From Planctomycetota bacterium (GTDB lineage Bacteria; Planctomycetota; Planctomycetia; Planctomycetales; Planctomycetaceae): a stretch of DNA of 60,722 nucleotides. Shown in pieces: positions 1 through 60,722 of the stretch (position 1 is its first letter; every line of letters begins with the position of its first letter). The position numbers and the translations under genes were made by a program. Below the pieces are notes generated by a model, which worked only from the letters and a program-made list of their open reading frames with translations, was not told the origin of the DNA and searched no databases. The stretch is from contig VGZH01000030.1 of NCBI GenBank assembly GCA_016872645.1, positions 1 through 60,722 on the forward strand, written 5' to 3'.

Positions 1-3000
1 CTGAGATTGATACGGCCGGACAGTGCCGTAGCCAATTGGTCTAGCGTGATCGTCTCGCCGTTGGCTGCCGTGAGATCAGTGATACCCGACACAGTCAGAT
101 CACCGCTGTCGGTGATCGCACCCGTAGAAGTCACTGTCAGAGACGTGGCACCGATCGTCGACAGGATCGTGTCGCTGTTTTCCTTGATGATCACTGCCGC
201 ACTGCTGAGGACCGAAATCGAACCGAAGTTATTGGCCGTAGTGTCCAGGGTGACGGCATCGTTCGACGTCGTGATTTGCAGCAGACCACCGACCGTGATC
301 GTGGCGGATCCGGATTGGGTCACAGCGCCGGCCGTCGTGAGAGTGACATCACCTGTCGCGGTCACTGTGGCGAGAACCGTGGCAGCGTCGTTGTCAGTCA
401 AAGTGATGTCCGCACCTTTCAGGGTCAACGCACCGAAGGTGGAAGTCGCCTGGATGAGAGAAATTGAACCGCCGTTTGACGTGAGACTTGTTGCGCCGGT
501 CACCGTCAGAACACCACTGTCTGTGATGGAACCGCTGGACGTCACGTCCAAAGAACCAAGAGTTCCTGACGTTCCCAGGTCTGTTGCTCCCGCTTCGACG
601 ATGGTCACAGCCGCACCAGCAGTGAGAATGATCGTCCCGAACGAGTTCCCGACCGAATTCAACGTGATGTTGTCACCAGCCGCATCGATGGTGACTGTGT
701 CGCTAACCACAATTTTTCCGCTGTCGGTAATGTGGTTCGCAGCACCGGCCGTCGTGATCGACAACGCGCCCGTGAGCGTGGTTGTTCCCAGAATGATCGG
801 GGTCGACATCGTCACCGTGGCAAAGTCACCAGTCATGCTGAGCGTGCCGCCAGCTCCCGCCGCAAGCGTTGTTTGTGTGAGCGTGATGTCGCCACCATTG
901 TTGGCCACAAACGTGGCTGAATTGAATCCGGCGGAACCTGTCACCGCGCCGCCAGCGTCCGAGATATTACCCTTGGCGGTGATGCTTAGAGTCCCTGTCA
1001 AGACCGAAGTTCCGAGAGTCAATCCGAGGAGGTCGTTGTCTTTCACGGAAACGTTTCGGCTAGTAGTCAGGATCAAGTTGCCTCCGAATGTCGAGGCTCC
1101 AGAATCCAGCGCGATGTCGTTAACGCCATTGCTCAGCGTCGTGCTTCCGACAATCGTCAGCGTGCCGCTGTCCGTGATGTTGCCGGTCGAAGTCAGCGAG
1201 AAGTTGCCTTTCGCTCGCGACGTGAAGAGATCGGTCGAACCGGTTTCCTGCAAGGTGACGTCCTCGCCATCGAGCGAGAGCGAGCCGAAAGTATTGGCCG
1301 CCGTATTCAGCGTGATGTTGTAGTCCGTTGCTGTGACGGTCGCACGACCGCCGATGGTGAGTGTGTCAGCTTGAGTCACAGCCCCGCCAGACGTGACGTT
1401 GAGCGTTCCGCTGGTGGAGATGGCTCCCAGCACCGTCGGTAGAACATTAACGATGGTGACATTCTTCGCGACCGTAGTGGCCAGGACCGTAATGGCTCCT
1501 GTGTACTCTGATCCGGTCGAGTTCAGCGTGATCGACTTGCCGGCAGCAACAAGCAACGAGGTCGTCGTGCCGACAATCACATCGCCGCGATCGGTAATAT
1601 TTCCGGCCGATTCCACCGTGAGGGAACCTGTCGTGTTCGAGGCAAAGAAATCGGTATCACTGTTTTCTTTCAGCGACACAGTGGCACCATCAACCGCGAC
1701 TGAGCCATAGTTGTTGTTGTTTGTGCCAGCGAGCGTGATGTCAAACTTGGTCGTTCCCGTCGAGTCCGTCGCGTTGATTGTCGCGCGACCACCGACTGTT
1801 AGCACAGTTGTGTCAGCTAATTCGGTCACAGCTCCATTTGATGTGACGGTCAATGTCCCCGAAGCCGTGGTGTTACCGAGCACTGTTGCACGGTCGTTAG
1901 TGACAGCGATGTTCGAGCCGCTCAGGATCAATGCTCCAGTAAACTTCGAGCCAGCCTGATCCAGAGTGATCGCGCCACCCGTTGCAATCGTTGTCGTGGT
2001 GGCCACAGTCAAATCACCGCTATCGGTGACACCACCGCCAGAAATCAGATTCAACAGCCCACTCGTCGTCACCCCCGCCAAAACTGAAGAACTGCGTTCC
2101 TTCAGGAAGACATCTTTACCAGTCACCGAAACCGAGCCAAAGTTGTTCACGACACCAGCGGTCGAGTTGATTTCATCCAAGTCAATGTCCTTGCCGGTGG
2201 CCGTGATTGTCATCAGGCCACCAACGGTGATGCCGGTGCCGCTCTGAGTCACGCTTCCTGCGGCGGCTCCAGAGTTGGTCACGCTCAACGTGCCAGTCGC
2301 CTTGATCACACCGAGATCTGTGCCAGCGTCATTGTCGGTCACAGCGATATTCGTCCCCGTAAGCGTCAAAGTGCCGCCAAACGTCGATGTCGCGGTGTTG
2401 AGGGTAATCGCGTTCCTGGTCGCAAGGAACGTCGAGGCTCCCGTCACCGCCAGGACACCAAGTCCCGCAGAGTCATCCGCGTCTGTATCCGTGATGGCAC
2501 CACTGGACGTCACCGAGAACGCACCGAGAACCGTCGACGATCCCAAGGCGGTCGATCCGGCTTCGACGATGGTGACGGTGGTTCCCTTCGCCTTGACAGT
2601 GCCAAACGAGTTGCCCGCTGTGGTCAGAATGACGTTGTCGTCATGATTCGTCGTATCCGCATCGAAGGTGGCAATGCCAGACACAGAAACCCTGCCGGAC
2701 TGAGTGATATCTCCAGATGCGGTATTCACAGTCAAATCGCCGGTCACGGTCGAGACACCCAACGCAACGGTTGCCGTTGTATTCGCACCGGTGAGCGTAT
2801 TCACGGTTGCACTCTTCGTCGAAGTCAACGAGAGAGTTTCAACGTCCGTCAGATTCACCGTGATGGCCTTGTTGGCGCCGGTGATGGAAAGTGAGTCGGA
2901 AGCACCAGCACCACCGAAGTTGATGATCGAGATGGTGTTCGAGGTCGCGGCAGTGATGCGGGCCACGAATGTTCCACCCATCGTCACGTCGGTGTAGGAC

Positions 3001-3233
3001 GCCTTCGCTTTGACGGTGACGGCGTTGGCCGCCGCATCGCCGGTCAGCGTCAGCGTGCCAGCAGCAAAGCTGACGGAGAGGGTCGGCACGAGTCGTTGTT
3101 CGAGCGATTCAGCGGCGACACCAGAATTCCAGGCTTTAACCAAAGCTTGGCGTCGGCGGGCGGGGCGGCGCGATCCGGCAAAACGAGAAACGAACGACTC
3201 CCAAACCGAGCGACTCAACCGTGACTTCGACAT
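1..3233 (-). CDS. Large repeat protein with LEPR-type N-terminal motif, C-terminus cut by window edge
   Basis: The minus strand is open from an ATG at 3233 to the left edge, giving at least 1077 residues. A GAGGA ribosome binding site lies 9 bases upstream (3243-3247 on the plus strand). The N-terminus is Arg-rich (SRFAGSRRPARRRQ) and is followed by ESLEQRLVPTLSVSF, the LEPR-type motif that heads very large planctomycete envelope proteins. The rest is beta-rich, repeating units of about 60-80 residues on the pattern G-x-ITDSG-x-LTV-x-G-x-T-x-L and G-x-ITL, with Thr/Ser/Gly/Asn/Ala dominating. Such repeats usually fold as a parallel beta-helix, as in haemagglutinin-type adhesins. The next gene upstream uses the same ITDSG units. 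A surface or cell-envelope structural role is an inference. No catalytic domain is visible in the part present. Confidence 0.85.
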   Translation of the reverse strand, partial: MSKSRLSRSVWESFVSRFAGSRRPARRRQALVKAWNSGVAAESLEQRLVPTLSVSFAAGTLTLTGDAAANAVTVKAKASYTDVTMGGTFVARITAATSNTISIINFGGAGASDSLSITGANKAITVNLTDVETLSLTSTKSATVNTLTGANTTATVALGVSTVTGDLTVNTASGDITQSGRVSVSGIATFDADTTNHDDNVILTTAGNSFGTVKAKGTTVTIVEAGSTALGSSTVLGAFSVTSSGAITDTDADDSAGLGVLAVTGASTFLATRNAITLNTATSTFGGTLTLTGTNIAVTDNDAGTDLGVIKATGTLSVTNSGAAAGSVTQSGTGITVGGLMTITATGKDIDLDEINSTAGVVNNFGSVSVTGKDVFLKERSSSVLAGVTTSGLLNLISGGGVTDSGDLTVATTTTIATGGAITLDQAGSKFTGALILSGSNIAVTNDRATVLGNTTASGTLTVTSNGAVTELADTTVLTVGGRATINATDSTGTTKFDITLAGTNNNNYGSVAVDGATVSLKENSDTDFFASNTTGSLTVESAGNITDRGDVIVGTTTSLLVAAGKSITLNSTGSEYTGAITVLATTVAKNVTIVNVLPTVLGAISTSGTLNVTSGGAVTQADTLTIGGRATVTATDYNITLNTAANTFGSLSLDGEDVTLQETGSTDLFTSRAKGNFSLTSTGNITDSGTLTIVGSTTLSNGVNDIALDSGASTFGGNLILTTSRNVSVKDNDLLGLTLGTSVLTGTLSITAKGNISDAGGAVTGSAGFNSATFVANNGGDITLTQTTLAAGAGGTLSMTGDFATVTMSTPIILGTTTLTGALSITTAGAANHITDSGKIVVSDTVTIDAAGDNITLNSVGNSFGTIILTAGAAVTIVEAGATDLGTSGTLGSLDVTSSGSITDSGVLTVTGATSLTSNGGSISLIQATSTFGALTLKGADITLTDNDAATVLATVTATGDVTLTTAGAVTQSGSATITVGGLLQITTSNDAVTLDTTANNFGSISVLSSAAVIIKENSDTILSTIGATSLTVTSTGAITDSGDLTVSGITDLTAANGETITLDQLATALSGRINL

Positions 3234-3847
3234 GTCCTGAGTTCCTCAAAAATAAGTCCTGTGATCGACGCGGGAGATGGCTTGCCGCCGAATAACAACA
3301 TCTCTGACAAAATTTCAAAAACGCAAAAAACACACTCCCGAGATTGTCAAAATACGCTAACTGGGGCGAATAAATAACGCCAACGGTCGTTTTCAAGGAA
3401 ATTCTGACTCCTCAGGTTTTTCAAAACTGAAAATTCTGAGTTTTCCGGTTTTTCAAAGCTTGCCGACAAGCGGCCGTACATGCGTTCTCAATCCTGGACG
3501 GGGTTGACGCATTGGGCACGTTGCAAAATCGAGTGGTTGATCGGGGAAAAAACCCGGAAATCCAGTGAGAAATCGAATCGTTCGGCAAACCACTCGCTGG
3601 CGCATCTCGCTCGGATTTCATTCGCCACAGTGCTCGACTCGGCGGTTTTCCAGCGTTGGCACGGGGCGAAAGTTCGATCGCGGGTCAGTTTAGGTGGCAC
3701 GCTCGGAGCATCGCGAACGGGGGCCTAATGGACGATCGAATTCCACCCCATCGAGGACTTAAGGGGCGCGTCTGGCAATTCCGGATTTCGGCAAACTGCC
3801 CCAGAATCCAAAACATCCGTGTACTCTCGGGCCGGTCGGCTCGTGCC
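3234..3847. other. Intergenic region between the two giant genes, with an AT-rich hairpin
   Basis: This 614-base gap has no credible gene. It is more AT-rich than its surroundings at 3290-3440. A stem-loop can form at 3411-3440 (CTCAG paired with CTGAG outside, TTTTC paired with GAAAA inside). On the minus strand a TTGACA hexamer sits at 3345-3350, a possible -35 box for the gene starting at 3233, but I see no good -10 box at the right distance. The stretch 3480-3847 holds nothing I recognise. Confidence 0.4.
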
Positions 3848-6800
3848 TCAAACATCGTCCGCAAGGTTGGATCGCTTTCGAATCAAGCGGGCTGACCGAG
3901 AGAATCTTGAGGCTCCTTGTTGCATGAAACGACTGCGTCTCCCTCGCTTACCCAAGAGGATCAGAGCGCCGGCGACCAAGGAGGACGCATACGCGAATGC
4001 CGAATTATTGCTCGATTCGTGGGGTATCTCCGTTGTCGAATCAAGGAGGTCCGGGCCCCATTGAGGCTCAGCAATAGAGCTGGACTCGAAACCGGGGGAT
4101 GGAAGTGCCTCGTTCGCCTTCGCGGAATCGTTGTCATCGGACATTTCGTCCGCGGCATCCTCTGCAGGCATCGGCTTGGGTGCAGGAACCGGAACAGGTA
4201 CGAGGCGGAAGGGTTTCGACAGCTCTTGGGAATCATTGGCGGGTGGCGTCAGTCGTCCACCTTCCAGTCGGAACTGGACTACCGGGCGTTCGATTCTGGC
4301 TCCGGTGCCATTTTCGCGGGTGATGAACCAGATTTCATATTCTCCGTCCCCTCGATCGCGGACGAATTTTTCGAAGGCGTCCCGGTCCAGCAGCGCTTCG
4401 CCATCCCTCAGCCGCTCGCTCACGATGGTGCCATCTTCGTTGACCAGATGCAGTTCAAAGAACTCGTCGGTGGTCACCGAGGAAGATGCCGTCGCGCCTC
4501 GCAGGGACTCGGTCGTGAGTTGCGGAGCGGTGACGAAGACGGGCAATGGAATGCTGGGCTTCGGAAGTTCGGGCGGGGGAATCACCACATCGGGTTTAAT
4601 GAAAAAGACCGCTGCTGAAGTGGGAATGCTGAATTCCGCAGCTCCGCTGTTTAGCCGGAATATCGCTTCGTCCTGATAGAAGTCCGGCGTGCCATCGATC
4701 ACATCGGTCGTGTAGGAGGGACCGTGATCGTCGACCGCGTTGTCCTCGAGAATGTCGGTACTGGAGAGAAGCGCCAAGGGGGCAATTGGCGAACTGGCGG
4801 GGACAACCGCCAACGGTGCCGCGTCAGCGGGTCCGATCGTGTGCTCGGAAATGGAGCGGCCTTGGATATTGATCGAAGGATGCGTGGAGACGCTGAAGCG
4901 AACCTGGAACGGATCCGACGGAGCGAAACGACCCGGTAGGTGCAAGTCATTGGGGCGGTTCAAGGCGAACGACGAATACTCGTGCGGGATGATGTAGGTC
5001 AGCCCCCCTTCCGGGATGAAGAACCGAGTCTTGTGCTTATCCACGACGGCATCGAAGACGTAATTGGTGCCTTGCAACGTCGGAGGATTGATGTTGCTGT
5101 CCGACAGCACATTGGCACTGTCGGCAACCTGGTCCGATATCTTCGAAGCCCGCACGGTATTGAAGTCATCGATCCCACTTCGCAGTCCGGATGGAACCTT
5201 GTCGAGCAAATCCTGTGAGCGAGGAGTGTCCCCCCAATCGACATCGAGGATCAGATTCTTCTCACCCGGTTTACCAATCGTGATGGTCAGGAAACCCAAG
5301 TATTTGGAGCCACCACTATCCAGCCCGTTCGCATTCAAATCACTGGTGACGACACTGGTGCTGTCGAAGAATGCGGTCCCCGACTCGTTGGGGGCGGGTC
5401 GTCGCGAGATCAACTGTTCGATACCGGCGTCGGTGCTGATCGTGGAGCTGCGACCCAGGAACACATTGCCCGCATCGACATGGTCGGCAAAGTCGACGTC
5501 GGCAACGATGCGGATGCGATCGTCGGTCACTCGTGGCTTGGTCGGAAATGTCACCGTGGCCACATCGCCGCCCACTTCCGCTTTGCTGGGATCGCCCTGG
5601 AAAAGTGATCCGACGACTCCCGATTTTCCGGCGAAGTTTTCATCCGTGGTAATGACTCGGTTGGCCGCCAGCACGAAGTCACCACGTGCGTGCAGCTCGA
5701 TGGTCTCGTATGTCGTACCGGCGTCCACGTCGGTGACGGCCAAGATGTCATCGTTAATCGTGATGTTGAAGGCGGTCAGGCGAATGGTGTTCTCGGACTG
5801 TACTCCCATTTGATCGCCAGGGATGACCAGCAAGGCCGGATCCCCTTTCAATTCGGCCAACAGACCGTAGGGCAGGCCGGTCGCATCGAAGCCACCCAAG
5901 TCGTCGTCGAGCACCGTCAGGCTGCCATCAATCGCGCCCAAGCCGGGTAGGCCTAATTGCGGGTCGCGAATGATTGTCACGTCGATGACGCCGTTGAGTT
6001 CGTCGCCGTCGACTTGAGCATTGGCCTGGTTGCGGACGTTGATCAAATTCAAATTGCCACCGCTGGGAACTTCCACAATCTGAATGTTGCCCTGCGCGGC
6101 CACTCGCACTCCCCCTCCCGCGTCGAGCGCGTCCATATTCCGGGCTTGCAGCGTATCGACCTCGGTTTCGATCGCGTCGCCGGAACCGATGCCCGTGACT
6201 GCTTCCAGCACGACGCCAGCTCCTGGCGTGACCGCGAACACGGTGATGGGCGTGGCGACCGAACCGGCGTGCATCACCGCCGACGTGCCATTCGCTCCTC
6301 GCGTGACCGTCAGCGTGTCGCCGGCGATCGCGGTCACGAGCATCTGCTCTTGTTCAACCTGAATCGTGAAGGGAGTGTCAAGACCCACGTTGATGTTGCT
6401 GACTACGAACATCGTCTCGCTGTCGGTCAAGCTGACGTCCAACTCGCCGACCGTTGGGAGTGCGTTTGCAGTGATGTTCACAAAATCAGAATCGGTGCCG
6501 ATATCTGAATTGCTGTCTCTGATGGCCCCCGTGGTCGCAGTGATGTGGACCGCAGGATGCGGGTCGGTTGTGGTGCCGGCATTCGTGGTCGTCAAGTGGC
6601 CGAGCAGAATGCTGGCGGCGTTCATGTGGATGTACCCGGACCCCGCGTCGATGAACGTGTCACGTCCCATCGCAATGGCATCCGTGACCGAGTCATCGAC
6701 GAAGGTCTGATTCGTGTCGCCGAACATCTCGAGATTGTGGTTGGTGGTCGTGATGTCGGCGAAATCGGTCAGCGTGATCCCTTCCGCGGCTCGCAAGATC

Positions 6801-9800
6801 GTGTCGGACAAACTGGTCACTGGACCATTAATCCGAATGCGATCTTCCAGCGACGTGATCTCCACCAGACGCTCGACAATTGGAGTGGCATCGATGACGG
6901 CCAGCGACGTTTGTGTTGGCCCCGACGGCAAACCGGTGTTGACGTCCATCGACAACAGAGGTGTTGTCATCCCTTCATTTCCAGCCGGATCGCTGACTCG
7001 TGCTCGCAACTGGTAGGTTCTCAGGTCCATCAATGCCGGGAGATCGAACGTCGATGTGCCGCCCGTCAACGTCGACGTCGCATAGTTCAATTCACCGGCA
7101 TCATCGAAGTCATTGTCGCCGGTCAGGTCGACATCCAGTGAGACGTTGGTCCCGTTGGGAATGCCTGTGCCAGTGCTCCCCTCGCCTGGATCGCTGGCCG
7201 TCACTGTTACGCTGGGGGTTATGTCGTCCGTTTGCGAGGGGGCGGTCAGCGTCACGGTCGGTTTTCTTTCATCGACGATTCCGGCATTGAGCACGATGCC
7301 GCCGAAGACGACATTGCCGTCCTGGCCGAGGTCGATGGAACGGACCGTGGTGACGATCGAGACCGGCCCGGTCGTACCTGGCCCCAGGTCGACGACGCTT
7401 TCGCCGAAGGTCATTCCAGCGTCGGCCTGCACGATCGTGAGCGCCCCCAGCGGAACGGTCTCGCCGATGTTGTTGTTGAACAGGACTTGCTGAGCGCCGG
7501 CGTCGATCATCAATTCGTTTTGCTCGTTGCTCTGGCTGTCGATGATCGCGGACGAGGTGAACGTGACTGTGCCGCCGAAGCCGCTGTCGTTGGTGTCGAT
7601 GCTCAAGTCCGAGCCGAGCGTAATCTGGCCGTTGTACCGGACCGGGTCATCGGTTGTCGTCAGCAGCAGCGGATTGGGACCGCCGTTGAACAAGATTCCG
7701 CCGTTGATAATGTTGCCGAGCACTCCAATATCAATGGCACCGTCAGTCGCAATCACCGACACCAGCCCGGTCGTGCCGTCGTTATTACTGAGGTTGTCGC
7801 TCTCGCCGAAGGTGACACCGCCATCGGCTTGAGTGATGATCAACGCGCCCAGTGGATCGGTTCGGCCCAGGTCGTTGTTGAACAAAACCTGGAAAGTGCC
7901 GACGTCGATCGTCAAGTCGTTGTGCTCACCGCTTTCGCTGTCGATGGTCGCGGAGGAGGTGAACGTCACCGTCGCCCCCAACCCTGCGGGATTCGTATTG
8001 ATGTCCAATCCGCTGGCGAGAGTGACGGCTCCATTGATCCGCACCGTGTCGTCGGTCGTTGTCAGGATCAGCGTGGCGGCTCCCGCGTTGAAGATGATGC
8101 CGACATTGTCTTCGTCGCTGCGAATCACATTCACACCCACTCCGATGTCGATCAACCCGTTGGTCATGATGCCCGACACGGGTCCGGTCAAGCCGGGGCC
8201 TTGATCGAGGTCGGATTCGCCAAAGACCACCCCTGCGTCCGCTCGCGTGATCGTCAACGCTCCGATCGGATTGACCTGGCCGATGTCGTTGTTGAACAGA
8301 ACTCGCTGAGCTCCGACGTCAATCGTCAGATGATTGGACTCGTCAGATTGGCCATCGATGGTGCTGGCGGACGTGAACGTCGTGGTACCGCCGCCATCAA
8401 TCGCCCCCGAGGGATTGGTGTTAATGTCCACGTTCGTAAGCAACGAGACCGGGCCATTGAAGCGGACCGTGTCGTCAGTCGTCGTGATCTGCAGAGTTCG
8501 GGACACGACCGAAGAGAGGTCGGTTGCCGGAGCTTGCGGCGTCTCGACTGCCAGCGTGGTGTCCACGATCATTGGCAACGCAGGAGTCGTGGCCTCGTTG
8601 CCCGCCAGATCGCTGACACGCGCCCGCAATTGATAAGTCTTGAGGTCGGTCAATGCCGGGCTCAACTCGAACGTCGTGGTGCCGCCAGTCAGCGTGGAAC
8701 TCGCATAGTTCCGTTCGCCGGGACCATCGAAGTCACCGCTGTTATCCAAGTCGACGTCCAACGAAACCACGGTTCCGTCGGGAACGCCAGAGCCCGTGCC
8801 TCCCAAATCCGGATCGCTGGCCGTCACGGTGACACTGGGAGTTGTGTCATTGGTGCTGTGAGGCGCAGTCAACGTGACGGTGGGCGAGGTGCGATCCACG
8901 TTGCCCGCGTTGAGTACGATGCCACCGGCGATAATATGCTCAACAGCCCCGATGTCGATCGCTTCGTCGGCGGAGATGATCGCCACCGGCCCGGTCGTAC
9001 CGGGGCCGTCGGGTTCGAATGTGTCACTCTCGCCGAAGATGACTCCGCCATCCGCTTGAGTGACGGTCAATGCTCCCAGCGAATCGGTCTGGCCCAGGTT
9101 GTTGTTGAACAGAACTTGCTGAGTTCCGGCATCGATGGTCAGGTCGTTGTGCTCTCCGGATTGGCTGTCGATGGTCGCGGCAGACGTGAACGTCATCGTG
9201 CCGCCACCACTGTCGGGTGTTGCGTTCGTGTTGATGTCGACGTCCGTGGCCAGAGTGACGGCCCCGTTGAAGCGGACTGGCTCATCGGAAACCGTGATTT
9301 GCAACAATCCCGAATCACCGCCGTTAAGCAGTATGCCTCCCGTGATGACATTGCTTCCAACGCCGATGTCGATCGCACCGTTCGTGGAGACCGTCGACAC
9401 CGGCCCGGTTGTGCCGTGGCCGCCAGGTTCAAAGTCGTCGCTCTCGCCGAAGATGACTCCCCCGTCGGATTGAGTGATGGTCAAGGCACCGATCGGATGG
9501 GTTTGGCCAAGATCGTTGTTGAACAAGACCAGTCGCGTGCCGGCGTCAATGGTCAGGTCGTTGAACTCACCGAATTCGCCATCGATTGTGGCATCGGAGG
9601 TAAACGTCACCGTGCCGCCGATTCCCGTCGCAGCGGTATTCGTGTTGATGTCGACGCTCGATTGCAGCGTAACCGGGCCATTCAGCCGAACGGCGTCATC
9701 GGTGGTCGTGATTTGCAGCGTGCCGCCCCCCGCGTTAAACGTGATCCCTGTGCTCGGGACGACACCCGCACGGATGATGGCCTTGAAATCGACTCCGATG

Positions 9801-12800
9801 TCGATCGCACCATCGGTGGCGATGGTCGTCACCGGTCCCGTCCCCAGTCCGTCGTCCGAATCGGATTGGCCGAACGTGACGCCGCCATCCGCTTGTGTGA
9901 TGGTCAACGCTCCCAACTGTTGCGACGCTCCGAGGTCGTTGTTGAAAAGGACTTGTTGAACGCCAACATCAATCGTCAGGTCGTTGGTCTCACCCGCCTG
10001 GCTGTCGATAGGACTGGCCGATGTAAACGTGACGGTGCCACCACCCACCAGCGGGGTTTCATCGAGGTTGGTGTTGATCTCCACGTTGGACGAAAGCGTG
10101 ACGGGACCGTTGAATCGAATGGAGTCGTCGGTGGTCTCAATCTGCAGCGTGCCGCTGCCTGCGTTGAGCACGATGCCCCCAGCAACAATGTTGTCGCCAA
10201 CTCCGATGTCGATCGGTTCGTCCGTCGCGATGACCGAGACTGGACCAGTCATTCCTGAACCTTGATCGGCGTCATTCTCACCGAAGATGACCCCGGCGTT
10301 GGCCTGCGTGATCGTCAATGCGCCCAACGATTGCGAGGCCCCCAAGTCATTATTGAAGAGCACTTGTGCCGTTCCGACATTGATCTTCAGGTCATTGTGC
10401 TCATCGGGCTGGCTGTCGATGGTCGTCGCTGACGTGAACGTGACGGTGCCTCCCTGACCCGTGGCGTTCGTGTCGATGTCGACATCCGAGCCCAGCGTGA
10501 CCGGCCCGTTGAATCGAATGGTGTCGTCTGTCGTCCTGATGAGCAGCGAGTCGAGCCCACCGTCGAGCACGATGCCTCCCGTCACGACGTTGCTGCCGAC
10601 ACCAATATCGATCGTGCCGTCGGTGACAATCTTCGTCACCGGCCCGGCCCCGCCGGGACTGAGGTCCTCGTCTCCTTGGCCAAACGCGGTCGGCTGACCG
10701 AAGCTCACTCCGCCATCCGCCTGAATAATCGTCAACGCTCCCAGCGACTGCGTTCCGCCGAGATTGTTGCTGAACTGCACCTGCTCGGTCCCGGCGTCGA
10801 TGGTCAGGTCATTGTGCTCGCCCACCTGGCTATCAATAGTCGCGGAAGAGGTGAACGTGACGGTGCCGCCACTGGCTAGGCTGCTGGTGCCGTTTGCCGA
10901 GCTATTGGTGTTGATGTCCACATGCGCTGCCAGCGTAACCGCCCCATTGAACCGCACTGAATCATCGGTTGTCGTGAGGTGCAGCGTGCCGTTGCCGGCA
11001 TTCAACACGATGCCCCCCAAAATGATATTCTCGCCGACTCCGATGTCGATCGTATCGTCGGCAGCAATCAGTTCGACCGGACCAATCGTGCCCGAGCCTT
11101 GATTGGTGTCAACCTGTCCAAAGATCACACCGCCGTCTGCCTGAGTGACGGTCAACTTGCCCAGCGCGTTGAACTGGCCCAGGTTATTGTTGAACAGAAC
11201 TTGCTGAGTCCCAGCATCAATCGTCAGGTCGTTGTGCTCACCCGTCTGGCTATCGATGGTGGTGGACGAAGTGAAAGTCACCGTGCCGCCGCCCCCTGCC
11301 GAATTGGTTTTGAGTTCTACCGCCGAATCGAGTGTGACGGCACCGTTGAATCGAACTGTGTCGTTCGCAGTCGTCATCAGTAGTGACCCACTGCCCGCAT
11401 TCAACTCAATGCCACCCAAGATGACGCGGTTGTCCACTCCGATGTCGATCGGACCATCAATGGCAACCGTCATTACCGGTCCGATCGACCCCGGACCTTG
11501 ATTGGTGTCAGCTTGACCAAAAGAAACACCGCCGTCCGCCTGGGTGATGGTCAACGCACGCAGTGCACGGGACTGGCCCAGATCGTTATTGAAGAGGACT
11601 TGCTGAGTGCCAGCATCGATCGTCAATGCGAATGAACCGCCGGTGTTGCTGTCGATTGGACTGTCGGCGGTGAATGTCACCGTGCCGCCGGTTCCCGTGG
11701 CGTTGGTATTGATGTCCAAGTCCGAGGCGAGCGTGACCGGCCCGTTAAATCGGACCGTGTCATTGGTCGTAGTGACAACAAACAGGCCGCTTTCCGCGGT
11801 GAACACGATGCCACCCGCGACGACGTTGCCACCGACTCCGATGTCCATCACACCGTTGGTGGCGATTGCGTTCATGGGGCCCGTCGTACCGGAGCCACTG
11901 GGATCGCTCGCATCGTTTCCACCAAAACGCACGGCTCCCGCTGTGACGATGGTGAAATCGCCGAGCGTTTGGTTCCCCTGTGAACCGGTTCCGATGTCGC
12001 CATTGAACGAGATCAGACCCGCACCACTAGTGAGCGTGAGCGAGTTGTGCTCGGCGACTCCCGAGGCGTCTTCGCTGTCGATGAGGTCTGAGAAAACGAG
12101 GTCTCCCGATTGGTTGCTGGAGTCGATCGTGACCGATTCGGTCAGCAAGATCGCTCGGTCGAACGAGACTCCGCCGTTGCTGGTGGTGATGTTGCCGCCC
12201 AATTCAATCGATTCCGTTCCGTTCTGAGTGAAGGCCCCCGCGAGCAGCAAATCCGCGCCGGGGCTAATAATCAGCCGGCCGAAGTTGGTGATCTCGACTG
12301 AGCCGCTCGCGAGGCCAGCCGTCGTCGTCACGGCGTCGTCAAAGGTCACAGTTCCGACCGCGGTGCTTGTCAAGCCCGTCGTGGTCACGTCGATGTCGCC
12401 ATCGATCATGACAGTGCCCTCAAAGTGGACCGACTCGGCGTCTTCGATGGTCAACGTGTCGAGGCGATCTCCCGCGATGGCCCCAACGGCTCCCGCGAAG
12501 CGAGATGCTCCGCCCGCGATGAGAGTCAGCGCCGATCCGGTCGTGTTCGAGCCGTCATCGTCGAGCGTGCTCTCGAACGACAGGTCACCGCCGGCAGCCA
12601 ATGCGACATCGTCAGTGAGTCGCACGGCACTTTGGAACAGAAGATCGATCCCGGCCTGTTGATCGGCACCCACAAAAGTGACGTCGTTGGAACTGACCGT
12701 GATGGAACCGCCAGCAAATTGACGCCCTTCAATGATGATATCGCCTGCGGAAAGTCCCACACTCAAGGTTGTGGAAAGCGTCAAGTCACGGCCGCCTGTG

Positions 12801-15800
12801 ATTTGCAACGCATCGCCTTCCGAATCAATTCGGATTGCATCACTCGCCACCCCTGTCGCGACCAGGTTCGATCCAAGAATCGCGATGTCTTGATCGACGA
12901 GAAGTTGAGCATCCGACGCCAGCGGCTCTTCGTTGAGCCAGAAGCCACCACTCCCATCGAAATCGGAATCTGCGGTGACTTTCAGGTCGCTCGTCGCGCC
13001 GCTGACGGTGATTGTCGAGGTGACGATGACATCTTGAATCGCGGACAAATCAACCGAAGCATTCGCGGAAATGTCCGCTGAAATGAGCAGATCCTCGCCC
13101 GCCCCGTTGATCGAAATGTTCCCCTCGCCGACACGGATCGCTCGCAGAATGGTGGCCCCGCTGATCGACAACGATCCGCCAGACCCTGCTTCAGAACTGA
13201 GAGCTTGCGCGGCGGCCGCGATCGTCAATTCACTGGCACTGGTCAACGTGATGCTTCCGCCAGAGACTGGACTGGCCGCCGTAAGATCACCGCTTGTAAT
13301 CGGGCCTTCGAACGTCACTGCGCCGCCGCCCAATTGCGAGAATTCCAGGTTTCCTCCAACCGTTGTCAGCGAAGTGACGCTGGTCTGCGAGGCATTCTCG
13401 TTAGCAATTTTCACATCGAACGCACCGGTGACGGCAGCAGAAATGGTCGTTGCGGAGACTGAAAAATAGTCATCGGATGTCGCTCCAAAAATGCCCGTAG
13501 CCGAAATCAGGTCCACCGTTGATGCCGTCAAAATCCCGATTCCGGAAATGGACTCACTTGCCGCCGTCATGGTCGCCGAGCCAGCCATGATCAGCCCGTC
13601 GAGAATGATCGAGTCGCTCGCGGTGACGGTGAACACCCCGACGATGTTTGAGTCGGTCAACGTCACTGAGTTAATGTCGTGCAGAGTGCTCGCGTCACCG
13701 CTGTTGACCGTGACCAGTCCTCGAAAGTCATTCCCGTTGTCGAGGATCACACTCCCAGAAATTCCGACAAGAGTTGTGAGTTCAGCGACGACAACAGTAC
13801 CGCTCGCCCCATCATCGATCGAACTGCCGTTCGTGAGAATGAGGTTCAAAGCGGTGCTGTCACCGCTCAATTCGGTGGAATCCGCCTCCGAGATATCGAC
13901 ATCACCGGCGGAATTGAATGTGAGCGTGCCAAACTGATAGACGTCATCCAGCGTGATGCTTGTTCCGCTGAAGCGCGCGTTGCTTTCAACTACGACATTC
14001 GCCGTTCCATCGTTCGTGATCGCATCGGTGCTGCGGAGATCCAAACTTTCAGCAGTGCCGGTGCCACTCAGAACGATGTCCGAATCCTCAGCGATGCTGA
14101 CCTCTCCGATGGAGTCGAACGTTAAAGTCCCAAAGTTCAAAAGGTCTCCGGCCTCCTGCCCCAGCGTGATGCTCGTGCCGTGGAAAGATGCGTTGTTGTC
14201 GATGGAAACAACCGCCGATGAATCGTTGGCGATTGCGTCGCTGCTGCGAAGATCCAGGTCCGAGGCCGTACTGCTGCCCTGGAGAACCGTGGCATCCGCT
14301 TCGGTGATCTGAACCACTCCGGATGATGTGAACGTGAGTGAGCCGAACTGGTAAACGTCATCCAGCGTGATACTCGCACCGCTGAATTTGGCGTTGTTCT
14401 CGACAAGAACGTTGGCTGTGCCGTCATTGCCGATCGTGTCGTTGCTGCGAAGGTTCAAGGCTGACGCTGCTCCTGTTCCGCTGAGAACAGTGGCCGAATC
14501 TTCGTCGATCGCGACTTCTCCAGCCGAATGAAAGGTTAGCGTGCCGAAGTTCAGGAGATCGCCAGCTTGATCACCGAGCAAGATGCTCGCGCCAGTGAAC
14601 GAGGCGTTGTCGTCAATCGCGATATTTGCCGTACCGTCAGTCGCGATGGCGTCGGCACTCGTCAGGTTCAGGTTGATCGCCGCACTGTTTCCGCTCAGGA
14701 CAGTCGCTGAATCTTCGGCGATGCTGACATCCCCGGTGGACACAAACGTGAGCGAGCCGAAGTTGATGGACCCGGCCGCCGCAATGCTGATGCCTCCGTT
14801 GCTGGCCACGAAGCGAGCATTCTCACCGACGGACAGTGTTGCACCGCCCGTGATATCGCCGTTGACGGCAGTTGCGTTGAGGCGGCCACCCACCTCAGTG
14901 GCTGCGAATTCGAGGCCAGCGGCATTGACGACCGACGCGTTTCCGAGCGATCCAAACGTGCTCAGAGACACGGTACCGCTGAGTTGCAACAGATTGAGAT
15001 CAATGTCGTCATCGATCTGACTGGCGGTGAAACTCGCATTGCCACCAACGATCACGGCAGCGCTATCTGTGATGTTGCCGGTGGTCGCCACTGCCGTCAG
15101 GTTACCACCCACGTTGGTGCTGGAGAAATCGATCGCCGTCACGTTCATCACCGACGCGTCGCCGTTCGATCCGCTGGTGTTCAAGGAGAGTGTGCCAGCA
15201 ATTTGCAACCGATTGAGATCAATACCGTTGTTGATTTGATTGGTGGTGAACTGTGCGTCGTGACCAACCAGCACGACTCCGCTATCGGTGATATCGCCCG
15301 AGAGCGCAGTGGCCGTGAGGTTGCCCGCCACACTAGCCGAGGCGAAGTCGATGCTCGTCGCGTTCACGACCGTCGCATGACCGTTCGGGCCGATAGTGTT
15401 CAAGGCAAGTGTCCCGCTGAGTTGCAGCAGGTCGAGCGTGATGTCGTTGTTGGCCTGTGTGGTGGTGAAGCTTGCGCTGCCTGCAACACTCACGGCGCCA
15501 CTGTCAGTGATGTTTCCTCCAGCCATCACGGTGATGAATCCGTCACCGGTGTCGATCGCTCCCAAAATGACCGTCCCGGTCTGCTCGATCGTAACTCCGC
15601 CGGTGGCTGTGATCGCCCCGCCGATGTTGTCGAAATCGATTCCCGAACTGGCAAACGTGCCGCCGTTGGTGTTGATCGAGGCGCTGATGCTCACGTTACC
15701 ATTACCAAGATCGGGATCGTCTGGCACCGCATTGGCATTCAAGACGACATCCAGCGTGCCGTTCGCGACGGTAATTCCGCCGTCGAGAAAAATGTGATTG

Positions 15801-17512
15801 GCGGCATTGATTGTGAACGTCGCGGTGTTGCCTGAGTCTGTGAAGACGACGTCGATCGAGGCGTCGGCCGCCTGCGTGACGTTGCCGGCCTCGCCGCCGG
15901 ACGGGTTCGCCGTCGAGATCACGACGTTTGTACCGGCATTAAGTTGATTTTCGATGGCCGTATCGGTCACTTCCGAGCCACTGGCTGTGGGGGTGAAGTT
16001 TGGAAGCTGCCCGGTGTCATCCACGCCGAAACCGCTGAGCGTGTGTCGGATCGCGACGTTGTACGGGTCGAGCAACCATGTTCCCGCGCGGCCATTTGTG
16101 GCGCTGGCATCACCGCTGCCGGAGAGAATCAATTGCGAGAGGCTCGACGTCTCGATCAGGCCACCGTCCCCCGATTCCCTGCCGCCTCTCGCCGCCAGTG
16201 AACCGTAAACTTGGGTCGCATTGTCCGACCAGACCACGATCTTGCCGCCGTTGCCGTGGTGAATCGCATCCGCATGCACTTCGACATCCGAACCAATCCA
16301 GACCTGCGACGCATTGTGGATCGCGGCATTGACCCCGTAATTATCGCCGCCGATCAACACCGCGCCGCCACCTAAGGCACCCGACGCATCGACTCGGGCA
16401 TCACCGAACAGCCCAACTCGCTCGCCGAGCAGATGCACCGTGCCGCCGATATCTCCAGCGTCGGAATCTGAAACATCCACCTCGCCAGAGACGAGCAATG
16501 TCCCGTGCTCGCCGGCATCCAGCGACACATGGCCGCCGTGACTGATCACCTTCCCGGCGTGCGAAACCGTGATGTCGTCCCTGGCGTCAATCTCGATCAC
16601 TCCGCCGTTGCTCGTGAGGTCGCCATGAATCTGCACCGTCGTCGCTTCCAAGTTCAGGCTGCCGGGATGGCCGTCCGAAGTCAGCATGTGCGGAGACAAC
16701 GCAGCGCTGAAGTCCGCTCCCGACTCGTCCACGGTCACCGTCGACGAGTCACCAAACGACAACGCGCTGAAATGAATCGCCGTGAACCCGGCATCGAGTG
16801 CGGCAATGTCGCTGTCGGTGAAGTTGAGTTCGGCACCGTCGTTGTTCAAGCCGCCCAGTTCGATTGCGGGTGTCGTGGCTGACAGGATCGACAACGTCAT
16901 TCCGGAAAACGATCCGTCACCCCCGGTGAAGTCGATCTCGTTGGCGTTCAATGTGATGTCGTCGCCGTGAAAGCTCGACAAGCGGATGTGGCTGGCGGAC
17001 AGCGACACGTCGGCGACCTTCACGTCGTAATCGTTCGACGTTGTTTGGCTGATGGTTCCGAAACCTGCAGCGATCAAGGCGCCTTGCATGTGGCTGAGAT
17101 CGAGCGATGACGACTGCACATCGAAATGCAAATCAAAAGTCGAAGCGGCGGCACTCAGCGAGGCTCCTCCGGCCAAGCTGTCGAAGTCGCTTTTTTCAAT
17201 GGACAGAATCGAATGCCCCGGCGTGCTGTTGTCGATCGCAAAGGATCCGGTCGAACCGTCGTCGTGCCAAACACTCCCAGACAGGTCAAATTCAATGTGA
17301 CTCGTCAGTCCGCTCGACACTTCGCGAATGGTTAAATCTCCATCGACCCGGTTGAGAGTCAGTGTTTGAGGCGTGAAGGTGAAGTCGGCGTTCAAAACAC
17401 GACGCCGTTCCAATCGCATTAAATTCAAACGCCGTTCCTTGGCTCGCTCGCGTCGCAGAGACTGGCTGCGGCGAGGGGACAATAATCGGCTCAACCAACT
17501 GAGAGACAACAT
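3848..17512 (-). CDS. Giant 4554-residue haemagglutinin-like repeat protein
   Basis: This single uninterrupted frame makes a probable surface protein. The first 45 residues are basic and contain LERRRVLNADF, the planctomycete LEPR-type motif. Residues about 290-490 resemble the filamentous-haemagglutinin passenger core (GGTVHLLGERVGLFG, GGGAVLIGG, GGKIVVWSD, GTWLLDPYNV). Next come beta-helix units with ITDSG, a block of units with NFGTLTF, and then eleven copies of a unit of about 137 residues (IDIGVG, GGIVLNAG, VRFNGPVTL, GGTVTFTS, QQVLFNN, LGALTITQADGGV). Two Ig-like inserts (PTVTLTAP to LRARVSDLAGNE) interrupt that array. The C-terminus has a hydrophobic segment (AYASSLVAGALILLG) followed by a basic tail, suggesting membrane or sorting-type anchoring. 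The ATG at 17512 has an AAGGGA site upstream. No enzyme domain is visible, and adhesion is an inference from family resemblance. Confidence 0.9.
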   Translation of the reverse strand: MLSLSWLSRLLSPRRSQSLRRERAKERRLNLMRLERRRVLNADFTFTPQTLTLNRVDGDLTIREVSSGLTSHIEFDLSGSVWHDDGSTGSFAIDNSTPGHSILSIEKSDFDSLAGGASLSAAASTFDLHFDVQSSSLDLSHMQGALIAAGFGTISQTTSNDYDVKVADVSLSASHIRLSSFHGDDITLNANEIDFTGGDGSFSGMTLSILSATTPAIELGGLNNDGAELNFTDSDIAALDAGFTAIHFSALSFGDSSTVTVDESGADFSAALSPHMLTSDGHPGSLNLEATTVQIHGDLTSNGGVIEIDARDDITVSHAGKVISHGGHVSLDAGEHGTLLVSGEVDVSDSDAGDIGGTVHLLGERVGLFGDARVDASGALGGGAVLIGGDNYGVNAAIHNASQVWIGSDVEVHADAIHHGNGGKIVVWSDNATQVYGSLAARGGRESGDGGLIETSSLSQLILSGSGDASATNGRAGTWLLDPYNVAIRHTLSGFGVDDTGQLPNFTPTASGSEVTDTAIENQLNAGTNVVISTANPSGGEAGNVTQAADASIDVVFTDSGNTATFTINAANHIFLDGGITVANGTLDVVLNANAVPDDPDLGNGNVSISASINTNGGTFASSGIDFDNIGGAITATGGVTIEQTGTVILGAIDTGDGFITVMAGGNITDSGAVSVAGSASFTTTQANNDITLDLLQLSGTLALNTIGPNGHATVVNATSIDFASASVAGNLTATALSGDITDSGVVLVGHDAQFTTNQINNGIDLNRLQIAGTLSLNTSGSNGDASVMNVTAIDFSSTNVGGNLTAVATTGNITDSAAVIVGGNASFTASQIDDDIDLNLLQLSGTVSLSTFGSLGNASVVNAAGLEFAATEVGGRLNATAVNGDITGGATLSVGENARFVASNGGISIAAAGSINFGSLTFVSTGDVSIAEDSATVLSGNSAAINLNLTSADAIATDGTANIAIDDNASFTGASILLGDQAGDLLNFGTLTFHSAGEVAIDEDSATVLSGTGAASALNLRSNDTIGNDGTANVLVENNAKFSGASITLDDVYQFGSLTFTSSGVVQITEADATVLQGSSTASDLDLRSSDAIANDSSAVVSIDNNASFHGTSITLGQEAGDLLNFGTLTFDSIGEVSIAEDSDIVLSGTGTAESLDLRSTDAITNDGTANVVVESNARFSGTSITLDDVYQFGTLTFNSAGDVDISEADSTELSGDSTALNLILTNGSSIDDGASGTVVVAELTTLVGISGSVILDNGNDFRGLVTVNSGDASTLHDINSVTLTDSNIVGVFTVTASDSIILDGLIMAGSATMTAASESISGIGILTASTVDLISATGIFGATSDDYFSVSATTISAAVTGAFDVKIANENASQTSVTSLTTVGGNLEFSQLGGGAVTFEGPITSGDLTAASPVSGGSITLTSASELTIAAAAQALSSEAGSGGSLSISGATILRAIRVGEGNISINGAGEDLLISADISANASVDLSAIQDVIVTSTITVSGATSDLKVTADSDFDGSGGFWLNEEPLASDAQLLVDQDIAILGSNLVATGVASDAIRIDSEGDALQITGGRDLTLSTTLSVGLSAGDIIIEGRQFAGGSITVSSNDVTFVGADQQAGIDLLFQSAVRLTDDVALAAGGDLSFESTLDDDGSNTTGSALTLIAGGASRFAGAVGAIAGDRLDTLTIEDAESVHFEGTVMIDGDIDVTTTGLTSTAVGTVTFDDAVTTTAGLASGSVEITNFGRLIISPGADLLLAGAFTQNGTESIELGGNITTSNGGVSFDRAILLTESVTIDSSNQSGDLVFSDLIDSEDASGVAEHNSLTLTSGAGLISFNGDIGTGSQGNQTLGDFTIVTAGAVRFGGNDASDPSGSGTTGPMNAIATNGVMDIGVGGNVVAGGIVFTAESGLFVVTTTNDTVRFNGPVTLASDLDINTNATGTGGTVTFTADSPIDSNTGGSFALTIDAGTQQVLFNNDLGQSRALRALTITQADGGVSFGQADTNQGPGSIGPVMTVAIDGPIDIGVDNRVILGGIELNAGSGSLLMTTANDTVRFNGAVTLDSAVELKTNSAGGGGTVTFTSSTTIDSQTGEHNDLTIDAGTQQVLFNNNLGQFNALGKLTVTQADGGVIFGQVDTNQGSGTIGPVELIAADDTIDIGVGENIILGGIVLNAGNGTLHLTTTDDSVRFNGAVTLAAHVDINTNSSANGTSSLASGGTVTFTSSATIDSQVGEHNDLTIDAGTEQVQFSNNLGGTQSLGALTIIQADGGVSFGQPTAFGQGDEDLSPGGAGPVTKIVTDGTIDIGVGSNVVTGGIVLDGGLDSLLIRTTDDTIRFNGPVTLGSDVDIDTNATGQGGTVTFTSATTIDSQPDEHNDLKINVGTAQVLFNNDLGASQSLGALTITQANAGVIFGENDADQGSGMTGPVSVIATDEPIDIGVGDNIVAGGIVLNAGSGTLQIETTDDSIRFNGPVTLSSNVEINTNLDETPLVGGGTVTFTSASPIDSQAGETNDLTIDVGVQQVLFNNDLGASQQLGALTITQADGGVTFGQSDSDDGLGTGPVTTIATDGAIDIGVDFKAIIRAGVVPSTGITFNAGGGTLQITTTDDAVRLNGPVTLQSSVDINTNTAATGIGGTVTFTSDATIDGEFGEFNDLTIDAGTRLVLFNNDLGQTHPIGALTITQSDGGVIFGESDDFEPGGHGTTGPVSTVSTNGAIDIGVGSNVITGGILLNGGDSGLLQITVSDEPVRFNGAVTLATDVDINTNATPDSGGGTMTFTSAATIDSQSGEHNDLTIDAGTQQVLFNNNLGQTDSLGALTVTQADGGVIFGESDTFEPDGPGTTGPVAIISADEAIDIGAVEHIIAGGIVLNAGNVDRTSPTVTLTAPHSTNDTTPSVTVTASDPDLGGTGSGVPDGTVVSLDVDLDNSGDFDGPGERNYASSTLTGGTTTFELSPALTDLKTYQLRARVSDLAGNEATTPALPMIVDTTLAVETPQAPATDLSSVVSRTLQITTTDDTVRFNGPVSLLTNVDINTNPSGAIDGGGTTTFTSASTIDGQSDESNHLTIDVGAQRVLFNNDIGQVNPIGALTITRADAGVVFGESDLDQGPGLTGPVSGIMTNGLIDIGVGVNVIRSDEDNVGIIFNAGAATLILTTTDDTVRINGAVTLASGLDINTNPAGLGATVTFTSSATIDSESGEHNDLTIDVGTFQVLFNNDLGRTDPLGALIITQADGGVTFGESDNLSNNDGTTGLVSVIATDGAIDIGVLGNIINGGILFNGGPNPLLLTTTDDPVRYNGQITLGSDLSIDTNDSGFGGTVTFTSSAIIDSQSNEQNELMIDAGAQQVLFNNNIGETVPLGALTIVQADAGMTFGESVVDLGPGTTGPVSIVTTVRSIDLGQDGNVVFGGIVLNAGIVDERKPTVTLTAPSQTDDITPSVTVTASDPGEGSTGTGIPNGTNVSLDVDLTGDNDFDDAGELNYATSTLTGGTSTFDLPALMDLRTYQLRARVSDPAGNEGMTTPLLSMDVNTGLPSGPTQTSLAVIDATPIVERLVEITSLEDRIRINGPVTSLSDTILRAAEGITLTDFADITTTNHNLEMFGDTNQTFVDDSVTDAIAMGRDTFIDAGSGYIHMNAASILLGHLTTTNAGTTTDPHPAVHITATTGAIRDSNSDIGTDSDFVNITANALPTVGELDVSLTDSETMFVVSNINVGLDTPFTIQVEQEQMLVTAIAGDTLTVTRGANGTSAVMHAGSVATPITVFAVTPGAGVVLEAVTGIGSGDAIETEVDTLQARNMDALDAGGGVRVAAQGNIQIVEVPSGGNLNLINVRNQANAQVDGDELNGVIDVTIIRDPQLGLPGLGAIDGSLTVLDDDLGGFDATGLPYGLLAELKGDPALLVIPGDQMGVQSENTIRLTAFNITINDDILAVTDVDAGTTYETIELHARGDFVLAANRVITTDENFAGKSGVVGSLFQGDPSKAEVGGDVATVTFPTKPRVTDDRIRIVADVDFADHVDAGNVFLGRSSTISTDAGIEQLISRRPAPNESGTAFFDSTSVVTSDLNANGLDSGGSKYLGFLTITIGKPGEKNLILDVDWGDTPRSQDLLDKVPSGLRSGIDDFNTVRASKISDQVADSANVLSDSNINPPTLQGTNYVFDAVVDKHKTRFFIPEGGLTYIIPHEYSSFALNRPNDLHLPGRFAPSDPFQVRFSVSTHPSINIQGRSISEHTIGPADAAPLAVVPASSPIAPLALLSSTDILEDNAVDDHGPSYTTDVIDGTPDFYQDEAIFRLNSGAAEFSIPTSAAVFFIKPDVVIPPPELPKPSIPLPVFVTAPQLTTESLRGATASSSVTTDEFFELHLVNEDGTIVSERLRDGEALLDRDAFEKFVRDRGDGEYEIWFITRENGTGARIERPVVQFRLEGGRLTPPANDSQELSKPFRLVPVPVPAPKPMPAEDAADEMSDDNDSAKANEALPSPGFESSSIAEPQWGPDLLDSTTEIPHESSNNSAFAYASSLVAGALILLGKRGRRSRFMQQGASRFSRSARLIRKRSNLADDV
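6938..7280 (-). repeat. Ig-like insert, copy 2 (C-terminal)
   Basis: This segment encodes a domain of about 110 residues from KPTVTLTAPSQTDD through TYQLRARVSDPAGNEG. It is a bacterial Ig-like fold of the kind that ends in R-x-R-V-x-D-x-A-G-N. It closely matches the copy at 8556-8905 and, like it, directly follows a GGIVLNAG half-unit of the 137-residue repeat. Confidence 0.7.
7270..12010 (-). repeat. Eleven tandem coding repeats of about 411 bases (137 residues)
   Basis: Within the giant gene the QQVLFNN-type segment recurs on the plus-strand scale near 7474, 7871, 8291, 9101, 9512, 9935, 10348, 10762, 11184, 11585 and 11993. Spacing is 397-423 bases, except one gap of about 810 bases that holds an Ig-like insert. 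The copies are diverged but clearly homologous at DNA level (for example the gttgttgaacagaac core). This points to amplification by unequal recombination followed by drift. Confidence 0.85.
8556..8905 (-). repeat. Ig-like insert, copy 1
   Basis: This segment encodes the first Ig-like domain (SPTVTLTAPHSTND through TYQLRARVSDLAGNEA). It sits inside the 137-residue repeat array and accounts for the one double-length spacing in that array. A Ca-binding-like acidic stretch (VDLDNSGDFDGPGE) is present, as in the second copy. Confidence 0.7.
13850..15560 (-). repeat. Two families of shorter beta-helix repeats in the giant protein
   Basis: About 13850-14830 encodes units of about 78 residues around NFGTLTF, EDSATVLSG, LRSNDTI and NDGTANV. 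About 14830-15560 encodes units of about 85 residues around GNITDSA, VGGNASFT, IDLNLLQLSGT and NVTAIDFSS. The second family shares the ITDSG motif with the neighbouring giant gene at 1-3233, so the two proteins are related in part. Confidence 0.7.
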
Positions 17513-18042
17513 GGATCGATCCCTTGCCCCCGCGGCCGGGCCGTATCAATCAAACAATCTGCCCGCAGCCGACGACCCTGACGCGAGGCCTCTTTCGGAG
17601 CCAATCGGCGTCCTGAAAGGAAAACTCCAAAAAGTCAGACCATGCCGGCGAATCCTCACAACAGCACCCCCATCCCTGTACCCAGATGGAATTGATCCAA
17701 CTGCAGATTCCGCCCTCTTGGAGCTCTTAATCCAAGCGATCTGCCGACCAGGAACGAGGAGATCCGTGAAAACGCGAATGCTGTGAGAGATAGGAAAACA
17801 GCCGTGAGTGGAGGAATCCAGGCCTTTTAGGCCATGGAATGCGGAAAATGATTCGGCAATGCGACAGCCGGCACGGTGGGTTAAGTAGCGGCGGTCGAAC
17901 TTTGAAACCAGGTAAAATTCGAAACTTGGATAAGGTATTCCGGTTGTACTGATCCCAATCGTTGTAGCAATGAGGGAAGCGGGACTGTGGCTGTCGAGAC
18001 GTGATTTCCGGAGTCGATATCGGAGACCAGGGAGGCACTGTC
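17513..18042. other. Divergent intergenic region
   Basis: These 530 bases separate the divergently transcribed giant gene and the secreted protein starting at 18043, so both promoters should lie here. I find no convincing sigma-70 pair and no credible small gene. A short self-complementary segment (GGCCTTTTAGGCC) lies near 17831-17843 but is too short to interpret. Confidence 0.4.
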
Positions 18043-19497
18043 ATGCAGCTTCGTCAACTTTCGCCGGCTGGGATTGTTTGCGGCATTCTTCTTGTGCCGC
18101 TAGCCGTCACGGCGTTGTTCGTGTTGGTGGGACCGTCCGTCGATCGAGCGCGAGCGCAGGATTTGACGCCGAAGCCGACGTCGTTACCAGGACTGAAATC
18201 GTCCGAAGAACCGAGGAGTTCCGGATTCATACTCCGCCGAAAATTGAGTGCACTTTCGCAAACCCAAAATAAGGCGACCACATTGCCACAAAAGCCGTCC
18301 GGGAAAATGGAGTTCGTACCGGATTCGCCGGCTCCACGTTTCAATCGTCCGCCAGCCGCCGCACGAAGCGCCGCCAATGCCGTCGTCCGCCATCAAGTGC
18401 CCGATCAACCTGCCAAGGTTGCCGTCGCAAGTGTCCCACCTCCGGCGGTTCCCCGTTTGAAAGGCCAGCCGAGCAGAACTCGACCAGTACCAGAGCCACT
18501 GGTCGTGCAACCAGAGTCTCAGTTCGCGAACACGGAATTGGAGATTCCAGAACCCAAGCCAGTGATTCCCCCCGAAGTCGCCGCCAGTTCCCAACCTGTG
18601 TCACCCTCGGAATTCAGCGAACCGGAAGAGCCAGTACTTCCGAAGCTTGAGGCACCGCTCGCAATGCCGACTGCCCAAATGTCGCAGCGACCGATGCTCC
18701 CGATTGACGAAGACGAGCCAACGGAAGAACCACCAACCGCACCTGCGGGACAAGATGTCGTGCGGCTGTTCTTTGAAGAGGACCCCTCCGAAGAAGATGT
18801 CGATGAGGCTATGCAACTGGTTGAACGAGAAGCGAGCGACGAGATGGAGCTTGCCGAACCAGACCAATCGACGAAAGAGACTCCGGAGGCAATCGCAGAA
18901 TCATCGCCACCTTGGGAGATCCAAAACGTTGCCGCTCAAGAGCAGCCAGACGACTCGAAAGCAACCATCTTGGCCACGTTGCAGGACGATGAAGTTCAAG
19001 CTCCCAGTGATGAACTTCTCGCGGAGCTCAAGCTCAATCCGATCAATGCCATCGAAATCCGCAAAGCGGTGGAAGTGCCTCCATTGACGGAAATGGAAGA
19101 TCCGAAGCTGCACGAGCCGCCGGACCAAGCACTGGCATTGTTACGCAAGCGGCCACCATTCCGGTTCTGGCCGGTTTATCGCGATCCTTGGGCCGCCAGT
19201 CGCGATTCCTATGCGTTCCATCACAATCCGTTGTGGTTTGAAGAACCAAATCTGGAACGCTGTGGACACGGCTTGGGATTCTTCTCGTCTGGGTCATCAG
19301 CGCTTCAATTCTGCTCCAACATTTCGATCCTGCCGTACCGCATGACAGCCGAACCTTACAGGAGTTGTGTGCGGACGCTGCCGGACTGCACCGTTTGTGA
19401 GAAATTCGGTCACGATGCCTACCTGCCTCCGTGGAGCTGGCGTGCCGCTGCCATTCAAGGTGCTGCTGTCACCGGTTTCATCTACGTGGTCCCGTGA
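18043..19497 (+). CDS. Secreted Pro/Glu-rich protein with planctomycete Cys-containing C-terminal domain
   Basis: The protein has 484 residues. The start at 18043 is preceded by AGGGAGG at 18029-18035, which decides it over an in-frame codon at 18001. Residues 1-35 form an export signal (GIVCGILLVPLAVTALFVLVG, then ARAQDL). Residues about 40-370 are low-complexity, rich in Pro, Glu and Ser, and probably disordered. The last 110 residues are ordered and carry several Cys, with HHNPLWFEEPNLERCG, ILPYRMTAEP and a final GAAVTGFIYVVP. I associate this C-terminal arrangement with a family of uncharacterised planctomycete secreted proteins. No function can be given. It stands alone, about 240 bases ahead of metG. 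Confidence 0.8.
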   Translation: MQLRQLSPAGIVCGILLVPLAVTALFVLVGPSVDRARAQDLTPKPTSLPGLKSSEEPRSSGFILRRKLSALSQTQNKATTLPQKPSGKMEFVPDSPAPRFNRPPAAARSAANAVVRHQVPDQPAKVAVASVPPPAVPRLKGQPSRTRPVPEPLVVQPESQFANTELEIPEPKPVIPPEVAASSQPVSPSEFSEPEEPVLPKLEAPLAMPTAQMSQRPMLPIDEDEPTEEPPTAPAGQDVVRLFFEEDPSEEDVDEAMQLVEREASDEMELAEPDQSTKETPEAIAESSPPWEIQNVAAQEQPDDSKATILATLQDDEVQAPSDELLAELKLNPINAIEIRKAVEVPPLTEMEDPKLHEPPDQALALLRKRPPFRFWPVYRDPWAASRDSYAFHHNPLWFEEPNLERCGHGLGFFSSGSSALQFCSNISILPYRMTAEPYRSCVRTLPDCTVCEKFGHDAYLPPWSWRAAAIQGAAVTGFIYVVP

Positions 19498-19740
19498 TTG
19501 GCCAGACTTGCACGCGCCGGTTTCCAGCCGCTGAGGTTACAAGGTGGCGAATCACATGAACTGGCGGCAGATGTGGCCAGAGACCGTTTCACAAATCGCT
19601 GTTGTTGTGGTTGTGGATGCCGAAGAGTCACACGACAAGCCATCGACTGAGGTTCTCGCCAATCCCTCGGTGATTTGGCTAATATCCGCCTCCTTCGACG
19701 GCCTCAAAACCGATGGTCGCCGGATTCCCGCGGAGACGAC

Positions 19741-21828
19741 ATGACACAACGTCGAATTTTAGTGACCGCCGCGCTGCCGTACGCGAATGGGCACATCCAC
19801 ATCGGCCACTTGGTTGAATACATCCAAACGGACATTTGGGTCCGGTTCCAAAAATTGCGCGGCCACAAGTGCATCTTCATTTGTGCCGACGACACGCACG
19901 GCACTGCGATTATGATTCGCGCTCAGCAGGAAGGCCGCTCCGAAGAAAGTTTGATCGCTGACATGCGTGAAGCGCACGTCCGCGACTTCGCTGGCTTCGA
20001 CATCCAGTTTGACAACTACGGCAGCACGAACAGCGAGACGAATCGAGCACTCTGTCACACACTTTGGACCGAGCTTCGCCAGGGAGGCTACGTCAGCGAA
20101 AAACCCGTGACGCAGTTGTTCGACCCGGTCCTGGGCATATTCCTGGCCGATCGTTTCGTCCGGGGAACGTGCCCAAATCCGGAATGTCGGGCTCCCGATC
20201 AATACGGCGATAGCTGTGATAAATGTGGCCACACTCATAGCCCAGCCGACTTGATCAATCCGGTCAGCACCCTGTCCGGCGCGACTCCGGAAATCCGTTC
20301 GGCCAATCACCTGTTCATCAATATCGAAAAGCTGCACGGCTTCCTCGAAGAGTGGACGCAATCGGGTGAACACTTGCAAAGTGAAGTCGCCAACTACCTC
20401 AAAGGGCACTTCCTCGGCGAGGCACTGCGCGACTGGGACGTCTCACGTCCCGCTCCGTATTTCGGTTTCGAGATTCCCGACAGTCCTGGGAACTATTGGT
20501 ACGTCTGGTTCGACGCGCCGATTGGCTACATGGCCTCGACGACCGAATGGTGCCGCCAGCACGGCGAAGATTTTGCGACGTGGTGGCGAGATGGCTCGGC
20601 CGAAGTACACCACTTTATTGGCAAAGACATCACCTATTTCCACACGCTGTTCTGGCCGGCGATGCTCAAAGCCTCGGGCTTCAATCTGCCGACGAAGGTT
20701 CACATTCACGGCTTCCTGACGGTTGGCGGCGAGAAGATGTCGAAGTCCAAAGGGACGTTCGTGCAAGCTTCGACGTACCTCAAGCACCTCGATCCCGCGT
20801 ACCTGCGATACTACTACGCCTCGAAGCTCGGCTCGCGATTAGACGACCTCGATCTCAGCCTCGAAGAGTTTGCGGACAAGGCCAACAAGCAACTGGTCGG
20901 TGGCGTCGTGAACATCGCGTCACGCACGACAAAGTTTCTCGGCGGCAAAACACTGTGCGAAGCGTATCCGGCGGACGGCGGCCTGTTTTTGTTCGCGGCG
21001 GCGGCGCATGAGTCCATCGCCGAAGCCTATGAACGCTGCGACTACCAAACCGTCATCCGCACCTGCAAAGAACTTTGCGACCGAGCCAACACCTACCTCG
21101 ACGAGAAGGCTCCTTGGACGCTGGCCAAACAGCCAGGCAAAAGTGAAGAGGTCCGACAGATTTGTTCGGTCGGACTGAATCTTTTCCGGCAGATCGTGAT
21201 TTTTCTCGCCCCCGTGCTGCCCCGATTGGCCCAGCAGACAGGCGAACTGCTCAGTGCCCCCATCACTTGTTGGGAGGATGCTCAATCGCCGTTGACTGGC
21301 ACTCCCGTCGCGAACTTTCAACACATGCTCAAACGAGTCGAACTCAAACAGGTACAAGCCATGATCGAAGACAGCAAACCCGCCAATGCCCCCGCTCCCG
21401 CAGTGGGCCAGGCTGCTCAGCCTGACGCAAATGCACCCTCAGCCGCCCCGCAATCCGCCGACGGTCCCGAAGCTCTCGAAAAGGAACCGCTCGTTGTCGA
21501 CCCTTGCTCGATCGACGACTTCACGAAGATTGACTTGCGTGTCGCGCGAGTCGTTTCGGCTTCAGCGGTCGAAGGAGCCGACAAGCTGGTGCAACTGACG
21601 TTGAGTCTCGGCGGGGATCTGCGCCGCAACGTCTTCGCTGGCATCAAGAGTGCGTACACGCCAGAGCAACTCGTCGGCAGGCTGGTCATCGTTGTCGCCA
21701 ACCTGGCCCCGCGCAAAATGCGATTCGGAATTAGCGAAGGAATGGTCTGCGCGGCGGGTGGCGGCGGCCAGGAAATCTTCTTGCTGTCACCTGACAGCGG
21801 GGCGGTTCCGGGCCAACGAGTGCATTGA
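19741..21828 (+). CDS. metG: Methionyl-tRNA synthetase with C-terminal tRNA-binding domain
   Basis: This class I aminoacyl-tRNA synthetase charges tRNA-Met with methionine in the cytoplasm. The 695-residue protein starts at 19741 (GGAG at 19732-19735), matching the family N-terminus [19 protein letters not shown]. The HIGH signature is residues 20-23. A zinc knuckle (CPNPEC and CDKC) follows around residues 145-165. KMSKS is residues 332-336. An anticodon-binding helical domain comes next. After a Pro/Ala-rich linker, the last 110 residues form an EMAPII/Trbp111-type tRNA-binding domain ([26 protein letters not shown]), the dimerising module of long MetG forms. All key motifs are intact. It is probably transcribed alone. 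Confidence 0.97.
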
Positions 21829-21913
21829 TCGACCAGCGTGGCCAAAGATCCTTCTGAATGCGACGAATCGTCGGCAAACCAGTTGGCTTGTCTGCTCATT
21901 CCACTCCTTTTGA

Positions 21914-22609
21914 ATGATGTGCCCCATTCAAGTCTCGCGACGAATGTTTGCACTCTTCGGATTGAGTCTGGCCCTTCCCGGCTTCGCGGTTGTCGACGAT
22001 CCAGCCTCGCGAGAGATCGTGGAGAAAGCGATCGATAAGAACGGTGGCGAGAAACTTCTTGCCAAGTAAAAAGGAACGACTTCCAAAATCCAAGGAATGA
22101 ATCAGCTCAACGCTGCTCCGGTCACCTTTACTGGAGAGCTGTCTTCGCAGGGGTCAGATCAAATGCGAATCAGCATCTAGTTCGTTTTAGACCGCCAATC
22201 GATTTTCTTTCTCAGCGTGCTCAATCGCGATCAGGGATGACAGAAGGTCAACAACCACACCGTCGACATGCCGGTCGAGCAATTAACAGAAACTGAGGAG
22301 ACCACTTACTCAGGCTGGATGACCTCGCTGCTGCCGTTGAAAGACAACGCGTTTCAGTTGGCTCCATTTAGAGAAATTGAAATCACCGGCCGCAAAGCAA
22401 ATGGAGTGGCCGCAACCCGCGTGTGCGCTGAGCCAACTGCTCAAGCAGTGAGTGAAGAGTACACGTACAGCGACTTCAAAACGGTCGAAGGAACTCCGCA
22501 GGCAATGAAAATGAGCATCCAGCGCAACGGAAAACCGTACGCTGCTATTGGGGTGGACGAGTTCAAACTCTCGGAAAACCTCGATGGCAGCGTGTTTGCC
22601 AAGCCTTGA
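21914..22609 (+). pseudogene. Degenerate secreted-protein gene with three in-frame stop codons
   Basis: Reading a single frame from the ATG at 21914 gives a signal-peptide-like start (MFALFGLSLALPGFAVV), then DDPASREIVEKAIDKNGGEKLLAK. Stops follow at 22067-22069 (TAA), 22178-22180 (TAG) and 22238-22240 (TGA). The frame then continues as SGWMTSLLPLKDNAFQLAP and ends in LSENLDGSVFAKP at 22609. The layout (I-x-KAI-x-x-x-GGE, a TFTGELS segment, SLLPLKD, YSDFK, and a terminal VFAKP) matches, as I recall it, a common planctomycete family of exported proteins of about 240-250 residues. The segment before EEYTYSDFK looks shortened, so an internal deletion is likely. Only the last 113 codons (from 22268) remain open, and they lack an obvious ribosome binding site. 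Confidence 0.8.
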
Positions 22610-22738
22610 TTCCAGACAAAGTCCGTTTAGGGCATCACTTTTCAGGCTCAGTCGCTAAACTCGCGCTGTGATGGTGAGTTGGCTCGGACATGTCGTCCGG
22701 GCGAAGTTACGAAATTTTATCTTGAAAAGGTGACTGCG

Positions 22739-22936
22739 ATGCCCGAAGGCACAATCAAGAAAGTGACAGACAAGGGATTTGGTTTCATTAGCACTGCTGA
22801 TGGTGGAGACATTTTCTTCCACATGTCGAATCTCGACGGAGTCCGATTCGACGAACTGCGAGAAGGCCAGCGAGTAACCTACACCGTCGGCCAAGGCCCT
22901 AAGGGGCAGCGCGCGGAAAACGTCCGCACCGCCTAA
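22739..22936 (+). CDS. Cold-shock domain protein (CspA family)
   Basis: This 65-residue single-domain RNA/DNA-binding protein acts as a nucleic-acid chaperone in the cytoplasm. The start at 22739 is set by AAAAGG 8 bases upstream and by the family start MPEGTIKKV. A longer in-frame start at 22679 would add residues foreign to the family. RNP1 is KGFGFI (residues 12-17) and RNP2 is IFFHMS. The rest of the beta-barrel (GQRVTYTVGQGPKGQRAENV) is complete. A rho-independent terminator follows at 22964-22999, so it is a monocistronic unit. Compared with E. coli CspA the domain is slightly short but otherwise typical. Confidence 0.95.
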   Translation: MPEGTIKKVTDKGFGFISTADGGDIFFHMSNLDGVRFDELREGQRVTYTVGQGPKGQRAENVRTA

Positions 22937-22963
22937 TTCTCGAGTCGCATTTAACAAGCAATA

Positions 22964-22999
22964 GGGAACCGACAAGTGTGCCGGCTCCCCGCGTTTTTT
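22964..22999 (+). terminator. Rho-independent terminator after the cold-shock gene
   Basis: GGGAACCG at 22964-22971 pairs with CGGCTCCC at 22982-22989, giving 8 positions with one A-C mismatch and a 10-base loop. CGCG and then six T (22994-22999) follow. It lies 27 bases past the cold-shock stop codon. Confidence 0.75.
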
Positions 23000-23400
23000 G
23001 AAAAGGCGACCAATTCCCTGGGCAGTTGTGTGACCACGGATAAGTTTTCTCCGCCTCGAACTCCTTGGAGAATAGTTATCGCCAAAAATCAAAACATGTA
23101 CACAAAGCGAAGCCCAGAAAAGGAAAAGAAACGCCGACAAAAAATGAGATGATCGTCGCAAGAAAAAGACGGGAGAACCGTCGACTTCTCGGGGTCCCGC
23201 CACGCTGATTGTCGATCCGCACGATGGCCCCCCCAAGCATTGTTCAGTCGTAGCTTGCCATCGGTCGTCGCACGATCGGCCCGCCCCCCAAAAAAACACC
23301 GCTGGCGGAGGCAGAGAACGATTTCTCATTCACGCCCCCGACAGCGGGACAGAGTCCGGTCAGAGAATGCATTGACCGAACATTGCTCAAGTGCCAGTGA
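23000..23400. other. Non-coding gap between convergent genes
   Basis: About 400 bases between the cold-shock terminator and the stop codon of the minus-strand amidotransferase-like gene. I see no credible gene or RNA. Confidence 0.4.
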
Positions 23401-24219
23401 CTACGCGGCCGCGACAACTTTGCGTGCCACCTTCTGCGGGAACGGAATGGTCATCGGAGCGGTATCCGCGCCTGTCATGCGGTCCATGCAGGCTTCCAGG
23501 AAGATTTCGAAAACTTGCATGTCGAGCGCGGCGGCGGTATCGCTTTCCGGATGCCATTGCACGCCGACGCAGAACCAATCGTCATCAACCGATTCGTAGG
23601 CCTCGATGACTCCGTCAGGTGCGGTGGCACTGACCTTGAACTGCGGAGCGAGTTGATCGACACACATGTGATGGTCGCTGTTCACTCGAATTTCGCCGGG
23701 GCCGTACATTACGTCCATGCGGGTTCCGGGGACGATATTGATGATGTGCCGCAACGTCCGCTCGACGTGATCGCGATGCTGGATCGGGCGAACAACATCT
23801 TCGGGGATGTGCTGAAACAGTGTGCCACCACAAATGACGTTCACGGTTTGCATTCCCGCACCGATCGCCAGAATCGGCAGTCGCATCTCGACGGCCATCT
23901 TGGCAAGGCGGCGATCAAAGTCTTCGCGGCGAGTCGCCATCGGCTTTGTCGCTGGATGCTTGTCGAGCCCGAGGCGTTTGGGGTCGAGATCCAGCGAACT
24001 TCCCCCGAGCACGACTCCGTCACATTTTTCGAGCAGCACTCGCAGGTCGTCATCTTCGGCGAGCGGCGGCACGATCAGCGGAATGCCACCCGGCGATTTG
24101 GCGGTCTTAGCTCCGCTGACTTGGTCATAATAGCCGCTGGTAATCCAAGTTAGAGCAATGTGCTCGGCGGACGCAGGGCGAAAATCAGCGTTAACGGCAA
24201 TCATCGGCTTCGTGGTCAT
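23401..24219 (-). CDS. Peptidase C26 / class I glutamine amidotransferase-like protein lacking the nucleophile Cys
   Basis: The protein has 272 residues. The start at 24219 follows GGAAGGGA on the minus strand, and a longer reading from 24285 lacks such a site. The fold is that of gamma-glutamyl-GABA hydrolases such as PuuD: VVLGGSSLDLDP around the oxyanion region, LPILAIGAGMQTVNVICGGTLFQ for the nucleophile elbow, and WHPESD for the catalytic His223 and Glu225. In active members the elbow reads G-I-C-R-G-x-Q. Here it reads A-I-G-A-G-M-Q, so the nucleophile is Gly120 and the next Arg is Ala121. Hydrolysis by the usual Cys mechanism is therefore not expected. It may be a binding protein or an enzyme with another chemistry. 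A perfect palindrome lies just upstream (24241-24257). Confidence 0.85.
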   Translation of the reverse strand: MTTKPMIAVNADFRPASAEHIALTWITSGYYDQVSGAKTAKSPGGIPLIVPPLAEDDDLRVLLEKCDGVVLGGSSLDLDPKRLGLDKHPATKPMATRREDFDRRLAKMAVEMRLPILAIGAGMQTVNVICGGTLFQHIPEDVVRPIQHRDHVERTLRHIINIVPGTRMDVMYGPGEIRVNSDHHMCVDQLAPQFKVSATAPDGVIEAYESVDDDWFCVGVQWHPESDTAAALDMQVFEIFLEACMDRMTGADTAPMTIPFPQKVARKVVAAA

Positions 24220-24240
24220 GCGGGAGTCCCTTCCGGTTTT

Positions 24241-24257
24241 CAGCACATCATGTGCTG
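24241..24257. promoter_or_regulatory. Perfect 8-bp-arm palindrome, candidate operator
   Basis: CAGCACATCATGTGCTG is a perfect inverted repeat with a single central base. It lies 22-38 bases ahead of the start codon at 24219, just upstream of the ribosome binding site, where a dimeric repressor could act. The sequence alone does not identify the regulator. Confidence 0.4.
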
Positions 24258-24903
24258 AATGTGGCGAGAAAAAATCTCGAACCAACTCGCGCCACCGAGT
24301 CGGTTCAATGCCGAAGCTCGGTCAAGAGATTGTGCGGTGGAGACCACGCACTTCCAACGCCCGACAATCACGGGAGAAGTACGAGTGTTGCCCGAATCGC
24401 GATGCCAGCCAAAATTTGGCAGCCCACCGGCTCAAACTGAGCGTCGCGTCCATGCGTGTTCTCCAGAACCAGTCCTTTGGTCCGAACCTGTTGCAGTCAA
24501 ACAACCGCAACGAGCAGGATACTTTGCTCATCTGAGCGGCCTGAATCCATGGCCGAACCGAGCAAAGCGGCGGCAGATTAGGAAGAGGTCAAGAGGACTG
24601 CAACAAAATCGCACATTTTGCGGAGCGACGCCTTCAAACCACTGCAGGTTGTGGTACATAGCACCTTACTCTCCCCTTGGAAGTGGAGCGAGATGGCGAT
24701 TTTTCCCGCCTGTCAATGTGCCGTTGACCATGCCCTCCCTCATCCGGATTTCTGCCACCTTTTCCCCAAGGAAGTAGAACCTCATCCGGACAGTGACGGC
24801 GAGCACTTCGCGTCAGCCGCTTGAGATTGGCCCAGCATTTCGCTAGTTTCCCCCGCTCTTTTGACCCCAGCCTTTGCCTGAATTGTTCGAGGAACGACTT
24901 GAA
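24258..24903. other. Gap without recognised features
   Basis: About 650 bases with several short open frames on both strands, none with a good ribosome binding site or recognisable protein. The promoter for the minus-strand gene at 24219 probably lies at its left end. Confidence 0.4.
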
Positions 24904-25029
24904 ATGGTGATCCGCCCCCGCACGAAGCGAAAAATTGCCTTGAGAATGAAGCGTTGCCCAAAGTGCAACAGTCTGGTCAAACGCCGAGTGCGCTGTAAAC
25001 GCTGCCATTACTTGCTGAAACGCGACTGA
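24904..25029 (+). CDS. Small (41-residue) very basic zinc-ribbon protein
   Basis: An ATG at 24904 preceded by GAGGA 10 bases upstream opens a 41-codon frame. Residues 1-17 are Arg/Lys-rich. Residues 18-34 hold two CxxC knuckles, CPKC (18-21) and CKRC (31-34), separated by nine residues (NSLVKRRVR), and the end is HYLLKRD. The spacing is that of a treble-clef or rubredoxin-like zinc ribbon, and the charge suggests RNA or DNA contact, as in small ribosomal-type proteins. I cannot assign it to a named family. The antisense frame on the other strand (24634-25008) has no such structure. Confidence 0.6.
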   Translation: MVIRPRTKRKIALRMKRCPKCNSLVKRRVRCKRCHYLLKRD

Positions 25030-25134
25030 GCGAATTGGCGTTTTGATCTCCGCACAAACGCTGCGAGGCAGGCGATTCGCCTGCCTCGCGGTGTTTGTGG
25101 AATCGAACGCGAGCTCTTGCGAGCCTCGTTCGCG

Positions 25135-25713
25135 TTAGTTGGCTTTGTATTCCTTCTCATCCTCGGCCTTCGCGCCGAATGAGCTTCGCAGGTCTGTGGC
25201 AGCTCCGGCGATCGTTTTCTCTGGACCGGCAAGTTTAAGGAAGTAGCTCCCCTTGTCCTCCACAATCAGCATGATATTGAGCACTCGCGAACCGGGGGTT
25301 GGCTTCGTTTTGCCAGCGATGGGAGGACCATCAGGCTTGAGGTACGTGCCAGTCGCGTCGACGACGATGTATTCGCCTTGATCGCTTTTGCCTTTGGTGA
25401 CTTTGACCTTGCGATCCTTTGCTTCGAATTGGTTGATCCAACGTTTGATGTTGTCGTCCACACCGCCGCCGCCGCCGCCGAACTGGGTGATGACTAGTTC
25501 GCCGCCGTCTTTGTCCCCTTCCGCTGCATCAATCTTGAATTGTGCAACGCGAAACTGATTGCTCGGCTTTTCTTGTTTCCAGGCTTTCGGGACCTTCAAT
25601 TTGATGTCTTTGACCTCGACGACCTGGGTAGCTTTTTCTTTGTCTTGCGCCACGACGACGCAGCACATGAGAACTGTGGCGGCCGAAACAGTCCACCAGC
25701 GAAACCGATTCAT
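25135..25713 (-). CDS. Small exported protein of unknown function
   Basis: The protein has 192 residues. AGGAG lies 8 bases before the ATG at 25713, and a second ATG at 25716 is possible. Residues 1-22 are a Sec signal (RFRWWTVSAATVLMCCVVVAQ). The mature part contains LKVPKAWKQEKPSNQFRVAQF, a Gly run (QFGGGGGGVDDNIKRWINQF) and GSYFLKLAGPEKTI near the end. This pattern (a protein looking like a folded probe of surfactant or PsbP type, with W-I-x-Q-F and F-K-L-x-G-P-x-x-T) recurs in uncharacterised planctomycete exported proteins. No catalytic motif is visible. It is divergent from the dehydrogenase at 25851. Confidence 0.75.
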   Translation of the reverse strand: MNRFRWWTVSAATVLMCCVVVAQDKEKATQVVEVKDIKLKVPKAWKQEKPSNQFRVAQFKIDAAEGDKDGGELVITQFGGGGGGVDDNIKRWINQFEAKDRKVKVTKGKSDQGEYIVVDATGTYLKPDGPPIAGKTKPTPGSRVLNIMLIVEDKGSYFLKLAGPEKTIAGAATDLRSSFGAKAEDEKEYKAN

Positions 25714-25850
25714 CATTTGGACTCCTGCTTGGGGTGAGATGGTCACATCGAGCGGGGATTCTCAAGCTCGATCCGCAGAATTGCAACGGCGAGGCAACGA
25801 TGTCATCGTGGTTTAAGATTTCATCGGACCCAACTCATGAGGAACAGCGT

Positions 25851-26549
25851 ATGGCAAAGTCCGTCAAAAACCGCATCGTGTTGATAACTGGAGTGACGAA
25901 AGGCTTGGGAGAGGCGATGACTGCAAAGTTCGCGAGCCTTGGTCATCGCGTAATTGGTTGCGGCCGGCGGGCCGAGGCGATTGCTTCGTTGCGTGGCCGA
26001 CATGCGTCACCACATCGATTCGACGTTGTGGATGTCGGCAGCGATTCCGACGTGTCACATTGGGCAAAAAGTGTTCTCTCCGAGTTCGGCCCGCCGGATT
26101 TGCTGCTCAACAATGCGGCGGTCATCAATGGCAATGCGGCGTTGTGGGATGTGCCGGTTGAGGAATTTGATGCGGTCATTGACATCAACATCAAGGGAAC
26201 GGCGAATGTTGTCCGCCATTTCGTGCCGGCCATGATCGAACAGAAACGCGGAGTGATCGTCAACTTTAGTTCGGGTTGGGGACGAGCACCCTCGAAGGAC
26301 GTGGCTCCGTATTGTGCGTCCAAATGGGCGATCGAGGGGCTGACTCAGTCGATGGCTCAAGAACTGCCGGAGGGTATGGCCGCGATTCCTCTCGATCCAG
26401 GCATCATCTGTACCGAGATGCTGCGACGCTGCTTCGGTTCGTCCGCCAGCCGATTTCCCGATCCAACTCAATGGTCTGAGGTCGCAGTGCCGTTCCTCTT
26501 GCAGATTTCAGCCAAAGACAATGGCGAGCCGCTCAGCGTGCCGATTTAG
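25851..26549 (+). CDS. Short-chain dehydrogenase/reductase
   Basis: This 232-residue NAD(P)-dependent oxidoreductase has a classical Rossmann fold. The start MAKSVKNRIVLITG is chosen because GAGGA lies 8 bases upstream, and it begins just ahead of the first beta strand. The cofactor loop is TGVTKGLG (residues 13-20). NNAA follows (LLNNAAVING). The catalytic Ser is about residue 141 (NFSSGWG), with Tyr154 and Lys158 in YCASK. DPGIICTEM is the usual post-active-site P-G motif. The substrate is not predictable. The length is normal for the family. It begins a plus-strand run, with the divergent exported protein at 25713 sharing the promoter region. Confidence 0.93.
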   Translation: MAKSVKNRIVLITGVTKGLGEAMTAKFASLGHRVIGCGRRAEAIASLRGRHASPHRFDVVDVGSDSDVSHWAKSVLSEFGPPDLLLNNAAVINGNAALWDVPVEEFDAVIDINIKGTANVVRHFVPAMIEQKRGVIVNFSSGWGRAPSKDVAPYCASKWAIEGLTQSMAQELPEGMAAIPLDPGIICTEMLRRCFGSSASRFPDPTQWSEVAVPFLLQISAKDNGEPLSVPI

Positions 26550-26714
26550 CCATTTTTTGCGGCAATAACGCAATATCTTGAGGTATCCCGAGCGATCGTG
26601 CCAAGGAGTGAGCTGGCGACTTTGACGCCCGGAAATCGTCTTTGCTGGCTAGTACGTGGCTGATATGTTCCCGCTCCATTTGTCGGGGGGGATCACGAAA
26701 GAGATGAGGACGTC

Positions 26715-27884
26715 ATGATGACGCGGAGCGCTCGCTGGATCGGCGTATGCGGACTATTGCTGATCTTATCTGGCTGTGGCTGGATTGGCTCTGACAGCGC
26801 GAACACCAATTCGAACGAGAACATTCCGGAATTGGGTGACAGCGAGAAGACCACGAAAGTCCGCGAAGCAGCTAAGACGAAGATCTCCACGGAGAATCCG
26901 CAACTGCAGTTGAAGATTGGCGACCGGTTCCCGCTGATCAAGACGGTTGAGCAGCGACTGAGACAACTGTCACCCATCGATGGACAGCCGATCGACAGTT
27001 CCTCGAAGTTGTCGATGACGTTGGCGGTCACCGTCGAGAACATCGATCAAGGAGTCAAAACGCTCGGCGTCCGTTATCAGCGAGTCCTCTACGATCACGA
27101 CATTGCGGGTGAGACGGTCAGTTATGACTCGGCACTGTTGCCCAAAACAGTCCCCGTCGCGGCCCAGGTTTATCATGGGCTGCTCGATAACACTTTTTCG
27201 TTTGATCTTGGGGCCGACAATTGCATCGTCAAAGTGCATGAGTTCGACGAATTCCTGAAACGCTGCGTGCGACACGCCCCTGCGAGTCAACAGCAGGAGA
27301 TGCTCACTTGCCTGATGCTGAACCAAGAAGATGAAGGAATTGCGAACTTCGTCGACGATAGCGTTGGCATACTGCCCTACAACATCGACGACTTGACCGC
27401 AGGTGGTGATGTCAAAGTCGGCTCGTCATGGCGCAAAAGTCGTGAAATCACGCGACCATTCCCGATGACCATCGATACGGCCTATCGGCTGGCGGAAATC
27501 AACGAGCGGTACGCCACGTTGGAACTCTCGGGCCAAATTGTGCCCGCGAGGATTCAGCGTGTCAGTAACACGTCTCAGCATCAGGGTGCGACCGAAAAGA
27601 TGACGCTTCGTAGTGGACACAGCTTTGGAACGTGCACGATTGACCGCGAATCCGGATTGCCCATTCAGTCGCATGTCACCCGAACCATGAAGTTGACTCT
27701 GGAACTGCCGACCGGCGTGAAATTCGATCAGACCAAGGACATTGTCACCACGATTCGCACTTTCACAGAACAAGGGGCACCGGCAACCGCCGCAAAGCGA
27801 ACGACCCCTCAACTGGCACCAACTTCATCCGAGTCTTCCCCTTCGGGAATTGTTGGAAGTGGGACCGGTCGACACGCCGAATGA
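26715..27884 (+). CDS. Lipoprotein resembling DUF6263
   Basis: The protein has 389 residues. The signal peptide ends in a lipobox L18-S-G-C21, so it should be lipidated at Cys21 and anchored in a membrane. GAGGA lies a few bases upstream of the paired ATGs (26715 and 26718). The mature protein is beta-rich, with LAVTVENID, VKTLGVRYQRV, GGDVKVGSSWRKSREI and YRLAEINERYATLELSG. That series of strands recalls DUF6263 proteins, whose function is unknown. The C-terminal 40 residues are low-complexity (Ala, Thr, Pro, Ser). It is about 160 bases past the dehydrogenase with no clear terminator between. Confidence 0.8.
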   Translation: MMTRSARWIGVCGLLLILSGCGWIGSDSANTNSNENIPELGDSEKTTKVREAAKTKISTENPQLQLKIGDRFPLIKTVEQRLRQLSPIDGQPIDSSSKLSMTLAVTVENIDQGVKTLGVRYQRVLYDHDIAGETVSYDSALLPKTVPVAAQVYHGLLDNTFSFDLGADNCIVKVHEFDEFLKRCVRHAPASQQQEMLTCLMLNQEDEGIANFVDDSVGILPYNIDDLTAGGDVKVGSSWRKSREITRPFPMTIDTAYRLAEINERYATLELSGQIVPARIQRVSNTSQHQGATEKMTLRSGHSFGTCTIDRESGLPIQSHVTRTMKLTLELPTGVKFDQTKDIVTTIRTFTEQGAPATAAKRTTPQLAPTSSESSPSGIVGSGTGRHAE

Positions 27885-28131
27885 GCGTTCCGCTCGGGCG
27901 GACACACCCACGGAACGAGTCCGTACCCAGCGCCGGAACGACAAAACACTCTTGCCGGTGGATTTTCAAGCCGAAAAATCGTCGCGCCGACGTGACTTTG
28001 CTCAACCGCATTTTTTTCGACAATGTGCTCACGGTTTGAGAAAAGCGATCTTATGATCGTCGTGCCTTTCGAAAGCGATGTTCCAGAACTTCGCTCGCTT
28101 CACTCCCTTCTTCTGACAAAGGAGCGGCAGC

Positions 28132-28572
28132 ATGGCCACGGTCAGCGACCTACTTCGCGCGAAAGCGCCGCGTCCGGTCCTCACGGTCGACTTGGGAACG
28201 ACCGTTCTAGTAGCCACTCAACGAATGGATCAGCATGCAGTCGGTGCGTTGCTGGTCACCGATGGCGGCAGGCTTTGTGGCATCTTTACCGAGCGTGACG
28301 TCCTGCGACGAGTCGTCGCAGCCGAACGGAATCCCGCCGCGACTTACGTTCGCGATGTCATGACCACCAACATGGCGTGTGCTGCGCCGAACACATCCGT
28401 GGACGATGCCCGCTCGATTTTTAAGGCGCATCGCATCCGGCATCTGCCCATCGTCGGAGCCGATGGCGAGTTGATAGGAGTGATTTCCATCGGCGATCTG
28501 AACGCTCATCTTGCCAACGACCGAGAAGTAACGCTGCACTTTCTTAACGAGTACCTGCACGGCCGAACGTAG
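28132..28572 (+). CDS. CBS-domain pair protein
   Basis: This 146-residue cytoplasmic protein is made almost entirely of two CBS motifs (a Bateman module), which commonly bind adenosine nucleotides and act as energy sensors. The first CBS runs from about residue 17 (VLTVDLGTTVLVATQRM to GIFTERDVLRRV). The second follows VRDVMTTNM and ends in VISIGDLNAHL. AAGGAG lies about 7 bases before the ATG. There is no attached effector domain. It converges with the minus-strand peptide cluster, with a 44-base gap between stop codons, so any functional link to that cluster is only positional. Confidence 0.93.
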   Translation: MATVSDLLRAKAPRPVLTVDLGTTVLVATQRMDQHAVGALLVTDGGRLCGIFTERDVLRRVVAAERNPAATYVRDVMTTNMACAAPNTSVDDARSIFKAHRIRHLPIVGADGELIGVISIGDLNAHLANDREVTLHFLNEYLHGRT

Positions 28573-28616
28573 CCGAAGCACTTCGTGACTCAAACTTTGG
28601 TCATGGAACGACCGAC

Positions 28617-29540
28617 CTACGCTCGTTGAATCCGCTGCGTCAAATCCCGCAGACGGCTGAATTGTTGGACGAGCTTTGGGACTCCATCAATCCCCATCAG
28701 CAGCATCAGGATGTAACGGAATACGGCGAAAATGTCCCCCGGAGTTGCGGTCATCGACGAGCAAGTCCGCAGCATGGCCAGTACCATCACGCCCAGCACA
28801 AACACCTCCATCGTGCCAAAGTTCAAAGCCTCACAGTCCGAGAGTTTCACTCGCCACGACGCCACGGCGTCGTAGTGGCGACGGACGGCCGGTCCTTGGC
28901 AGTGGTCGATCACATCAACTTCGTGCTCAAGTTGGTCGTGCAATTGGCGGTTCAACTCGAATGTCCGCCGCGAATAAAGCCGGTTCAACACGACTACCGG
29001 CAACAGCAATCCCAGGCAGATCGGAACGAGCACGCGATCGTAGAACGCCAACACCACCAGCGCTCCGACAACGGAATACACCGACTTAATGAGCAGCGGC
29101 ATATGGTTCTCGAAGAACTCGATAAATTCGTGCGACAGCGAACTGCGAGCCGCGACGCGAGAAAGACCCACTTCGCGACCGCGCTGGTCGACGACCAGAT
29201 TTGTCGCGAGATCCGCGTAGATGCCGGAGTAAACTCGCGTGTCGTACATCTGCCGCAGCGAGCAGATCAGCAAGTGCGTCAGATGCTGACCAACAAACAA
29301 CAACAGGCCATTTGATGATTCGTGGAGCAGGTCGTTGATAGCCAGTCCCAGCACAAACGGCTGCGACAGTCGCAACAAGTTTTCGAGGTTGAACAGAAAA
29401 TAAGTCAGCAGAAGCTTGGCTCGATTTTGGAAAAAGATCGTGCGAAGTGGACTGGCTCTGCCCTGCGGCACTGTAACTTGGCGTCGTTTCGGCAACGGCG
29501 TCGGTTGAATCGGAATCGAATGAACGGGAACTGAGAGCAT
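28617..29540 (-). CDS. ABC-exporter-type transmembrane protein without ATPase domain (ABC_membrane_3-like)
   Basis: The protein has 307 residues. The start at 29540 follows GGGAGG 5 bases upstream. A longer frame to 29753 would overlap the upstream gene by 91 bases and has no better site. Hydrophobic segments occur near LLLTYFLFNLENLLRL, GLLLFVGQHLTHLLI, SVVGALVVLAFYDRV, LVPICLGLLLPVVVL and EVFVLGVMVLAML, with a cytoplasmic-loop-like EFIEFFENHMPLLIKSVYS stretch. This is the layout of the six-helix domain of ABC exporters, as in the Pfam family ABC_membrane_3. No Walker A, signature or Walker B sequence is present. It is last in the MNIO cluster, so a role in peptide export or membrane recruitment is inferred. 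A partner ATPase would have to be encoded elsewhere. Confidence 0.75.
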   Translation of the reverse strand: MLSVPVHSIPIQPTPLPKRRQVTVPQGRASPLRTIFFQNRAKLLLTYFLFNLENLLRLSQPFVLGLAINDLLHESSNGLLLFVGQHLTHLLICSLRQMYDTRVYSGIYADLATNLVVDQRGREVGLSRVAARSSLSHEFIEFFENHMPLLIKSVYSVVGALVVLAFYDRVLVPICLGLLLPVVVLNRLYSRRTFELNRQLHDQLEHEVDVIDHCQGPAVRRHYDAVASWRVKLSDCEALNFGTMEVFVLGVMVLAMLRTCSSMTATPGDIFAVFRYILMLLMGIDGVPKLVQQFSRLRDLTQRIQRA

Positions 29541-29662
29541 GATGGCCTCCCACGGTGCTTTCGGTGGAATCGTTTCGTTTGGAGACTGCCGGACGAAAGA
29601 GGGCAACAATCGTTCGGCGATCCCGGCCGTGAGCGGGTTCAGTGTGTTGGTTGATTGCTCGG

Positions 29663-30421
29663 TCAGCCAAACGCCACAAGACCCATCTCGGCAGCGTCGA
29701 GGCAGAACTCGATAAGGTCGCTCCGTGAGGTGGACCGATCGAGACGCTTCCAATCCGTCAGCGTGAATGGACCGTGGGAGGCCAAGGTCTCAACGAACTC
29801 TTTGCCGGCATCCTCGAACGCCGACGTGCGAATCTGGTGACCATTCGCGAAGAACAGCACGTCGGTCGGTGTCGTGGTTTCCGCATCGAGCAGCACGTTG
29901 GTTTGAAACGTCGCCCAAATTCGAATTGGATTCAAGTGGATGCGTAATCTCGAATTCGTCTGCCATTCAGCCGTCAGCCGATCCGCCAGACTGTGGAGTT
30001 CTTGAAAGCGGACGTGCCCTAATCGATTCATGCGGGCAGAGTTTTCGACTTCGTGGCGGGCGAGTTGGCAAGCGATGTGGTCGTGCTGCTCCAGTGACGT
30101 GACGTGAGTCAGCTTGAGCCAGCGCAGAAATCGATCACTGTCTGAACAGCCTGTGTCGTATGCGGCCAGCGGAACTTGGTGGATATACTCGGACACGAGT
30201 TCGTTCAAGTTGTCGAATGCGGCATTGAGCAGCTCAACTTGATCGAGCACCTTTGCCATCCGCTTGTCGAGGTTACCGTCCGTGAACAGCTTCACATGTC
30301 CGACCGTCATGCCGTCGGCCAGGAATGGTCGAACGTCTTCGACGCATCCCAAGGCCATCGATTGGACGCACCGCTGAATTTGGTCGCGGTAGTCGATCTT
30401 GTTCGAGGCGAGCGGGGTCAT
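29663..30421 (-). CDS. Probable MNIO partner protein (function analogous to MbnC/BufC), unassigned family
   Basis: The protein has 252 residues and starts at ATG 30421, with AGAGGGA about 11 bases upstream. A GTG at 30562, only 28 bases after the MNIO stop, is an alternative that adds 47 residues of unlikely composition. The N-terminal two thirds are helical (DYRDQIQRCVQSMAL, VLDQVELLNAAFDNLNELVSEYI). The C-terminal third looks like a small alpha/beta plus winged-helix-like end (LRIHLNPIRIWATFQTNVLL, GPFTLTDWKRLDRST). MNIO enzymes usually need a separate partner protein that binds the leader peptide and is encoded directly downstream. Position and size fit that role. I did not recognise a specific Pfam family, so the role is an inference from context. 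Confidence 0.55.
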   Translation of the reverse strand: MTPLASNKIDYRDQIQRCVQSMALGCVEDVRPFLADGMTVGHVKLFTDGNLDKRMAKVLDQVELLNAAFDNLNELVSEYIHQVPLAAYDTGCSDSDRFLRWLKLTHVTSLEQHDHIACQLARHEVENSARMNRLGHVRFQELHSLADRLTAEWQTNSRLRIHLNPIRIWATFQTNVLLDAETTTPTDVLFFANGHQIRTSAFEDAGKEFVETLASHGPFTLTDWKRLDRSTSRSDLIEFCLDAAEMGLVAFG

Positions 30422-30590
30422 GACAGTCTCGTTCCCTCTTCCTGATGCTCCAGGGAGAAGTGTGGTCGTCCGTTTGCGCAGGACACAGTCACCGGCCTTC
30501 CCAACAATCGATGACAATATCCAACAAACTTCCACACTCCGCCCCGGAGAACCAGGAAGCACAAGTCACCACTCAAATCTCAAATTCGTA

Positions 30591-31475
30591 CTAGCGCGAG
30601 CAATAGATCTCTTCGGCGATGGCTCGCGTTTGACGAATCTCCCGTCGCCAACTCCGTTCGTCTGGGTAGTTTTGATCGCGTTCCAGAAACACGGCGTCGA
30701 TTTTTCGGCGCCCTTGTTCGAGAGCGTGGCGGTACAGACTCCACACCGGTTCCGGGATCGATTCTGAGTGACTGTCGATGTACAGGCCCGCCTGTTCGTC
30801 AAAGACACCGCCCGCCAAATGCAGTTGGACACGATCGGCAGCCGGCATCACTTCGGTGATGAAGTCATCTGCGTCGAAGCCGAAGTTGACCGCGTTGGCA
30901 TAGACGTTGGTCACATCGAGCAGCCATCCGCAGCGAGTGTTCTTCAACACGCGATAAAAAAACTCCGCCTCGGTCATCGTCCCTTCGAACTGAAACAGGT
31001 AGGCGATATTTTCAATGTAGAATCGCCGGTCGCGACGGGCAAAAAACGTCTGTACGAAGTCAATGTTTCGGCAAGTCGCGTCGAGCGCGGCCGGTGTGAA
31101 TGGAGGTGGAGCGAAGTGCCCCATCTCAGCACCATGCTGAGCATCGCGAGTGAAGCCCAGGTGATCGCTGATCGATTCGGCATCGTTCTCTTCGGCGATC
31201 GCCAGCAGCGCGTCGAGATAATCGCGACCGGGAGCGTCCGGACTGGCGACCGACAGTTTCAACGCGTGAATCCCGACGTGCTCGAATTCCTGTTCGCCGA
31301 GGTAGCGGTCGATACGAAGCGGGTCATCGGCTCGTTCAAACGTGATCTCGACCGCGTTGATGGCTGGGTCGTTCAGGATGTCGCGATTCTGTTCGCGGAG
31401 GGCATAACCGATTCCTGGCACGGTGAATCGTTCCGATGTGGCAATGCGAGCAGTGTCGACCATGCTGAGAGACAT
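30591..31475 (-). CDS. DUF692 / MNIO multinuclear non-haem iron oxidative enzyme
   Basis: This 294-residue protein belongs to the family that includes MbnB, TglH, ChrH and the bufferin synthases, which oxidatively modify cysteines and some other residues in precursor peptides using a di- or tri-iron site on a TIM barrel. Family motifs are in order: GIGYALRE at the start, GIHALKLS (His70), SDHLGF (His105), YIEN (Glu155, Asn156), LLDVTNVYANA (Asp187, Asn190), LHLAGG (His219), DSH (Asp234, His236) and FLERD (Glu265). All the expected ligand positions are filled, so it should be active. GGAAGGA lies 8 bases before the ATG. It follows the 43-residue Cys-rich peptide gene and precedes the partner gene on the same strand. 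Confidence 0.92.
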   Translation of the reverse strand: MSLSMVDTARIATSERFTVPGIGYALREQNRDILNDPAINAVEITFERADDPLRIDRYLGEQEFEHVGIHALKLSVASPDAPGRDYLDALLAIAEENDAESISDHLGFTRDAQHGAEMGHFAPPPFTPAALDATCRNIDFVQTFFARRDRRFYIENIAYLFQFEGTMTEAEFFYRVLKNTRCGWLLDVTNVYANAVNFGFDADDFITEVMPAADRVQLHLAGGVFDEQAGLYIDSHSESIPEPVWSLYRHALEQGRRKIDAVFLERDQNYPDERSWRREIRQTRAIAEEIYCSR

Positions 31476-31511
31476 GGCGGATTCCTTCCAATTTCTGTAT
31501 CCAAAATCAAA

Positions 31512-31606
31512 CGGCGAGTGGCCAGTAGAACAGGCGGATGCGGCGATAGGATTGAGTGCGATTGAGAACGCTCACACAATCGGGGCTGGACGGCCTCCAC
31601 TCGCCG
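31512..31606 (-). promoter_or_regulatory. Inverted repeat between precursor and MNIO genes
   Basis: On the minus strand CGGCGAGTGG (31597-31606) is followed 75 bases later by CCACTCGCCG (31512-31521), a perfect 10-bp inverted repeat in the 144-base spacer after the peptide stop codon. In RNA it would close a large stem-loop just downstream of the precursor frame. In many RiPP operons a hairpin at this place protects the precursor transcript or limits read-through, so that more precursor than enzyme is made. That role is inferred here. Confidence 0.45.
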
Positions 31607-31619
31607 CATGGTTCAGGAG

Positions 31620-31751
31620 CTACCGGCCACCGCGACAACATCGGCAGCAACGGCAACAGCGATGGCGTTCGGCAGATTTCTTGAGGGAGTCGTCTGTTCG
31701 CAACTCAGTCAGTTCGCGAATCGCTTTCTTGGTCTTTGACAGAGTGGTCAT
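31620..31751 (-). CDS. Putative RiPP precursor peptide with CCRCCRCC core
   Basis: An ATG at 31751, preceded by AAGGAA 7-8 bases upstream, opens a 43-codon frame ending in TAG at 31620-31622. Residues 1-28 form a charged leader that is free of Cys and likely helical (SKTKKAIRELTELRTDDSLK). Residues 29-43 read RHRCCRCCRCCRGGR: three Cys pairs separated by single Arg, with a Gly-Gly-Arg tail. There is no export signal. The MNIO gene lies 144 bases downstream on the same strand. MNIOs act on Cys in such short precursors, so this is the obvious substrate. The regular CC-R spacing makes chance coding unlikely, and the frame is too short for ordinary gene callers. The opposite-strand frame across it (31423-31758) is a shadow. 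Confidence 0.85.
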   Translation of the reverse strand: MTTLSKTKKAIRELTELRTDDSLKKSAERHRCCRCCRCCRGGR

Positions 31752-32222
31752 GGCTTAATTCCTTCTGAGCCCCAGAGTGCCCGAAACGAGTCGAATCCCG
31801 CATTCGCTTCAGCGAGACCATCCCATCTGAATCGTTGACTTCGATTCGGTTGGCATCATTCATTTGCAGTCGGGGTGCCAATCCCGCGGAATCTGGTTGT
31901 GGTGACAGCAGGCATCGGTTTTTCCGCAAATCGCCGAGTTTCTGGCCAAATAGTCGCGGAGAGCCAGGCGACTCTCGATTTGATGGGCCGTCGTCAGGAT
32001 GGCAACAACCGTGATCGGGCGGATGGCGGAGTTGAATGCCGCAGACAATCCGGCGTAGTGCTGATTGCAGTCGACGATGCGGTGTTGCAATCGACTTCGA
32101 GGGGCGCGGGCGAGAGGGAACTCAGGAGTCGCTGCGGTCGAAATTCTGGAAAAGCGATACGCCTCGGCGAAGGTTGTCCGATATATTGTCGCGACTTTCT
32201 TCTTCCCACCTCGCAGCCCACC
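31752..32222. other. Divergent intergenic region with a possible Cys/His-rich minus-strand frame
   Basis: These 471 bases separate the peptide cluster (minus) from the DUF1549 gene (plus) and must hold both promoters. I see no clear -10/-35 pairs. On the minus strand a frame ending at 31860 encodes a protein-like stretch, ITVVAILTTAHQIESRLAL, then SAICGKTDACC and HHNQIPRDWHPDCK. It has no ATG of its own near a ribosome binding site (the nearest usable codon is TTG at 32047), and the plus strand is also open. It could be a decayed gene or a small protein linked to the cluster. I do not call it as a gene. Confidence 0.35.
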
Positions 32223-34895
32223 ATGCTTCGAACTTGCCTGCTTTTGCTGTGTTTGATCGCGCCTGTCGCAGCGACGCTCGCGGAAGAGCGTCCGTCGGTC
32301 CCCCGCGCGAGCCGCTCGCCGCTGTTTGAATCGCAAGTGCGGCCGATTCTCAAGTCGCACTGTTTTCAGTGTCACGGCGAAGAAGCGAAGCAGGAAGCGA
32401 AACTCGACTTGCGACTGGCTCGGTTGATCGCCAAGGGGGGCGAGTCTGGCCCAGCGGTCGTCGCCGGCAATCATGCCGACAGTTTGCTCTGGAAGCGAAT
32501 TACGGCTGGTGAGATGCCGCCCGGCGAGAAGAAGCTGAGCGAAAAGGAACGGCAAATCATCGCGGCGTGGATTGATGCCGGAACGAAGACGCTTCGGCCA
32601 GAGCCGGAAGCGATTTCGGACGATGATGTGACCGAAGAAGAGCGATCATTCTGGTCGTTCCAGCCGATTCGACGACCGAGCATCCCGCGAGTGAAACGGG
32701 CCGACGTGCTACGCACTCCCATCGATGCGTTTTTACTGGCTCGTCTCGAAGAGGACAAACTTTTGTTCTCCGAGGATGCCGATGCGGCGACGCTGGTACG
32801 GCGTGCGTCGTTCGATTTGCTCGGATTGCCGCCGTCTCCGGCAGAGGTCGATGACTTTTTGGAGGATCGCGAACCAGGTGCCTACGAGCGGCTGATCGAT
32901 CGATTGCTGGAGTCGCCGCACTACGGAGAACGGTGGGCACGGCACTGGCTCGACATCGCCGGATATGCCGACAGTGATGGCTTCGGCGAGAAAGACCTCG
33001 AACGCAAGTGGGCCTTCAAGTACCGAGACTGGTTGATCCGGGCGATCAACTCCGACCGTCCGTGGGATGAACTGATTCGCGAGCAACTCGCGGGCGACGA
33101 ACTGCTCCTCTCGGTCACATTGGGAGATCGTGCGCCGGTGAAGGGGAAGGCTCCAATTCAGTATCGCGACCTCACGGCGCAACAAGCGGACATGCTCATC
33201 GCGACGGGATTCCTTCGCATGGGGCCGGATGGAACGGGTGATGCCGCGGTCAATCAAGACATCGCCCGCAACGATTGCATGGCCGAGACGATCAAGATTG
33301 TCAGCTCATCACTGTTAGGTTTGACGGTGGGGTGTGCTCAGTGTCATCTGCACCGCTACGACCCAATTTCGCAAGTCGATTACTACCGGATGCGAGCGAT
33401 CTTTGAGCCGGCTCTCGATTGGAAGGACTGGCGGAATCCGAACGCTCGGCTCATCTCGCTATGGACGGTCCAGCAGATCGAGCTCGCCGAGAAGTGCGAT
33501 GTCGAAATCAAGCGGCTCGAAAAGGAACGAGCCGACAAGATCGAGGAACTGGCTGCGTCCTTTCGCGAAAGGAACATGGAAGGACTCCCCGACGAGTTGA
33601 AGGAGAAGATTCGCGAGGCCTTCAAAACGCCGCTCGCTCAGCGAACTCAGGAGCAGAAGCAGTTGCTCGCGGATCATCCCAAGGCGGCTGTCGGCGTGAA
33701 TTTGATCGATCGTAATCTCAAGGACGAGCACAAAGCGATCATGGACGAATACAACAAGCTGATCGCCGCACAGCGAGCGATTCGACCGGAGGACGATTTC
33801 GCGCATTGCCTGACCGAAGTCCCCGGCAAGATCTCGCCGACGTTCCTGTTCTTTCGAGGCGAATTCGCTCAGCCCAAACAAGAAGTCGCACCGGGCGAAT
33901 TGAAGGTGCTGGCTACCGCTTCAAACATCACGATCCCTCGCGATGATGAGAATTTGCCGACCTCCGGCCGCCGCTTGGCGTACGCTCGGCTTTTGACGAG
34001 CGGCGAACATCCGCTCGTCGCACGCGTTTTCGTGAACCGCATCTGGATGCACCATTTCGGACGTGGCTTGGTCGCAACGCCCGGAGACTTCGGACGACTC
34101 GGCGAACAGCCATCGCACCCGGAGTTGCTCGATTGGCTCTCCGACGAATTCATGCGCAGCGGCTGGTCTCTCAAAAAGCTGCATCGCACCCTGATGATGT
34201 CGACGGCCTATCGGCAGTCGTCACGTCGGCGACCGGAGCTGGAACCTGTCGATCCCGACAATCGATTGCTCGGCCGCATGTCGATCCGCCGTCTGGAAGC
34301 CGAGACGGTGCGTGACGCGATGCTCGCGGTCGGCGATCAACTGACTGCAAAGCTGTTCGGAGCACCGATTCCCGTCACACCCGACGAGACGGGGCAAATC
34401 ATTGTCGGCGTCGACACGCGCGACACCGCCGGTCGCCCGACGGGCAAGATAGTGCCGCTCCACGGCGAGGAATACCGCCGTAGCCTGTACATCAGCGTTC
34501 GCCGCACGATGCCGTTGGCGATGCTCGAGACCTTTGATGCCGCGACGCTCAGCCCGAATTGTGCGGTCCGCACGCCGTCCACCGTCGCTCCGCAATCGTT
34601 GATGCTGATGAATAACGATTTTGCCGCGGATCAATCCACAGCATTGGCCGAACGAGTCGCTCGCGAAGCCGGCAGCGTCCCGGCCACTCAAGCTCGGCTC
34701 GCCTGGCGACTGACACTGGCACGTGACCCGACTGAGACACAAATTCAATCGGCCGTCGCGTTCCTCACTGAACATGCCGAACAATTCGCCGCACAGCCGT
34801 CCGACAAGAAGAATCTTGTGCCTCCGTCTCAACGGGCCTTGACCAGTTTCTGCCAAGCCTTGCTGATTTCGAACGGCTTCTTGTACGTCGATTGA
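32223..34895 (+). CDS. Planctomycete cytochrome-type DUF1549/DUF1553 protein
   Basis: This 890-residue exported protein starts at 32223. The frame runs open further upstream, but the signal peptide (LRTCLLLLCLIAPVAATLA) begins here. Order of domains: PSCyt1 haem-binding-like motif CFQCH (Cys47, Cys50, His51), then DUF1549 (IDAFLLARLEEDKL, ASFDLLGLPPSPAEVDDFL, HYGERWARHWLDIAGYADSDG), a second CxxCH (Cys371 to His375, CAQCHLHRYDPISQVDYY), a charged coiled-coil-like segment, and DUF1553 ([39 protein letters not shown]). The biochemical role of this large planctomycete family is not established. c-type haem attachment is suggested by the CxxCH motifs. It is followed after 19 bases by a DUF1501 gene, the usual partner order. 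Confidence 0.93.
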   Translation: MLRTCLLLLCLIAPVAATLAEERPSVPRASRSPLFESQVRPILKSHCFQCHGEEAKQEAKLDLRLARLIAKGGESGPAVVAGNHADSLLWKRITAGEMPPGEKKLSEKERQIIAAWIDAGTKTLRPEPEAISDDDVTEEERSFWSFQPIRRPSIPRVKRADVLRTPIDAFLLARLEEDKLLFSEDADAATLVRRASFDLLGLPPSPAEVDDFLEDREPGAYERLIDRLLESPHYGERWARHWLDIAGYADSDGFGEKDLERKWAFKYRDWLIRAINSDRPWDELIREQLAGDELLLSVTLGDRAPVKGKAPIQYRDLTAQQADMLIATGFLRMGPDGTGDAAVNQDIARNDCMAETIKIVSSSLLGLTVGCAQCHLHRYDPISQVDYYRMRAIFEPALDWKDWRNPNARLISLWTVQQIELAEKCDVEIKRLEKERADKIEELAASFRERNMEGLPDELKEKIREAFKTPLAQRTQEQKQLLADHPKAAVGVNLIDRNLKDEHKAIMDEYNKLIAAQRAIRPEDDFAHCLTEVPGKISPTFLFFRGEFAQPKQEVAPGELKVLATASNITIPRDDENLPTSGRRLAYARLLTSGEHPLVARVFVNRIWMHHFGRGLVATPGDFGRLGEQPSHPELLDWLSDEFMRSGWSLKKLHRTLMMSTAYRQSSRRRPELEPVDPDNRLLGRMSIRRLEAETVRDAMLAVGDQLTAKLFGAPIPVTPDETGQIIVGVDTRDTAGRPTGKIVPLHGEEYRRSLYISVRRTMPLAMLETFDAATLSPNCAVRTPSTVAPQSLMLMNNDFAADQSTALAERVAREAGSVPATQARLAWRLTLARDPTETQIQSAVAFLTEHAEQFAAQPSDKKNLVPPSQRALTSFCQALLISNGFLYVD

Positions 34896-34914
34896 ACGAT
34901 TGGGAAAAAGAACC

Positions 34915-36339
34915 ATGCTCAACCGCCGCCATTTTCTCGCCACTCAGGGTTTTTCGCTTGGCTCACTGGCGCTGACTTGGCTGATGGAACGTGACGGAAT
35001 TGCCGCCGCTCCGGCGAAGCCGACTCTCGAACGGCCGACATTTGACTTGAAGCAGAAACAGCCACACAGCGAACCGCGTGCTCACGCAATGATCTCGATG
35101 TTCATGCAGGGTGGGCCAAGCCACGTTGATCTGCTCGATCCGAAACCGGAACTGTCCAAGCATCACATGCAGGATTACTCCGGCGGCGACTTCAAATTCG
35201 ACAGCACCGATCAAGCCAGCCGCAAGCTGTTTGCCGGTCCGTGGAAGTTTCGCCCGCACGGCGACTGCGGCACGGAACTCAGCGAACTGCTGCCACATTT
35301 GGGCGACGTCGCCGATGACATCTGCGTGATTCGCTCGATGCGGACCGGCGTGAACAATCACGGCCAGTCAATCCTGGCGTTGCAATCGGGAGTCGTCGTC
35401 CCCGGACGTCCGTCGCTCGGTTCTTGGATGACGTACGCTCTAGGCAGCGAGAACGATGATCTGCCCGCGTTCCTCGTGTTGCGAGATCCAGCCTCGTTGC
35501 CGGTTGAGGGTGTCTACAACTGGTCGAACGGTTTCCTGCCGTCGCTGTTTCAGGGGACGGTCGCGCGACCGACCGAGCCGCGGATCGCGAACCTCGATCC
35601 ACCGCCACACATGCAAGGCAAACCGCAGGAGCGATTCCTCGAGTACCTCAATCAAATCAACCGCGAGCATCTTGCCGAGAGACCTGGCGAAAATGATCTC
35701 GCCGCGCGCATCGCCAGCTACGAACTTGCGGCAAAGATGCAGTCGGCTGCGAAAGAGGCGTTCGACATCTCCGGCGAAACGAAGGCCACGCAGTCGATGT
35801 ACGGACTCGACCGCAAGGAATCGCGTGAGTTCGGCACTCGTTGCCTGATCGCCCGCCGGCTTGTCGAGCGTGGCGTGCGATTCGTGCAGCTTTTCACGGC
35901 CAACCAAGAGTGGGACCATCACGGCGGAATCATCACCAGCCTGCCGAAAGTTTGTCTCAAGATCGACCAACCCGCCGCCGCGCTGGTGCGAGACCTCAAA
36001 GAACGTGGCCTGCTCGACACAACGCTGGTCCACTGGGGCGGCGAAATGGGACGACTGCCGGTCATTCAAAACGAAAAGAACATCGGCCGCGACCACAACA
36101 CCTACGGCTTCAGCCAATGGATCGCGGGCGGCGGTGTGAAGGGCGGTCTGACCTACGGAGCCACCGACGAGATCGGCCACAAGGCTGTTGAAAACGTCGT
36201 CATGCACCACGACTACCACGCAACTCTGTTCCATCTGTTCGGTCTCGACCCGCACCGAGTTGCTTTCCCGCGAGCGACCGGTACCAGCCAACTCATCGAG
36301 ACACAGCAAGCTCGTGTCGTTCGTGACATCTTGATCTGA
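34915..36339 (+). CDS. DUF1501 protein, Tat-exported
   Basis: The protein has 474 residues. The start at ATG 34915 gives a Tat signal with NRRHFL at residues 3-8 and a hydrophobic stretch (GFSLGSLALTWLM). An in-frame TTG at 34900 is less likely. DUF1501 proteins belong to the alkaline-phosphatase/sulfatase-like superfamily. Typical segments are FMQGGPSHVDLLDPKPE, IRSMRTGVNNHGQS, EWDHHGG, HWGGEMGRLP and DYHATLFHLFGLDP. The substrate is unknown. It is probably co-transcribed with the DUF1549/DUF1553 gene 19 bases upstream. These two families co-occur in planctomycetes, suggesting an extracytoplasmic function together. Confidence 0.93.
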   Translation: MLNRRHFLATQGFSLGSLALTWLMERDGIAAAPAKPTLERPTFDLKQKQPHSEPRAHAMISMFMQGGPSHVDLLDPKPELSKHHMQDYSGGDFKFDSTDQASRKLFAGPWKFRPHGDCGTELSELLPHLGDVADDICVIRSMRTGVNNHGQSILALQSGVVVPGRPSLGSWMTYALGSENDDLPAFLVLRDPASLPVEGVYNWSNGFLPSLFQGTVARPTEPRIANLDPPPHMQGKPQERFLEYLNQINREHLAERPGENDLAARIASYELAAKMQSAAKEAFDISGETKATQSMYGLDRKESREFGTRCLIARRLVERGVRFVQLFTANQEWDHHGGIITSLPKVCLKIDQPAAALVRDLKERGLLDTTLVHWGGEMGRLPVIQNEKNIGRDHNTYGFSQWIAGGGVKGGLTYGATDEIGHKAVENVVMHHDYHATLFHLFGLDPHRVAFPRATGTSQLIETQQARVVRDILI

Positions 36340-36607
36340 TTCCCTCGGCGGACAGAGGAAATGGAGATGATGATGCGCACACGAATTCCGCGAACGGCCT
36401 TGTTGTTCGCGATGTCCCGGCCGAACGATGGCTCGAGGTGCCGCGCAATGGGATCACTCGCGACAAAGAACGTCGCTTCCGATGCCTGCAGAACTCGATG
36501 CGGCCTGCGCAACGGATTCGGTGTTGTACATTTCAGTATTTGATAAGTGGGTGCTCCACACGAAGTGTTTCGAGGCTCAGAGGCTGCTAGATCTCAAAAA
36601 CCAGCTC

Positions 36608-36991
36608 GAAGACAGTGAAGCCTTCCGTGACGACATCGGCAATCCGCTCCTGATGTTGTCGATCGCGGTCACTCGTAAAACCAGAGAAGGCAACGTTCCT
36701 GGTCCTACGCAAGCACTCTCACGCATCGACGCGCTTCGTACCGGCACGCAATGGCCGGCTTATCTGAGCTTTGACGAATCGAACCTCAGACAACTGCAGG
36801 TCGGCACACTTGCCGATTTCGTCGTGGTGAATCGTGATTACCTCGCCTGCGCAAATGACGAACTGGTGAAGCTGGCTGTCGAGCGAACGGTCGTCGGCGG
36901 ACGGACGGTGTTTCGGAAACAGCCTGATGGACGTGCGTGTCCAAGCTACTTTGCCAATCCGCGTTTTTGGCGAGCAGTCACAATGGAATAA
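36608..36991 (+). pseudogene. C-terminal remnant of a YtcJ-type amidohydrolase
   Basis: The frame that opens at 36428 gives, from about 36608, a recognisable end of an Amidohydro_3 protein: NPLLMLSIAVTRKTREG, PGPTQALSRIDAL, QVGTLADFVVVNRDYL and VERTVVGGRTVF. Intact members have about 500-600 residues, with the metal-binding HxH and catalytic residues N-terminal to this part, and none of these is present. Upstream sequence (36361-36600) in this and the neighbouring frame looks like unrelated fragments. There is no convincing ribosome binding site. The last 46 bases overlap the 3' end of the opposite methyltransferase gene. I read it as the leftover of a deletion. Confidence 0.65.
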
Positions 36992-38142
36992 CCGCGGACA
37001 TCTTGAATCTCGACGTCGGACAGCACGAAGTGCAGATTGTTGCGATACCAATTCGGGCTCTTGGTGACGAGAAACAATCGGCCACCGGGTTTGAGAGCAC
37101 GCGCCGCCGCTTCGATGAAGATCGCGGAGATGGCCCAGTTCGAATAATACGGCGGATTGGCCACGACGAGATCAAAAGTGCTGGGGAATCGAACGTGGCC
37201 GGAGTCGTCCAACTGAATCGATAGCCACGAATGCTCTTCCTCGGAAAGGGGGCCTCCTGCCTGCGATGGCTTGATGGGCTGACTGATGACCTTAATCCCG
37301 TTCAACTCCGCGCCGTACAGCGTGCATTGCAGAGCGCGCGGATTGGAATCGACCGCATGAACATGAACTCCAGGCTGGCGGAGCGCCAGCGCGATGCCGA
37401 CGGTCCCCGCCCCACATCCAAGGTCGAGAATGTGGCTACCCGGCAAGACCGCCTGGCTGGCTTCGGTCGCTTCCAGCAAGGCACGCGCACCGACATCGAG
37501 CTGGCGATGGCTAAAAACGCTGGGACGGCTCACTGCATGAATCAAGTGTTCACGCTCACCGTCGCGAAAAGCGAAGTTCGCTGTGAATTCTCGCACCCGT
37601 CGAAGCGGCTCCGTCTTTTTAGCGAGATACACGACGCCGCGCGTCGCAGGGCGTTTCGTGACCTTTCCGAACAGCAATTGAATTTGATCGTGTAGCCAGT
37701 CGTCATTCGGATTGTTGGTCGAGGCGATCAACCGACCGCCGATCTCCAGACGCTCGTGAGCTTGCTGCAGCAACTCCCGTGTCAGTTCCGCTTCACCATT
37801 TTTTCGGAACGGCAGGACGATGGTGTCGAACGGCCCCTTGGGAAAGTCGGTCTCGCAAATCACCGAAACGCTGCCCGGTCTGAGGGCGATCTCTTCGCGA
37901 GACTTCTTGGCCAAGAAGACGTCCAGGAAAAAGCAGGTGACTTCGAACTCCGGCGAGCGATTGGCCACTGCGCACGCGAACTGCCCTCGACCAAGCGACG
38001 TACAGAGCACTCGGTTGCCGATGACGTCGCCCAGCGCGTCGATCACTAACGCTTCCTGCAACGGCGATGAAGTGTCAAATTCCACGACACCGTGGGCCAC
38101 TTGGACATTCGATTCCGATGGAGTTTGTATGGAACGGGACAT
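36946..38142 (-). CDS. RsmC/RlmG-type rRNA guanine-N2 methyltransferase-like protein
   Basis: The protein has 398 residues from the ATG at 38142. A TTG at 38178 is an alternative, and neither has a strong ribosome binding site. The C-terminal half is a class I SAM-dependent methyltransferase with SAM loop ILDLGCGAGTVGIAL and catalytic motif VVANPPYY, the N-P-P-[YF] signature of N-methyltransferases. The N-terminal half (LQEALVIDALGD, DTIVLPFRKNGEAELTRELL) is a degenerate duplicated methyltransferase domain, as in RsmC and RlmG. This fits methylation of a guanine in rRNA, but which position cannot be told from sequence. It is monocistronic, divergent from the metallopeptidase at 38244. Confidence 0.85.
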   Translation of the reverse strand: MSRSIQTPSESNVQVAHGVVEFDTSSPLQEALVIDALGDVIGNRVLCTSLGRGQFACAVANRSPEFEVTCFFLDVFLAKKSREEIALRPGSVSVICETDFPKGPFDTIVLPFRKNGEAELTRELLQQAHERLEIGGRLIASTNNPNDDWLHDQIQLLFGKVTKRPATRGVVYLAKKTEPLRRVREFTANFAFRDGEREHLIHAVSRPSVFSHRQLDVGARALLEATEASQAVLPGSHILDLGCGAGTVGIALALRQPGVHVHAVDSNPRALQCTLYGAELNGIKVISQPIKPSQAGGPLSEEEHSWLSIQLDDSGHVRFPSTFDLVVANPPYYSNWAISAIFIEAAARALKPGGRLFLVTKSPNWYRNNLHFVLSDVEIQDVRGYSIVTARQKRGLAK

Positions 38143-38243
38143 TGTGGGTCTTGTGACTTCCGAGATGAGCGACTGCAATGCGGAGATTGTGACACGGGCA
38201 TTTCGCGGAAACGAACAAAAATCGCCAATCCGAGGATTTTGCG

Positions 38244-39554
38244 ATGATTCCAGTCCAGTTTGTCAGACGTCTTTCGCCGCTTATGGCGGTCGCGGGAGTG
38301 CTGATCGGCCTCTGGTTCGCCGAGTCAAGCTGGTCCCAAACGACGAAGCCCAAAGTGAAATCCTCGGCGAAGAAGCCCAACGATCTTGAGGAGGAACTCG
38401 CGAAGTACGTCGCGCCACTGACTGGCAAAGAGTCGCCGATCGCCGTCGGCAAAACAGTGACGGTCGTACTTTCCAACGGTAAGACGCTGACCGATTTTGA
38501 AGTCACGGAGACTCAGCTTGGCAAAGGAGACGAGACGCTCAAGCTATTGGGACTTCAAGATGCCGATGGCAAGAAGAAGCAAAAGCTCGCCGGCACATCC
38601 ATCGCAAGAGTTCGCTCGGGCAACCGCGATTACGACGTGCGGCTCGATCCCGCCAAAAAGGGGCCTACGCTGCTCGATGTCACTCAGCGAGACCTCGATG
38701 TCACGGAGCGTCTGAAAGGCACTGGTAATCAATTGTGGGATGACCCATCCGACGACGAACGAACCAAAACGATTGCTGAGTACAAAGAATTCTTGCAGAA
38801 GGTGCAGGCGGACTACCAGTTTCCTCTCAAGCTGTATGAAACCAGATTCTTCATGGTGTTGTCAGATATTCCGGCGGCTCAAATGACGCCGTATGTCGCA
38901 TCGCTAGATGCGATGTACTCCAAACTCAGCAGCGCGTTCGGTGTTCCCAAAGACAAAAACATCTGGTTGGGAAAGTGCATGGTCTTGGCATTCCTCAACG
39001 AGGAATCATTTCACGCCTTTGAGCGGACCTTCATGGATAATTCGGACACGCAAGGAGCTCAAGGCCTGCATCATTCCGCCAGCGACGGACGTGCGATCAT
39101 CAGTTGTTATCGCGGCAACAACCCGTCGTACTTTGCGGTCGTACTGGTTCACGAAACGGCTCACGGCTTTCTGCATCGGCTGCGATCTTCAGTTCACATA
39201 CCACCTTGGATCAACGAGGGCATTGCCGACTGGGTCGCAGGAACAATTGTCACACAAAGCAAGGCGGTCACCGAGCGACAAAAGGACGGAGTCGATCGTC
39301 TGCGGCAAACAGGCTCGCTGGGCGTGAACTTCTTCGACGAACGAGCCAACTTACAGCCATGGCAATATGGCATCGCTTCCAACTTGACCAACTTCATGCT
39401 GCAAATCGACCCTGGCCGCTATCGAATGTTCATCTTGGGAATCAAAGAAGGCTTCACCCCAGAAGAGGCTCTCAGCCGAGCCTACGGCATCACGCCCGCC
39501 GAGTTGATTGCACAATACGGCCGCTCGATCGGCCTGAATGGACTACGACCCTGA
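38244..39554 (+). CDS. Exported gluzincin-type metallopeptidase-like protein (DUF1570-like)
   Basis: This 436-residue protein has an N-terminal export signal (LMAVAGVLIGLWFAESSWSQ). Residues 35-130 carry a small SHD1-like region (VGKTVTVVLSNGKTLTDFEV, RVRSGNRDYDV). The C-terminal part holds a zinc site HETAH (His303, Glu304, His307) with a downstream Glu325 in INEGIADW, the HExxH plus E arrangement of gluzincins. NLTNFMLQIDPGRYRMFILGI follows, as in DUF1570 and peptidase-MA-like proteins. It is expected to act outside the cytoplasm on unknown substrates. The region upstream is divergent with the methyltransferase. Confidence 0.82.
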   Translation: MIPVQFVRRLSPLMAVAGVLIGLWFAESSWSQTTKPKVKSSAKKPNDLEEELAKYVAPLTGKESPIAVGKTVTVVLSNGKTLTDFEVTETQLGKGDETLKLLGLQDADGKKKQKLAGTSIARVRSGNRDYDVRLDPAKKGPTLLDVTQRDLDVTERLKGTGNQLWDDPSDDERTKTIAEYKEFLQKVQADYQFPLKLYETRFFMVLSDIPAAQMTPYVASLDAMYSKLSSAFGVPKDKNIWLGKCMVLAFLNEESFHAFERTFMDNSDTQGAQGLHHSASDGRAIISCYRGNNPSYFAVVLVHETAHGFLHRLRSSVHIPPWINEGIADWVAGTIVTQSKAVTERQKDGVDRLRQTGSLGVNFFDERANLQPWQYGIASNLTNFMLQIDPGRYRMFILGIKEGFTPEEALSRAYGITPAELIAQYGRSIGLNGLRP

Positions 39555-39635
39555 TGTCGCAGACCAGCCTTTCCTGCTGACTCGATCAACGCCTGAAATC
39601 GATTCGCCAATTTCAGCCCGGCTCAAAAGGGGGAC

Positions 39636-41741
39636 TTACTTTTGCGCCGCTTGCGGATTTCGCAGCAACGTCGCGTAGTCCAACGAGATTTGCAGCACCT
39701 CGTCGTTGTAGGTATCGACCGGGAAGATCGGAGCGTCGCTGCCGCGTGTGCTGGGGTCATCCTTGTCGGTTTCGTCCTGCTCCTTCTTGTCCTGATGCCG
39801 CTCCGCTTTGAGGACCGACTCGTTCAGCGAAATCGCCTTGCGATTCTTTCGTTCGAGATAGCGATCGACGTCCTTCTTGATTTCCTGAAATTTTGGATCG
39901 GCGGTGACTCGGCGTTCCGAGCGATCCCGCAAAGCCGAAATCATTTTCTCGCTAGCCATGTCAGCGGATGCGTGGGATGCAGGCGGGATGCGGTCAAATT
40001 CCAGCGCGTTGTCCAGCGATGATTCGCCGAGATCCATTTTGTCAATCAGCGATGGCAGCACGATGTCCGATTTCACGCCGTCCTTTTGTGTGCTGTCGCC
40101 GTTGACGCGGTAGAACTGTTGAATGGTCAGCTTGAGCGCTCCGCGATCGGTGCGGTTCAAGAACATGCCCGAAGTGACGGGCATTACGTTTTGAACGGTC
40201 CCTTTGCCATGCGTGGTGGTGTCGCCAACGATGATCCCGCGCTGATAGTCCTTGATAACTCCCGCAAAAATTTCCGAAGCCGATGCCGACAACTTGTTGC
40301 AGATCACAACCATCGGTCCGTTGTACACCACACCTTCAATATCGTCGTCATGTGATTTGATTCGCCCGTTCTGTTCTTTGACCTGGACGATCGGGCCTTT
40401 GTCGATGAACAGCCCGGAAACATCGATCGCTTCGCTGAGCGCCCCGCCACCATTGGTTCGCAGATCAACGATGACCACATCAACCCCACCTTGCTGCTGG
40501 AATTTCTGCAATACCGCCTGAACGTCGCGAGCGGTGCTCTTGGCATTCTCGACGCCATCTTGGAAGGCTTGGAAGTCGCGATAGAACGACGGGATGTTGA
40601 TGACACCAATGCGTCCCTTGCGACCGGGAATCCGCTTATCGGCTTCGAGTATCTCCCCTTTGACTTCCGCGTTAGTCAGTTCGATTTTCTTGCGAGTCAA
40701 CTCGTAGAGCAAGACTTCCCCACTATCACCTTTCTTCACTTGCAAGCGGACTTTGGTACCACGCTTGCCGCGAATCATTCGGACCACTTTGCTGAGCTTC
40801 ATTTCCATGATGTCAACCATCTCACCAGTCTCTTGTCCGACCGCCAAGATCTTGTCGCCTGCCTTGAGGCGTCCATCTTCGGAGGCGGCTCCGGGCTTGA
40901 CGATCTCGCGGACAATCGTGAAGCCATCCTCAGATTGCAGCGACGCGCCAATGCCGTCCAGGTTCAGCGCAATCGCGATTTGAAATTCTTCCTGAGACTG
41001 TGGCGACATGTAGCTCGAATGCGGATCGAAGCAGTGCGTCAGCGCCGAAAGGTACAGCTCCAATTTTTCAGGATCTTCGGTCTCTTTTGCCGCCTTTTGC
41101 AACATTCGATACCGCTTGTGCAACCGTTCCTGGGGATCAACGGGCGAAGTCTGAGTCTTCTCGCGGCCGGGACCAGCCTTGGGCTTCTGCTTGCCAGCAG
41201 CGATGTCCTCGTTGTCGAGCCGAGCGTTGATCAGTTCAAACTTGATCCGCCGACGCCAGCGGTCATTGAGCTCGTCTTGAGTCTTCGCGGGAGCGATCTT
41301 GTCGGTGTCGACCTCGATGGACTCATCGACGGTGAAATCGTGCGGTGTGTCGATCAGCTTGTGAGCGACCTCCATCTGTCGTTCGACCCGCTGCAGATAC
41401 ATGTCCCACACGTCATAGGCAAATTGCGTGTTGCCGGCTTTCACCAGATCATCCAACGTGGTTTTGAACTTGCTGAGTTCGTCGATGTCCGGCTGAGTGA
41501 AGTACAGCTTCTGCGGGTCGAGCGTCTTCAGAAAGCGGTCCACCAACTTGCCGGAAATCTGGTCATCAATTGGGTGCTGGCTGATGTGATATTTCTGCAC
41601 CATGTTGCAGACAAGCTTCGTGGTGGTCTCGTCATTCGGATGATTCGCCGCCAAACGATCAGCAAAGCCCGTGACCGCAGCCAACAAGAGTAAACCAGCA
41701 CATAATGTCCACGCGGTTCGTGACGGATTCGTCAGCTTCAT
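39636..41741 (-). CDS. prc: Carboxy-terminal processing protease (Prc/tail-specific protease)
   Basis: This 701-residue S41A peptidase cleaves proteins from their C-terminus in the periplasm. An export signal is at residues 10-27 (AWTLCAGLLLLAAVTGFAD). A Prc-type N-terminal helical domain follows (VDRFLKTLDPQKLYFTQPDI), then a PDZ domain (GIGASLQSEDGFTIVREI, GRLKAGDKILAVG), then the protease core with the Ser in NKLSASASEIFAG and the general-base Lys in THGKGTVQ. The C-terminal region (YRVNGDSTQKDGVKSDIVLPSL) matches Prc rather than the shorter CtpA. Length is close to E. coli Prc (682 residues). Both catalytic residues are intact. Confidence 0.95.
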   Translation of the reverse strand: MKLTNPSRTAWTLCAGLLLLAAVTGFADRLAANHPNDETTTKLVCNMVQKYHISQHPIDDQISGKLVDRFLKTLDPQKLYFTQPDIDELSKFKTTLDDLVKAGNTQFAYDVWDMYLQRVERQMEVAHKLIDTPHDFTVDESIEVDTDKIAPAKTQDELNDRWRRRIKFELINARLDNEDIAAGKQKPKAGPGREKTQTSPVDPQERLHKRYRMLQKAAKETEDPEKLELYLSALTHCFDPHSSYMSPQSQEEFQIAIALNLDGIGASLQSEDGFTIVREIVKPGAASEDGRLKAGDKILAVGQETGEMVDIMEMKLSKVVRMIRGKRGTKVRLQVKKGDSGEVLLYELTRKKIELTNAEVKGEILEADKRIPGRKGRIGVINIPSFYRDFQAFQDGVENAKSTARDVQAVLQKFQQQGGVDVVIVDLRTNGGGALSEAIDVSGLFIDKGPIVQVKEQNGRIKSHDDDIEGVVYNGPMVVICNKLSASASEIFAGVIKDYQRGIIVGDTTTHGKGTVQNVMPVTSGMFLNRTDRGALKLTIQQFYRVNGDSTQKDGVKSDIVLPSLIDKMDLGESSLDNALEFDRIPPASHASADMASEKMISALRDRSERRVTADPKFQEIKKDVDRYLERKNRKAISLNESVLKAERHQDKKEQDETDKDDPSTRGSDAPIFPVDTYNDEVLQISLDYATLLRNPQAAQK

Positions 41742-41866
41742 GAGATGCTTTCGATGGGCAAGAGCGACAGAAGAATTAAGCCAAAAGCTCAGTCCAAAAC
41801 ACCGAACCGATAGTAGTTCAACCCCTCAAACGGGACAAGAGGGCTGCTTTGAGAGGAGAAGCGAAA

Positions 41867-41939
41867 AGTGCGGAGTGCAAACTGCAAAATATCTGGCGAT
41901 GTGAATCTTTTTGCCATTTTGCACTTTGCACTCTTCACT
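41867..41939. repeat. Imperfect inverted repeat built of TGCAAAGTGCAAAAT-like units
   Basis: A 24-base left arm at 41867-41890 matches the reverse complement of 41916-41939 at 21 of 24 positions, with 25 bases between. A further unit (CTCTGCACTTTGCAAT) continues to about 41953. The unit family (alternating TTTGCA/GTGCAA) looks like a dispersed palindromic repeat. It lies between the Prc and methyltransferase genes and covers the first in-frame ATG of the latter, arguing for a later start. Confidence 0.6.
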
Positions 41940-41951
41940 CTGCACTTTGCA

Positions 41952-42938
41952 ATGCGTTCATCCCACCGATTCCACAACTGTAAGGCGATTGATTTGCCTG
42001 CCACAGACTCCGATTTGCCAGCGACTCTCTCCGGGAACAGAGTTCCTTCACCCGACCACTTCCAGAGTGAGGTCGCATCTGGCGAACGATTCGAGTTCGG
42101 AAAAAATTGGCGTCGTTTTCTCACGCTGCTCAATGACGAACGGATCGAGAATGCCGTTAAGTCTCTGCAAACTCAGCTCGGTCTCGATCGGCTCGATGGT
42201 CTGCGATTCTGCGATGCCGGCAGCGGCAGCGGAATGTTTTCGCTTGCCGCGCGACAGCTCGGAGCGACCGTGCATTCGTTCGACTTCGATCCGAGTTCCG
42301 TTGGCTGCACGCAAGAGCTCAAGCGACGCTACTTTGCCGACGATCCGCATTGGACGATCCAGCAAGCCAGCGTGATCGACACGGCCTATCTTAAGACACT
42401 TGGTCAATTCGACGTCGTATATTCCTGGGGTGTCTTGCATCACACCGGAGCGATGTGGCAAGCGATCGAGAACGTGACTCGGCTGGTTGCTCCGAACGGC
42501 CGGTTGTTCATCGCGCTCTACAACGACCAAGGTTGGCTGTCGCGGATGTGGCTGGCGGTGAAGCGGACGTATTGCTGCTGCACGCTCGGCCGGTGGGCGA
42601 TGACGGCGATTTGGGTGCCCGGCTTCTTCGCTCGGATGTGCGTCGCCAGTTTGGTCGCCCGTCGCAACAAGTTCGCGGCGTATCACCACGAGCGTGGCAT
42701 GTCCCCCGTCCACGACTGGATCGACTGGATCGGCGGCCTGCCGTTCGAAGTCGCCAAACCGGACGACGTCATCTACTTCCACGAGCAACGCGGCTTTGAG
42801 TTGCTCAAGCTGACGCGAACGAAAAGCCTCGGCTGCAATCAATTCGTGTTTCGATTGCGTTGTAATTCGACGACCGAAGTGACTGACGACATCCGTACTG
42901 CGACCATCGGGGAGCAGCCCGCGTCGGCCGCTCCCTGA
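41952..42938 (+). CDS. Class I SAM-dependent methyltransferase
   Basis: The protein has 328 residues from ATG 41952. The in-frame ATG at 41868 lies inside a dispersed repeat and is unlikely to be the true start, and no strong ribosome binding site marks either. The conserved core begins at FGKNWRRFLTLL. The SAM loop is FCDAGSGSGMFSLAA, the acidic ribose ligand lies in VHSFDFDPSSVGC, and YSWGVLHHTGAMWQAI is the post-II motif. This is the methyltransferase_11/23 layout seen in many small-molecule O- or N-methyltransferases. The C-terminal half has a Cys/aromatic segment (RTYCCCTLGRWAM) and ends in a disordered tail. The substrate is unknown. Confidence 0.85.
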   Translation: MRSSHRFHNCKAIDLPATDSDLPATLSGNRVPSPDHFQSEVASGERFEFGKNWRRFLTLLNDERIENAVKSLQTQLGLDRLDGLRFCDAGSGSGMFSLAARQLGATVHSFDFDPSSVGCTQELKRRYFADDPHWTIQQASVIDTAYLKTLGQFDVVYSWGVLHHTGAMWQAIENVTRLVAPNGRLFIALYNDQGWLSRMWLAVKRTYCCCTLGRWAMTAIWVPGFFARMCVASLVARRNKFAAYHHERGMSPVHDWIDWIGGLPFEVAKPDDVIYFHEQRGFELLKLTRTKSLGCNQFVFRLRCNSTTEVTDDIRTATIGEQPASAAP

Positions 42939-43021
42939 CGATCGTGTTACCTCTTTCCGCCTGGATTGCGAGGTACAATCGCAACGACCTTTGTAATGTC
43001 GCCGTCAAGGAGACCCCGATC

Positions 43022-44005
43022 ATGCTTGCTCGAAGTCATCGTCGCCAGCTTCTCTCGGCTGCCGTCGCATCAAGCGTTGCGTTTCTTCTCAATGGCGGTC
43101 GCATCACGGCTGCCGACAAGCCCGCACGGAAGATCAAGTACATCGACATCCACACACATCTGGGAGCGTTTTACTTTGGGCAAGAGCTGACGGCGGAGTT
43201 GCTCGTGCGGTTCATGGATGAGCATGACGTGGAGAAGGCGTGCGTGCTGCCGTTGATTTCGCCGGAGTCGGCTCCGGTGGCTCAGCCGGTGACGACGGCG
43301 ATCGCGGCGTTCAAACTGTATCCGGAGCGGATCATTCCGTTCTGCACAGTCGATCCGCGAGCCGTCACCGCGCCGGGTCAGCGAACCGGGCATGTCGCCG
43401 GCGTGAAGGGGATCGCCGACATCCTCAAGCGGTATCAAGACGCCGGCTGCCGCGGGTTGGGCGAGCACAAGACCGGATTGTGGTTTGACGCTCCGCAGCA
43501 GATGGCGTTGTACGAAGCGTGCGAGTCGGTCGGGCTGCCGATCCTGTTTCATCTCGACGACATTCGCAACCCGGATACGCCGGGACTGCCTCGGCTGGAG
43601 AACGTGCTTAAGGCGTTTCCGAAGCTGCCGCTGATCGGCCACGCCGCCGGCTTCTGGGCCTCGATCAGCGGCGACGCGACGTTCGAGGATTTCGGCCGCT
43701 ACCCCGAAGTCCCGAAGAAGGTCACGGAGGGCGGCGCGTTGGATCGCCTCATGAAAAAATACCCGAACCTCTACGGCGACCTCTCCGAACCCGGCGGCGA
43801 ACGAGCCCTCGCCCGCGACCCCGCTTTCGCCCGCGACTTCCTGATCCGCAACGCCAACCAACTGTTGTTCGGCACCGACGTCCTCATGCCCGGCCAAAAG
43901 ATCCCGCAGTTCGAGTTGCTCGGTTCGTTCAATCTGCCGGAGGAAGTGCAGTTCAAAATTTTTCGAGGCAACGCTATCAAGTTGCTGAAGCTGGATGGAA
44001 AGTGA
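43022..44005 (+). CDS. Amidohydrolase-2 family protein, exported
   Basis: The protein has 327 residues. AAGGAG lies 9 bases upstream of ATG 43022, and the frame opens earlier without such a site. Residues 1-33 form a signal with HRRQLLSAAVASSVAFLLNG, possibly Tat (H-R-R-Q-L-L). Metal-binding motifs of the TIM-barrel amidohydrolase superfamily (PF04909) are visible: DIHTHLG near the start of the mature chain, LFHLDD, LIGHAAGFW and LFGTDVLMPG. The substrate is unknown. Related proteins include aminocarboxymuconate decarboxylase-like enzymes. It lies 32 bases ahead of the YitT-type gene, so they may share a transcript. Confidence 0.88.
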   Translation: MLARSHRRQLLSAAVASSVAFLLNGGRITAADKPARKIKYIDIHTHLGAFYFGQELTAELLVRFMDEHDVEKACVLPLISPESAPVAQPVTTAIAAFKLYPERIIPFCTVDPRAVTAPGQRTGHVAGVKGIADILKRYQDAGCRGLGEHKTGLWFDAPQQMALYEACESVGLPILFHLDDIRNPDTPGLPRLENVLKAFPKLPLIGHAAGFWASISGDATFEDFGRYPEVPKKVTEGGALDRLMKKYPNLYGDLSEPGGERALARDPAFARDFLIRNANQLLFGTDVLMPGQKIPQFELLGSFNLPEEVQFKIFRGNAIKLLKLDGK

Positions 44006-44037
44006 CAACTGCGGAATGAGCCAATGGAGTTGAGAGC

Positions 44038-44886
44038 ATGAGCCGATCAATTCGAGAAGCATTGAACGCGGTGCTGATCGTGTTTGGCATTCTGTCGGCC
44101 GGCATGGGGCTGAACGGATTCTTGTTGTCGAGTAACTTCATCGACGGTGGCGTCACCGGAGTGAGCATGTTGCTGGCCAAGATGACGAAGCTGCCGCTCG
44201 CGATATGGCTGCCTGTGGTCAACCTGCCGTTCATCGCATTGGGATACCAACAGATCGGGCGAGCTTTCGCGATTCGGAGCATTCTGGCGATAGCGGGGCT
44301 GACGCTCGGTCTGGCCGTCATTCCCTATCCCGACGTAACGCCGGACTTGGTGCTCACGGCGGTGTTCGGCGGTTTCTTCATCGGCTCGGGAATTGGATTG
44401 GCGATGCGTGGCGGAGCGGTGCTCGATGGGACGGAGATCGCCGCGCTGCTCGTCAGCAAACGCAGCCATCTGCTGAGCGTGGGCGATGTGATTCTGCTGT
44501 TCAACATCCTGTTGTTTGTAGTCGCAATCTTTGTACTTGGCGTTGAGCCAGCGCTGTACTCGATCCTGACGTATCTGACGGCGGCGAAGACGCTCGACTT
44601 CGTACTGCATGGCATTGATGAATACACCGCGATCACGATCATGTCCGAACGAAGCGCCGCGATCCGCGAGCGGATCACCCACGAACTCGGACGCGGCGTC
44701 ACGATCTACAAGGGTCACGGCGGCATGACGGGGCACGAACTCGGAATCCTGTATTGCGTCATAACCCGACTGGAAATCGGCAAGGTCAAGACCATCGTGC
44801 GAGAGATTGATCCTGCCGCGTTTGTCGTGTTCCATCCACTCGCCGGTGCTGAAGGTGGACGAATCAAACGGACGACTCTGCATTAG
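44038..44886 (+). CDS. YitT family membrane protein (DUF161 plus DUF2179)
   Basis: This 282-residue inner-membrane protein has five or six hydrophobic segments (LNAVLIVFGILSAGMGLNGF, AIWLPVVNLPFIALGY, SILAIAGLTLGLAVI, LVLTAVFGGFFIGSGIGLAM, VILLFNILLFVVAIFVLG). It carries the YitT signatures NFIDGGVTGVSMLL and GAVLDGTEIAALL. The C-terminal 80 residues are the soluble DUF2179 domain (RGVTIYKGHGGMTGHELGILYCVITRLE). Family members are widespread and of unknown function. The length is typical. It is preceded by the amidohydrolase with a 32-base spacer and followed by a small frame at 44911. Confidence 0.92.
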   Translation: MSRSIREALNAVLIVFGILSAGMGLNGFLLSSNFIDGGVTGVSMLLAKMTKLPLAIWLPVVNLPFIALGYQQIGRAFAIRSILAIAGLTLGLAVIPYPDVTPDLVLTAVFGGFFIGSGIGLAMRGGAVLDGTEIAALLVSKRSHLLSVGDVILLFNILLFVVAIFVLGVEPALYSILTYLTAAKTLDFVLHGIDEYTAITIMSERSAAIRERITHELGRGVTIYKGHGGMTGHELGILYCVITRLEIGKVKTIVREIDPAAFVVFHPLAGAEGGRIKRTTLH

Positions 44887-44910
44887 CGTTCTCGCCCAAG
44901 GAGCCAAGCG

Positions 44911-45027
44911 ATGTCCGCCCAAGAAGTGATCGAACCAGCGCTGCAATGGCCAGCCGCAGATCGCGCGGACGTGGAACGCGAATGGATTGCCGAACTCCAA
45001 ACCTGTCGAAATAGGGCGGCACGCTGA
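44911..45027 (+). CDS. Small (38-residue) frame resembling the N-terminus of an addiction-module component
   Basis: An ATG with AAGGAG 7 bases upstream opens 38 codons. The start (MSAQEVIEPALQWPAADRADV) has the pattern of the short antitoxin-like addiction-module family TIGR02574 (a helix, then LP-x-x-ER-x-E-x). Those proteins are about 70-80 residues, so this would be truncated. There is no toxin gene beside it: the next gene is the opposite-strand oxidase ending at 45038. It may be a remnant or a translated leader of no function. Confidence 0.45.
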   Translation: MSAQEVIEPALQWPAADRADVEREWIAELQTCRNRAAR

Positions 45028-45037
45028 GCGATGTCGG

Positions 45038-46489
45038 CTACGTAGACGAGTTGCTCCTGCGACTCACATTTCGACACGTCATCACTTTGGTTGCTGCTGC
45101 TTCGCCGCTGGCGATCGAGTCGGGGATGCCGACACCGGTCAAGTAACTTCCCGCAAGAGCCAGTCCAGGAGTCTTCTGCATTTCGCCTTGAATGCGTGCG
45201 ACGAGATCGAGATGTCCGACGTGATATTGCGGCATCGCTCGCGTGTGTCGCAGGACGCGAATGAAATCCGGTTCGCCACGGACTCCAAGCAGTTCGCTCA
45301 GTTCACGGCGGACGACTTCCAAGATCGCTGCGTCGTCAAGCTCACACAATTCTGGCTGCAATGCTCCGCCGATGAACGTGCGGAGCAAGACGTGGCCATC
45401 GGGCGCTCGGCCGGGGAACTTGCGGCTGGTAAACGAGACAGCCAACAGCTTGCGGCGCTCGATGTGGGGAATGACGAACCCGAAAGCGTCCAGCGGATGC
45501 TCGATGTCGGCGAGCCTGTGACCGCTGGCGACGATGACGGTCGAGGCGTATTCGATACGATTCAATTCGTTCGAAAACCCTGGATGATTCTCGGCAAGCA
45601 ATCTCGCCGCGACGAACGATGGTACGGCGAGGACCACTGCATCGAAGTGCTCGACACTGTCGATCGTGAAGGTCGCTTGGACGTCCTCGTCTGAACCTTC
45701 GGACAGGGGCATCCAAGCGACACGCTGCACCGGTGATGCACACCGAATGTCGGCAATTTCAGCGACGCGGCGAGTCAGCGTGGTGACCAATTCTTCGATG
45801 CCGTTCGGCAGGCTGACGAACATGCCGTAGCGGGCGCCGCTGGTGCCGGAAGATTTCGCTCGCGAAGAACGGAGCGCGGCGCGAATCAGGCTGCCGTGTT
45901 CACGTTCCATGTCGATGAACCGAGGCAACGTCGCCTTGAGGCTGAGCTTTTCTGGATCGGCGGTGTAGATGCCGCCGACGAGCGGTTGCACGAGTCGCTC
46001 GAAGGCTTCCGTTCCGCAACGGCGACGGACGAAGCTGGCGAGGCTTTCGTCCGCTCCGTCGCGGCGAGATCGGACGAACGCTTCGCCGAGCAATCGCAGT
46101 TTCCCGCACCAGCTCAGCAAAGGTGAGCGGAGCATCGGCCAGGCCTGCTCCGGCACCATGAGCTGAAAGCCTTCGGGAACCGGATACGCCTTGCCGCCGC
46201 GGAGGACGAGCGACTTGCGGAACTTCGCGTCGGTTGGAATCAGCCGGTCTGCGAGTCCCAGTCTCTCACACAGCCCATTCGCCTCGGGCTTGTTCGTGAT
46301 CCACATGTCGGCGGCGTGTTCGACAAGGTACTCGCCAATCCGTTCGGTTCGCAGCACACCACCGAGGCGGTCGGAGTTTTCAAACAATGTGATCCGCACG
46401 TCACGGTTCTGCTCGGTCGCGAGTTCGTGGACCCGCAGCGCAGCCGAGAGGCCCGAAATGCCACCGCCGATGATCGCGATCCGGCTCAT
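45038..46489 (-). CDS. hemG: Protoporphyrinogen/coproporphyrinogen oxidase (HemG/HemY type)
   Basis: This FAD-dependent 483-residue enzyme oxidises protoporphyrinogen IX (or coproporphyrinogen III) in haem biosynthesis at the membrane. It has an N-terminal dinucleotide-binding loop IIGGGISGLSAAL (residues 6-18), then RLGGVLRTERI, a substrate-binding domain (LVQPLVGGIYTADPEKLSL, FVSLPNGIEELV) and the C-terminal FAD motif (GLALAGSYLTGVGIPDSIASG). The ATG overlaps the stop of the upstream GroES-like gene by 4 bases (ATGA), so it is translationally coupled in a four-gene minus-strand operon. The long C-terminal tail beyond the usual end (VSRRSNSST) is unremarkable. Confidence 0.95.
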   Translation of the reverse strand: MSRIAIIGGGISGLSAALRVHELATEQNRDVRITLFENSDRLGGVLRTERIGEYLVEHAADMWITNKPEANGLCERLGLADRLIPTDAKFRKSLVLRGGKAYPVPEGFQLMVPEQAWPMLRSPLLSWCGKLRLLGEAFVRSRRDGADESLASFVRRRCGTEAFERLVQPLVGGIYTADPEKLSLKATLPRFIDMEREHGSLIRAALRSSRAKSSGTSGARYGMFVSLPNGIEELVTTLTRRVAEIADIRCASPVQRVAWMPLSEGSDEDVQATFTIDSVEHFDAVVLAVPSFVAARLLAENHPGFSNELNRIEYASTVIVASGHRLADIEHPLDAFGFVIPHIERRKLLAVSFTSRKFPGRAPDGHVLLRTFIGGALQPELCELDDAAILEVVRRELSELLGVRGEPDFIRVLRHTRAMPQYHVGHLDLVARIQGEMQKTPGLALAGSYLTGVGIPDSIASGEAAATKVMTCRNVSRRSNSST

Positions 46490-46848
46490 TCTTCCGCCAA
46501 CTCGCCATCGGCGGAATCGAGTTCGTCCATTTCGTCGTCAGCGTCTCGCTTGGGTTCAGGATTGCGGCGGAAGACGGCAACGATGTCAGCCACCGGGACG
46601 ACGTACAGGACGTTGGTCTGCTCGAAGTCGACGGGGATCGCATTCTTCGGATGGAACAAAACCTTGTCGTATTTCTCAATCGGAAAGTCGTGATCACGCT
46701 GCACCTGCACGCTGACCTCGACGATGCGGCCGGTGATCGTCGGGATCTCAGCGTGGTCGGGAAGCACAATGCCGCCGCGCGTCTTCTGGCGACCTTCGTC
46801 TTTGCGGATGAGAACTCGCATTCCGAGCGGTTCAACGTATTGGTTCAA
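46486..46848 (-). CDS. GroES/Cpn10-family co-chaperonin-like protein
   Basis: The protein has about 120 residues. A TTG at 46848 preceded by GAGGAG 6 bases upstream is the likely start, since that site overlaps the upstream gene's stop. The ATG at 46872 lies before it and has no such site. The Cpn10 fold is visible: VEPLGMRVLIRKDEG, then GGIVLPDHAEIPTITGRIVEV, a lysine-rich-type core (YDKVLFHPKNAIPVDF) and VVPVADIVAVF. A canonical GroES has about 95 residues. Here an acidic tail (DADDEMDELDSADGELAEE) is added and no groEL follows. It is therefore likely a paralogue with a specialised role, sitting between a membrane protein and the haem oxidase. Confidence 0.82.
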   Translation of the reverse strand: MNQYVEPLGMRVLIRKDEGRQKTRGGIVLPDHAEIPTITGRIVEVSVQVQRDHDFPIEKYDKVLFHPKNAIPVDFEQTNVLYVVPVADIVAVFRRNPEPKRDADDEMDELDSADGELAEE

Positions 46849-46858
46849 CTTTCGCTCC

Positions 46859-47140
46859 TCATTCCTGATCATTGGCAATTCGCGTTAGCGATCGTAAGTC
46901 CAACCATCCGAGAATCACAACCAATGCTATGCCGACCGCAACTCCGACGATCAATCCTTGAGTAACACCTTGTCCAACGCCAAACGCGAGCGGGTCGAAG
47001 CCCGGTGCGTCGCCGTCGCGCGCGATCGTGCGATAGTAATTTGGGACAAACCGTCCAAGTCCAAAGCCAACAACTCCGCCGATGAGCGTGAAGGCGATGG
47101 CAGAAGCGATGATCAGCGACAACGCTTTTGCAACGCTCAT
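46859..47140 (-). CDS. Small two-helix membrane protein
   Basis: The protein has 93 residues from ATG 47140, whose A is also the last base of the upstream DUF1501 stop (TGATG), so translation is coupled. Two hydrophobic helices are evident: LIIASAIAFTLIGGVVGFGLG and GLIVGVAVGIALVVILGWLDL, with a short polar loop between (RTIARDGDAPGFDPLAFGVG). The family is unknown. A longer reading from 47233 would overlap the DUF1501 gene and is unlikely. Its stop codon overlaps the ribosome binding site of the GroES-like gene. Confidence 0.75.
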   Translation of the reverse strand: MSVAKALSLIIASAIAFTLIGGVVGFGLGRFVPNYYRTIARDGDAPGFDPLAFGVGQGVTQGLIVGVAVGIALVVILGWLDLRSLTRIANDQE

Positions 47141-48555
47141 CACAGCACGGCCTCGATGACTTCGCCACGACTGATCGGGAACGGGCGACCGACGGTATCG
47201 TGCATCTCGGTCTCCGGTGAGTAGCCGAGGCAATGGTAAACCGTCGCCAGTATGTCGGCGGGGGTCACTCGGCCTTCGATGGGGAAGGCGGCGTCTTTGT
47301 CAGAGGCACCGTGAACGACTCCGCCACGAATGCCGCCGCCAGCCAACGCGACCGAGAAACACTGGCCCCAGTGATCGCGACCGGCGTTTCCGTTGATCTT
47401 CGGGGTGTGACCGAACTCGCCGCACCACACGACCAGCGTTTCATCGAGCAATCCGCGCTGCGACAAGTCCTCCAGCAGCGCCGAATAGCACTGATCCATG
47501 ATCGGCATGAGCAGCGATTCGAGCGCCTTCGCGTGAGTCGCGTGCGTGTCCCAGCCACCTTGGTTCGGCTGATCTTTGATCCGCGTCCAGTTGATGCGGA
47601 CAATGGATACTCCCGCCTCAACCAATCGCCTTGACAGCAACACGCTCTGTGCGTACCTCGACCGACCATAGCGATCGCGCACCGCTTCCGGCTCCGACGA
47701 CAAGTCAAACGCCTTTCGCGCGGCAGACGCGCTGAGCAAACCGATCGCCTGCTGCGTGTCGTCGTTGAAACGTTGAACCGATCCCCCTTGCAAGGACTGA
47801 TCGAGGTGCCGATTGACCTGGTCGAGCAGACTTCGCCGCGCATCGAACCGCAGCGAGCTGATCTCGTCCGGAAACGACAGCGCGGGGACTTTGAATTGGG
47901 GCGAACTGGGGTCGCAGTGAATCAGCCACGGGTCCGCCTTGTTGCCGAGGAACCCGGCATCCTGTCCCGGCCACGGAAAGTTTCCGTCGTTCCAAATGTG
48001 TTCGGGGAGCACGACCGACGGCGGCAATCCGTTTCGCGCCGGTCGCAGCGACCGCACGATCGAGTCGGCGCACGGCCAGAGGTTCGGAGCTTTCGCTGTC
48101 ACGCTCTCGGCGTTGAGCGGAATGTGCGGCACGCCGGTCAGCATTTGATAGCCGCTGGACGAATGGGCGTTATCGCCGGTGACAACCGCTCGCAGCACGG
48201 AAATCTTGTCGGTGAGCATCGCGGTCTTCGGCATCAACTCGCCGACGAACAAGCCGGGAGTCTTCGACGCGATCGGGCCAAACGAACCACGAATCTCTGG
48301 CGGAGCGTCCGGCTTCGTGTCCCACGTCTCGTGCTGAGGCGCTCCGCCGGTCAGCCAGAACAGGATCACCGACTTCGCTTTGCCGAATGCGGCAGCCGGT
48401 GCCTTGCTCGTGCCTGTCGCCGCTCGCGCGGAGTTCTTCGCCGCCAGCAAATGCGTGAGCGACAAGCCTCCCACACCGAGACTGCCGACACGCAACCACT
48501 CGCGCCGGTTGACGCGATCGCACAGTGAAACGCCATCATCGAGAAACGTCAGCAT
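47140..48555 (-). CDS. DUF1501 protein, Tat-exported (second copy)
   Basis: The protein has 471 residues. GGGAGG lies about 5 bases before the ATG at 48555. The Tat signal has NRREWL and GSLGVGGLSLTHLL. The body shows DUF1501 landmarks: FWLTGGAPQHETWDTKPD, NAHSSSGYQMLTG, GWDTHATHAKALE, VWCGEFGHTPKING and DHWGQCFSVALAGGG. The family belongs to the alkaline-phosphatase-like superfamily, and its substrate is unknown. It is the first gene of the operon with the membrane protein, GroES-like protein and oxidase. Unlike the pair at 32-36 kb, its likely DUF1549 partner (49006) is on the other strand, divergent. Confidence 0.92.
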   Translation of the reverse strand: MLTFLDDGVSLCDRVNRREWLRVGSLGVGGLSLTHLLAAKNSARAATGTSKAPAAAFGKAKSVILFWLTGGAPQHETWDTKPDAPPEIRGSFGPIASKTPGLFVGELMPKTAMLTDKISVLRAVVTGDNAHSSSGYQMLTGVPHIPLNAESVTAKAPNLWPCADSIVRSLRPARNGLPPSVVLPEHIWNDGNFPWPGQDAGFLGNKADPWLIHCDPSSPQFKVPALSFPDEISSLRFDARRSLLDQVNRHLDQSLQGGSVQRFNDDTQQAIGLLSASAARKAFDLSSEPEAVRDRYGRSRYAQSVLLSRRLVEAGVSIVRINWTRIKDQPNQGGWDTHATHAKALESLLMPIMDQCYSALLEDLSQRGLLDETLVVWCGEFGHTPKINGNAGRDHWGQCFSVALAGGGIRGGVVHGASDKDAAFPIEGRVTPADILATVYHCLGYSPETEMHDTVGRPFPISRGEVIEAVL

Positions 48556-48736
48556 GAGTACCTCCCACGGGGCAGTATCGTATCGGCATGCTTGGTCGCG
48601 ACTCCAGCGTAGTTCGGACGGCTACATCAGATCGCTTGGCCGAACGTAGGCGTCCGGTCGATTCGGCTTTAGAATCCGCACGACCCGAACAGGCCGGTTG
48701 AAGCCGGATCTGCGAACTTGAACAAAGGAGTGCCCC

Positions 48737-49000
48737 ATGACCAAAGAAGATATTCTGCAAAAAGTCGCGTCGGGCGAGATCACCCCGGAACAAGCCGGTA
48801 AGTTGTTGCTGACCGAAGCTCCGGCCCGCGGCACGCTGTACTGCAAGGTCAGCGAGAAGGGGGCGATCAGCGTCTACGGCCTGCAACGGATGCCGGTCAC
48901 GCTGTACGTCGAACAATGGACTCGGCTGCTCGACTTCGCCGACACGCTCAAGCAGTTCATGAAGGACAACGACGACAAGCTGAAACGCAAAGGACAGTAG
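48737..49000 (+). CDS. Small conserved protein of unknown function
   Basis: The protein has 87 residues and AAGGAG 6 bases before the ATG. The N-terminal 25 residues (EDILQKVASGEITPEQAGKLL) resemble the short helical-hairpin SHOCT/EF-like module found at the ends of many bacterial proteins. The rest (GTLYCKVSEKGAISVYGL, LYVEQWTRLLDFADTLKQF) has a beta-strand then helix character, and the end is highly charged. It looks like a planctomycete family protein, but no function is known to me. It is followed after only 5 bases by the large DUF1549/DUF1553 gene. Confidence 0.75.
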   Translation: MTKEDILQKVASGEITPEQAGKLLLTEAPARGTLYCKVSEKGAISVYGLQRMPVTLYVEQWTRLLDFADTLKQFMKDNDDKLKRKGQ

Positions 49001-49005
49001 CCGCC

Positions 49006-52000
49006 ATGACCCTTCGCCGGACCAGCCTTACGATTGTTCTCGTACTTTGGAGTTCGCCGTTGACGCGAGCGGACTCGAAGGACGAACCGGTCTCGTTCAA
49101 CCGAGACATTCGGCCGATCCTGTCCGACGTTTGCTTTCAGTGTCACGGCCCCGATGCCAAGGAACGCAAGGCTGACTTGCGGCTCGACAACGATGAGCAA
49201 CTGTTTGCCGAGCGAGACGGGTATCGCATTCTTGTCCCTGGTGATCCTGCCAAGAGCGATTTGTTTCGCCGGCTGATCTCGACCGACGCCGACGAGCAGA
49301 TGCCTCCACCCAAATCGGGCAAGAAGATTTCGGCCGCGCAGATCGCCACGATCCGCCGCTGGATCGCGCAAGGGGCGAAGTACCAGGGGCACTGGGCGTT
49401 CATCCCGCCGGCTCGACCGGGTTCGCCGGAAATCCGAAATCCGAAATTCGAAATTCGAAATTTGATCGACCGGTTTGTGATGGCTCGGCTCGAACGCGAG
49501 GGGTTGCAACTCTCTCCGCAGGCCAACAAAGCGACATTGCTGCGCCGGGCCACTCTCGACCTGACCGGTTTGCCTCCCTCGATCGACGAGATCGACGAGT
49601 TCCTGGCGGACGAATCCCCCGCTGCGTTTGAGCGTGTCATCGACCGCTTGCTCGCCTCGCCTCGATTTGGTGAGCGGTTTGCTCGGCCGTGGTTGGATGC
49701 GGCGCGGTACGCTGACACGTCCGGCTATCAATCGGATGGTGACCGCAGCATGTGGCGCTGGCGCGACTGGGTCATTGAGGCGTTCAACGACAACAAACCG
49801 TTCGACGACTTCACGATCGAGCAACTCGCGGGCGATCTGCTGCCGAACGCGACAATGGACCAAGTCCTCGCGACCGGTTTCAACCGTAATCATCGCGGCA
49901 ACGCCGAAGGTGGGATCATCCCGGAGGAGTACGCCGTCGAGTACGTCGTCGATCGGGTGGACACCACCGCGACGGTGTGGCTCGGCCTGACGTTGGGCTG
50001 CGGCCGCTGCCACGATCACAAATTTGATCCGTTCTCGCAGCGCGAGTACTACCAGCTTTACTCGTTCTTCAATCGCGTGCCGGAGCGCGGCCGCGCGGTC
50101 AAATTCGGCAACTCGCCGCCGTTCATCCGAACGCCGACACGCGCCCAGCAACGACAACTGCGTGACTTGCAACTTCGACGCAGACTTCTCGAAAACGAAA
50201 GCGAGCGGTTGTTTGCGTCGGTTCCGAAACTGCAGTCGAACTGGGAACAAATGCTTGCCGCGAAGCTGCCGGACACGATCGACTGGACGGTGACACGCAG
50301 CGAAGTGTTGCATCTTCCATTCGACCTCGACGGGAAGCCCGCCCCAGCTCGGCCCGATGCGATCAGAAGGGACAAAGTCCAACCGCAGCCGCTGGGACCA
50401 ACGTCGGGCCCGCCGGTCGTGAAAGAAGCGGATCGCGCACCAGTGGAACTCGGCGAAGGGCGACTCGGCCGAGGGGCGCAATTCGACGGACAACGACGCC
50501 TCGCCGTCGGCGACGTCGCGAACATCGGATTCTTCGAGCCGTTCTCGATGTCCGTCTGGATCCGGGCCGACGCGGCATCGGGCACGATCCTGTCGCGCAT
50601 GTCAGACGATCCGAACTCGGATGGTTACAACTTGTGCCTCGACAATGGCAAGCTGCAACTGAACCTCGTCAAACGCTGGCTCGACGACGCGATGCGCGTG
50701 GAAACGGCTGACGCGATTCCGCTGGCCCGATGGGTTCATGTCGGCGTCAGCTACGATGGCTCGCGGTTCGCCGCGGGCGTGAAGTTCTTCATTAACGGTC
50801 AACTCGTGAAACCGCGCGTTGTGCTCGATGAGCTGAACCAGGCGTTTGCATCGAAAGATGTCTTTCGCGTGGGCTTTGGCGGTTTGACTCCGCCGTTTCA
50901 CGGAGCCATCGACGACGTGCGTCTGTTCGACGTGCAACTCAGCGACGACGAGATGTCGATCCTCGCAGTGCCAGAATCGATCTCGCAGCTTGCGGCGTTG
51001 TCGCCAACCAAACGATCGGTCGCCCAAGCGAACAAGCTGCGAGAATGCTTCCTGGCAGAACATGCCGCCGCTGAAATCGGCGATCGGCACCGCCAACTGC
51101 GGGAACTACAACTCGCCGAGCAACAATTGATCGAATCGTTTCCGACGACCATGGTCATGCAAGATGTCGCCGAACCACGTCCCGCACATGTGCTGATCCG
51201 CGGAGCCTACGACCGTCCCGGCGAATCGGTTCCACCGGGAGTGCCCAAGGCGCTGCCCACGTCGATCGCGGCTCACGATCGTGCGACTCGGCTCGACCTC
51301 GCTCGCTGGTTGCTGGCTTCCGATCACCCGCTGACCGCGCGGGTGATCGTGAATCGTTTCTGGCAGCAACTGTTTGGCAACGGCATCGTGAAGACGGTCG
51401 ATGATTTCGGTTCACAAGGCGATTGGCCGTCGCACCCAGAATTGCTGGACTGGTTGGCCGTCGAGTTCCAAGGCGTAGCCGATGGCCGTCATCCTTTCTC
51501 CTCACGTTGGGACATCAAACGCCTTGTCCGATCCGTCGTCACTTCGGCCACATATCGCCAGTCGTCACAGGCCAGCGCCGATTTGCTCGCTCGCGACCCG
51601 GACAACCGACTACTCGCACGCGGGCCCCGTTCGCGACTGTCGGCCGAGATGGTCCGCGATCAGGCGCTGGCAGCGAGCGGACTACTGGTCGAGCAACTTG
51701 GTGGACCATCGATCAAACCGTATCAGCCAGAGGGCTTGTGGGACGATTTGCAGAGCACCGAAAAGTACGTTCAGGATCACGGCCCGGCGTTGTATCGGCG
51801 GGGCATGTACGTCTTTTGGAAACGCACAATCGCTCCGCCAATGATGGTCACCTTCGACGCGGCGGGACGAGAGACCTGCATCGTCCGTGAGACTCGCACC
51901 AACACACCGCTGCAAGCGCTCACGTTGCTCAACGAAGTCAGCTTTGTCGAAGCCGCTCGCAAACTGGCTGAGCGGACGCTCAGCAGCGGCAGCGCCGACG

Positions 52001-52251
52001 TTGATCGCCGCTTGCGTTCGGCGTTTCGCTCAGTCCTGACTCGCGAACCAAACGACCGCGAGGTCGCCGTGCTGCAGCGTGGAGTCGAGCGTCATCTGGC
52101 CCACTACCGTGCCCATCCGGCGGAGGCGGCCGAGGTCCTGCGCACCGGCGAATCGCCCGTCGATGCGACACTCGACCCCGTGGAAGTCGCAGCCTGGACG
52201 GCGGTCAGCGGATTGATTCTGAATCTCGACGAGGCGGTAACGAAGGAGTGA
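49006..52251 (+). CDS. Planctomycete cytochrome-type DUF1549/DUF1553 protein with LamG-like insert
   Basis: The protein has 1081 residues. The start at 49006 gives an export signal ([19 protein letters not shown]), and the longer frame from 48916 lies inside the preceding gene. Order: PSCyt1 motif CFQCH (Cys43 to His47), a linker, DUF1549 ([29 protein letters not shown]), a second CxxCH ([18 protein letters not shown]), a concanavalin/LamG-like domain ([37 protein letters not shown]), then DUF1553 ([22 protein letters not shown] and [14 protein letters not shown]). The LamG-like domain suggests carbohydrate contact. A 35-base heptamer repeat is inserted in frame at 49429-49463 ([11 protein letters not shown]). 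Biochemical function is not established. Confidence 0.93.
49429..49463 (+). repeat. Five-copy GAAAT(T/C)C heptamer repeat inside a coding region
   Basis: Five units (GAAATCC, GAAATCC, GAAATTC, GAAATTC, GAAATTT) lie head to tail within the DUF1549 gene. They encode [11 protein letters not shown] between the cytochrome-like linker and DUF1549. The units are near-palindromic, and I associate this heptamer family with dispersed planctomycete repeats, here tolerated in frame. Confidence 0.7.
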
Positions 52252-52261
52252 TGCTTGCGCG

Positions 52262-53965
52262 TTACTCCGATCGAAAATCCTTGGCGAACGCCTTCGGGTT
52301 GAGTTCCTCACCGGTCGCGAATTTGGTCAGTTCGTTCCAGCTCAGAACCTGGCCGGGGGCGATGACCTTTGTCTTCATGAACTCGCCGACTTTCTTGTCA
52401 GCGACATAGGCCACCGTGCGCGGGTCTTTGCCACCGCAGACTTCGCGAGCAATCGTGTGATGCAACTGCGAGGCGAACAGTTCTCCCATCATGTAGTTGT
52501 GGTAGTAAACCGGCGCTCCGACGATGTGAATCTTGCTGGCGTAATCCGGAGCGTTGCGGCCGTCGGGCCGATGAACCATCTGGTACTTCTCCACCAGGTC
52601 CCACCACAGCTTGTTAAGATCCTGATCCGGATTCTCATAGAGTCCCTTTTCAAATCGCAGCATGACCTGGCACCAGCGCGAGAAGATCAGCAATTGATTG
52701 CGGAGCACTCTCGCGCCGGCGTCGCTGAGCTTCTTCCGTTCGGCAGGATCTTTGGAGGCGATCCCCATCTGTTCCTGCCACACGCCGTTCTTCGCGAGCC
52801 GGCCCATCTGCATGGCGACTCCTTCGGTGGTCAGAATGTGCGACGCGTTTCTCAGTACGTACGGCACTGACACCGGAATGTTCTTGCTGGAATAGATCGA
52901 ATGCCCGAGTTCATGCAGCATCGTATCCATCCAGCGTTCGGACGGGACGATGTTAGCCAACACACGCACGTCACCTTCACGGTCGATGTCCGTACAGAAG
53001 GCGTGCGGCGATTTACCCGCCTTCTCGAACAGGTCGCTGCGCTGGAGCACGTCGTCGATCGGCAAGCCGATGCCGGTGTAAAACTCACGGCAAAGATTCA
53101 GAATGTCGGCATCCTTGTAGATCGCATCGAGGTCCGTGCCGAACACTGCCGGCGATTCCTGAAAGAACGGATCGTGGTAATGCCACGGCCGCAATTCGGC
53201 GACTTTGATGCCACAACTGGCCGCCAGCCGTTCGTCGATTTCCGCTTTTGCCTTGGCGAACGGCTCACGAGTCAGGGCATCGAGTTCATCGAATAACTTC
53301 AAGATTTGACCCTGCTCCTGTTCGTTGAGGTGCAGCATCATCTGGTGGTAGTTCGTGAAATCTAATTGTGCTGCCGCTTGATTTCGCAGTCTTGCCAGCC
53401 TGATTAAATCCTTCTCGACGTTGGCACCGACGCGCTTGCTCCCCTCCCAGACTTGTTGGCGTTCGCCGGAGGACTTCGATTCCTTGAGAATCTTTCGGAC
53501 ATCATTTTCCGTCAGCTTTTTGCCTCCCACATCAGCTCGAAAAACGTTGAAGCCTTTCTCGACGGCATTGGCCTTGGCAACCATTTCTCGCAGCAGCAGC
53601 GGATCGACTTGCTTCTCGAGATACGACAGGTACAGCACGTCGATCTGTCGAGCCAGCAGCTTGTCGCTGACCTTGCCCGATTCCTTGATTGATTTGATCT
53701 CGCGGAAAACGACGGGGTCGGCCAGCGCGGCGTCGATTTTGTTTTGAGCGACTTCCTTCCGTTGAAAATCTTCGTCCTTGCCGGAGGTATTGGCATCCCA
53801 CCAGGCGATTCCGGCCTCCTTGTCGAGCGGCCTCATCTTGGCGACGTGGGCATCCACGAACTTCTTCGCGCGGGCATTCGTCGCGTCATCACCGATCGCC
53901 GAACGGCACAGCATCAACACGGACAAAGAAAAACTCAGCAGCAGCGACCGAGTGAGTGAGTGCAT
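52262..53965 (-). CDS. Peptidase M2 (peptidyl-dipeptidase A / ACE-like) protein, exported
   Basis: This 567-residue zinc carboxydipeptidase-type protein has a signal peptide (LTRSLLLSFSLSVLMLC). The mature part is helical with the zinc motif HELGHS (two His and the catalytic Glu) and the third ligand in LTTEGVAM about 24 residues further on. Flanking segments (FCTDIDREGDVRVL, MDTMLHELGHSIYSSKN, PVYYHNYMMGELFASQLHH) fit the M2 family. Action on short peptides outside the cytoplasm is expected from family knowledge. The stop lies 10 bases from the stop of the convergent DUF1549 gene, with no terminator visible between. Confidence 0.9.
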   Translation of the reverse strand: MHSLTRSLLLSFSLSVLMLCRSAIGDDATNARAKKFVDAHVAKMRPLDKEAGIAWWDANTSGKDEDFQRKEVAQNKIDAALADPVVFREIKSIKESGKVSDKLLARQIDVLYLSYLEKQVDPLLLREMVAKANAVEKGFNVFRADVGGKKLTENDVRKILKESKSSGERQQVWEGSKRVGANVEKDLIRLARLRNQAAAQLDFTNYHQMMLHLNEQEQGQILKLFDELDALTREPFAKAKAEIDERLAASCGIKVAELRPWHYHDPFFQESPAVFGTDLDAIYKDADILNLCREFYTGIGLPIDDVLQRSDLFEKAGKSPHAFCTDIDREGDVRVLANIVPSERWMDTMLHELGHSIYSSKNIPVSVPYVLRNASHILTTEGVAMQMGRLAKNGVWQEQMGIASKDPAERKKLSDAGARVLRNQLLIFSRWCQVMLRFEKGLYENPDQDLNKLWWDLVEKYQMVHRPDGRNAPDYASKIHIVGAPVYYHNYMMGELFASQLHHTIAREVCGGKDPRTVAYVADKKVGEFMKTKVIAPGQVLSWNELTKFATGEELNPKAFAKDFRSE

Positions 53966-54004
53966 GATTCAACTTCGTCTCCGGAAAGTAGTAAATGCGT
54001 CTCG

Positions 54005-55546
54005 CTATCGGGCAATTTCGATCGCCTTGGTTTCACGCAGGACCGTGACTTTGATTTCACCGGGATACGTCAACGCCTGTTCGATGGCGGTCGCGATGTC
54101 ACGAGCCATCTTGGCCGCTTCGCGATCGTTGACTCGGCCAGAATCAACGATGATGCGGATCTCGCGACCCGCCTGCACGGCGAAGGCTTGATCGACGCCG
54201 GGAAATCCAAACGCAACCGCTTCAAGTTCTTCGAGCCGTTTGATGTAGCGATCAAGGCTCTCTCGGCGCGCACCCGGCCGCGATGCACTGACTGCATCAG
54301 CGGCGGCGACCAGCACAGTGTAGATGTATTCGGGGCGAATGTCGTCATGATGCCCAAACGCGGCATGCACAACTTCCCCCTTCTCGCCGTACCGCTTGAG
54401 CAATTCGGCACCGACGGCCGGATGCCCCCCTTCCATCTCGTGATCGGCCGCTTTGCCGATATCGTGCAGGAATCCGCAGCGGCGGGCGATGTCGCCATCA
54501 AGTCCAAATTGCTCGGCGATCAAGCCGGTCAGATGCGAGACTTCAATCGAGTGCCGCAGCACGTTCTGACTGTAGCTGGTGCGGAAGTGCAGCCGCCCCA
54601 TGAGATCGACCAACTTTTCGTGCAACCCCAGCACGCCGACTTCCTGGCAGGCCGCCTGACCGGTCTTGCGCACAAACTGGTCCATTTCTTTGGTCGTCTC
54701 CGCGACAACTTCGTCGATGCGCGTGGGATGAATGCGACCGTCCTCGATCAGCTTGACCAGCGACTGCCGGGCGATCTCGCGGCGAACCTTGTCGAACGCC
54801 GAGACCACCACCACGCCGGGCGTGTCATCAACGATCACGTCCACACCGGCGGCTTTTTCGAACGCACGAATATTGCGGCCTTCGCGACCGATGATGCGTC
54901 CCTTCATCTCATCGTTCGGAATATCAACCGTGCTGACCGCCAACTCGGACGTATGCTGCGACGCGCAGCGCTGTACAGCCATGCCAATAATTTCGCGAGC
55001 TTTGACCTCGGCCTGATCGCGCAGCTCCGCCTCATGCTTGAGGATCAACGTGCCGGTCTCGTTCTTCAGTTCGCGATCGAGTCGGTCGAGCAACTGCGAC
55101 GTGGCCGTCTGCTTATCGAGCCCGCTGATCTTGTAGAGTTGTTCCTGCTCGTCACGCAGCAACCGTTCGAGTTCTTTGTCGCGAGCTTCGATGGCCTTCA
55201 GACGTTCCGCCAATTTCGTCTGGTTGGTCTGCAGGAATCGCTCCTTCTTGACGAGGTCGTCCTGCTGTTCCTTGAGCGACGCTTCGCGCTTATCGAGTTG
55301 TCGCTCGAAATCGCGGACCTCGTCGCGAGTCTTGTTGATCTCTCGTTCGAGTTCCTCGCGGCGTTTCAGAACGATTTCCTTCGCGGCGATCTCCTCGGTC
55401 CGCTTGACATTATCTGCCTCTCGCTGCGCTTGCGCGATAATCGCATCACGATCTTGATAGGCAGTGCCGCGCCGCAATCGCTCAAAGAAGAATCCAACAG
55501 CGCCGCCAAGCAGTAACCCCACCAATCCAATAATCGCTTCGGTCAT
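54005..55546 (-). CDS. rny: Ribonuclease Y
   Basis: This 513-residue endoribonuclease starts mRNA decay at the inner membrane. The start at ATG 55546 is chosen because it begins the N-terminal membrane helix ([17 protein letters not shown]). A GTG at 55582 would add unrelated residues. A long charged coiled coil follows (about residues 25-190), then a KH domain ([15 protein letters not shown]), then an HD domain ([12 protein letters not shown] and [19 protein letters not shown]). The family C-terminus ([16 protein letters not shown]) is complete. Length matches the typical 510-520. The opposite-strand frame over this gene (53960-55516) is a shadow. Confidence 0.96.
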
Positions 55547-56543
55547 GGCCTCGCAGCCTTTATTTTCTGCGAAACCACACACTCAACCGGTTAGTCGCCG
55601 CGTTCGCATGTGTGCGGCAACGGCGGTCAGCGGACCAAGTTAGCGATCTGAATTCAGAGACTTCAGATTGGATACTTCAACGGCCATCGGAATGCCATCC
55701 GCGCAACCCATCACCGCAACGAGTCCGGAATCGGTCAGGCGGCTCTGAGCGAGAGCTGACAGATCGAACCGGGCAACACGCAGGAAGAAAGCCTCCCTGC
55801 CTAGGTCGCTTGTTCGTTACCTCATGCAGCAGCGCGAACGGTGATGAAACCCCACACGACAGCCAGCGTCGGATTCCAGCTGAGAACCGCGAAGCGATGA
55901 ACGCTGCGCCGCTCAACAAAGCCAGCACCCAAACCATTACCGTCAGCAATGTCTCATCGGCAGTGGACAACACGATGACACTCACGAAAACCGTCGAAGG
56001 AACGCGTTTCCGCATGGGCCAACGCGTCAGCCGCCGGAAACGCCTCGCAAACTTGCTCCACGGGCAGTTGAGCCTGTGGTTCTAGGAATTGTGTCCTGTG
56101 TCCGCCAAGCACAACCGCCTGACGAACAGCGTGAGCATCCTAACGCCGAGCCCTTTTCGGTCAACCAACTCGCGACAGACTCCGATCCGTGCTTCATTCC
56201 CTGTCAGGCCTCATCAGAAAACACAATCGACTTCGTCTCCAACCATGCAGTCAAAACTGGCTCCGGCTCGGACCGATATTCGACTCGCGAAAACTTTCGA
56301 CTCTCAATTTGTTCAGCGATGGCATAGTCGATGATTGGCATTTGACCGCGCGTTATCGTCACGATCCGGGCCTCCATCTCAGCACAAAATGCCTCGATTC
56401 GACCGTGACCGATGAGCAAATCCCCGCAACGGGCTTGAACCTTCCGGGGGTGTTGCTATTTTGACAGGTGGAATTGTCGAAAACGAAACTCCAATTGAGA
56501 CAAGTGACAGCGGCGAATCGGCTGCATTCGATTAGGTGCCGAC
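55547..56543. other. Long intergenic region with one possible small minus-strand gene
   Basis: About 1 kb between rny and the Fe-S genes. I looked for tRNA, RNase P, tmRNA and SRP RNA signatures and saw none. A minus-strand frame at 55677-56015 has a hydrophobic start but no ribosome binding site. The stretch 56204-56377 may code (listed separately). Confidence 0.4.
56204..56377 (-). CDS. Possible small protein of 57 residues
   Basis: The frame from the ATG at 56377 reads MEARIVTITRGQMPIIDYAI and continues with even composition (SRKFSRVEYRSEPEPVL, ending in VFSDEA). This is more protein-like than its neighbours, but the ribosome binding site is weak and no family is recognised. It could equally be chance. 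Confidence 0.28.
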   Translation of the reverse strand: MEARIVTITRGQMPIIDYAIAEQIESRKFSRVEYRSEPEPVLTAWLETKSIVFSDEA

Positions 56544-56984
56544 ATGAACGCAGACCTCTACGACGATTACATCTTGGATCACTACGAACGCCCCTATCAT
56601 AAGGGTCGCATGGCCAGCCCAACGTGTACGCGCAGCGAAAATAACCCGCTGTGTGGCGACCAGATCCGATTAGAACTGAGATTGGATGAATCCGGACGAG
56701 TCGCCGAGGCTTTCTTCAGTGGAAAAGGCTGTGCCATCAGTCAAGCCGCGGCCTCGATCCTTTGTCAGTACGTCGAGGGCAAAACTTTGGATGAGCTGCG
56801 TGGCTTTCAAGCCCCTGAGATGCTGCGACTGCTGAAGGTGCCGCTAACAGCAACTCGGCAACGATGCGGGTTACTGGGTTTCAAGGTTCTCAAGACGCTG
56901 ATGTACGAATTGGATCAGGCTCCAACTCCAGCGCAGCCGCAACCCACGGACACCAGTAAACTGGTGGTCGCAACCTCCGACTAG
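56544..56984 (+). CDS. sufU: Fe-S cluster assembly scaffold, SufU/IscU type
   Basis: This 146-residue scaffold or sulfur-transfer protein acts with the desulfurase encoded next. The three conserved Cys are Cys37 (NPLCGD, with Asp39), Cys63 (GKGCAIS) and Cys108 (RQRCGLL). The GxGCAIS motif is SufU-like. However, the spacing 37-63-108 is close to IscU, because the roughly 18-residue loop that SufU carries before the last Cys is absent. The C-terminus has a Pro/Gln-rich tail. Its stop codon is followed immediately by the ribosome binding site of sufS, so the two are coupled. Confidence 0.9.
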   Translation: MNADLYDDYILDHYERPYHKGRMASPTCTRSENNPLCGDQIRLELRLDESGRVAEAFFSGKGCAISQAAASILCQYVEGKTLDELRGFQAPEMLRLLKVPLTATRQRCGLLGFKVLKTLMYELDQAPTPAQPQPTDTSKLVVATSD

Positions 56985-56994
56985 GAGTCTGCGA

Positions 56995-58257
56995 ATGAAC
57001 ACACCACCGGTCAGCCTGACTCGCAGTCCATTCGACATTCAAGCCGTACGCGGAGATTTTCCGACCTTGGCACGTCCGCTGCCAAACGGAGCGACGCTGG
57101 CGTATCTCGACAACGGTGCCACCGCACAAAAACCGCTGTTGGTCATCGACAAGCTGCGCGAGATTTATGAGACCTGCACCGCGAACGCACATCGTGGCAT
57201 TCATCAACTCGGCGATCGAGTGACCGTCGAACTCGAAGCGGCTCGCGAGAAAATTCGGTATTTCCTGAATGCGGCCGATGTCGCCGAGATCGTCTTCACG
57301 TCCGGCGCCACCATGTCGATCAATTTGGTCGCGCACGCCTGGGGTCGAAAATTTCTGAAGCCAGGGGATGAGATTCTGCTCAACGAAATGGAGCATCACG
57401 CCAACTTGGTCCCGTGGCAGCAAACGGCAAGGGCGACCGGAGCGAAACTACGATTCATTCCGTTAACCGCCGACGGTCGCCTGGATGCATTACACTTCGA
57501 TCGGCTCATCACGAAAAGGACGAAACTCCTCGCGGTGACCGCGATGTCGAACGTGCTCGGAACGATTAATCCGATTCGAGAACTCGCGTCGCGAGCAAAA
57601 AGTGTTGGAGCGGTGATCTTGGTCGATGGCGCACAAAGCGTCCCTCACCTTCCGACGGACGTGCGTGATCCTGCCATCGATTTCTTGGCGTTCTCAGGAC
57701 ACAAGCTGTATGGCCCGACAGGGATCGGCGTACTGTACGGCCGACGCGAGTTGCTGGAAGCGATGGACCCGTTCCTGTGCGGCGGCAACATGATCAACGA
57801 GGTACAGCTCGAAACCTCGACGTGGGGTGAACTGCCTGCGAAGTTCGAAGCCGGCACCATTCCGATCACCGAGGCCATCGGACTCGGTGCAGCCATCGAC
57901 TACGTGCAGTCGATCGGCTTCGAAGCGATCCACACGCAGGAATTGAAGTTGCTCGACCGAGCGTTACGGCTGTTGCCGCAGCAATCCGGAGTGACTGTTT
58001 ATGGCCCAACCATCGAACACCGCGGATCGATCGTCAGCTTCACCGTCGAGAAAGTACATCCGCACGATCTAGCCGATCTGCTGGATCAAAAAGGGGTCGC
58101 CGTGCGAGCCGGACATCACTGCACGATGCCGTTGCACGACTGGCTTGATGTAGCAGCAACCGCACGCGCCAGCTTCGCCTTCTACAACACCGAGGCTGAA
58201 GTGGATACGCTCATCGACGCGATTCATTATGCTCGCCACAAGTTTCGCTTGGAATGA
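56995..58257 (+). CDS. sufS: Cysteine desulfurase SufS
   Basis: This 420-residue PLP enzyme takes sulfur from cysteine to make a persulfide for Fe-S assembly. AGGAG at 56983-56987 overlaps the upstream stop and decides the start at 56995. PLP Lys237 is in FSGHKLYGPTG. The cofactor-stacking segment is EMEHHANLVPW, with DGAQSVPH carrying the Asp. The catalytic Cys376 is in RAGHHCTMPLH. The layout and short loop around the Cys are of group II (SufS/CsdA). The order sufU then sufS differs from the usual SufS-SufU order, but the pair is otherwise typical. Confidence 0.95.
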   Translation: MNTPPVSLTRSPFDIQAVRGDFPTLARPLPNGATLAYLDNGATAQKPLLVIDKLREIYETCTANAHRGIHQLGDRVTVELEAAREKIRYFLNAADVAEIVFTSGATMSINLVAHAWGRKFLKPGDEILLNEMEHHANLVPWQQTARATGAKLRFIPLTADGRLDALHFDRLITKRTKLLAVTAMSNVLGTINPIRELASRAKSVGAVILVDGAQSVPHLPTDVRDPAIDFLAFSGHKLYGPTGIGVLYGRRELLEAMDPFLCGGNMINEVQLETSTWGELPAKFEAGTIPITEAIGLGAAIDYVQSIGFEAIHTQELKLLDRALRLLPQQSGVTVYGPTIEHRGSIVSFTVEKVHPHDLADLLDQKGVAVRAGHHCTMPLHDWLDVAATARASFAFYNTEAEVDTLIDAIHYARHKFRLE

Positions 58258-58281
58258 GGCGGACTCTCAGAAAGTCTTCCG

Positions 58282-58929
58282 ATGCGGCGCTCACCACAAA
58301 TCTTCGCAGTGCTCTTGAGTGTGGCCCTGCTGTCGCCGATCACCGCCGAGGATTCAGCGCGTCGTGAAAACGATCTTCGAACGGACGCTGCCATTCGAGT
58401 ATTGGTGCAGCGCGGTGCCGTCGTGAAAAGATTCGCAGTTCGTGAATCGGACACCGAAGGCCTCTTGGTCCGATTGAAGGCGGAGCACCTGAATCCAAGA
58501 GGAATCATCGAATCGGACATCCTGTCGGCATTGCAGCCGCTGAGCGAATTGGCGATCGAGTTGCGCGGTTTGCCATTCAGCGACGAAGGCCTGAGATGTT
58601 TGTTTGCTTCGGTGAAACTAGTTGGGTTGGACCTTTCGGGTTCACAGGTTTCAGATCGAGGACTGCAGCAGTTGGCAACAACGCAAAGCCAACTGCGAAT
58701 GCTCGATTTGAGTTTCACTCGTGTCGGAGATGACGGCTTAAGAGCAGTGGCTTCCCTGCGAACACTGCGACACCTTTCACTGATCGGAAGCCGCGTCACC
58801 GACTGCGGCACAACATGCCTGGCCCACTTATGCCAGTTGCACGAACTCTATCTCCACGAGACGGCGGTCTCATCAACGGCAGCCGGCCAACTACGGCGGA
58901 GACTTCCGATGTGCCGCGTCGAGCGATGA
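58282..58929 (+). CDS. Exported leucine-rich-repeat protein
   Basis: This 215-residue protein has a signal peptide (PQIFAVLLSVALLSPITAE). Residues about 95-200 contain four LRR units of the cysteine-containing/RNase-inhibitor-like kind common in planctomycetes: LVGLDLSGSQVSDRGLQQLA, LRMLDLSFTRVGDDGLRAVA, LRHLSLIGSRVTDCGTTCLA and LHELYLHETAVSS. It is probably a binding protein of the envelope. It follows sufS by 24 bases and may be read through from it, though a functional tie is not implied. Confidence 0.85.
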   Translation: MRRSPQIFAVLLSVALLSPITAEDSARRENDLRTDAAIRVLVQRGAVVKRFAVRESDTEGLLVRLKAEHLNPRGIIESDILSALQPLSELAIELRGLPFSDEGLRCLFASVKLVGLDLSGSQVSDRGLQQLATTQSQLRMLDLSFTRVGDDGLRAVASLRTLRHLSLIGSRVTDCGTTCLAHLCQLHELYLHETAVSSTAAGQLRRRLPMCRVER

Positions 58930-58937
58930 TGTAGGTT

Positions 58938-59750
58938 TCAGAATCCACCCGCCGTCGGCTTGCTGGGTTTCAGTTGTGGTGGCTGCGAAGGCACTTTCAG
59001 CGTTTCGAACGTGTGCTTCACACGATCTTCAAGCTTCCAACGAGTATTTATCGCGCGCGGGAAAATCAGCACCATTCCAACATGCACGTCCTGGACTTCC
59101 ATCCAATAAAAGACAGCGTTGATGGGCTGATCCTCGGGCGGGATCGAAATTGATTCGACTTTTCTCTTGCCGACGTACTTTGAGAAACTGCGGATCGGTT
59201 CCCATGGCCAAGCGGAGTCCGTCGTTTCCGTCTGAACGTTGTAGGCGTTAGCCAGCACGTTCGTCAGATCAGCGCGGTATTGAAGTGGTTCGATATCGTT
59301 GTTGGTTTGCTTCTCGACCCATCGCGGCAAGTTGCTCAACAAGTGCAAGTAGGCCATTCCCTCGCCCGACGGTTCCAAATCGACCTTTGCACGCCAACTG
59401 GCCAGCACACCTTCAAGGCGCACGCTGGGGTGATAGCCCAATCGGGAAGGGTCATCTTTCGGATCAAGAGGTTGAGCCTCGGATTCCCCATCTTTAGGTG
59501 GAGGGGGCGGAAGAATTTGTTCGAAGGGCTTGGGAGGGCGAATTTCCACACCTTCAAACGGCACCGCCTTTGACCCGAGCACCGAGTTTACCTTCTCGAG
59601 GTACTCGAAATAGTCCTTCGTCTGCCTGAGCCGAAATTCATAGGTGTCTGCGCCACATCCGATGGCACCGCACGAAATGCCAACCAAACTCGACAGAAAC
59701 GTGCGACGATCAAGTCCGAATTTTGCGGTCGACGGAAGACTTCGCGACAT
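58938..59750 (-). CDS. Tat-type lipoprotein, planctomycete family of unknown function
   Basis: The protein has 270 residues from ATG 59750. The signal has twin Arg (R15-R16 in LDRRTFLSSLVG) and a lipobox ending at Cys32 (GAIGC). The mature chain shows a Pro run (ILPPPPPKDG), then FEGVEIRPPKPFE, PSVRLEGVLASWRAKVDL and MEVQDVHVGMVLIFPR. No enzyme motif is visible. The stop is 8 bases from the stop of the convergent LRR gene. The function is unknown to me. Confidence 0.8.
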   Translation of the reverse strand: MSRSLPSTAKFGLDRRTFLSSLVGISCGAIGCGADTYEFRLRQTKDYFEYLEKVNSVLGSKAVPFEGVEIRPPKPFEQILPPPPPKDGESEAQPLDPKDDPSRLGYHPSVRLEGVLASWRAKVDLEPSGEGMAYLHLLSNLPRWVEKQTNNDIEPLQYRADLTNVLANAYNVQTETTDSAWPWEPIRSFSKYVGKRKVESISIPPEDQPINAVFYWMEVQDVHVGMVLIFPRAINTRWKLEDRVKHTFETLKVPSQPPQLKPSKPTAGGF

Positions 59751-59978
59751 ACTGGTCTCTGCGTGAGTAATGAGGCGGATCGTCAAACGTCGCGATTTAT
59801 CCCTGAAAGGACTTCACAAAGAAGGCGCGGCGATTGTGCGAGTACCCCATTGGAGCGTCAAGCCTGTCAGTGATCATGTCACCGTCGGGGACGGCCTCAT
59901 CCAGACAAAAAAAATCGAGTTGGCCCGCATGGGGTCAACCCGATTCTTGATGTGTACGCCAAGATGTCAATCCGGCAA

Positions 59979-60320
59979 TTACGCCTTCTTCGGAGCCGGA
60001 GCGGCTTCTTCCTTCGGCGGCGGAGGAACTTCCTTTACCGCCGGCGCGGGGGTGGCCGGAGCGGCGCTACCACAGCAGCTCTTTGGAGCCGAGCAGCAAG
60101 AGGTCTTGGCCGCACAGCAGGTCGCGGCTGGCTTGCAGCAGCTCGCTGTCTGAGCCTGGCACGGAGCCGGAGCGGCTTCAGCACAGCAGGTCGGCTTCGC
60201 CGGCTTGCAGCACTTGACCTTCGCGGGCTTGCAGCAGTCCTTGGCTTCAGCGGCTCCGCTGAAAGCAGCCAAAACGGCCAGGGTCGCGCTCAACGCAACC
60301 AACTTCATAGAACGACTCAT
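59979..60320 (-). CDS. Secreted cysteine-rich (CC-repeat) protein
   Basis: The protein has 113 residues. GGGAG lies 5 bases before the ATG at 60320. Residues 1-26 are an export signal (KLVALSATLAVLAAFSGAAEA). The mature part has 15 Cys, almost all as CC pairs (KDCCKPAKVKCCKPAKPTCC, then ASCCKPAATCC, KTSCCSAPKSCC), followed by a Pro/Lys tail. It looks metal-binding, in the manner of small exported metallothionein-like proteins. MNIO-type bufferins also are exported Cys-rich peptides, but no MNIO lies next to it (the nearest is at 30.6-31.5 kb). Confidence 0.8.
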   Translation of the reverse strand: MSRSMKLVALSATLAVLAAFSGAAEAKDCCKPAKVKCCKPAKPTCCAEAAPAPCQAQTASCCKPAATCCAAKTSCCSAPKSCCGSAAPATPAPAVKEVPPPPKEEAAPAPKKA

Positions 60321-60510
60321 GATGTCTCCCTTTCCTTGCACTATGATGGCTCGGCCTCTTGGCCTTCCATCGAGGTGAACAGGCGAAGCCCTCATGGCTC
60401 TGCCGTTCAAAACGATTAGCATCCAACAATCCCTGGACGCTAGATGTTACGCAACGTTGACGATCGGACAAACTTTGCCGAATGCGTAAACTACGCGAGG
60501 TAGGATAGCC

Positions 60511-60722
60511 GTGACGCCTCCAATGTCAAACCACCCGGTGAATCAACTGCAGCCTGATCCGCCGCTTTATCCGAATTTCACTTTTGCAGCTTCGCCAGGC
60601 GTCCAGAAGCAGCGAGCCGAACGTGTTTGGCTCGTTGGTTCTCAGCGTTGGGTGATGACCGGACAGACAAAATTGATGGGGATCGTGAATCTCACACCCG
60701 ACAGCTTTTCCGACGGTGGGCA
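60511..60722 (+). CDS. folP: Dihydropteroate synthase, 5' end only
   Basis: The enzyme condenses 4-aminobenzoate with the pterin diphosphate in folate synthesis. About 70 residues are present before the right edge. The GTG at 60511 is preceded by GAGGTAGGA (AGGA 5 bases before), favouring it over the in-frame ATG at 60523. After about 50 N-terminal residues, the family signature KLMGIVNLTPDSFSDGG is complete at the edge. The N-terminal extension before the signature is longer than in E. coli FolP. Confidence 0.9.
   Translation, partial: MTPPMSNHPVNQLQPDPPLYPNFTFAASPGVQKQRAERVWLVGSQRWVMTGQTKLMGIVNLTPDSFSDGG

Follow-up and report, generated by a model that had tools for sequence, protein, structure and literature searches.

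The cluster described here very probably encodes a RiPP pathway built on an MNIO and an RRE-containing partner, in which the cysteines of the precursor core are the sites of modification. It looks like a RiPP family that is new, possibly metal-binding, and to date encountered in Planctomycetota alone. The window analysed is the whole contig VGZH01000030.1 (60,722 nt; assembly GCA_016872645.1, Planctomycetota bacterium), and the four minus-strand ORFs claimed in an earlier note on this DNA were confirmed in it at their coordinates, with products of 43, 294, 252, and 307 aa (Table 1). RiPP status is strongly supported: the precursor is genetically linked to the enzyme genes, its leader is constant and its core variable. 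The chemistry and function of the product we infer. The proposal of a candidate new RiPP locus is thus supported both by a precursor family beside the MNIO and by the fold of the partner. Planctomycetota natural-product chemistry has been little explored. MNIOs repeatedly reveal unexpected cysteine chemistry, and this Planctomycetota clade has a precursor family of its own.

Table 1. Positions of the cluster genes and associated elements in the window
Feature	Position	Strand	Basis
Conserved 5' region, possible transcript leader with GGGA/UCCC hairpin	31765..31860	-	Alignment of same-genus loci
Precursor ribosome binding site AAGGA	31760..31764	-	Sequence reading; nine same-genus loci
RiPP precursor, 43 aa	31620..31751	-	ORF call; dN/dS; alignment of 31 family peptides
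MNIO enzyme, 294 aa	30591..31475	-	ORF call; PF05114 match; MbnB iron ligands
MNIO partner, helical domain and RRE (PME-type 2-like), proposed leader binder	29663..30421	-	ORF call; predicted fold
ATPase-less transmembrane protein of the ABC-exporter type, proposed to act in export	28617..29540	-	ORF call; PF13748; model

The gene order precursor-MNIO-partner is maintained over 36 loci of the same MNIO clade, and the flanking genes are frequently different. The partner comes after the MNIO at 36 of the 36 loci; a leader-sharing peptide lies upstream of the MNIO at 30 of them by profile and at one more (G451) by eye, the profile having missed it, and at another locus the contig ends too early for a precursor upstream. 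The homologous peptide to be looked for beside MNIO homologues in related genomes was thus found. In a BLAST search with a single precursor query, 12 of 18 related loci were matched, and none of the five among them with a distant MNIO; the MNIO is 64-87% identical in 13 of the 18, and L014, the only locus of this group without a BLAST match, proved on reading to contain a leader-sharing ORF. The picture of a self-contained unit between unrelated genes largely holds, since many relatives carry the cluster amid other neighbours.

The precursor combines the leader MTTLSKTKKAIRELTELRTDDSLKKSAERH with the core RCCRCCRCCRGGR; it has a predicted pI of 9.8 and, as the full untagged peptide, a monoisotopic mass of 4998.50 Da, and the six cysteines of its CCRCCRCC core fall within the final 12 residues. 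In the alignment of 31 peptides the leader motif [VI]RE[LI]..LR[TS] is nearly invariant, and across genera the leader is more conserved than the core. The cores differ in length and type: (CCR)n, (xCR)n, FCHGCH, and (LERCGR)n. FCHGCH is the core at L012, xCR at L013 and L067, and LERCGR at L066, and the core at L005 has two units. The CC-R-CC-R-CC core singled out in the earlier note is indeed the commonest, but other cores occur and the constant element is the leader. The broadest core rule is that an x-Cys-Arg/His unit is repeated, and only (LERCGR)n departs from it; this six-residue repeat occurs in the deepest branch of the clade (G436; midpoint-rooted tree, support 92/79). No signal-peptide-like N-terminus was seen in the precursor, as judged by reading rather than by a predictor. 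A search of its own genome gave no convincing further copy (one strong profile match, second-best E 1.63), and G437 carries tandem precursors. The leader motif provides a searchable signature of the family. The natural cores range from one unit to many, have their cysteines singly or in pairs, and place Arg, His, or Gly behind Cys; they are substrates at hand for learning which of the cysteines the enzyme modifies and how much core variation it accepts.

The MNIO matches PF05114 (MbnB_TglH_ChrH) over residues 23-287 (E 3.1e-54, 184.4 bits against a gathering score of 25) and the TglH structure 8hci_D (E 2.4e-15); its gene has AAGGA 7 nt ahead of the ATG. The ligands H55, H91, E135, D165, N168, H194, D209, and E238 reported for VcMbnB (PMC8888699) correspond, in the same order, to H70, H105, E155, D187, N190, H219, D234, and E265, where E155 to E265 were hand-counted on the 7dz9_B alignment and H70 and H105 were taken from the 3bww alignment; D267 is the equivalent of VcMbnB D240. 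The earlier note was right that all expected ligand motifs are present, and all eight ligands together with D267 are invariant among 16 aligned MNIOs. Three MNIO relatives at L068-L070 (40-51% identity), excluded from the 36 loci, have lost iron ligands, and no precursor was found with them. Five NCBIfam MNIO models (BufB, HvfB, ApyH, ChrH, and MbnB) match the enzyme, in every case with a score under the cut-off of the model: 145.7 bits for BufB, the best (cut-off 310), 137.1 for HvfB (360), and 34.1 for MbnB (325). As these scores are far below the curated cut-offs, its reaction may differ.

For the partner, no Pfam or NCBIfam match was obtained to E 1, and a PDB sequence search with its profile returned nothing to E 10. 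Its structure model (pLDDT 86.3), re-aligned with VIA, matched NGO1945 (3dee, Z 14.2) and TglI (8hi7_A, Z 13.0 over 221 residues, rmsd 5.2), and then RREs of other RiPP enzymes (TbtB, TbiB1, TruD, McbB) at Z 5-8, with the ribosomal oxygenases NO66/MINA53 (Z 5.7-8.8) interspersed among the RRE rows; MbnC reached only Z 5.0. The assignment rests on the VIA re-alignment, because in Foldseek alone the best match, again TglI, was not significant (E 0.092). The model suggests that the partner has the known MNIO-partner architecture (TglI/NGO1945 fold) and conforms to PME-type 2. At E <= 1, 13 partner sequences matched 13 families between them; none of these families is named DUF2063, and NGO1945_C was matched by a single sequence (E 0.12). 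According to the in silico survey of Antoine et al. 2025 (PMC12452194), in the part of it considered here, signal-less MNIO-adjacent Cys precursors accompany PME-type 2 partners; a precursor with no signal-like start beside a PME-type 2-like partner fits this correlation.

These features suggest the following pathway. The RRE of the partner likely recognises the [VI]RE[LI]..LR[TS] motif and so holds the leader, and it likely presents the core to the MNIO, which may, at a little under an even chance, oxidise one cysteine per x-Cys-Arg unit with the loss of 4 H each, giving a thiooxazole or an oxazolone/thioamide-type heterocycle. In (CCR)n cores alternating heterocycles and free thiols would result. 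A protease whose gene lies outside the cluster would cut off the leader, and the product might conceivably be exported, aided by the ABC membrane protein where present and by a separate ATPase. Somewhat less confidently, we suggest that the product could protect the cell or scavenge metal by binding Cu(I) or another soft metal; should copper prove to be bound, MNIO metal handling would be extended to Planctomycetota. A more specific version, which we regard as doubtful, is a new RiPP class in which MNIO and partner walk a period-three (x-Cys-Arg)n array and convert every unit to a heterocycle, yielding a short, polycationic, modular, soft-metal-binding strand of tandem heterocycles, with free thiols alternating in (CCR)n; its length and spacing would evolve through gain or loss of triplets, and it would derive from an EGKCG-like repeat ancestor. 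Counting against the pathway are the absence of any metal-related gene or regulator among the annotated neighbours of the cluster, the low MNIO scores, a membrane protein that is ATPase-less and optional, the G451 peptide that escaped the profile, the L068-L070 relatives with no precursor found, and the peptide without an MNIO in G475 (see below).

Captophorins, bufferins, and oxazolins (FonABC, HvfABC, BufABC) resemble the cluster in the order precursor-MNIO-partner, in the repeated Cys units, and in BufB being the best-scoring model. However, these systems combine an MNIO with a PME-type 1 partner and make 5-thiooxazole copper peptides, whereas the partner here is PME-type 2-like. The cluster also falls outside that class by the BufB and HvfB cut-offs and by a partner with no DUF2063 signature; moreover, its cores carry mostly Cys-Arg and not Lys-Cys or Cys-Lys, the signal-peptide-like start is missing (by reading), and DoxX or DUF2282 is unmatched by any of the four genes. 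The LERCGR core of G436 resembles the EGKCG repeat of the thiooxazole metallophores. According to PMC12668002, FonBC converts the EGKCG repeat to 5-thiooxazole, each repeat losing 4 H, the absorbance of FonA is reported at ~302 nm, and cores with a charged residue following Cys were not processed by FonBC, so that x-Cys-Arg cannot be assumed to yield a thiooxazole. Bufferins are described as having both tandem and stand-alone precursor genes (PMC12452194), and both arrangements are seen here too. TglHI, of the 3-thiaglutamate pathway, has a partner fold like the present one, a related MNIO, and, as in pearlins, a leader with no Sec signal; but TglA gets its C-terminal Cys from cysteinyl-tRNA (PMC9016710), while all six cysteines are gene-encoded here.

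Methanobactin MbnABC shares with the cluster the MNIO superfamily and identical iron ligands, but the MbnB equivalog score is not approached, the MbnC fold is distant, and the core is presumably unlike that of methanobactin. The modified units of methanobactin are described as x-Cys dipeptides (PMC8788703). None of the adjamnio families, compared by their text descriptions in PMC12452194, is a short CCR/xCR peptide (adjamnio-7 has a CxxC motif, and adjamnio-I is 122-293 aa); an unlabelled overlap is possible, since ungrouped small ORFs are reported beside these families. Among the matches listed for the main texts of open-licence PMC papers, none describes a planctomycete MNIO precursor with a CCRCCRCC core or a Cys-Arg array; within this scope the result agrees with the earlier note, which was aware of no such product or Planctomycetota cluster.

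The strongest alternative, which we consider rather unlikely, retains the RiPP but assigns to the MNIO another Cys reaction: a ChrH-type macrocycle or hydantoin of paired cysteines, a TglH-type carbon excision, or an undescribed one. It draws on the distance of the enzyme from the NCBIfam equivalogs, on the PME-type 2-like partner, as with TglH and in contrast to the PME-type 1 partners of the thiooxazole makers, and on the paired cysteines of the common core, which could cross-link. Yet single-Cys units (xCR, FCHGCH, LERCGR) are found in further branches within this MNIO clade, and pairing is therefore not required. Moreover, the ChrH family is described as having an extra C-terminal helical bundle (PMC12636315), whereas PF05114 covers residues 23-287 of the 294 aa here.

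The membrane protein matches PF13748 (ABC_membrane_3; E 9.9e-53, 179.4 bits against a gathering score of 27), and no ABC ATPase family was found among its three Pfam matches to E 1, which agrees with its description as an ATPase-less ABC membrane protein. Its model (pLDDT 68) is closest to the transmembrane parts of BmrA, MsbA, TAP, and PCAT1, and the Foldseek matches are ABC exporters (best E 1.2e-3, TM-scores 0.30-0.47). The gene is present at 23 of 31 testable loci; of the proposed four-gene make-up, the first three genes recur but the fourth is optional. An exporter-like protein at most of these loci, together with the cationic, Cys-dense core, the variable cores on a constant leader, and the tandem precursors of G437, would suit a secreted antimicrobial or signal peptide, its charge serving target binding and the ABC-type protein export, in place of a metal binder. 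We find this improbable: the ABC gene is missing from 8 of the 31 loci, one Cys rule runs through most cores instead of free diversification, and a non-systematic reading of the flanking ORFs revealed no immunity or protease gene retained beside the cluster.

An array rich in cysteine need not be modified to bind Cu(I) or Zn(II), and the peptide could on that basis be a metallothionein-like metal binder, the MNIO and partner serving another substrate. The precursor gene indeed stands apart from the MNIO, in the same genome, in four of the 36 cases (G257, G428, G429, and G266, the last with two copies), and G475, of the same genus, encodes a variant precursor (E 1.2e-10) but gave no MNIO match. 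Nevertheless, among 392 genomes of the phylum, of which 78 have some MNIO, the same five hold both the MNIO clade and the precursor, even if unlinked (the profile used in this count lacked the G257 and G266 peptides). With the peptide adjoining the MNIO at most loci, a leader more constant than the core, as enzyme recognition predicts, and stand-alone precursors known also in bufferins (PMC12452194), an unmodified binder is very improbable.

Judged from its codons, the precursor gene is genuine and under purifying selection: in six same-length, same-genus orthologues (a duplicate and three sequences of different length were excluded) the pooled dN/dS is 0.068, and of the 43 codon columns 4 vary at the first position, 3 at the second, and 24 at the third. 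It has, as the earlier note stated, its own ribosome binding site, 8 nt ahead of the ATG; a site of the AAGGA type precedes the precursor in nine same-genus loci, and a loose Shine-Dalgarno pattern precedes one start of each of the 30 other family peptides. A chance ORF or annotation artefact, suggested by the mere 43 codons and the overlapping opposite-strand ORFs 31608-31739 and 31423-31758, is accordingly a negligible prospect given this codon pattern, the conserved Shine-Dalgarno site, and orthologues in many genera.

The 5' region has a mean column identity of 81% in nine aligned same-genus loci; its predicted hairpin shows almost no covariation, with a term of +1.24 and a both-sided change in only one of the 29 pairs. 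When a riboswitch or other known RNA was looked for, the sole Rfam match at E <= 1 in 28300-32300 was a microRNA family inside 30448-30547, which at E 0.8 scored 22.1 bits where the gathering score is 90. Promoter-like sites numbered 0 against 1.7 expected, and terminator-like sites 1 against 3.6.

A functional tie to the adjoining PSD1/DUF1501 gene pair (31875-36339) was considered but found no support. A PSD1 relative lies upstream of the cluster in the window and in three of nine same-genus loci (L002, L005, L006), a count in which the sequence available upstream at L004, L008, and L009 was no longer than about 0.5-2.2 kb; of 26 MNIO loci from other genera, 3 have relatives of PSD1 or DUF1501. 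Chance PSD1 neighbours are expected, because the genome itself has 101 PSD1 match rows, some genes being split in two. The intergenic segment 30420-30590 was rejected as a dispersed repeat, being single copy in its genome; G475 contains a stretch similar to it.

The earlier note's picture of a four-gene minus-strand unit agrees with our data: peptide, MNIO, partner, and membrane protein are all present in the claimed order, separated by gaps of 144, 169, and 122 nt. Upstream and divergent lie a PSD1/DUF1549 gene and one that we take to be DUF1501-like, and a convergent CBS-domain gene follows downstream. The contig is number 30 of a 5.76-Mb genome with a single MNIO match and a single convincing copy of the peptide, and we regard the locus with high confidence as a RiPP cluster. 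The same genome has 101 match rows for PSD1 (DUF1553).

The claim that the MNIO has all expected ligand motifs was borne out by alignment, every VcMbnB ligand and the catalytic Asp being found. Its scores are far below the cut-offs of all five NCBIfam equivalogs (BufB, 145.7 against 310; HvfB, 137.1 against 360; ApyH, 62.2 against 400; ChrH, 43.1 against 600; MbnB, 34.1 against 325). Pfam and NCBIfam place the partner in no family, a PDB sequence search likewise gave no match, and 13 partners scanned gave weak scattered matches only, including NGO1945_C at E 0.12 in one. In structure alignment of its predicted model (pLDDT 86.3), NGO1945 came first, at Z 14.2 over 184 residues (rmsd 3.4), and TglI second, at Z 13.0 over 221 residues (rmsd 5.2; E 0.092 in Foldseek itself). 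Lower down stood the RREs of TbtB, TbiB1, TruD, and McbB, at Z 5–8, as well as ribosomal oxygenases, of which NO66 reached Z 8.8. Since the structure aligner warns that Z < 8 may reflect merely a common arrangement, the fold claim is placed on NGO1945 and TglI. As modeled, the partner fits the PME-type 2 class, whose members accompany precursors without a Sec signal according to the available text of PMC12452194. The membrane protein, in a model with a pLDDT of only 68, appears as an ABC-exporter-type transmembrane domain without an ATPase.

Scanning of genome contigs with short patterns taken from the MNIO yielded 18 loci. In 13 of them (L002–L014) the MNIO is 64–87% identical to ours and every title names Planctomycetota; of the other five (35–38%), three carry cyanobacterial or melainabacterial titles, one is titled as Plesiocystis, and one as uncultured. 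At four distant loci of cyanobacterial/melainabacterial or uncultured origin (L015, L016, L017, and L019), secreted-looking peptides precede the MNIO, with many repeats of SCKGKE type at the first three; they are apparently bufferin/oxazolin-like. In the family of the window, an MNIO at E ≤ 1e-40 was found in 34/170 genomes and 19/58 genera. The close clade comprises 36 loci (MNIO identity at least 59%), those present in two collections counted once and the near-copies L008 and L009 both included; three rows that are more diverged, L068–L070 (40–51% identity), were excluded. No precursor was found at any of these three loci, the partner occurs in L069 only, and iron ligands are lost in all, the enzymes being possibly decaying or repurposed.

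When the same profile searches were applied to six-frame ORFs of all 36 loci, the search for neighbourhood and precursor homologues that the earlier note had proposed, the partner gene followed the MNIO gene directly and in the same orientation in 36/36, and a precursor lay upstream in 30/36. The ABC gene was present at 23 of the 31 loci having at least 1 kb of DNA beyond the partner (at the remaining five, the contig or the fetched stretch was too short). The 30 adjacent peptides had initially been picked up through BLAST searches with the window peptide, a leader pattern, or reading, and each is itself a row of the profile except that of L009, which copies such a row. For four of the six loci without an upstream match, those of G266 (two copies), G257, G428, and G429, the profile matched peptides elsewhere in the same genome, all outside the training alignment, with E 1.7e-16 to 3.1e-18. 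Of the other two, L116 has just 138 bp of upstream DNA, and at L118 (genome G451) the profile missed a leader-like peptide recognised by eye. At L095, L096, and L097 (G257, G428, and G429) the precursor is unlinked to the MNIO; by reading, it adjoins a gene resembling fructose-1,6-bisphosphatase at L095 and L097, and MNIO and partner lie elsewhere, after a PilT-like gene.

Of 392 genomes drawn evenly from the phylum, 78 have some MNIO (E ≤ 1e-20) but only five the present clade (E ≤ 1e-100 with identity of 61% or more, the next best match being at 40%). The peptide profile (E ≤ 0.001) matched exactly these five, two of them (G257 and G266) with the peptide unlinked to the MNIO; because only 18 candidate places were scored per genome, absences are softer than presences. 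The partner profile matched the same five plus G291, G024, and G137, where the MNIO search at E ≤ 1e-20 gave no match; these partner relatives (loci L034, L035, and L036) are possible relics or reuse of a leader-binding protein. The ABC membrane protein, too, has a diverged relative at L034. An exception beyond the draw is G475, of the window's genus, with a variant peptide (E 1.2e-10) and no MNIO at E ≤ 1e-40.

Codon comparison indicates that the window peptide is a real gene. Among six same-length orthologues from the genus (leaving out L003, L005, and L006, of other length, and L009, a duplicate of L008), 4, 3, and 24 columns vary at codon positions 1, 2, and 3, and pooled dN/dS is 0.068. 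Core and leader codons are equally constrained (pN 0.030 versus 0.033), and silent changes are not fewer in the core (pS 0.461 versus 0.312). A loose Shine-Dalgarno pattern precedes one start in each of 30 other family peptides; at L011, where two starts are possible, it precedes the upstream one. The conserved stretch before the precursor is a possible regulatory leader.

The leader motif [VI]RE[LI]..LR[TS] hardly varies across the alignment of 31 peptides: R12 is invariant, and E13, L17, and R18 are conserved in at least 90%. The commonest core is (CCR)2-3, whose tails vary (GGR, CW, CRR, FFN); others are CCRYCRSCRSCYSC(RSC)4GCH at L013, FCRGCRRCRSCRRCRRCRC at L067 and L118, FCHGCH at L012 and L014 (precursor ~1.1–1.4 kb upstream, one other ORF in between), and (LERCGR)n in G436, with one unit changed from Cys to Ala. 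G437 has three precursors in tandem. Most cores are repeated x-Cys-Arg/His, with LERCGR (Cys-Gly) as the exception. Core types track the MNIO tree of 43 rows (8 label changes versus a shuffled mean of 13.7), in which, after midpoint rooting, LERCGR branches first, L013 next, and (CCR)n rows lie inside, with moderate branch support (92/79, 92/89, 90/88).

The cluster seems dispensable, given its apparent absence from G482 and the G475 peptide without MNIO or PF13748 matches. In G482 (same genus; locus L102, contig C90), a match to window 36330-36244 is followed by three bases and a match from 28994 on. About 7.2 kb is missing in all: the peptide, MNIO, and partner genes, the membrane protein's initial 177 residues, PSD1, and the DUF1501-like gene almost entirely. 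Of the ABC protein, a stretch of 129 residues is left. For this draft genome the MNIO search (E ≤ 1e-40) came back empty, and the best peptide match was no stronger than E 0.4. The gap is possibly a misassembly; if it is a loss, one or more steps may be involved, because a second stretch beside it is likewise missing or diverged. In G475, MNIO (E ≤ 1e-40) and PF13748 searches gave no match, and the DNA directly after the variant precursor shares 83% identity with window 30449-30548, which belongs to the MNIO–partner spacer.

We propose that the partner RRE would bind the leader and the MNIO would oxidise the core cysteines. By analogy with FonBC, the likeliest product would be a thiooxazole-type soft-metal binder: the available text of PMC12668002 reports for FonBC a loss of 4 H per EGKCG repeat, seven 5-thiooxazoles, and copper binding. 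However, FonBC did not accept charged residues after Cys (PMC12668002), which counts against a thiooxazole reading, as does the distance of the MNIO clade, and no metal-related gene was seen near the cluster. For these reasons we consider thiooxazole-type chemistry on the core just short of an even bet, and metal binding by the product a slightly more tentative proposal.

To E 1, neither Pfam nor NCBIfam has a match for the peptide, and text searches of open-licence PMC papers found no Cys-Arg array peptide of this kind. The available text of PMC12636315 mentions small clusters of ChrH relatives, Planctomycetota being named among them; no word beginning with "planctomy" occurs in the main text of PMC12452194. 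Tandem, stand-alone, and MNIO-less precursors are habits shared with bufferins, for which the available part of PMC12452194 already reports them, and hence are not new. The leader, cores, and MNIO clade are new; the cluster belongs to the known MNIO-RiPP kind, to which it adds a precursor family and an enzyme clade. Elsewhere in the window, the 4554-aa frame probably encodes a giant surface/repeat protein.

Features located in the window and at related loci
Feature	Location	Strand	Remarks
Conserved stretch before precursor, 96 nt	window 31765-31860	-	GGGA/UCCC hairpin; covariation almost nil
4554-aa open frame	window 3848-17512	-	Pfam 4HBT and DUF5649 repeats above cut-off; Big_13 and GEVED weaker
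Diverged MNIO relative	L068 4038-4859		identity 51%; several iron ligands lost
Diverged MNIO relative	L069 4348-5154		identity 46%; several iron ligands lost
Diverged MNIO relative	L070 4150-4953		identity 40%; several iron ligands lost
G475 variant precursor	L100 6817-7077		core HRCDRCCRCSRCW
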